DNA from: a virus | DNA: 22,744 nt | Strand: one strand, 5' to 3' | IMG/VR virus record: IMGVR_UViG_3300013132_000281 | Span: 1 to 22,744 of that record | Made by a program: the position numbers and the translations under genes | The notes under the pieces: generated by a model | The model's database searches: none | What the model saw: only the letters and a program-made list of their open reading frames with translations | What the model was told of the DNA's origin: nothing | Shown: positions 1-22,744 of the stretch, in pieces | Layout of the letters: each line of letters begins with the position of its first letter | Numbering within the stretch: the stretch's first letter is position 1

Positions 1-20
1 ATTTATACGTGAAATAAAAA

Positions 21-956
21 ATGAAAAGTATCGCCGTAATAGGACAAGGATTCGTCGGTGGATCGCTTACAACTGTTTTCGCAGAACGCGGGTTTGATGT
101 TTACGCTTATGATAAAGCTGGCAAGTACGTAAAAGGCGCGCTGCCGTCCCACGGCGATCCTGTCGCTGGTTACCCTGGATCTATTGCAGAATTAATCGGA
201 GATAATGAGGAAGGTGGAACACCAGGTTTTTCTAAAGTTTATTTTGTGTGCCTTCCTACGCCCATGCTTGAAGATGGCTCAGCAGATCTCAGTATCGTGG
301 AAGGCGCTTTAAAAGAGTTAGCCGCGGTGCCAGGCGAAAGAATCGCTGTAATTAAGTCTACAGTTCCACCAGGTTCTACCGAGATGTGGAACGAAATGTT
401 TAAAGAAGCAGGTTTACATGTCGTTTTTAATCCTGAATTTTTGACAGAAAGAACGGCCTTAGACGACATGCGCAATCAAGATAGAATTATCTTGGGTGGT
501 CCGCGACCGTGGATCAATACGGTAAAGCAAATTTTTAGAACAGCATTTCCGAATACTAAGATGATCAAAACATCATCAACAACTGCAGAGATGGTAAAAT
601 ATTTGACGAATAACTTCTTGACCGTCAAGGTAGCTTTTGCTAACGAGATGCTTCAAGTTTGCGAAGCACTCGACAAGGTAGGTCTTAACGTTGACTATGA
701 CAAAGTGGTTGAGTACGCTTCTCACGACGCGAGAGTAGGACCCAGTCATTGGAACGTGCCTGGACCTGATGGACGTTATGGTTACGGAGGAAGCTGTTTT
801 CCTAAGGATGTTAATGCGATGATTTATGTCGCAAAATCCTTAGGCGTTAATCCCACATTACTTCAAGCGGCGTGGGAAAAGAATCTCGAAGTAAGACCCG
901 AAAGAGATTGGGAAAAATTAGTCGGTAGAGCTATTTCGAAAAAGCCTAACACTTGA
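21..956 (+). CDS. Nucleotide-sugar dehydrogenase, UDP-glucose 6-dehydrogenase type, short form
   Basis: Probably oxidises a UDP-hexose to the uronate with NAD+ in the cytoplasm. Seen: a Rossmann nucleotide-binding start with GQGFVG at residues 8-13, STVPPGST at 113-120, NPEFLTE at 137-143, a central helix with K203 and N208, and GGSCFPKD at 256-263, where C259 is the expected catalytic thiol and D263 its neighbour. These positions nearly match the well-studied streptococcal UDP-glucose dehydrogenase (Lys204, Asn208, Cys260, Asp264). Bacterial family members are usually about 390-450 residues; this one stops at 311, just after the central helical domain, so the C-terminal UDP-binding domain is absent. 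Only 32 bases separate it from the next gene, so a frameshift cannot hide that domain. No clear ribosome site precedes the ATG. It heads a cassette with two glycosyltransferases. Substrate unproven. Base composition is visibly richer in G+C than in the genes at 4269-5697. Confidence 0.88.
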   Translation: MKSIAVIGQGFVGGSLTTVFAERGFDVYAYDKAGKYVKGALPSHGDPVAGYPGSIAELIGDNEEGGTPGFSKVYFVCLPTPMLEDGSADLSIVEGALKELAAVPGERIAVIKSTVPPGSTEMWNEMFKEAGLHVVFNPEFLTERTALDDMRNQDRIILGGPRPWINTVKQIFRTAFPNTKMIKTSSTTAEMVKYLTNNFLTVKVAFANEMLQVCEALDKVGLNVDYDKVVEYASHDARVGPSHWNVPGPDGRYGYGGSCFPKDVNAMIYVAKSLGVNPTLLQAAWEKNLEVRPERDWEKLVGRAISKKPNT

Positions 957-970
957 ACTAACGACTTACG

Positions 971-1006
971 GGGTGTTACTATGTTTCAATGCAAGAAGTA
1001 ACATCC
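971..1006 (+). promoter_or_regulatory. Predicted RNA hairpin enclosing the nuclease start codon
   Basis: Bases 971-980 (GGGTGTTACT) pair with 997-1006 (AGTAACATCC) to give 10 base pairs with one G-U. A further G-U is possible at 970/1007. The 16-base loop (981-996) contains the ATG at 989. The only G-rich stretch that could bind the ribosome (970-973) lies in the stem. This arrangement could hold down or time translation of the nuclease, as hairpins do at some T4 late genes. The pairing is seen in the sequence; the role is inferred. Confidence 0.45.
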
Positions 1007-1807
1007 TCGTTTGAGGTACTACCGACGGGAAAACAACACGTTTCATTTTCAGAAGTTAAGCTCTGGAAAGAGTGTTCGTATCGTCACAATTTAGTTCATA
1101 TCAAAAAAATTGATCTTTCGAAACCATCTCCTGTATTAGACTTTGGTACTGCTGTCCACGCGTCATGTGAACACTACCTACTGACTCGCGAGCTGAAACC
1201 CGAGATTGCTTTCGAGCACATGGAGAAAGCTTGGACGAAGTACGAAGGAAATCCAGACTTTTCTCCAGCATCTCTTGCAAAAGCTAAGTCAGAAGCTGCT
1301 CTAATTCTCTCGGAAGTTCCAAAGTTTTTAGATGATACTTTCCCCGAATGGGACGTCGTCGACGCCGAGCATCAACTTTATGAAGCGGTTGAAAATCATC
1401 CTCATGCTTTTAAGGGTTTCATCGACGGTGTCATCAAGGCAAAAGGTAAACGAGGAGAGACGATCTATTGGATCCTCGACTGGAAAACGACCGCGCGCGG
1501 GTGGTTTAGAGAGAAGCGCAGCGATGACATGGTAAAAGCTCAGTTGGCTCTTTATAAGAACTATTGGTGTCAAAAAAACCCGACAGTTCCTATGAAAGAC
1601 GTCCGCTGCGGTTTTGTGCTTCTCAAGAAGGCAGCGAAACCTGGTGATCACTGCGAGTTATTTTCAGTTTCTCTTGGGGAAGTTCCTATCAAACGATCTC
1701 TAAAAGTTGTCAGTAATATGATTACCTCAGTAAAAAGAGGTGTTGCATTAAAAAATCGAGATGCTTGCACTTGGTGTGAATATAAAGGTACTGAACATTG
1801 CGTCTAA
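989..1807 (+). CDS. PD-(D/E)XK nuclease, Cas4/AddB/RecB-like, probable Fe-S cluster
   Basis: A DNA exonuclease-type protein of 272 residues. Seen: SFSEVKLWKEC at 19-29, the helix FGTAVHASCEHYL at 52-64, GFIDGVI at 143-149 with D146, ILDWKT at 162-167 with D164 and K166 (the D...(D/E)XK core), and a following Q185/Y189. C29 with C260, C263 and C271 matches the split cysteine set (one early, CxxC plus one late) that binds a 4Fe-4S cluster in Cas4 and AddB. Length fits single-domain phage or Cas4-like members; no helicase domain is attached. The ATG at 989 is the only start available between an in-frame stop at 959-961 and the conserved N-terminal motif. It sits in the loop of a predicted RNA hairpin, and a seven-codon reading frame (981-1001) overlaps it in another frame. 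Likely jobs are recombination, end processing or host DNA breakdown. It sits between sugar genes without an obvious link to them. Confidence 0.82.
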   Translation: MQEVTSSFEVLPTGKQHVSFSEVKLWKECSYRHNLVHIKKIDLSKPSPVLDFGTAVHASCEHYLLTRELKPEIAFEHMEKAWTKYEGNPDFSPASLAKAKSEAALILSEVPKFLDDTFPEWDVVDAEHQLYEAVENHPHAFKGFIDGVIKAKGKRGETIYWILDWKTTARGWFREKRSDDMVKAQLALYKNYWCQKNPTVPMKDVRCGFVLLKKAAKPGDHCELFSVSLGEVPIKRSLKVVSNMITSVKRGVALKNRDACTWCEYKGTEHCV

Positions 1808-1850
1808 AAAAAGGTTACAAATCTAAAAAAAATATTACGATAAGAACACG

Positions 1851-3098
1851 ATGAATAAAAAAACTATATTAATGTTGTGCGATCATCCTCTGTCAACTTC
1901 AGGTGTCGCGACACAAGCAAGATGGTTGATTCATGGTCTAATAAACACAGGTAAATACAGCTTTCGTTGTTTTGGTGGAGCTGTTCGCCACGACAACTAT
2001 GACACCGTAGCGATTAATCCTGACTTCATAGTAAAACCAACCGATGGATTCGGTGATAGAAATCTTTTAAGACAAACGTTGGTGCAATTACGTCCCGACG
2101 CTGTGATGTTATTTACAGATCCTCGTTTTTTTATTTGGGTTTGGGAAATGGCCGACGAGATACGTCAGATTTGTCCTATAACATATTGGCATTTGTGGGA
2201 TAATGATCCATGGCCGGATTTTAATAGAGTTTTATATGAGTCAACGGATCTCATCAATTGCATCAATTGGCCGACTTATCAGATGGTCAAGGAACGCTTT
2301 CCTGAAAAAACGAACTACATTCCACACGCGGTGCCAAAAGATCTATATAAACCCTTACCAGACAACGTTGTAAGGGAATTTAGAAAAAAGCTTGTCGGAG
2401 AAAATAAGATAGATCATTTTTTAGTTGGCTATGTTTCTCGCAATGCTCGTCGTAAAATGCCGAGTGATATTATCGTATCGTGGAAGATGTTTTTGGATGA
2501 ATTACAAGCAAAACATGGTCATAGAAATGCGACGCTAGTAATGCACACCGAACCATTAGATCCTGAAGGTCCAAATCTTTATCACGTCGCAGACACCTTG
2601 AAAGTACAAGAAAATATTGTTTTTTCTAAGAGTCGAATTGCCTTTGAAGAAATGAATTTGTTATACAATTCTTTTGATACGATAGTCAATCGTAGTTGCA
2701 ATGAGGGATTCGGTTTACCGACGCTTGAATCAATGATGGCGGGTAAACCAATCATTACAATAAAAACAGGAGGCTTAACTCGGCAAGTCGAAGATCACGA
2801 AACTGGAGAACAATACGGTATCGGTTTAAATCCTGAAGTTCGTGCTTTAGTTGGTAATCAAATGGTTCCATACATTTATGAAGATTTAATATCTCACAAG
2901 ACATTAGCCGACGCATTTTTTAAAATGCATGAATTAGGACCTCAGGCAAGAAAAGAGTTAGGACTAAAGGCTATGCATCATGCTCACAAAGATTATGACA
3001 TCGACGATATGATAAAAAACTGGGATTCAACTTTAACTGGTTGTATCGAAAGCTGGAAAGACAAAAAACATTCTCTTTGGAGCCACACGGAGATTTGA
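1851..3098 (+). CDS. Glycosyltransferase, GT-B fold, GT4-like (group 1)
   Basis: Transfers a sugar from a nucleotide-sugar donor, probably in the cytoplasm. Seen: a first Rossmann half starting with ILMLCDHPLSTSGVATQ (residues 6-22), whose small-residue loop suits acceptor/donor contact; VGYVSRNARRKMP at 192-204 at the start of the second half, with the N-R-RK pattern usual for retaining GT4 enzymes; and NEGFGLPTLESMMAGKP at 284-300, the E-x7-E donor-binding signature (E285 and E293). The 415-residue length is normal. It is followed after one base by a second glycosyltransferase whose start has GGAG at 3089-3092, so the pair is probably co-translated. The acceptor is unknown: virion protein, modified DNA base or envelope glycan are all possible. 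No membrane segment is visible. A preceding 43-base gap is A-rich with no terminator. Confidence 0.86.
   Translation: MNKKTILMLCDHPLSTSGVATQARWLIHGLINTGKYSFRCFGGAVRHDNYDTVAINPDFIVKPTDGFGDRNLLRQTLVQLRPDAVMLFTDPRFFIWVWEMADEIRQICPITYWHLWDNDPWPDFNRVLYESTDLINCINWPTYQMVKERFPEKTNYIPHAVPKDLYKPLPDNVVREFRKKLVGENKIDHFLVGYVSRNARRKMPSDIIVSWKMFLDELQAKHGHRNATLVMHTEPLDPEGPNLYHVADTLKVQENIVFSKSRIAFEEMNLLYNSFDTIVNRSCNEGFGLPTLESMMAGKPIITIKTGGLTRQVEDHETGEQYGIGLNPEVRALVGNQMVPYIYEDLISHKTLADAFFKMHELGPQARKELGLKAMHHAHKDYDIDDMIKNWDSTLTGCIESWKDKKHSLWSHTEI
3089..3092 (+). promoter_or_regulatory. Ribosome binding site of the second glycosyltransferase
   Basis: GGAG lies 7 bases before the ATG at 3100, inside the last codons of the preceding gene. 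It is one of the few good Shine-Dalgarno matches in the window and supports this start. Confidence 0.6.
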
Positions 3099-3099
3099 A

Positions 3100-4272
3100 A
3101 TGAAAAGAGTAGTTGTAAGAGGTCCTGCGTTAACTCAATCCGGATACGGCGTCCACTGTCGACAGATCGTTCGTTGGTTGCTATCAAAGCCTGGTGTGGA
3201 TGTTAAATTTCAAGTTCTTCCGTGGGGTGATACCCCATGGTTATTAGACACCAAGTTATACGATGGTTTGATAGAAAAAATTGTAAAAAATACCATCGAT
3301 ATTGTGGTTAAGCCTCACGATAAATACGATGTTTCTTTTCAACTACAATTACCGAATGAATGGGATCCTTCGATAGCAAAATTTAACGTTGGAATGACAG
3401 CGTCAGTCGAAACGGATATATGCAATCCTTCTTGGATAGACGATTGTAATAAAATGGATTTGATAATAGTTCCATCGATTCACGCTGCTACTACGCTGAC
3501 GAAACACAAAAACTTACAAAAGCCCGTAGTCGTCGTACCCGAATCTTTTAGCGACGAAATTTTATTAGAAGATGAGCAATTACCAAAATTGCCAAAATTT
3601 TCTACCGATTTTAATTTTTTGTTATTTGGTCAGGTGACTGGTGACAATCCTCACAACGATCGTAAAAATTTGTTTTTTACCATAAAGTGGTTGTGCGAAA
3701 TTTTTAAAGACGATAAAGACGTGGGTTTAGTCATAAAAACAAACACAGGTCGCAACACGAAGATAGATAAAAATAAAACATTACAGCTAGTAAAAACGCT
3801 AGTAAGAGAATGTAGGAAAGGAGACTTTCCAAGAATACATTTGTTGCATGGCGATATGTCTAACGAAGAAGTCGCAGCGCTTTATAAACATGATCAGATT
3901 AAAGCGTTAGTAGCTCTAACTCGTGGAGAAGGTTACGGTCTACCAATTTTAGAAGCTGCAGCGAGTGGACTACCCGTTATAACGACAGGCTGGTCTGGTC
4001 ATTTAGATTTTATGAATAAAGGTAAGTTTATAAATATTTCTTATAATCTAAAACCAGTACATCCTTCTCGAGTTGATAATAAAATCTTTTTGTCGCACAT
4101 GAAATGGGCTGAAGTTTCAGAAGATGACGCAAAAAAGAAAATAACTAAATTTAAATCATCGCCATCTATCCCGAAAGATTGGGCAAAAGAATTAGCCGAA
4201 ACGATAAAAATAAATTATGATTTTACCTCGATATCAAAAAAATATGATGAGGTGATAAAAGAATTTTTATGA
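3100..4272 (+). CDS. Glycosyltransferase, GT4-like, second of pair
   Basis: A second GT-B glycosyltransferase of 390 residues. Seen: RGPALTQSGYGVHCRQI at 7-23 (glycine-rich N-terminal loop), FGQVTGDNPHNDRKN at 176-190 at the start of the donor domain, TRGEGYGLPILEAAASGLP at 274-292 with the paired glutamates E277 and E285, and GWSGHLDF at 297-304, a segment often found in phage and bacterial members that act on glycans. It is clearly related in fold to the upstream enzyme but not a recent duplicate, since similarity is confined to motifs. The stop overlaps the next start as ATGA (4269-4272), which indicates translational coupling to the membrane protein that follows. The C-terminal third (about 320-390) is lysine-rich. 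Donor and acceptor are unknown; the neighbouring sugar dehydrogenase makes a UDP-uronate or a derived pentose a reasonable but unproven donor. Confidence 0.85.
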   Translation: MKRVVVRGPALTQSGYGVHCRQIVRWLLSKPGVDVKFQVLPWGDTPWLLDTKLYDGLIEKIVKNTIDIVVKPHDKYDVSFQLQLPNEWDPSIAKFNVGMTASVETDICNPSWIDDCNKMDLIIVPSIHAATTLTKHKNLQKPVVVVPESFSDEILLEDEQLPKLPKFSTDFNFLLFGQVTGDNPHNDRKNLFFTIKWLCEIFKDDKDVGLVIKTNTGRNTKIDKNKTLQLVKTLVRECRKGDFPRIHLLHGDMSNEEVAALYKHDQIKALVALTRGEGYGLPILEAAASGLPVITTGWSGHLDFMNKGKFINISYNLKPVHPSRVDNKIFLSHMKWAEVSEDDAKKKITKFKSSPSIPKDWAKELAETIKINYDFTSISKKYDEVIKEFL

Positions 4273-4595
4273 TATTCGCTATTTTCTTTTTAGCGTTATT
4301 ATTAACAGTTACTACTGCGATTTCGTATATTAGCGTCAAGAAAAATCTAGAGTTTTTAGATCAACAAGAAGAAATGTTAGAGTTATTAGAGTCTTCGTTG
4401 CAGGATCTTGAAGTTTGTCATAAAAAATTAGATAAAAAAGTAAAATTAGAATTATTTTCTGACGATCATATCGTCAAAGAACTTATTGATGACATGAAGC
4501 TAGCTCGTCAGACCGTGTCTTCAATAATTGAAAAACTAACTAACGAAAAAGACACAATAAGAGATGTCGATAAAGTAGAAAGTAATAACGCGTAG
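4269..4595 (+). CDS. Small membrane-anchored coiled-coil protein, function unknown
   Basis: 108 residues. Residues 2-22 (IFAIFFLALLLTVTTAISYIS) form one hydrophobic membrane segment, followed by a lysine, and then a strongly charged Leu/Glu/Lys-rich helix (about 26-60) with heptad-like spacing. A second helical stretch spans about 62-95 and the tail is polar. No lipobox and no signal-peptidase site stand out, so an N-terminal anchor is likelier than secretion. Its ATGA overlap with the glycosyltransferase gene, and a gap of only 12 bases to the sigma-like gene, put it in the same operon. It could be an inner-membrane spanin-like lysis protein, a tether for the glycosyltransferases, or a phage membrane factor, but no partner gene typical of lysis is seen nearby. 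Very low G+C. Confidence 0.75.
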   Translation: MIFAIFFLALLLTVTTAISYISVKKNLEFLDQQEEMLELLESSLQDLEVCHKKLDKKVKLELFSDDHIVKELIDDMKLARQTVSSIIEKLTNEKDTIRDVDKVESNNA

Positions 4596-4599
4596 GAAG
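4594..4599 (+). promoter_or_regulatory. Ribosome binding site of the late sigma-like gene
   Basis: AGGAAG ends 8 bases before the ATG at 4608 and overlaps the stop codon of the membrane protein gene. It is among the best Shine-Dalgarno matches in the window and fixes the start. Confidence 0.65.
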
Positions 4600-4607
4600 A
4601 TCACGAG

Positions 4608-5339
4608 ATGGAAGAGAGCGAAAAAAAGCCAGAAAAAGCGACAAAGAAAATAGATCCGTTAAAAATGTATTTTAACTCTGATACGCAACGAGCGATCGTC
4701 GCTTTTCAAGAGGCCAATGACAAAAAAGAACGGGATAAACTTTATGTTGAAGAAATACTTCCTGCGTTTGAAAAGCTAGTAGAAAATTTGATAAACATAC
4801 ACAAGTTCGCGGGTCTGTACGATTCTTATGATGATCTAAAAAATGATTGTGTCAATTTTCTTTTTGAAACTATAGGTAAGTTTGATGCAGCCAGAGGAAC
4901 AAATGCATTTTCTTATTTTAATGTTGTCGCAAAAAACTGGCTAATAATAAAGACTAAACAAAAATCGCAAAAAACGAAGAGAAACATATCGCTCGACGAT
5001 CCTAGTTTGATGTCTACTTACGAAAGAAACATAGTCGACGAGCATAACACCCTACCTTCTCAAGATTTGCTGTTCGAAGATATTAGATCGATAGAGGGTA
5101 TAACAACTATCTTATACGACATAAGAAATATTGCAAAAACTGAAAACGAATTGATGTGCATAAATTCTATTATCACGATATTTGAAAATATAGACGACAT
5201 AGACCTGTTGAATAAAAATGCAATATTACTTTATATGCGAGAACTTTCTGGACTTAGTCCGAAGCAGTTAACGACTACGATGCAAGTCATTAAAAAATAT
5301 TATAGAAAAGTAAAAATAGAACATCAAAAAGACAGCTGA
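4608..5339 (+). CDS. Late-transcription sigma factor, T4 gp55-like
   Basis: Likely directs host RNA polymerase to phage late promoters. Seen: a lysine/glutamate-rich N-terminus (1-20), then a helical region with a sigma region 2-like block. LKNDCVNFLFETIGKF at 77-92 is followed by DAARGTNAFSYFNVVAKNW at 93-111, which resembles the core-binding/promoter-melting segment of gp55 family members (FD..+.NAF.YF...). A basic stretch (115-125) follows. An internal hydrophobic-acidic cluster QDLLFED at 152-158 recalls the kind of motif gp55 uses at its C-terminus to bind the sliding clamp; the actual C-terminus here is polar. At 243 residues it is longer than T4 gp55 (185); the additional C-terminal helices (about 160-240) are unexplained. 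It lies directly upstream of the structural genes. The alternative is another ECF-like or divergent sigma protein. Confidence 0.68.
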   Translation: MEESEKKPEKATKKIDPLKMYFNSDTQRAIVAFQEANDKKERDKLYVEEILPAFEKLVENLINIHKFAGLYDSYDDLKNDCVNFLFETIGKFDAARGTNAFSYFNVVAKNWLIIKTKQKSQKTKRNISLDDPSLMSTYERNIVDEHNTLPSQDLLFEDIRSIEGITTILYDIRNIAKTENELMCINSIITIFENIDDIDLLNKNAILLYMRELSGLSPKQLTTTMQVIKKYYRKVKIEHQKDS

Positions 5340-5340
5340 T

Positions 5341-5697
5341 ATGCAAACTATATCTGAAGACGGCGAATTAAAATTAGAAGAAAAAGTAAGAGATTTTTCT
5401 AGTTTGTTAGATCAAATTGAGAATTTATCTGATAAAAAGAAAAAACTTTGGAAAGAAATATACGAAAACGCAATTTACGATAGGCAAAATGCTTATTTGT
5501 TATTCGTAAAATTAGTAAAAATAGTCGATGATAAGAGTACAGAGCACGCTGTACATGGAAAGTCGTTAGCTTCTTATATCGAAAAAATGAGTAAAGCTAA
5601 CGATCAACTAATTAGACTCGCAGAGCTTGTTTCTAAAGCGGAAAAAACCAACGACGAGATAGATCCAGAAGAAATGTTTAAGAGAATAAACGGATGA
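5341..5697 (+). CDS. Small helical protein, function unknown
   Basis: 118 residues, no cysteine, almost entirely charged and helical. A leucine/lysine-rich coil spans about 8-45, and a second amphipathic helix follows within SYIEKMSKANDQLIRLAELV (78-97). It ends DPEEMFKRING, an acidic-hydrophobic tail. It starts one base after the stop of the sigma-like gene and ends 6 bases before the hub-like gene, so it is co-transcribed with both. Size, position and acidic C-terminal tail would suit a late-transcription co-factor such as T4 gp33 (112 residues), but I see no sequence motif that proves it. A small terminase-like or chaperone role is equally open. G+C is very low (about 22% in one 60-base line counted at 5401-5460). 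Confidence 0.8.
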   Translation: MQTISEDGELKLEEKVRDFSSLLDQIENLSDKKKKLWKEIYENAIYDRQNAYLLFVKLVKIVDDKSTEHAVHGKSLASYIEKMSKANDQLIRLAELVSKAEKTNDEIDPEEMFKRING

Positions 5698-5703
5698 AAC
5701 ATT

Positions 5704-7323
5704 ATGGATAGAAAACTACAGGGCATACTGTCTCAAGGCGAGTCCGGCGCGTATCGCAGTACTGCAGAAGCACGTCAGGTAGATAATAATTTTTTTCCAC
5801 ACTTCCAACAAATGATCGTATTGGAAGTAATTTCTGATCCAAAAAAAATAACTAAAGAAAAGGTCTTATACTGGAAGAATGTTCTAAAACTAGGAATGAG
5901 CTGGTCTGCTAGATATCTAACTGCGCCAAACATCGACGACGCTAAAGATTTTCCAAGAATTTTTCCTAGAAACGCTATAATCGCTCAACAAAAATCCAGT
6001 TCAGAAACCGCGCTTACGCCTCCTTCACTTTTACTTCCTTTTTTTCCATCGCACTTATCCATGCCATGTAAACCTGGCGAACTGGTCTGGGTTGTATATG
6101 AAAATCCGAAAATAGGTGGAGAGAAAATAGGCTATTGGATGTGTAGCGTAGTTCAACCATACTTTGTTGATGACGTAAATCATACACATGCTCCGATGGC
6201 GCTTCGTCAACCAAAAAAACCTGCGAATGCTCCACCAGATCTTGAGATCCCTTATCAACTTAGAAATGGATCTATTAGCTTAGGTTTAAAGGATGGAAAA
6301 TACGTCGATGACCGCAATGATCCCATCATAGTCTCTGACACTACCACACGTTTTATCAGCAGCATTGGAGGCCGTGCGCCAGGCATACAAATATTCGAAG
6401 ATTTGATAACTTTAACAGATGCGTCTAAGTTGTCGTCCTACGAGGCGATCCCGAGATTTCATAAACGTCCAGGCGATGTGGTTTTAGAAGGTAGTAATAA
6501 CTCATTAATAGTTTTAGGAACAGATAGAAGTGGACCGCCAGGCATTTATTCACCTTCTCAAGAACAAACGAAATCTACCGTAGTTGATAAAGGTTTATCG
6601 CCAAGTTGGCCGATCGAAGATTTTTTCTCTTACGCAGGATCGATAGATTTAGTAGTCGGTCGCGGTTATACGACAGAAACAGGCGGCGAAAAAAATATCG
6701 CAGTAAAAGAAATAGCCAATCCCCAGAATACTCTAAAAGAAGAAATAGACAAATTAAATCCGCCAATTGACGAAGGCGATCCTCGCTTCGATTCAGATCG
6801 TAGCAGAATCTTAATTTCGCAGAGAACATTTCCAGACACCAAGTTTCAACTAAGAGAATATTTTCAGCTTGATCAAACTACTCCGAACGTTTTTGACGAT
6901 CTCGGATCTGGAGATGCCAGTGTTGTAATAAAGTCCGACAAAATACGATTAATAGCTCGCTCTGATATTTCTTTGGTAGTTACAAACTTCGACGAATCCC
7001 CAGAAATAACGAGAGAGTCTAGGATATCGCATAATTACAAAATCGATTCAAAAGACACTTCTAAGTTCGCTTCAATTACTATTACTCGAGAAGGCGACAT
7101 AATATTTAGACCGTCAGACTTAGGAATAATTAAGTTGGGTGGAGCCGACGCCGACAAAGCGATATTGTGCACTGACAACCTAGAACCAGGTGACAAAGGA
7201 AAACCAAAAGTCGATCAAGGAAAGGTTACATTTAAACCAGGTATCGTTAGCACAGGAGCAGATTTGATCGGAACAGGTAAGCCCAAGCAAGGAACATTTG
7301 CAACAAAGATATTAGTGAAGTAA
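5704..7323 (+). CDS. Baseplate hub/spike-like protein with gp5-type OB-fold segment
   Basis: 539 residues, no signal peptide. Residues about 85-165 look like the OB-fold of T4-type gp5 hub proteins: FPRNAIIAQ (87-95), MPCKPGELVWVVYENP (120-135), then GYWMCSVVQPYFVDDVNHTH (143-162). This pattern of a proline-glycine turn, VWV strand, GYW strand and D-N-H-TH is what I associate with hub proteins of T4-like environmental phages. Near the C-terminus, SDKIRLIARSDISLVV followed by a long beta-rich region (about 410-539) resembles the spike-proximal beta repeats of gp5/VgrG-like proteins. No lysozyme domain is visible in between, unlike T4 gp5. It opens the structural gene block, immediately before an unrecognised 762-residue protein. 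The hub call is from pattern memory, so it is moderate. Confidence 0.6.
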   Translation: MDRKLQGILSQGESGAYRSTAEARQVDNNFFPHFQQMIVLEVISDPKKITKEKVLYWKNVLKLGMSWSARYLTAPNIDDAKDFPRIFPRNAIIAQQKSSSETALTPPSLLLPFFPSHLSMPCKPGELVWVVYENPKIGGEKIGYWMCSVVQPYFVDDVNHTHAPMALRQPKKPANAPPDLEIPYQLRNGSISLGLKDGKYVDDRNDPIIVSDTTTRFISSIGGRAPGIQIFEDLITLTDASKLSSYEAIPRFHKRPGDVVLEGSNNSLIVLGTDRSGPPGIYSPSQEQTKSTVVDKGLSPSWPIEDFFSYAGSIDLVVGRGYTTETGGEKNIAVKEIANPQNTLKEEIDKLNPPIDEGDPRFDSDRSRILISQRTFPDTKFQLREYFQLDQTTPNVFDDLGSGDASVVIKSDKIRLIARSDISLVVTNFDESPEITRESRISHNYKIDSKDTSKFASITITREGDIIFRPSDLGIIKLGGADADKAILCTDNLEPGDKGKPKVDQGKVTFKPGIVSTGADLIGTGKPKQGTFATKILVK

Positions 7324-7324
7324 T

Positions 7325-9613
7325 ATGACGATACTGGTCGATGCGCAATATTTATCTAAACAAGAAATAGTCCGCGGCGGAGCGGCCGAAATATTTTTTA
7401 AACATAGAGATGAAGTTATCTTTGAAAAGATAAAAGAGAATCCTGATTACGATTTTATACCGCGCGAATCTTTTGCTAGAAGTCGCTTAGAATTTCCATC
7501 TTTTCATAGAAATTGGATCGATGGAATTTTAACTGCTTGTTTAAGAGCATTAAATCACGTTGCGGCTGTTAGCGCTGACTATATAAATCCCGTAGTAGAA
7601 TCACCGCAGCCCAAACCAGGACCAATTCACGATCCGTTTTTTGTTTTTAAAATTATTTCTGAAAGTGAATCGGCAGCACTTGCCACCCCCGCCGAGCCGG
7701 CACTTGATTTAGCTGGTATCGTTCCATATTTCGCTTTACCTGGTGAAGAAGGTCTCGTAAAGGCAGGTACCGATTGTGGCGCAGTAAATGTTAATTCTCC
7801 TCCTAATGTCGACAATGGCCGAGGTGAAGCTTTTAAAGCAGGAGCAAAAAACCTAACTGCAACGAAATATAAACGTAGAATAGCGAAAGATTATTTACCA
7901 AACATAGCCAGCGACGAATTTCCAGACCTAGAATATCCAGAAGGCGACACGAAGGGATTATCGCTAAGAAACAAACAAGAGTTATTGATAGACGCAATCA
8001 TAGAAGCTTATGATGAATTAGTGAATACGGTTCTTGAAAAACCTTCAAATTATTTATTTCCAATTGCGTTGGGCACAGTAGCTGGCGTTGAACCAAAACC
8101 CAATGTTGGTCAACAACAACCAGGGCTTGCTTTAAACCCGATTTTTGAAGCAGCAAAAGAGATATTAGATGAGGCAATGCCAGATCCATCTGCTAATGCT
8201 GATGATGCGATTTCTAACATCGTTAATTATGAAGCCCTGAAGAGAACTTTAGTAAAGCCCCTTTACTTGGCAACGATTGGAGTATTATTTGGTTCACATC
8301 AAAAAGGTTTTACAGGTCTGATGAGTAAAATAACTCCTGACCCAGTTGGATCATTGAACCTAAATTTCGCAGATCCGAAGCCCGAAAATCTGGATTTAGA
8401 CATGAGAGGATCGATAACGGAAGGTGCAGATTTATCGGTCCTTAGTGTTTTGCCCCCGCCCGATCCACAAGACGCGAATAGAAATGGCGTTCCTATCAAA
8501 AGAAATATATTGTACGTACCGAAGAGATATCACAATGTCGGTACAGGCTATAAGAACTCAGTGTATCTAAGATTGCGAGATATGGGCTCTAAGTTTATTT
8601 CTAGCAACGAAGTCAATTCGTTCGCAGATGACAATCACAAAGGTTTGATGTTCCTTTTTGCCCTGTCGCACGAAACAGGTTTTGATCTTGGCGTCGGAGT
8701 CGCAGGATTTAATGCGAAGACGAAAAAATGGGACACCGCAGGGCCCGGAGCTAAGTTATCAGATTCTTTCGTCTGGGGTATGTCGATAGGCGCTGTTGGT
8801 ACGACAGTTAGTTCGGTCACTGCGAATGAGTTTCAGAGCGCTCCTGTCTATAACCCTAATGGAAACCCCACCGAAAGAGGAATACCGATAGATAGACAAT
8901 TAGATTTCTATGAAGAATGGTTATGTAGAAATTTATTAATGATTGGTGCTCGACTCCCTGTACCTCCTAAAAACATACCTCCTAAAAACATGAACGAACC
9001 CCAAAATAGTCCACTTCAATACGCACCGGGTGGTGGGAGAGAGCATCCATCAGGTAAATATTACGGAGGTCCTGAACCGTTTGTTGCAAATAATCTAGCC
9101 ACCGTTTTAAAACCCAAGTGGACTAAAGCAGTTAGCACGTCTGGCACGTTTAGCACAGGATTTGTCCCTAAATCTGTGGGGGGTGTAGGTAGTCAACGAG
9201 ACCCTGGCTACGAAGATTATAAAGCACCATATTATTATATGAATACCCCTTATGATATATATGGTTTCCATCAAGGCATATTTGGATCTGGAGATAGGAT
9301 CGCGCAAGGCGGCACGAATCCAAATACGTATGCCGAAAAGCACGTTGTGTTTTATACTATGCCTTCTAGAGGGATGACTATGGTGAGTCAGGGTGAGCAT
9401 GTGCCAAGATACATGGCCGCCTGTGGAATGAAAGAAATAAATTTCGATATGCTAGCTATAGCGGGCTTAAGAAGATATATGACGCCTCAGGGTGGATCAA
9501 AACTTGCCAGCGCTGGCGCGTTTCCGCAAGGGCCACAATGGCTCAGCGAGAATGGTGCAGATATAAATATACATCAAAAATTACATAGCGCTAGAGACGC
9601 AAAAAACAAATAA
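7325..9613 (+). CDS. Large virion-associated protein, function unknown
   Basis: 762 residues starting one base after the stop of the hub-like gene, with GTGAAG at 7315-7320 as a weak ribosome site. The N-terminal ~90 residues are helical. Residues 92-165 are rich in proline and alanine. The central part (390-500) contains MFLFALSHETGFDLGVGVAG (442-461), which loosely recalls the HETGF-type active-site loop of lytic transglycosylases/muramidases, though no second catalytic motif is evident. The C-terminal 200 residues are rich in Gly, Tyr, Pro and Asn, with YKAPYYYMNTPYDIYGFHQG at 632-651, suggestive of an extended or fibrous part. Residues 547-556 are a duplicated pentapeptide (PPKNI-PPKNM). 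Given its place between the hub-like gene and the wedge genes, it may be a hub-associated or cell-wall-degrading component. I do not recognise its family. Confidence 0.82.
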   Translation: MTILVDAQYLSKQEIVRGGAAEIFFKHRDEVIFEKIKENPDYDFIPRESFARSRLEFPSFHRNWIDGILTACLRALNHVAAVSADYINPVVESPQPKPGPIHDPFFVFKIISESESAALATPAEPALDLAGIVPYFALPGEEGLVKAGTDCGAVNVNSPPNVDNGRGEAFKAGAKNLTATKYKRRIAKDYLPNIASDEFPDLEYPEGDTKGLSLRNKQELLIDAIIEAYDELVNTVLEKPSNYLFPIALGTVAGVEPKPNVGQQQPGLALNPIFEAAKEILDEAMPDPSANADDAISNIVNYEALKRTLVKPLYLATIGVLFGSHQKGFTGLMSKITPDPVGSLNLNFADPKPENLDLDMRGSITEGADLSVLSVLPPPDPQDANRNGVPIKRNILYVPKRYHNVGTGYKNSVYLRLRDMGSKFISSNEVNSFADDNHKGLMFLFALSHETGFDLGVGVAGFNAKTKKWDTAGPGAKLSDSFVWGMSIGAVGTTVSSVTANEFQSAPVYNPNGNPTERGIPIDRQLDFYEEWLCRNLLMIGARLPVPPKNIPPKNMNEPQNSPLQYAPGGGREHPSGKYYGGPEPFVANNLATVLKPKWTKAVSTSGTFSTGFVPKSVGGVGSQRDPGYEDYKAPYYYMNTPYDIYGFHQGIFGSGDRIAQGGTNPNTYAEKHVVFYTMPSRGMTMVSQGEHVPRYMAACGMKEINFDMLAIAGLRRYMTPQGGSKLASAGAFPQGPQWLSENGADINIHQKLHSARDAKNK
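8962..8991 (+). repeat. 15-base tandem duplication inside the 762-residue protein gene
   Basis: The unit ACCTCCTAAAAACAT occurs twice in a row (8962-8976 and 8977-8991) without mismatch. It duplicates the peptide PPKN(I/M) in frame, so it keeps the gene open. This looks like a recent slippage or duplication event in a linker. Confidence 0.9.
9562..9569 (+). promoter_or_regulatory. Candidate T4-late-type promoter box upstream of the gp25-like gene
   Basis: TATAAATA, the T4 late -10 consensus, lies inside the end of the preceding gene, 85 bases before the ATG of the gp25-like gene. T4-type late promoters need only this box, and a gp55-like sigma is encoded upstream. Two further exact + strand copies (4029, 16316) lie deep inside genes, and about two per strand are expected by chance in DNA this AT-rich, so position is the only support. 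Confidence 0.35.
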
Positions 9614-9653
9614 AACGAGAATTACATAATTCTATTAGGCTATATTTATAAAA

Positions 9654-10121
9654 ATGGCTACATTAAGTTTTAAAAGTGTCGGTAGAACCGCAACGTCTTT
9701 GAATGACGAGATAGTAGAGACTAAGGTTCTACCGGTGGGTATAAAAACCCCTATTCAACTGAGTAATACTGATGGTCCATTCTTGATGCATTATTCTTTA
9801 GAGGATCAACTAGCAGATAATTTAAGAAACTTATTGCAAACTAACTTTGGAGATAGGGTAGGTATTTACGACTATGGTGCTAATCTGTATCCTCTTACGG
9901 CTGATTTTACGTCGCAAGATAATTTTGATGCCGAGGCCTTGACACGTATTAGCGCAGCTATATCGCGTTGGATGCCATTTATCGAGCCTTTAGACTATGT
10001 TTCTGAAGTTGATCGATCACAAAAATTGAGCACGGGTCTAATAAGGATTACAATAAGTTATAATATACCCAGCTTGAATTTAGAACAGAGAAAAGTTCAG
10101 ATAGTTCTATATGTAATTTAA
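9654..10121 (+). CDS. gp25: Baseplate wedge protein, gp25-like (GPW/gp25 family)
   Basis: 155 residues (T4 gp25 has 132). It is a wedge subunit that contacts gp6-type protein and the sheath-proximal part of the baseplate. Seen: SLEDQLADNLRNLLQTNFGD (48-67), a long helix typical of the family that ends in the FG-R turn; IYDYGANLYPL (71-81), the usual Y-G-L region; ISAAISRWMPFIEPLDY (99-115), the helix leading to the conserved EPR position; and a beta-rich C-terminus, with IRITISYNIP at 130-139. At the EPR position it reads EPL (111-113), so the arginine is replaced by leucine. The N-terminal extension of about 40 residues is polar. No good ribosome site is visible, but an AT-rich dyad occupies the upstream gap. 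The gp6-like gene follows after 4 bases, the order seen in T4-like and P2-like (W-J) wedges. Confidence 0.86.
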   Translation: MATLSFKSVGRTATSLNDEIVETKVLPVGIKTPIQLSNTDGPFLMHYSLEDQLADNLRNLLQTNFGDRVGIYDYGANLYPLTADFTSQDNFDAEALTRISAAISRWMPFIEPLDYVSEVDRSQKLSTGLIRITISYNIPSLNLEQRKVQIVLYVI

Positions 10122-10125
10122 ACAA

Positions 10126-11979
10126 ATGGCAACCGATAGAAAAGCTCAATTACAACAAGTTAGACAGCGCAGATATGTGTCTAGAGATTTTGATTCTCTA
10201 AGAGCCACGCTCTTGGACTATGCTAGACAATATTATCCAAATCAAATTCAAGATTTTTCGGAATCTTCTGTGGGTGGTTTGTTTTTAGACATGGCCGCGT
10301 ACGTTGGTGATAACATGTCTTTTTACATGGATCATCTATATAACGAATTAAATTTTGATACCGCTGTAGAACCTGACTCTATCGAAAGAGCTCTTATAAA
10401 TTCGGGTATTCCAATAAATGGGGCGTCGCCAGCCACAGTACAAGTAACGGTTTATATAGAAGTACCAGTAGCGCAAGCAGATGACGATACCCCCGACGCT
10501 ACGCTGTTACCGATAATAAAGGCAGGTAGTAATTTTCTATCTGCAAATTCTATTGTTTTTAATTTACTACAAGACGTCGAATTTGCAGTTGACAATGGAG
10601 ACGGCACGTATGTTTTAAATCCAGAGGCTCTAAAAAGAATCGGCAATACGAACGCCAACGGTCAAATTACTTCGTACATATTGTCTTTGTCTGGTTTGTG
10701 CGTTTCTGGTCAAGTTACGTCTGACACATTCGTAATCGGCGATTTCATACCATTTAGGACTTTGACTTTGGGACAACCAAACGTCACAGAGATAATAAAC
10801 GTATTTGACTCAGAAGGAAATACGTATTATGAAGTTGGAGCGTTAACACACGACGTTGTCTATAAGAACGTTCTTAACACCAACGGCGATAATGATTTCG
10901 TAAAAGATGCTTTGAAGGTCATTCCAGCGCCGTATAGATTTACTAAGACAACTTCTCTTGTTGAAAGATTATCTACGCTCACTTTCGGTGGCGGTACTGC
11001 AGATACGTTAGAAGATGATATAATTCCAGACCCATCAGAGTTTGCGATAGCGATTCCTTATAGTCGTACGACCTCGCGAGTTGCAGTTAATCCTCAAAAG
11101 TTATTGACAACAAACACTCTAGGTGTAGCTGCTTCGAATACTACGCTTACTGTAAGTTATCGATATGGTGGCGGGTTAGATCACAATGTAGGAGCTAATT
11201 CTATCACCAATATTTTATCTTTGACGATCGAGTTTCCGTCGAATCCATCGATCAATCTTTCTACGGCGATTAGAAACACTTTAGAGATTGCTAATTTAGA
11301 ACCTGCATCAGGCGGCGAAGACGCATTGTCGACCTCTGAATTAGTTGCACTAATCCCCACCGCGCGCAATTCTCAAGAGAGAATCGTGACAAAAGAAGAT
11401 CTTTTAGCGAGAATATACACCATGCCGTCCAATCTCGGTAGGGTGTTTCGAGCTGCCATTATACCGAATAGCAATAATCCCTTATCTACGCAACTATTCA
11501 TAATATCGCGCGACAGTCAAAATAAACTTATACAATCGCCAGATACTTTAAAGATCAATCTTAAAAAATATTTAAATTCTTACAGAATGGTATCTGACGC
11601 TTTTGATATTTTAGATGCAAAAGTCATTGACTTACAGCTGAAATTTTCTGTAGTGTTAGACCCGACGTTGAATAAAAATGGGGTGTTAGCTGTAATTTTG
11701 ACTTCGTTACAAAATAAGTTTGACATAACTAGGTTTCATATTAATCAACCGATAATAATTTCTGAGGTTGTTAATGCGATCTATGCCGTTCAAGGAGTCA
11801 TTGCTGTCGAAAATGTAACGTTCGTAAATATTTCAGGAAACGTCAACAATAGACAGTATAGCTTAGACACTCATGACGTAAAAAACTATACAAGAAAACA
11901 AATGGTATTCCCTCCTTCTGGAGGAATATTCGAAATCAGATATCCTGAAGTAGATATTATAGCCAAGGTATCAATGTAA
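10126..11979 (+). CDS. gp6: Baseplate wedge protein, gp6-like (baseplate J-like)
   Basis: 617 residues, close to T4 gp6 (660). Forms the inner ring of the baseplate wedge with gp7- and gp25-type partners. Seen: SRDFDSLRATLLDYAR at 19-34, then LDMAAYVGDNMSFYMD at 54-69, which together are the N-terminal signature of gp6/J-like proteins (L.D..A...D...Y..D..Y.E), then a beta-rich central part, and a C-terminal part with alternating strands and helices. TARNSQERIVTKEDLLARI (412-430) corresponds to the R-x-R-x-VT-x-eD-y region preceding the C-terminal dimerisation domain in J-like proteins, and VNAIYAVQGVIAVENV (544-559) is the conserved A-i-..v.GV..v motif near the end. The stop and the next start overlap (TAATG at 11977-11981). 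A short hairpin (11906-11928, 9 pairs with one bulge) lies in the last codons but has no T-run. Confidence 0.86.
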   Translation: MATDRKAQLQQVRQRRYVSRDFDSLRATLLDYARQYYPNQIQDFSESSVGGLFLDMAAYVGDNMSFYMDHLYNELNFDTAVEPDSIERALINSGIPINGASPATVQVTVYIEVPVAQADDDTPDATLLPIIKAGSNFLSANSIVFNLLQDVEFAVDNGDGTYVLNPEALKRIGNTNANGQITSYILSLSGLCVSGQVTSDTFVIGDFIPFRTLTLGQPNVTEIINVFDSEGNTYYEVGALTHDVVYKNVLNTNGDNDFVKDALKVIPAPYRFTKTTSLVERLSTLTFGGGTADTLEDDIIPDPSEFAIAIPYSRTTSRVAVNPQKLLTTNTLGVAASNTTLTVSYRYGGGLDHNVGANSITNILSLTIEFPSNPSINLSTAIRNTLEIANLEPASGGEDALSTSELVALIPTARNSQERIVTKEDLLARIYTMPSNLGRVFRAAIIPNSNNPLSTQLFIISRDSQNKLIQSPDTLKINLKKYLNSYRMVSDAFDILDAKVIDLQLKFSVVLDPTLNKNGVLAVILTSLQNKFDITRFHINQPIIISEVVNAIYAVQGVIAVENVTFVNISGNVNNRQYSLDTHDVKNYTRKQMVFPPSGGIFEIRYPEVDIIAKVSM

Positions 11980-13499
11980 TGTTTAGAGTCTTAAAAGCAG
12001 ATAAAGACACGTATATAACCAACAAGTATATTGACGGCAAACCAGCCGTCAGTGGAAATGTGGGAATAGCTGGATCGCTAGATTTTTTTAAACTTTACGG
12101 TGTTACAATCGTAACATCAGGTAGCAATAAAATTCCAAAGACCGAATTGAGTAGAACGTTAATACACTTTGATTTAGACCCGTTACAAGAGTTGTTCGAA
12201 GAAGGAAAATTAGATTTAAGTCATAATAGTTTTAAGTGTTTTATTAGTTTGAAAGATGTATACGGTGGGCAACCTACGCCCAGTAATTTTACGATCGACG
12301 TGTTTCCGATGTCAGCATCATGGTCAGAAGGTATCGGAAAAGACGTCGCCTACTATTCAGACGAAGATAAATGTAATTTTCTATCAGCGTCCAGCGATGC
12401 TCTATGGGCATCTGAAGGCTGCGCCTCGGAATGTTTTTCAACGGGTTCTGGCGACTATATCACTAGCTCGATTACGATAGCTAATACGAAAGTATCACAA
12501 ACATTTGTTAAAGGAACCGAGGACTTGTTGGTTGATGTTACTAATATAATCTCTGCGACGATAAAAGGAGATTTGCCTGATCAAGGTTTTAGATTGTCGT
12601 TTTCTTCTGCTATAGAAGCTGATACAAAAACATATTTCGTAAAACGATTTGCAAGCCGTCATGCTTACGATGAAAGTAAACGCCCTAAGATTATCGTCAA
12701 GTTCGACGATTCTATTTTAGATGATACGTCGAATCTTTATCTCGATTCACCAGTTTCTTCAAGTCTATTTTTATACAACTATGTACATGGACAATTAGCT
12801 AATTTATTGTCGGGTTCAACAAGCGTAACTGGTTCTAACAGCATATTGTTGGAGTTACAGTCTGAAGTTACAGGCGCTGGCCAATATTCTTTATATTTTA
12901 CAGGTTCACAGCACAAGTTTGGAACGAATTTTAGCACGGGCATTTATTCGGCGTCTTTGACGTTACCTCTTAGTAACGAAAATATCAAGACGAGCTTCGA
13001 CTTGTCGGGTTCTGTGATTTTTAAACCGATATGGACTTCTTTAGATCAAACCGTCGTTTACATTACTGGTTCTAACATTGTCGCCCGAGCTCCTGAAAGA
13101 ATATCTTATAGATTAAACCCGAGAAGATACAGGGTTAATGCGACAGGAATTAGTTCAGAATATTCTGAAGAAGAAGAAGTGACGATGCGTGTATATATTT
13201 TCGACGAAAATGACCCGCAAATAATAGCCAAACGATTGCCAGTAGAACTACCTGGTTTGTCTCTAAGAAAAGTACATTACGCTATTCGGAACGTCGCGAC
13301 GAACGAATATGAGATACCGTTCGATACGAGTTACAATTCTACGAAGATAAGCAGCGATTCAAAGGGAATGTATTTTAACTTCAACACGTCGGCATTAACT
13401 ACATTAAATTTATATGTAATCGATTTGATGATTATAGTAGATAATCTGGAACAGAAATACTTGAATGCGTCAGCCCCTTTCAGAATAATAAAAATTTAA
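11979..13499 (+). CDS. Baseplate-associated protein with N-terminal DNRLRE-like domain
   Basis: 506 residues. The first ~245 residues read like a DNRLRE beta-sandwich: KADKDTYITNKY at 6-17, LIHFDLDPLQEL at 61-72, SWSEGIGKDV at 114-123 (the usual W-EG-G motif) and FASRHAYDESKRPKIIVKF at 224-242 (the SR....-RP-i-v-f ending). That family occurs in secreted and phage adsorption proteins and is often linked to carbohydrate contact. The rest (250-506) is beta-rich with Ser-Gly-Ser and Thr-Gly-Ser linkers and looks like further sandwich domains. Three cysteines sit at 132, 148 and 152. In T4 the gp7 gene follows gp6 directly; here this gene is inserted between the gp6-like and gp7/gpI-like genes, suggesting a wedge-bound accessory protein exposed at the baseplate rim. 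Its exact role is unknown. Confidence 0.68.
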   Translation: MFRVLKADKDTYITNKYIDGKPAVSGNVGIAGSLDFFKLYGVTIVTSGSNKIPKTELSRTLIHFDLDPLQELFEEGKLDLSHNSFKCFISLKDVYGGQPTPSNFTIDVFPMSASWSEGIGKDVAYYSDEDKCNFLSASSDALWASEGCASECFSTGSGDYITSSITIANTKVSQTFVKGTEDLLVDVTNIISATIKGDLPDQGFRLSFSSAIEADTKTYFVKRFASRHAYDESKRPKIIVKFDDSILDDTSNLYLDSPVSSSLFLYNYVHGQLANLLSGSTSVTGSNSILLELQSEVTGAGQYSLYFTGSQHKFGTNFSTGIYSASLTLPLSNENIKTSFDLSGSVIFKPIWTSLDQTVVYITGSNIVARAPERISYRLNPRRYRVNATGISSEYSEEEEVTMRVYIFDENDPQIIAKRLPVELPGLSLRKVHYAIRNVATNEYEIPFDTSYNSTKISSDSKGMYFNFNTSALTTLNLYVIDLMIIVDNLEQKYLNASAPFRIIKI

Positions 13500-13505
13500 T
13501 GTGTC

Positions 13506-16500
13506 ATGGCAATAACAAATACCTTACCCTATATTCCTTCTTTTTTGAAGGCAGCGTTAACGGATACTCGCCCAGCACAATTAACTTTTTTAGACCTCGC
13601 AGGGTCAAATTCTAATATACTAAGCACGGCGTCGTTTAAATATGATCCGTTGACTTATGGACTTAAGTCAACGCAACAGCTAAATGTCGACTGGTCAGCG
13701 TTTGAGAACCATACTTTTTTTCAATCTGCAGAAGTTAAGACTAACGTAGCTTTCGATCAAATTATTAACGGTTACCCATTTGATGGAACTAAAAAAGACA
13801 TAGAGACCTTCTTCGATAAGATAAGCGGATTCGAAAATTGGGTATTCGAACAATTTCCGACTTTTGGTGGTCAATTACATTTTTCTGGTACACAAACTTC
13901 AGAAGTTTCACCGACACAAGGCGTTTATGTTACGGTAAAGGACATAGCCGGTTGGTTATTTCCAGATCTAGCAAAAAACAATTCTGGAGAATCTGTAATT
14001 AACCCTCCTCCCAATAAGTCATTTACTATCGAATTACTAGCCTACATTCCCAATATCTCGAATAGCAGACAGGTCGTTATACAAAAACAATCAGACGATA
14101 GAATGGAAGGTTTTACTTTTCACTTAGAACCTTCTTCGTCCGATAAAGTCATGGGGGTGTTTAGCATCGTATCTGGTACGATTTACAATCATGTTGAAGC
14201 TGAATTGACAAAAGGCGAGTTTAATCACGTCTGCATGACGTTGAACAGAGAATCAGGACCCGATTATTTGCAATTTTTTACCAACGAAAAGTTGCCGGCT
14301 ACGAGCAATACGAAAAACAAAATTGGCTCATTAGAACAAAAATCTGAATTATATATCGGATCTGGTTCTTCTTTTTACGTTACGGGAACCTTGATAACGC
14401 CACAACAAACCTTCAGTGGTAGTTTAGATGAGCTAAGATTATTTCATTCGACGCGTAGTATAAAGCAACAACAACTATATGCTTCAAAAGGAATATACGC
14501 GTCAGATGAAATGAAGTTGTACTATAGATTCAACGAACCAGATTCTCTATATTCGAATATAGCTTCTGACACAGTTAATTCTATCGTTTTAGATAGCTCG
14601 GGGAATTCATTACATGGTACGATAAACAACTATATTACATATGGTTCTTCGTCTTTAAGACAATCGACCAGCGACGACAGTAATAGTTTAATGATTAATG
14701 AAAAAGATCTATTTAAAAAGATACTTTTTCCCCTTAATTCAGACGTCGTCAGTCTAAACGAAAGATTGCTTAGTTCCGCGAGCTTATACGATCAAGACAA
14801 TCCAAACTTAATTACTAAATTAATACCACGTCATTATCTAAGAGAGGGCGCAGCAGCGCAAGGATACGAAAACACAGCTGTTGAAGGTTCGATCAGAGAA
14901 GCGTATAGTGGCGACGGAATACCGGGCCAAGGTCGCCTTGGTTCTGTACAGATCATGTTGACTTTTTTATATATTTGGGCAAAATTTTTCGATGAAATGA
15001 AGATGTTCGCCGACGCCTTTAAGACGTTGAGAACCGTCAAATATTCGATGCCAGATACTTCACCAGATAATTTTTTAAGCGACTTTATAAAAGATTACGG
15101 CTTTTATCTACCTCCACTTTTCAACAGTTCAAATGTGACACAATACGTCGAAGGAGAAGATATTTCAGAAATTGGTGTTAGTGATTATTCTTTAAAACAA
15201 GTACAAGCCACACTGTTGAGACGCGTTTTAATAAACATACCCGATATACTTCGTTCAAAAGGAACTCAACACAGCATACGATCTTTTTTGCGAGCCATCG
15301 GTATAGATCCAGAAAACAGCATACGCATAAGAGAATTTGGTGGCCCATCATTACGCCAATTTGAATCAACACGCGAGTTTAAGGTCGAACCTAATTCACT
15401 CGCTCGAGTATCAGCGTCAATATTGCTAAAGTCAGGGTATCTGTCTGGTTCTCGAGAAGAACCAGGCTATCCCAGCGTTACCGGTACATTTGTAAATGGT
15501 ATTTCGAATGCTCCGTCTGATGGTTTGTTCACTTCAGGTTCTTGGACGTACGAAGGGATATATAGGTTTCCTGTTCGCAATATAGTTCAGTATGATGTTC
15601 AATCATTAGCCAGAATTCATACGACCGGTTCTGCGACCACTGCAAAATCTGCATTAATGTTTAATTTAGTGGTGTCGGGAGGCTTGTATCTGTATGGTAG
15701 ACCAGGATCGAATACGAACGCCCCTATTTTGCAATTGAATATACCAGAAGTTGATGTTTTTAATGGCGAAAAATGGAATATATCGTTCGGTTGTCAAAGA
15801 GCAGATCAAATAGATAGCACGGTCTCCTCGTCGTATTTTTTACGCGCAGCTACTCAAAATGCAGGAGATATTGACGGGTATTATGTTACTTCGTCGTTTT
15901 TTGTAGAAGATTTACCGGCGACTAATATCAACTACATGAAGACGATCTCGAGCGTTTATAACGCGTCCGGCGCTTATATAGCGATTGGTAATGATCCAAA
16001 TATTCCAGAGGGTGTTATGGGATATTTGTTTTTGAACGATACATTTAACGTGTCCGATACCGCGCGAACTGTTGAATTCGATGGCAGGGTAGGTTATACG
16101 AGATTTTGGTCAAAGGCTTTAACAGAAACTGAATGGCGAGATCACGTAAGAAACTATAAGTCTCAAGGCGTCGCGACGCCTTTAACAAATTTTAATTATG
16201 TAAAAAACAAATCTGGTTCTTTTGAACGCTTGAGAATGAGTACTATCGAAAAGCAATCTCAAAAAACTGCAAATTCTTCGGGCGAAATTTTGTTCTTAGA
16301 TTATAGTCAAAACAATATAAATATGTCAGGTTCTGGCTATGGACCGTTGGCGACAGCATCGTTTGGAGAACTATTCGATAGAAGTTATTTGTCTCCTTAT
16401 TTCGATGAATATTCGTCTAGCGAAAAAATAAGAATACGCGGATTTAAAGACGAACAATATTTGTCAGATGCGCCATGGGCGACATTGGGATCGGTGACTG

Positions 16501-16955
16501 AGTATCCTGCAGATGAGATACCGATGGATGATCCTCGCTTGTCAATAGAGTTTTCGCTAATAGATTCTTTAAATAAAGATATCGTTAATATGTTTGCGAC
16601 GTATGAAGAATTAGGGAATGCGATAGGCGATCCTACAATGGCTTATTCTCCTGATTATCCCGATCTTGAAAAATTAAGAAACATTTACTTCAATAGACTT
16701 TCAGAAAAAATTAACTTTAGAAGTTTTTTTGAATTTTATAGATGGTTCGATGTTTCTATCAGCACCTTTATAGAACAATTAGTTCCGCGTAAAACAAAGT
16801 TTAAAGGAACTAATTTCATAGTCGAATCTCACATGTTAGAACGTCACAAGATAGAATATCAATCAAGCGAAATTTATCTCGGTGACGCGACGCGCGGAAG
16901 AATAAGAGATACACTACTGGTTCAACAGATAGTAGGAAAAATTGGAAGAATTTAA
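13506..16955 (+). CDS. Large baseplate wedge protein with two LamG-like regions and a gp7/gpI-like segment
   Basis: 1149 residues (T4 gp7 has 1032). Seen: an N-terminal region of about 165 residues; a first laminin-G/concanavalin-like domain (about 170-330) with KSFTIELLAYIPN at 171-183, NHVCMTLN at 240-247 and FSGSLDELRLFHSTRSI at 303-319; then helices at 480-510, where the segment is predicted to be helical. ILRSKGTQHSIRSFLRAIGI at 581-600 matches the helix-KGT-helix-LG motif found in P2 gpI and gp7-type wedge proteins. A second lectin-like region follows (about 660-900) with a GRVGYTRFWSKALTETEWRD core. The C-terminus ends in a conserved-looking helical/beta part with FIEQLVPRKTKFKGTNFIVE. 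Following gp25- and gp6-like genes, it occupies the third wedge slot (W-J-I or 25-6-7). The lectin parts suggest contact with glycans. A weak start context: no Shine-Dalgarno sequence. Confidence 0.72.
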   Translation: MAITNTLPYIPSFLKAALTDTRPAQLTFLDLAGSNSNILSTASFKYDPLTYGLKSTQQLNVDWSAFENHTFFQSAEVKTNVAFDQIINGYPFDGTKKDIETFFDKISGFENWVFEQFPTFGGQLHFSGTQTSEVSPTQGVYVTVKDIAGWLFPDLAKNNSGESVINPPPNKSFTIELLAYIPNISNSRQVVIQKQSDDRMEGFTFHLEPSSSDKVMGVFSIVSGTIYNHVEAELTKGEFNHVCMTLNRESGPDYLQFFTNEKLPATSNTKNKIGSLEQKSELYIGSGSSFYVTGTLITPQQTFSGSLDELRLFHSTRSIKQQQLYASKGIYASDEMKLYYRFNEPDSLYSNIASDTVNSIVLDSSGNSLHGTINNYITYGSSSLRQSTSDDSNSLMINEKDLFKKILFPLNSDVVSLNERLLSSASLYDQDNPNLITKLIPRHYLREGAAAQGYENTAVEGSIREAYSGDGIPGQGRLGSVQIMLTFLYIWAKFFDEMKMFADAFKTLRTVKYSMPDTSPDNFLSDFIKDYGFYLPPLFNSSNVTQYVEGEDISEIGVSDYSLKQVQATLLRRVLINIPDILRSKGTQHSIRSFLRAIGIDPENSIRIREFGGPSLRQFESTREFKVEPNSLARVSASILLKSGYLSGSREEPGYPSVTGTFVNGISNAPSDGLFTSGSWTYEGIYRFPVRNIVQYDVQSLARIHTTGSATTAKSALMFNLVVSGGLYLYGRPGSNTNAPILQLNIPEVDVFNGEKWNISFGCQRADQIDSTVSSSYFLRAATQNAGDIDGYYVTSSFFVEDLPATNINYMKTISSVYNASGAYIAIGNDPNIPEGVMGYLFLNDTFNVSDTARTVEFDGRVGYTRFWSKALTETEWRDHVRNYKSQGVATPLTNFNYVKNKSGSFERLRMSTIEKQSQKTANSSGEILFLDYSQNNINMSGSGYGPLATASFGELFDRSYLSPYFDEYSSSEKIRIRGFKDEQYLSDAPWATLGSVTEYPADEIPMDDPRLSIEFSLIDSLNKDIVNMFATYEELGNAIGDPTMAYSPDYPDLEKLRNIYFNRLSEKINFRSFFEFYRWFDVSISTFIEQLVPRKTKFKGTNFIVESHMLERHKIEYQSSEIYLGDATRGRIRDTLLVQQIVGKIGRI
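13648..13673 (+). repeat. Perfect 10-base-pair inverted repeat with 6-base loop
   Basis: CGTTGACTTA (13648-13657) and TAAGTCAACG (13664-13673) are exact inverse complements around the loop TGGACT. It lies about 140 bases inside the 1149-residue gene. It is followed by ACGCAACAGC rather than a T-run, so it is not a standard terminator. Role unknown; it could slow ribosomes or protect mRNA. Confidence 0.8.
16165..16182 (+). repeat. Perfect 18-base palindrome inside the 1149-residue gene
   Basis: AAGGCGTCG is followed at once by its inverse complement CGACGCCTT. As RNA it gives a 7-pair GC-rich stem with a CGCG loop, followed by TTAACAAATTTT. The T content is too interrupted for a confident terminator and the site lies within an open gene. 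It could also be a protein-binding or cleavage site. Confidence 0.8.
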
Positions 16956-16966
16956 TTGGATGTAAC

Positions 16967-17956
16967 ATGACCATATATTCAAAGAATTTTTATTCGACGA
17001 TCCAGCAATATTCAACCATCGCTACTACGGCGTTCGACGAAGGGCCGGGCATAAAGGTAAATGCTGTTGGTATTAACACATCAAGTATCGGCACGGTAGA
17101 TATCGATGCGTTTAGACAAGGCGTAGAGATTACGCAAAACAAACATGCTTATGCAGGATTATTTAAGATTTCTGCGGGAACGCCAGGTCACATTATCAAA
17201 CCAGTTTGTCTTGGAGCAAACGACGACATAAAAATATTTTCTTCTAATTTTTATGTAGAAGTCGACACGTTAGATCCTGTCGCATACATTAAATCAGTTA
17301 ATGCAGATGCCCGTGATCGTATGATCGCGACTGAAGAAGATTTTCTAGAAAGAAAATATTCATATAATGGAGTGATCGAGCCTCTTGCGATAAGATCTAT
17401 AGAGGGATTTTTATCTACAGAGTTGCCTTTCCAAATGCACACTATTCGTGGAGAGTTTTCGGCAGGTAACTCCAACAAATACATCGATGGTAATGATCAA
17501 GTTTTGACAGTTGATTATGTACCTAAAACGCGCGTAGCGGTAAATGGTAGTCGTGGATTTATAGATGGTAATATAGCTTACGAAAACAAATCGCCATTTT
17601 ACGATAGGTATAGTGAAGCATCGACGCCTCCAGGATCAGGTTCTATTTCTGGTAAAATTTCTAAAGCCCTGCCTACGAACAACGGTGTTGTTAAATATTT
17701 TTTAGTTGATGTATCGGGTTCTACTGTTTTATCAAACGTAGTTTTTCCATTCGACGATGCGCAAGTATATTTGAAAAGCATGGGAATTTCAGCAGCTACT
17801 CACGGTAGTGATATGAATAATATCTTCAACACGATGACAGGATCGTCGGGAAATTATGTGCCACCTGGCAAAAAATCAGCGACAACCGGTTTTGTATATG
17901 ATAATATAGGATACGCAGGAACTGATTCGATCGCGTTTGGAGGCATGACTTACTAA
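16967..17956 (+). CDS. Virion structural protein, family not recognised
   Basis: 329 residues, no signal peptide or membrane segment. The N-terminal half is beta-rich: AYAGLFKISAGTPGHIIKP (61-79) looks like a small sandwich, and IKIFSSNFYVEVD (88-100) continues it. SYNGVIEPLAIRS (132-144) is a phrase I associate with peripheral structural proteins of environmental T4-like phages. Position 205-240 holds a Gly/Ser/Pro linker. The C-terminal third is glycine- and serine-rich and ends FGGMTY. The gene begins 11 bases after the wedge gene, with GGATG just before the start as a weak ribosome site, and its stop overlaps the next start (TAATG at 17954-17958). It is most likely a baseplate or fibre-adaptor subunit; no specific function can be supported. 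Confidence 0.8.
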   Translation: MTIYSKNFYSTIQQYSTIATTAFDEGPGIKVNAVGINTSSIGTVDIDAFRQGVEITQNKHAYAGLFKISAGTPGHIIKPVCLGANDDIKIFSSNFYVEVDTLDPVAYIKSVNADARDRMIATEEDFLERKYSYNGVIEPLAIRSIEGFLSTELPFQMHTIRGEFSAGNSNKYIDGNDQVLTVDYVPKTRVAVNGSRGFIDGNIAYENKSPFYDRYSEASTPPGSGSISGKISKALPTNNGVVKYFLVDVSGSTVLSNVVFPFDDAQVYLKSMGISAATHGSDMNNIFNTMTGSSGNYVPPGKKSATTGFVYDNIGYAGTDSIAFGGMTY

Positions 17957-20913
17957 TGGCGACCAGCAAGACTTTAAGAGCCCGGGCTCCAAGATTAACA
18001 CAAAATTATGTTGCCTCTATTAGAAGATTATTCGGCGACCCTGAAACGATACCTGATACTAGATTTTTATCAGGCAAGTACATTACGACAGGTACTGACT
18101 TAGGAACGCCAGCTTCTAACGAAGGAGCTTTTTCTATAATCGAACCGATAGGTTTTGATATTGAAATAAACGGTAAAACGTATAAAGAGTTTTCAGTCGC
18201 AATGGCAGGTTGGGTTTTTCTGAGAGATCCCGCGGGCGGGTCGACAAATCCTGTTAATTTCTGGACAGACATACTTAACGCATTTACCAATATTTACGAT
18301 AATCAATCGATATCTGCTACCTTTTCTTACGATCACATTTTCTTACCTGTGTGGTTTGATAGAAACCACTCGGTAGCTTCTAGCGTCGCTGCTTTACAGG
18401 CGACGGATTATTCCTCTATAATCACTGCTAATGTCGCGTCGAACATCGCAAGTGGCATAAACACTAGTAATTGGCCATACGATAAAATTGATTATGGGTT
18501 ACGATATGTTAACGTCAACGATGGTAAAAGAGGCAAGTGCTTGCTAGTAAGATGGACAGCAAGTCAGAGGTACTATGGAAATAGACTTAAATTTGAATTA
18601 GCTTTATACGAAAATGGAACGATAGAATATCGATATTGGCCAATAAAGACTTTTCAGGCTAGCAATACGTCGCCGGCAGATAACTCCTCGGCAACAGTCG
18701 GTGTTTTTTGGAGTCAAACAGGAAAAAGTTATTTATGGCGCGATTTTTCTCCTTTGCTAGATTACAAGAAAAATATTAGAAACTTAAGTCCACTTGGTGG
18801 CGCAATATACGATTCTGGTTTCACTGATTCTTCTGCTGTTTATGCTGATAACATCAACGCAAATTTTTGGCCTAAAAATGGAGCAATAATTACATTTTCT
18901 CCGCCCGCTAAACCTTTAAAGATTTTACCAAAAAAATTGATTAGTGATATTGCTTCAACACGTGAAATTATAAGATATCCTGGCTCGTTCGACGACAGAA
19001 AAACGATACCATTCACGACGAATGGTTCTATACACATGCCGTCGATGTTACCAGGTAGACTGCTAGGCGACACAGGAGATATTAACGTTTCATTACGTCA
19101 AGCTCTATTCGTGAGCGGCAGCTCGTCGGGCAGTTTTATAATCGAAGGTGCAAGTACGAATAAATCAGCGATTGATTCTCAACTAGCTCAATTAGATGCT
19201 ATAGAGAAATTAAACAAATCTATTGATTTATCTTTTAATGAATCACAAAAAAATTATAAGACGACGTCTTCGACGAACTCTTTTTATGCGACGGGATCAT
19301 CTATACAGGATTTTGGAATAGGGTTTTCTTCCCCTCTAAAATCGAAGACGCAATTTTACTTGTCGTTACCCGTTACGAAACAAACAACGATGTTAGCTAC
19401 AACATCATCGATGTATTATTATAACACGACAAAATCGCAATGGGAAATGGTAAATTCTAGCGATTTAACTAGCCCGTTGCTCGCCGTTTCAGAACCAGAA
19501 GATAGCCTTAGCGCGTATGAATTCCAACTGGTGGCGAACCCGGTCTACAGAGTCGTCGAAACCGCAAAAGGTTTTGATGCTGTCGGGCGCAGAGTTGTGT
19601 CGGGTTCAAATACGACGAGCGCCGCGACCTTCGGTAATACTACAATGCAATCTGATAATGCAATAGGAGCTGTGCTAAATACGGAGAACATGGCCGACGC
19701 GTCGGCGGGGACTATTTTTTATTACACCTTTAAAGAAGAAGTCAGCGACGCAGCGTCTAGCGAATACGAAAAAAGCATCAGTGATTCTTCAGATTACATT
19801 CCGACAAGAGAACAAAAATTTAATTTATCGATTAACGAACCTTTCTTATTAGAAAAATTAACTATCAATTTGCCTTTGTACGTAAGTGGAAGTTGGTTTA
19901 ACGACGTTACGACTTGCACCCGCGCGTTTACTGATAGCAACGATTATTGGGATGGTCAAGGCAGATTCAGAGGCGCAGTCGATTTTGGTGGACCTGGTAT
20001 AACAGTAGCGTTGTTTTGCCATAGAAATGCGCCAGGCGTAACTTACCTAGATTTAATTGCTTCTGGTACAATAACTCACACTAACGATGACATAACGGAT
20101 GTAATATTGAAAAAAGATCCCGATATGAAACACTATAGTTTAAGACCTGTAGGGTTTAAGTCTTTTTCAAATCCATCTGCAGTAATCAATGGTAACGCGT
20201 CAAATATTTTTGAAGGTGTAGTTAATTTAGATTTGTCTCCATCTATCGCAGGAGGATTGACGATCGCTCGGCTGGATCGATCTTATATAACCTCTAGTTT
20301 TGCAACAAAAAATGTAGTTAGTACGACGTTAGTAAATAGTAATAGGAATAAGTCAATTAATTTATTGACTTCTCAAAAATTAGCCTCGCGAGGCGAGACA
20401 CCTATAAATCATTATGACATGAGACAGAGAACTGACGATTATACGTCACGATCACCAAGGGTGTACGTACAACAAGTTAGTCCGTTGTCGCGGGGGTCGA
20501 CTGGAGTCGAATTTAATGGCAATTCAATCTTGGGAGGCAATATAGCGTCATTTAATTTTGAAGACTTAGTCGATAACCCGCTGTACGTAGGTCAATCGGG
20601 TTCGTTATCTTCTTATTACACTACACCCATAGATACTTCTAATTTTGGATTCGAAGCAGTGTCGATATATTCGACTGTCGATTCTCGACCGGCGCCATAT
20701 CTGTTAATGCCAGGTGATACATTGACAATGTCTGTGTCTAAGACTAGACCCGTGATATATAAAGCAGTTCATTCTGCTAATGGCGCTTATTGGAAAGAAT
20801 TTAATTCCTATCAACTGACTGGTAGTCATGGAACTGTTATGCTTAATACTGGATCGATAGAAATTACCCTTTATGGTAGTTATGTAAGAAATGGTATGGA
20901 GTTTAATCCATGA
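17956..20913 (+). CDS. Large virion protein with nidogen-like N-terminal sandwich, probable fibre or baseplate appendage
   Basis: 985 residues. Residues about 60-260 resemble the beta-sandwich of nidogen-type and choice-of-anchor extracellular proteins: INGKTYKEFSVAMAGWVFL (71-89), LLVRWTASQ (196-204), LKFELALYENGTIEYRYWP (211-229) and SATVGVFWSQTG (245-256). The middle (about 330-860) is Ser/Thr/Asn-rich beta-sheet. The end reads LTGSHGTVMLNTGSIEITLYGSYV followed by RNGMEFNP (a pattern of fibre-shaft ends in environmental phages). GGAGG at 17939-17943 lies 12 bases from the start, which is somewhat far. Between wedge and fibre genes, it is probably a peripheral baseplate or side-fibre protein binding glycans or proteins. 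No enzymatic motif is seen. The stop overlaps the next start (ATGA). Confidence 0.75.
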   Translation: MATSKTLRARAPRLTQNYVASIRRLFGDPETIPDTRFLSGKYITTGTDLGTPASNEGAFSIIEPIGFDIEINGKTYKEFSVAMAGWVFLRDPAGGSTNPVNFWTDILNAFTNIYDNQSISATFSYDHIFLPVWFDRNHSVASSVAALQATDYSSIITANVASNIASGINTSNWPYDKIDYGLRYVNVNDGKRGKCLLVRWTASQRYYGNRLKFELALYENGTIEYRYWPIKTFQASNTSPADNSSATVGVFWSQTGKSYLWRDFSPLLDYKKNIRNLSPLGGAIYDSGFTDSSAVYADNINANFWPKNGAIITFSPPAKPLKILPKKLISDIASTREIIRYPGSFDDRKTIPFTTNGSIHMPSMLPGRLLGDTGDINVSLRQALFVSGSSSGSFIIEGASTNKSAIDSQLAQLDAIEKLNKSIDLSFNESQKNYKTTSSTNSFYATGSSIQDFGIGFSSPLKSKTQFYLSLPVTKQTTMLATTSSMYYYNTTKSQWEMVNSSDLTSPLLAVSEPEDSLSAYEFQLVANPVYRVVETAKGFDAVGRRVVSGSNTTSAATFGNTTMQSDNAIGAVLNTENMADASAGTIFYYTFKEEVSDAASSEYEKSISDSSDYIPTREQKFNLSINEPFLLEKLTINLPLYVSGSWFNDVTTCTRAFTDSNDYWDGQGRFRGAVDFGGPGITVALFCHRNAPGVTYLDLIASGTITHTNDDITDVILKKDPDMKHYSLRPVGFKSFSNPSAVINGNASNIFEGVVNLDLSPSIAGGLTIARLDRSYITSSFATKNVVSTTLVNSNRNKSINLLTSQKLASRGETPINHYDMRQRTDDYTSRSPRVYVQQVSPLSRGSTGVEFNGNSILGGNIASFNFEDLVDNPLYVGQSGSLSSYYTTPIDTSNFGFEAVSIYSTVDSRPAPYLLMPGDTLTMSVSKTRPVIYKAVHSANGAYWKEFNSYQLTGSHGTVMLNTGSIEITLYGSYVRNGMEFNP
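20898..20901 (+). promoter_or_regulatory. Ribosome binding site of the 452-residue virion protein
   Basis: GGAG ends 8 bases before the ATG at 20910, within the last codons of the preceding gene. It supports the ATGA-overlap start. Confidence 0.55.
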
Positions 20914-22268
20914 GTCACTTTATAAGTTCTGAGGCAATTTTCGAAGTTATAGGAGATTATCCTGTTGTCGATCAATTCGACGTATTGTATAGTAATCTAC
21001 AAACAGGGTCTTATGTAGACAACTACGTCACTGGCTCAATGTTAACTATTAATAAGTTGCCTGGCGGAGGTTTTTCTTTTTCACCAGGTACAAGAGGCTT
21101 GGCTTTTAGTAAGTTGGGAATACCAAAAAATTCTTACCCAGAACAAAGTCCTGAGACACAGAATAGAAGCTATAATTTACAACCATGGCGTGAGCGTGCC
21201 GGTATTATAAGAAACGTAAAGATTTTTTCAAACTCTGAGAGATATTATGATTCTTTAATGCCAAGTTTGTCTGAGCTTGCGAAACAATATGGCGTTGATA
21301 TTGAATATTTTGGACCCGACTTCCCTAGAGCAGTATTACAATTAGGCACACTTTTTACGGGAATTCATAACGCGGGTCGAGGATTTTTAGAAACTTTCGT
21401 ATTCGAACCTAGATTTGCTAACGTAAAAAGATTAAAAAATCTTGCGAAGGGTTTCGTACCAACAGCGAAAGGATCGGGTACTAGCGCAGATATAATAACA
21501 GTTACCAATTTTTATATTAATAGTTACGATTACTTATATTCTAATAACAACGCTTCCCCTTTTGCAAATGCTTATTTGGTAGGTCAAACGACAATAGACT
21601 TAGGCGCTAATCAAGGTTTAGGTCGTGGCGCTGCTTCGTCTGACATCGGAAAAGTAATTTATGGTTACGGCGATTGGAACCCACGCACGTATCTGCCAGT
21701 AAACCAGTATATGTCAGAATCATATAGATATTGGCCCATTTTTAGGTCTGGGTCTTTTGGCGCTGCGGCAGATCAACCGAGCGTTTGTGGTCCTATAATC
21801 AGGGGATGGAGATATGGTATCCACGACGCTAGCCCTCATTACACTAGTTGTGTATTTCGCCGCGATCGATATGGTCAATTTAGAGACATGCTCGAGCAGA
21901 GAAGATCGCCAGTTTCTTACGTCGATGTAACCTCAGCGCCAACTCGTAATTTCGGCGATTTTGAATCTACCGCTACACCAATAGAATTTTTAAACGTCGA
22001 TAAACAACAAGTAGCTATCGATTATCCTGTAAAGGTCACGTTCGTTAGACAACAGACAGTAACCTTAGGAGCATCGACTGCCGATGCTGTCGAGATTTTA
22101 GTATATTCTGAACAGAAGAACAAAAACTTAACCTGGTCATCTAATTTAAGCAATTATGCAACTTCTTCTTTACCGTTTTTTGATCTGGAAAGAGACAGCA
22201 TAGGAAGAAATAGAGGGGAAATACCCACTTCTTTGATTGACGCAGAAGAGATAGTAGCAACCCTATAA
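20910..22268 (+). CDS. Virion structural protein, family not recognised
   Basis: 452 residues with no membrane segment. The N-terminal ~60 residues are beta-rich with Gly-Ser-Tyr turns. NVKIFSNSERYYDSLMPSL at 102-120 and the helix after it (SELAKQYGVDIEYFGPDFPR) form the most conserved-looking part. Residues about 130-330 mix helices with Tyr/Asn-rich loops, and the C-terminus ends with beta strands such as VKVTFVRQQTVTLG. The ATGA start overlaps the preceding gene and GGAG stands 8 bases before it. It is followed by a tail-fibre gene after 4 bases, so a fibre-attachment or baseplate-rim role is plausible, by position only. I know no named family for it. Confidence 0.8.
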   Translation: MSHFISSEAIFEVIGDYPVVDQFDVLYSNLQTGSYVDNYVTGSMLTINKLPGGGFSFSPGTRGLAFSKLGIPKNSYPEQSPETQNRSYNLQPWRERAGIIRNVKIFSNSERYYDSLMPSLSELAKQYGVDIEYFGPDFPRAVLQLGTLFTGIHNAGRGFLETFVFEPRFANVKRLKNLAKGFVPTAKGSGTSADIITVTNFYINSYDYLYSNNNASPFANAYLVGQTTIDLGANQGLGRGAASSDIGKVIYGYGDWNPRTYLPVNQYMSESYRYWPIFRSGSFGAAADQPSVCGPIIRGWRYGIHDASPHYTSCVFRRDRYGQFRDMLEQRRSPVSYVDVTSAPTRNFGDFESTATPIEFLNVDKQQVAIDYPVKVTFVRQQTVTLGASTADAVEILVYSEQKNKNLTWSSNLSNYATSSLPFFDLERDSIGRNRGEIPTSLIDAEEIVATL

Positions 22269-22272
22269 TAGT

Positions 22273-22744
22273 ATGTCTAAGTTTAAAATAGCAACAGGGG
22301 ATGATGCGTTAAAGTCTGGATTTCTTTATTCTAGAAGTTCTGACACTAAAGAAATAAAAAAAATAGCCTCGTCTGTCGATTTTCAAGTAGGTTTAACTAA
22401 TGCTTCAAAAGACTTAACGGTGACTGGCGATCTTATCGCCTTGGGCGGAATAAGTGGGTCATTAACGCGATTAAGCGATGATAGTTCTTATCTCGTTGCC
22501 GGTTCAAATATTACGATAACGTCTGCGTCGAATGGTCAAATTACAATTTCTTCCACTGCTGGTGGAGGTGGGTCAGGAGACGTTGTAGGACCATCAAGCG
22601 CAACTGATAATGCAATCGTGCGTTTTGACTCTACGACAGGAAAATTAATTCAAGATTCAGCTGTAACGATCGCTGATACTACCGGCAATATAACTACGCC
22701 TGGAGATATCGCAGTTAACGGCGGCGATATAACAACAACGGCTG
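22273..22744 (+). CDS. Tail-fibre protein, N-terminal part (runs off the window)
   Basis: The frame is open from ATG at 22273 to the window edge (157 complete codons) and is cut by the edge, so its true length is unknown. Translation shows GDLIALGGISGSLTRLSD at 52-69, YLVAGSNITITSASNGQI (73-90), a glycine linker at 97-100, then GPSSATDNAIVRFDSTTGK (106-124) and LIQDSAVTIADTTGNI (125-140). The phrase G-P-(A/S)SATDNAI-RFD-TTGK-LIQDS is very common in phage tail fibres as a repeated shaft or collar element. It begins 4 bases after the preceding stop with no clear ribosome site. It probably mediates host recognition; the receptor-binding end lies beyond the window. Confidence 0.85.
   Translation, partial: MSKFKIATGDDALKSGFLYSRSSDTKEIKKIASSVDFQVGLTNASKDLTVTGDLIALGGISGSLTRLSDDSSYLVAGSNITITSASNGQITISSTAGGGGSGDVVGPSSATDNAIVRFDSTTGKLIQDSAVTIADTTGNITTPGDIAVNGGDITTTA

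Follow-up and report, generated by a model that had tools for sequence, protein, structure and literature searches.

A protein encoded in the window, the 22,744-nucleotide stretch that makes up positions 1-22,744 of IMG/VR virus record IMGVR_UViG_3300013132_000281, is most likely a gp7/gpI-type baseplate wedge subunit of large aquatic phages, and it carries two LamG-fold domains (Table 1). This wedge-LamG architecture is real and is common to many uncultured phages. The assignment to the gp7/gpI type is made the most likely one by an alignment of the protein core with P2 gpI and by a fixed gene order. The fuller reading, a large contractile-tailed phage whose gp7/gpI-type wedge subunit uses its LamG domains mostly for docking, is given a probability of about 0.6; its position in the virion and the docking role are what we infer from known wedges and from conservation.

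The frame and length proposed in the first-pass annotation hold, with an ATG at 13506, a stop codon that ends at 16955, and 1149 residues between them. The chain is ordered as N-terminal segment, LamG1, KGT core, LamG2, and C-terminus. The N-terminal segment has an SSA-type counterpart in a distant branch of the family, as judged by alignment and motif positions. The helical core runs from an N-P-N-L-I-T-K-L-I-P motif to past the KGT helix and a G-G turn, and the conserved C-terminal core is largely helical in its model. Structure prediction of the whole chain from 16 sequences gave a mean pLDDT of 39.9, with LamG1 as the sole long well-predicted part.

Table 1. Coordinates of the wedge gene, its predicted parts, and neighboring genes in the window
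Feature	Position	Strand	Basis
Glycosyltransferase (Glycos_transf_1), neighbor module	1851..3098	+	Pfam
Second glycosyltransferase	3100..4272	+	Pfam; homologue in 23/25 related records
gp25-like sheath initiator	9654..10121	+	Pfam GPW_gp25 E 8.4e-7, PHROG 43
gp6-like wedge subunit	10126..11979	+	PHROG 219 baseplate wedge subunit, E 2.7e-14
Protein X, conserved, between gp6 and wedge protein	11979..13499	+	Gene order, profile scans
Probable wedge subunit (gp7/gpI-type), 1149 aa, two LamG-fold domains	13506..16955	+	ORF, relatives, synteny
N-terminal core segment, residues 66-117, start F-x-N-H-x-F-F-x-S-A	13701..13856	+	Alignment, motif positions
LamG1 jelly roll, residues 118-335	13857..14510	+	Pfam, model, fold match, motif spacing
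gpI/gp7-like helical core, residues 431-622	14796..15371	+	hhalign to gpI and T4 gp7, Tail_P2_I
KGT motif, residues 585-587	15258..15266	+	Invariant in two alignments
LamG2 jelly roll, residues ~628-961	15387..16388	+	Model, fold match, Pfam in relatives
C-terminal core, residues 962-1149	16389..16952	+	Model, conservation

Several lines of evidence tie the KGT core to gpI and gp7. With a score of 13.8 bits, the Pfam Tail_P2_I match at residues 557-610 of the window protein falls short of the 20.6-bit cut-off. Among 39 family members, with E up to 0.1, Tail_P2_I matches 11 and Gp7_helical matches 3; the window protein itself has no Gp7_helical match. The PHROGs collection likewise gave the wedge protein no match within E 0.1. 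In a 75-row alignment, all three residues of KGT are invariant. When the core was aligned with a P2 gpI profile by hhalign (4 of 105 proteins were dropped because they lack the KGT..GG pattern), the score was 34.8, with a probability of 51% and P 1.5e-4, above all 200 column shuffles (maximum 25.9) and all 200 block shuffles (maximum 33.0). P2 gpI by itself gave no match to family alignment A3. The comparison with T4 gp7, which used seven of eight fetched gp7 regions (L252 was left out), yielded two weak but collinear local matches, at gp7 residues 644-669 and 732-749 (P 0.0017). The best score, 27.6, was equaled in 1 of 150 column shuffles and in none of 150 block shuffles, and the T4 KG segment taken alone is not significant, as 5 of 150 column shuffles and 20 of 150 block shuffles score at least as high. 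The model of the helical core is of low-to-moderate confidence (10-residue means of 44-78). The earlier claim that the KGT segment would align with gpI or gp7 is borne out for gpI; the link to T4 gp7 is weaker, though collinear.

The window protein resembles members of the P2 gpI family (Tail_P2_I) in its helical core with KGT in register, and in the place of its gene after gp25- and gp6-type genes (P2 W, J, I). P2 gpI has 176 residues and Tail_P2_I as its single Pfam match, whereas the window core falls below the Pfam cut-off and is embedded in 1149 residues with two LamG folds. Like the window protein, T4 gp7 is a large multi-domain wedge subunit that follows gp6 and has a P-x-x-Y-L segment followed by a KG segment in the same order. 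T4 gp7 differs in having KGI, Pfam domains V and VI past the core, and no LamG match, and the similarity is weak.

The protein belongs to a widespread family, with 294 matching stretches in viral contigs. In isolate relatives, a Flavobacterium phage and a Microcystis phage, the wedge protein is annotated "hypothetical protein", and no paper on the family appeared among the open-licence papers listed by the literature searches. All 78 of the 78 loci with the four genes identified have the order gp25-gp6-X-KGT (126 loci were listed, near-duplicates included). Protein X gave a CBM96 match in 1 of 27 scanned relatives. The distant branch (Mel-JY01, immuto, LR756508) shows homology across 889 columns (E 1.6e-40), and its wedge genes are also placed after gp25 and gp6. 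Pfam LamG gave no match in the three scanned distant-branch relatives, so that LamG1 looks like a domain missing from that branch, as judged by sequence. The relatives comprise 71 sequences from 91 matches after removal of duplicates and of sequences shorter than 1000 residues. Alignment A1 omits the short L015 as well as L001, which is cut and 100% identical; the 39-member alignments (A2-A4) contain 39 of 40 listed fragments (L022 is omitted), out of 57 sequences available at less than 80% identity; and L145 was left out of one further comparison. In the motif-spacing analysis the LIP pattern failed in 31 of 32 distant rows, for which SSA and KGT positions only were used.

Both LamG regions fold as jelly rolls in the predicted models, as the first reading of the sequence had proposed for residues 165-330 and 640-900, and both extend further than was then thought, to about 118-335 and 628-961. 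Within LamG1, residues 169-318 score 42.8 bits with Pfam Laminin_G_3 (cut-off 27.6, E 7.8e-11), and all 39 scanned family members match this profile at E up to 0.1; the LamG1 model has structural matches at Z 15.8-17.5. LamG2 gives no Pfam match in the window protein itself; Laminin_G_3 matches it in 9 of 39 family members (best E 3.7e-4). The LamG2 jelly roll is well predicted, with 10-residue pLDDT means of 78-95, and its best fold match has Z 17.7 over 212 aligned residues (rmsd 3.2). The nearest folds mix carbohydrate and protein binders, including PAPP-A, pentraxins, laminin LG, neurexin, and sialidase CBM40. Recent duplication was considered as the origin of the pair and is unsupported, because LamG1 and LamG2 do not align in sequence. 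Sequence-profile searches of the PDB with four family alignments gave nothing convincing; a match to 7obi (E 5.5e-4) had no stretch significant alone. Two fold searches, each with 50 matches listed, showed no gp7 or gpI chain in those lists, which is no argument against the core because LamG folds fill them.

Similar fusions are already known. A giant wedge protein of Synechococcus phage S-CAM22 (6273 aa, KU686207) follows gp25 and gp6, as here. Its single chain combines a KGT segment (near residue 695), which falls inside a Pfam Baseplate_wedge match, with two LamG matches. It differs in being more than five times longer, with the LamG matches far downstream of KGT and a separate gp7 annotated, and it has no significant similarity to the family profiles of the window protein. 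According to PMC11406892, Vp4 Gp119 (BW3) is a baseplate wedge protein with a carbohydrate-binding (CBM) fold and demonstrated binding to bacterial cells; it is another wedge protein, with other CBM folds. The AlgoCIS wedge protein Alg11 carries two extra carbohydrate-binding modules by fold search. They differ from the LamG domains in forming a spike cage, and fusion of LamG to a gp7-type core is not described in the accessible portion of that report (PMC8894135), where the gp7-like part is laterally exposed and touches tail fibres.

Conservation bears on what the LamG domains do. Across 21 of 73 loci (those of at least 19,300 bases, some near-identical to one another), the median identity of aligned residues was 0.50 for LamG1 and 0.47 for LamG2, against 0.48 for gp25, 0.50 for X, 0.59 for the core, 0.57 for gp6, and 0.31-0.36 for three downstream genes. 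Host-reading domains are expected to vary. The LamG regions are close to gp25 and X in conservation and exceed the downstream genes, which favors docking over a host-specific lectin. The N-terminal segment, KGT core, and C-terminus would pack with two gp6-like copies and gp25, as in known wedges, and the LamG domains would project from the site that the outward-facing gp7 parts occupy in other contractile systems. There they would most likely hold peripheral proteins, fibres, or neighboring wedges, and might in addition make weak or generic contacts with glycans. Alternatively, they may be working lectins with which the wedge grips host surface glycans and supplements adsorption through fibres, a role suggested for Vp4 Gp119. 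Gp119 and Alg11 are precedents for this possible but rather unlikely role, and the fold neighbors of LamG2 include CBM40, which binds sialic acid, and a Bacteroides protein with putative carbohydrate binding. Moreover, four Trp and one Tyr of LamG2 (W680, W757, Y777, W868, W877) are kept in >93% of rows, and binding of a conserved glycan would still be compatible with the conservation of the domains. By contrast, the 38 LamG1 positions kept at that level include no Trp or Tyr, and proteins are often the ligands of LamG folds. Of the proposal that sugar-binding surfaces lie on the baseplate core instead of on fibres, one part stands: a gpI/gp7-type subunit with two LamG folds puts lectin-shaped surfaces on a probable wedge protein. 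Sugar binding itself is conjectural, given the mixed fold neighbors and core-like conservation, and "instead of fibres" is likewise conjectural, as fibre or peripheral proteins may be the products of large downstream genes (17956-22268, and a gene cut at 22273).

The ligand might instead be a glycan that the phage itself produces with the upstream glycosyltransferases and a UDP-sugar dehydrogenase, as an assembly or shielding device. Homologues of the second glycosyltransferase lie on the same strand, about 7-14 kb upstream of the wedge gene, in all but two of the related records (for one of these, G143, the contig stops short), and 18 of 19 records of the window family have the dehydrogenase, against none of 7 from the distant branch (two of them the same phage). 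Such co-occurrence with LamG1 is confounded by descent, because just two branches were compared. Of 19 distant-branch records, 4 also have related transferases at 35-36% identity (two of these 4 are the same phage), which in immuto and Mel-JY01 lie far from the wedge gene, and the 484-kb relative LR756508 gave no match to them; their presence in relatives without LamG1 weakens the proposed pairing of LamG1 with glycosyltransferases. Record G144 has LamG1 and the transferase and lacks the dehydrogenase, and jumbo-phage glycosyltransferases may act on DNA (PMC12619734). The sugar genes are conserved neighbors, but they do not show glycan binding, and a phage-made ligand appears quite improbable. 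Still more remote is the possibility that the two conserved lectin folds on the wedge core recognize a sugar which the linked glycosyltransferase module of the phage has placed on a neighboring virion protein, with sheath firing or baseplate assembly dependent on that sugar. The weakness of the gpI and gp7 matches in absolute terms would also suit a peripheral or fibre-like protein that merely follows gp6 and X; this is improbable given the gpI profile match with KGT in register, the collinear T4 gp7 match, the invariant KGT, and the fixed gene order.

The docking wedge subunit, as the preferred reading, gives a name to a component that is unannotated in these large aquatic phages, a widespread group. 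It also adds to the known baseplate wedges that include lectin-fold domains. If the LamG domains bind glycan, adsorption of these phages would not depend on fibres alone.

The wedge gene of the 22,744-base virus window is the last of four clustered genes (table below). Its reading frame is intact and has the length claimed for it in the first-pass annotation. The order gp25-gp6-X-KGT was present in all 78 loci in which the four genes were found, from a set of 126 loci, near-duplicates included, that was given to the counting script. One of the 27 scanned relatives of X matches CBM96 (E 5.5e-5), and X, like the wedge protein, may have a carbohydrate-binding-type fold. A 762-aa protein encoded at 7325-9613, flanked by conserved baseplate genes, is present in 1 of 21 related loci; this is a variable slot within an otherwise conserved module. 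Upstream of the baseplate genes, 4608-5339 matches a late sigma transcription factor family (PHROG 234, E 1.1e-5).

Wedge gene and upstream genes of the module
Feature	Coordinates	Strand	Remarks
Wedge protein	13506-16955	+	Intact ORF, 1149 residues
gp25-like gene	9654-10121	+	Upstream of wedge gene
gp6-like gene	10126-11979	+	Upstream of wedge gene
Gene X	11979-13499	+	Upstream of wedge gene, between gp6-like gene and wedge gene

The core around the KGT motif can be described as gpI-like with fair confidence on the strength of profile comparison. Pfam Tail_P2_I scores 13.8 bits on residues 557-610, under the family cut-off. A core profile of 101 sequences aligns to a gpI profile (P2 plus 17 further sequences) with a score of 34.8, a probability of 51%, and KGT in register. 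This gpI alignment, expected under the first-pass reading, stands above all 200 column shuffles (maximum 25.9) and all 200 shuffles of 8-column blocks (maximum 33.0), and a reversed profile reaches 11.1. The core may also be gp7-like, with less confidence. When T4 gp7 and seven relatives are compared, their P-x-x-Y-L segment aligns with residues 431-456 of the window protein and their KG segment farther along, preserving the order of the two; the best score, 27.6, was matched by 1/150 column shuffles and 0/150 block shuffles. By itself the gp7 KG segment is not significant, as its score was reached in 5/150 column and 20/150 block shuffles.

The two LamG-like regions proposed to flank this core were both modelled as jelly rolls, with Z up to 17.5 (LamG1, upstream) and 17.7 (LamG2, downstream). 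Pfam reports a full LamG match at LamG1 in the window protein, common to all 39 family members scanned. Overall, the first structure model is poor, with a mean pLDDT of 39.9, but LamG1 is modelled well, and there structural comparison covers residues ~118-335. Among the 50 matches listed, Z is 15.8-17.5 at 8-16% identity, the matched folds being binding domains from clostridial toxins and related proteins; as judged from the model, the likeness is that of a common jelly roll, with no bearing on function. A second model of residues 395-1149, built with 75 sequences, has a mean pLDDT of 75.4, with 10-residue means of 78-95 over residues ~625-964. Structural comparison of its LamG2 part, ~628-961 in window numbering, picks out PAPP-A, pentraxin, and laminin LG domains (Z up to 17.7, 212 residues aligned at 3.2 A), and Foldseek adds neurexin LNS and CBM40 domains. 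Compared by sequence, LamG1 and LamG2 gave no match.

Relatives of the wedge protein are numerous. An initial scan of viral contigs found 17 related loci, and a second scan with an alignment as query gave 294 matching stretches, on contigs up to 369 kb, out of which 80 loci were retained. One relative (L095) lies on NHDW01000006.1 (305,838 bases), filed as a Methylococcaceae MAG. This contig has the full gp25-gp6-X-KGT module together with the linked transferase gene, and it looks like phage DNA assigned to a bacterial bin. Distant relatives occur in the 484-kb phage LR756508, Flavobacterium phage immuto, and Microcystis phage Mel-JY01, and in the latter two isolates they are annotated as hypothetical proteins. 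Window family and distant branch match in profile comparison with 100% probability (E 1.6e-40, 889 columns, 20% identity). A Foldseek search of predicted viral structures with the second model gave near-full-length matches, the best at E 2.7e-35, to viral proteins that are uncharacterised or unnamed.

The branches appear to differ in LamG1. Pfam scans of the Mel-JY01, immuto, and LR756508 relatives detected no LamG. The distance from the SSA motif to KGT is 245-284 residues in the distant branch (the pattern located SSA in 31 of 32 rows), whereas in the window family the median spacings are 371 from SSA to LIP (55/67 rows) and 143 from LIP to KGT (56/67 rows). The ~250 additional residues fit one extra domain, LamG1, either gained in one branch or lost in the other. 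LamG2 (nominal P 6.3e-5) and LamG1 (nominal P 7.2e-5) each match a ~30-residue stretch after KGT in the distant branch, suggesting that this branch probably has LamG2 as well.

Conservation, taken as median identity to the window over aligned residues in 21 loci, some near-identical to each other, is 0.59 for the core, 0.57 for gp6, 0.50 for both X and LamG1, 0.48 for gp25, and 0.47 for LamG2. An upstream gene at 5704 has 0.39, and three downstream genes, each present in 20 of the 21 loci, have 0.33, 0.31, and 0.36. The LamG domains are thus conserved like baseplate parts, close to gp25 and X and below the core, which is evidence against a host-specific lectin but not against glycan contact of any sort. 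No Trp or Tyr is found among the 38 LamG1 positions conserved in >93% of rows; LamG2 has the conserved aromatics W680, W757, Y777, W868, and W877.

Sugar genes accompany the module. A UDP-glucose/GDP-mannose dehydrogenase lies at the window start, and the window encodes two glycosyltransferases. The second transferase has a homologue in 23/25 records, on the same strand and, as computed from coordinates, ~7-14 kb upstream of the wedge gene; the two records without it are G143, with too little upstream sequence, and G145, of the distant branch. The dehydrogenase is present in 18 of 19 window-family records (missing in G144) and in none of seven distant-branch records searched. One homologue (G138:C1:77413-78375) contains a single in-frame TGA, read through. 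Related transferases, 35-36% identical, occur in 4/19 distant-branch records (immuto, represented by two records, the L135 record, and Mel-JY01); those of immuto and Mel-JY01 do not adjoin the wedge gene. The sugar-gene link is a conserved gene neighbourhood, not a demonstration of glycan binding by the wedge protein. A 2025 paper on an aquatic jumbo phage lineage places four putative glycosyltransferases among the core genes and discusses glycosylation of DNA and virion (PMC12619734).

Several precedents are known. The Vp4 baseplate wedge protein Gp119 carries a CBM fold and binds to cells (PMC11406892). AlgoCIS has a wedge protein, Alg11, with two CBM folds, and in its Alg12 the gp7-like part points outward and touches the tail fibres (PMC8894135). 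A (gp6)2-gp7 module is described for Vibrio phage XM1 (PMC10457771). The gene that follows gp6 in Synechococcus phage S-CAM22 (L256 4355-23176) specifies a 6273-residue wedge protein. It matches Baseplate_wedge, YHYH, and, at two places, LamG; its KGT segment, near residue 695, resembles by eye the T4 gp7 KG segment. Given Gp119, Alg11, and the S-CAM22 protein, the joining of wedge and lectin-type fold was already known in kind, and the window protein is a new variation on such fusions.
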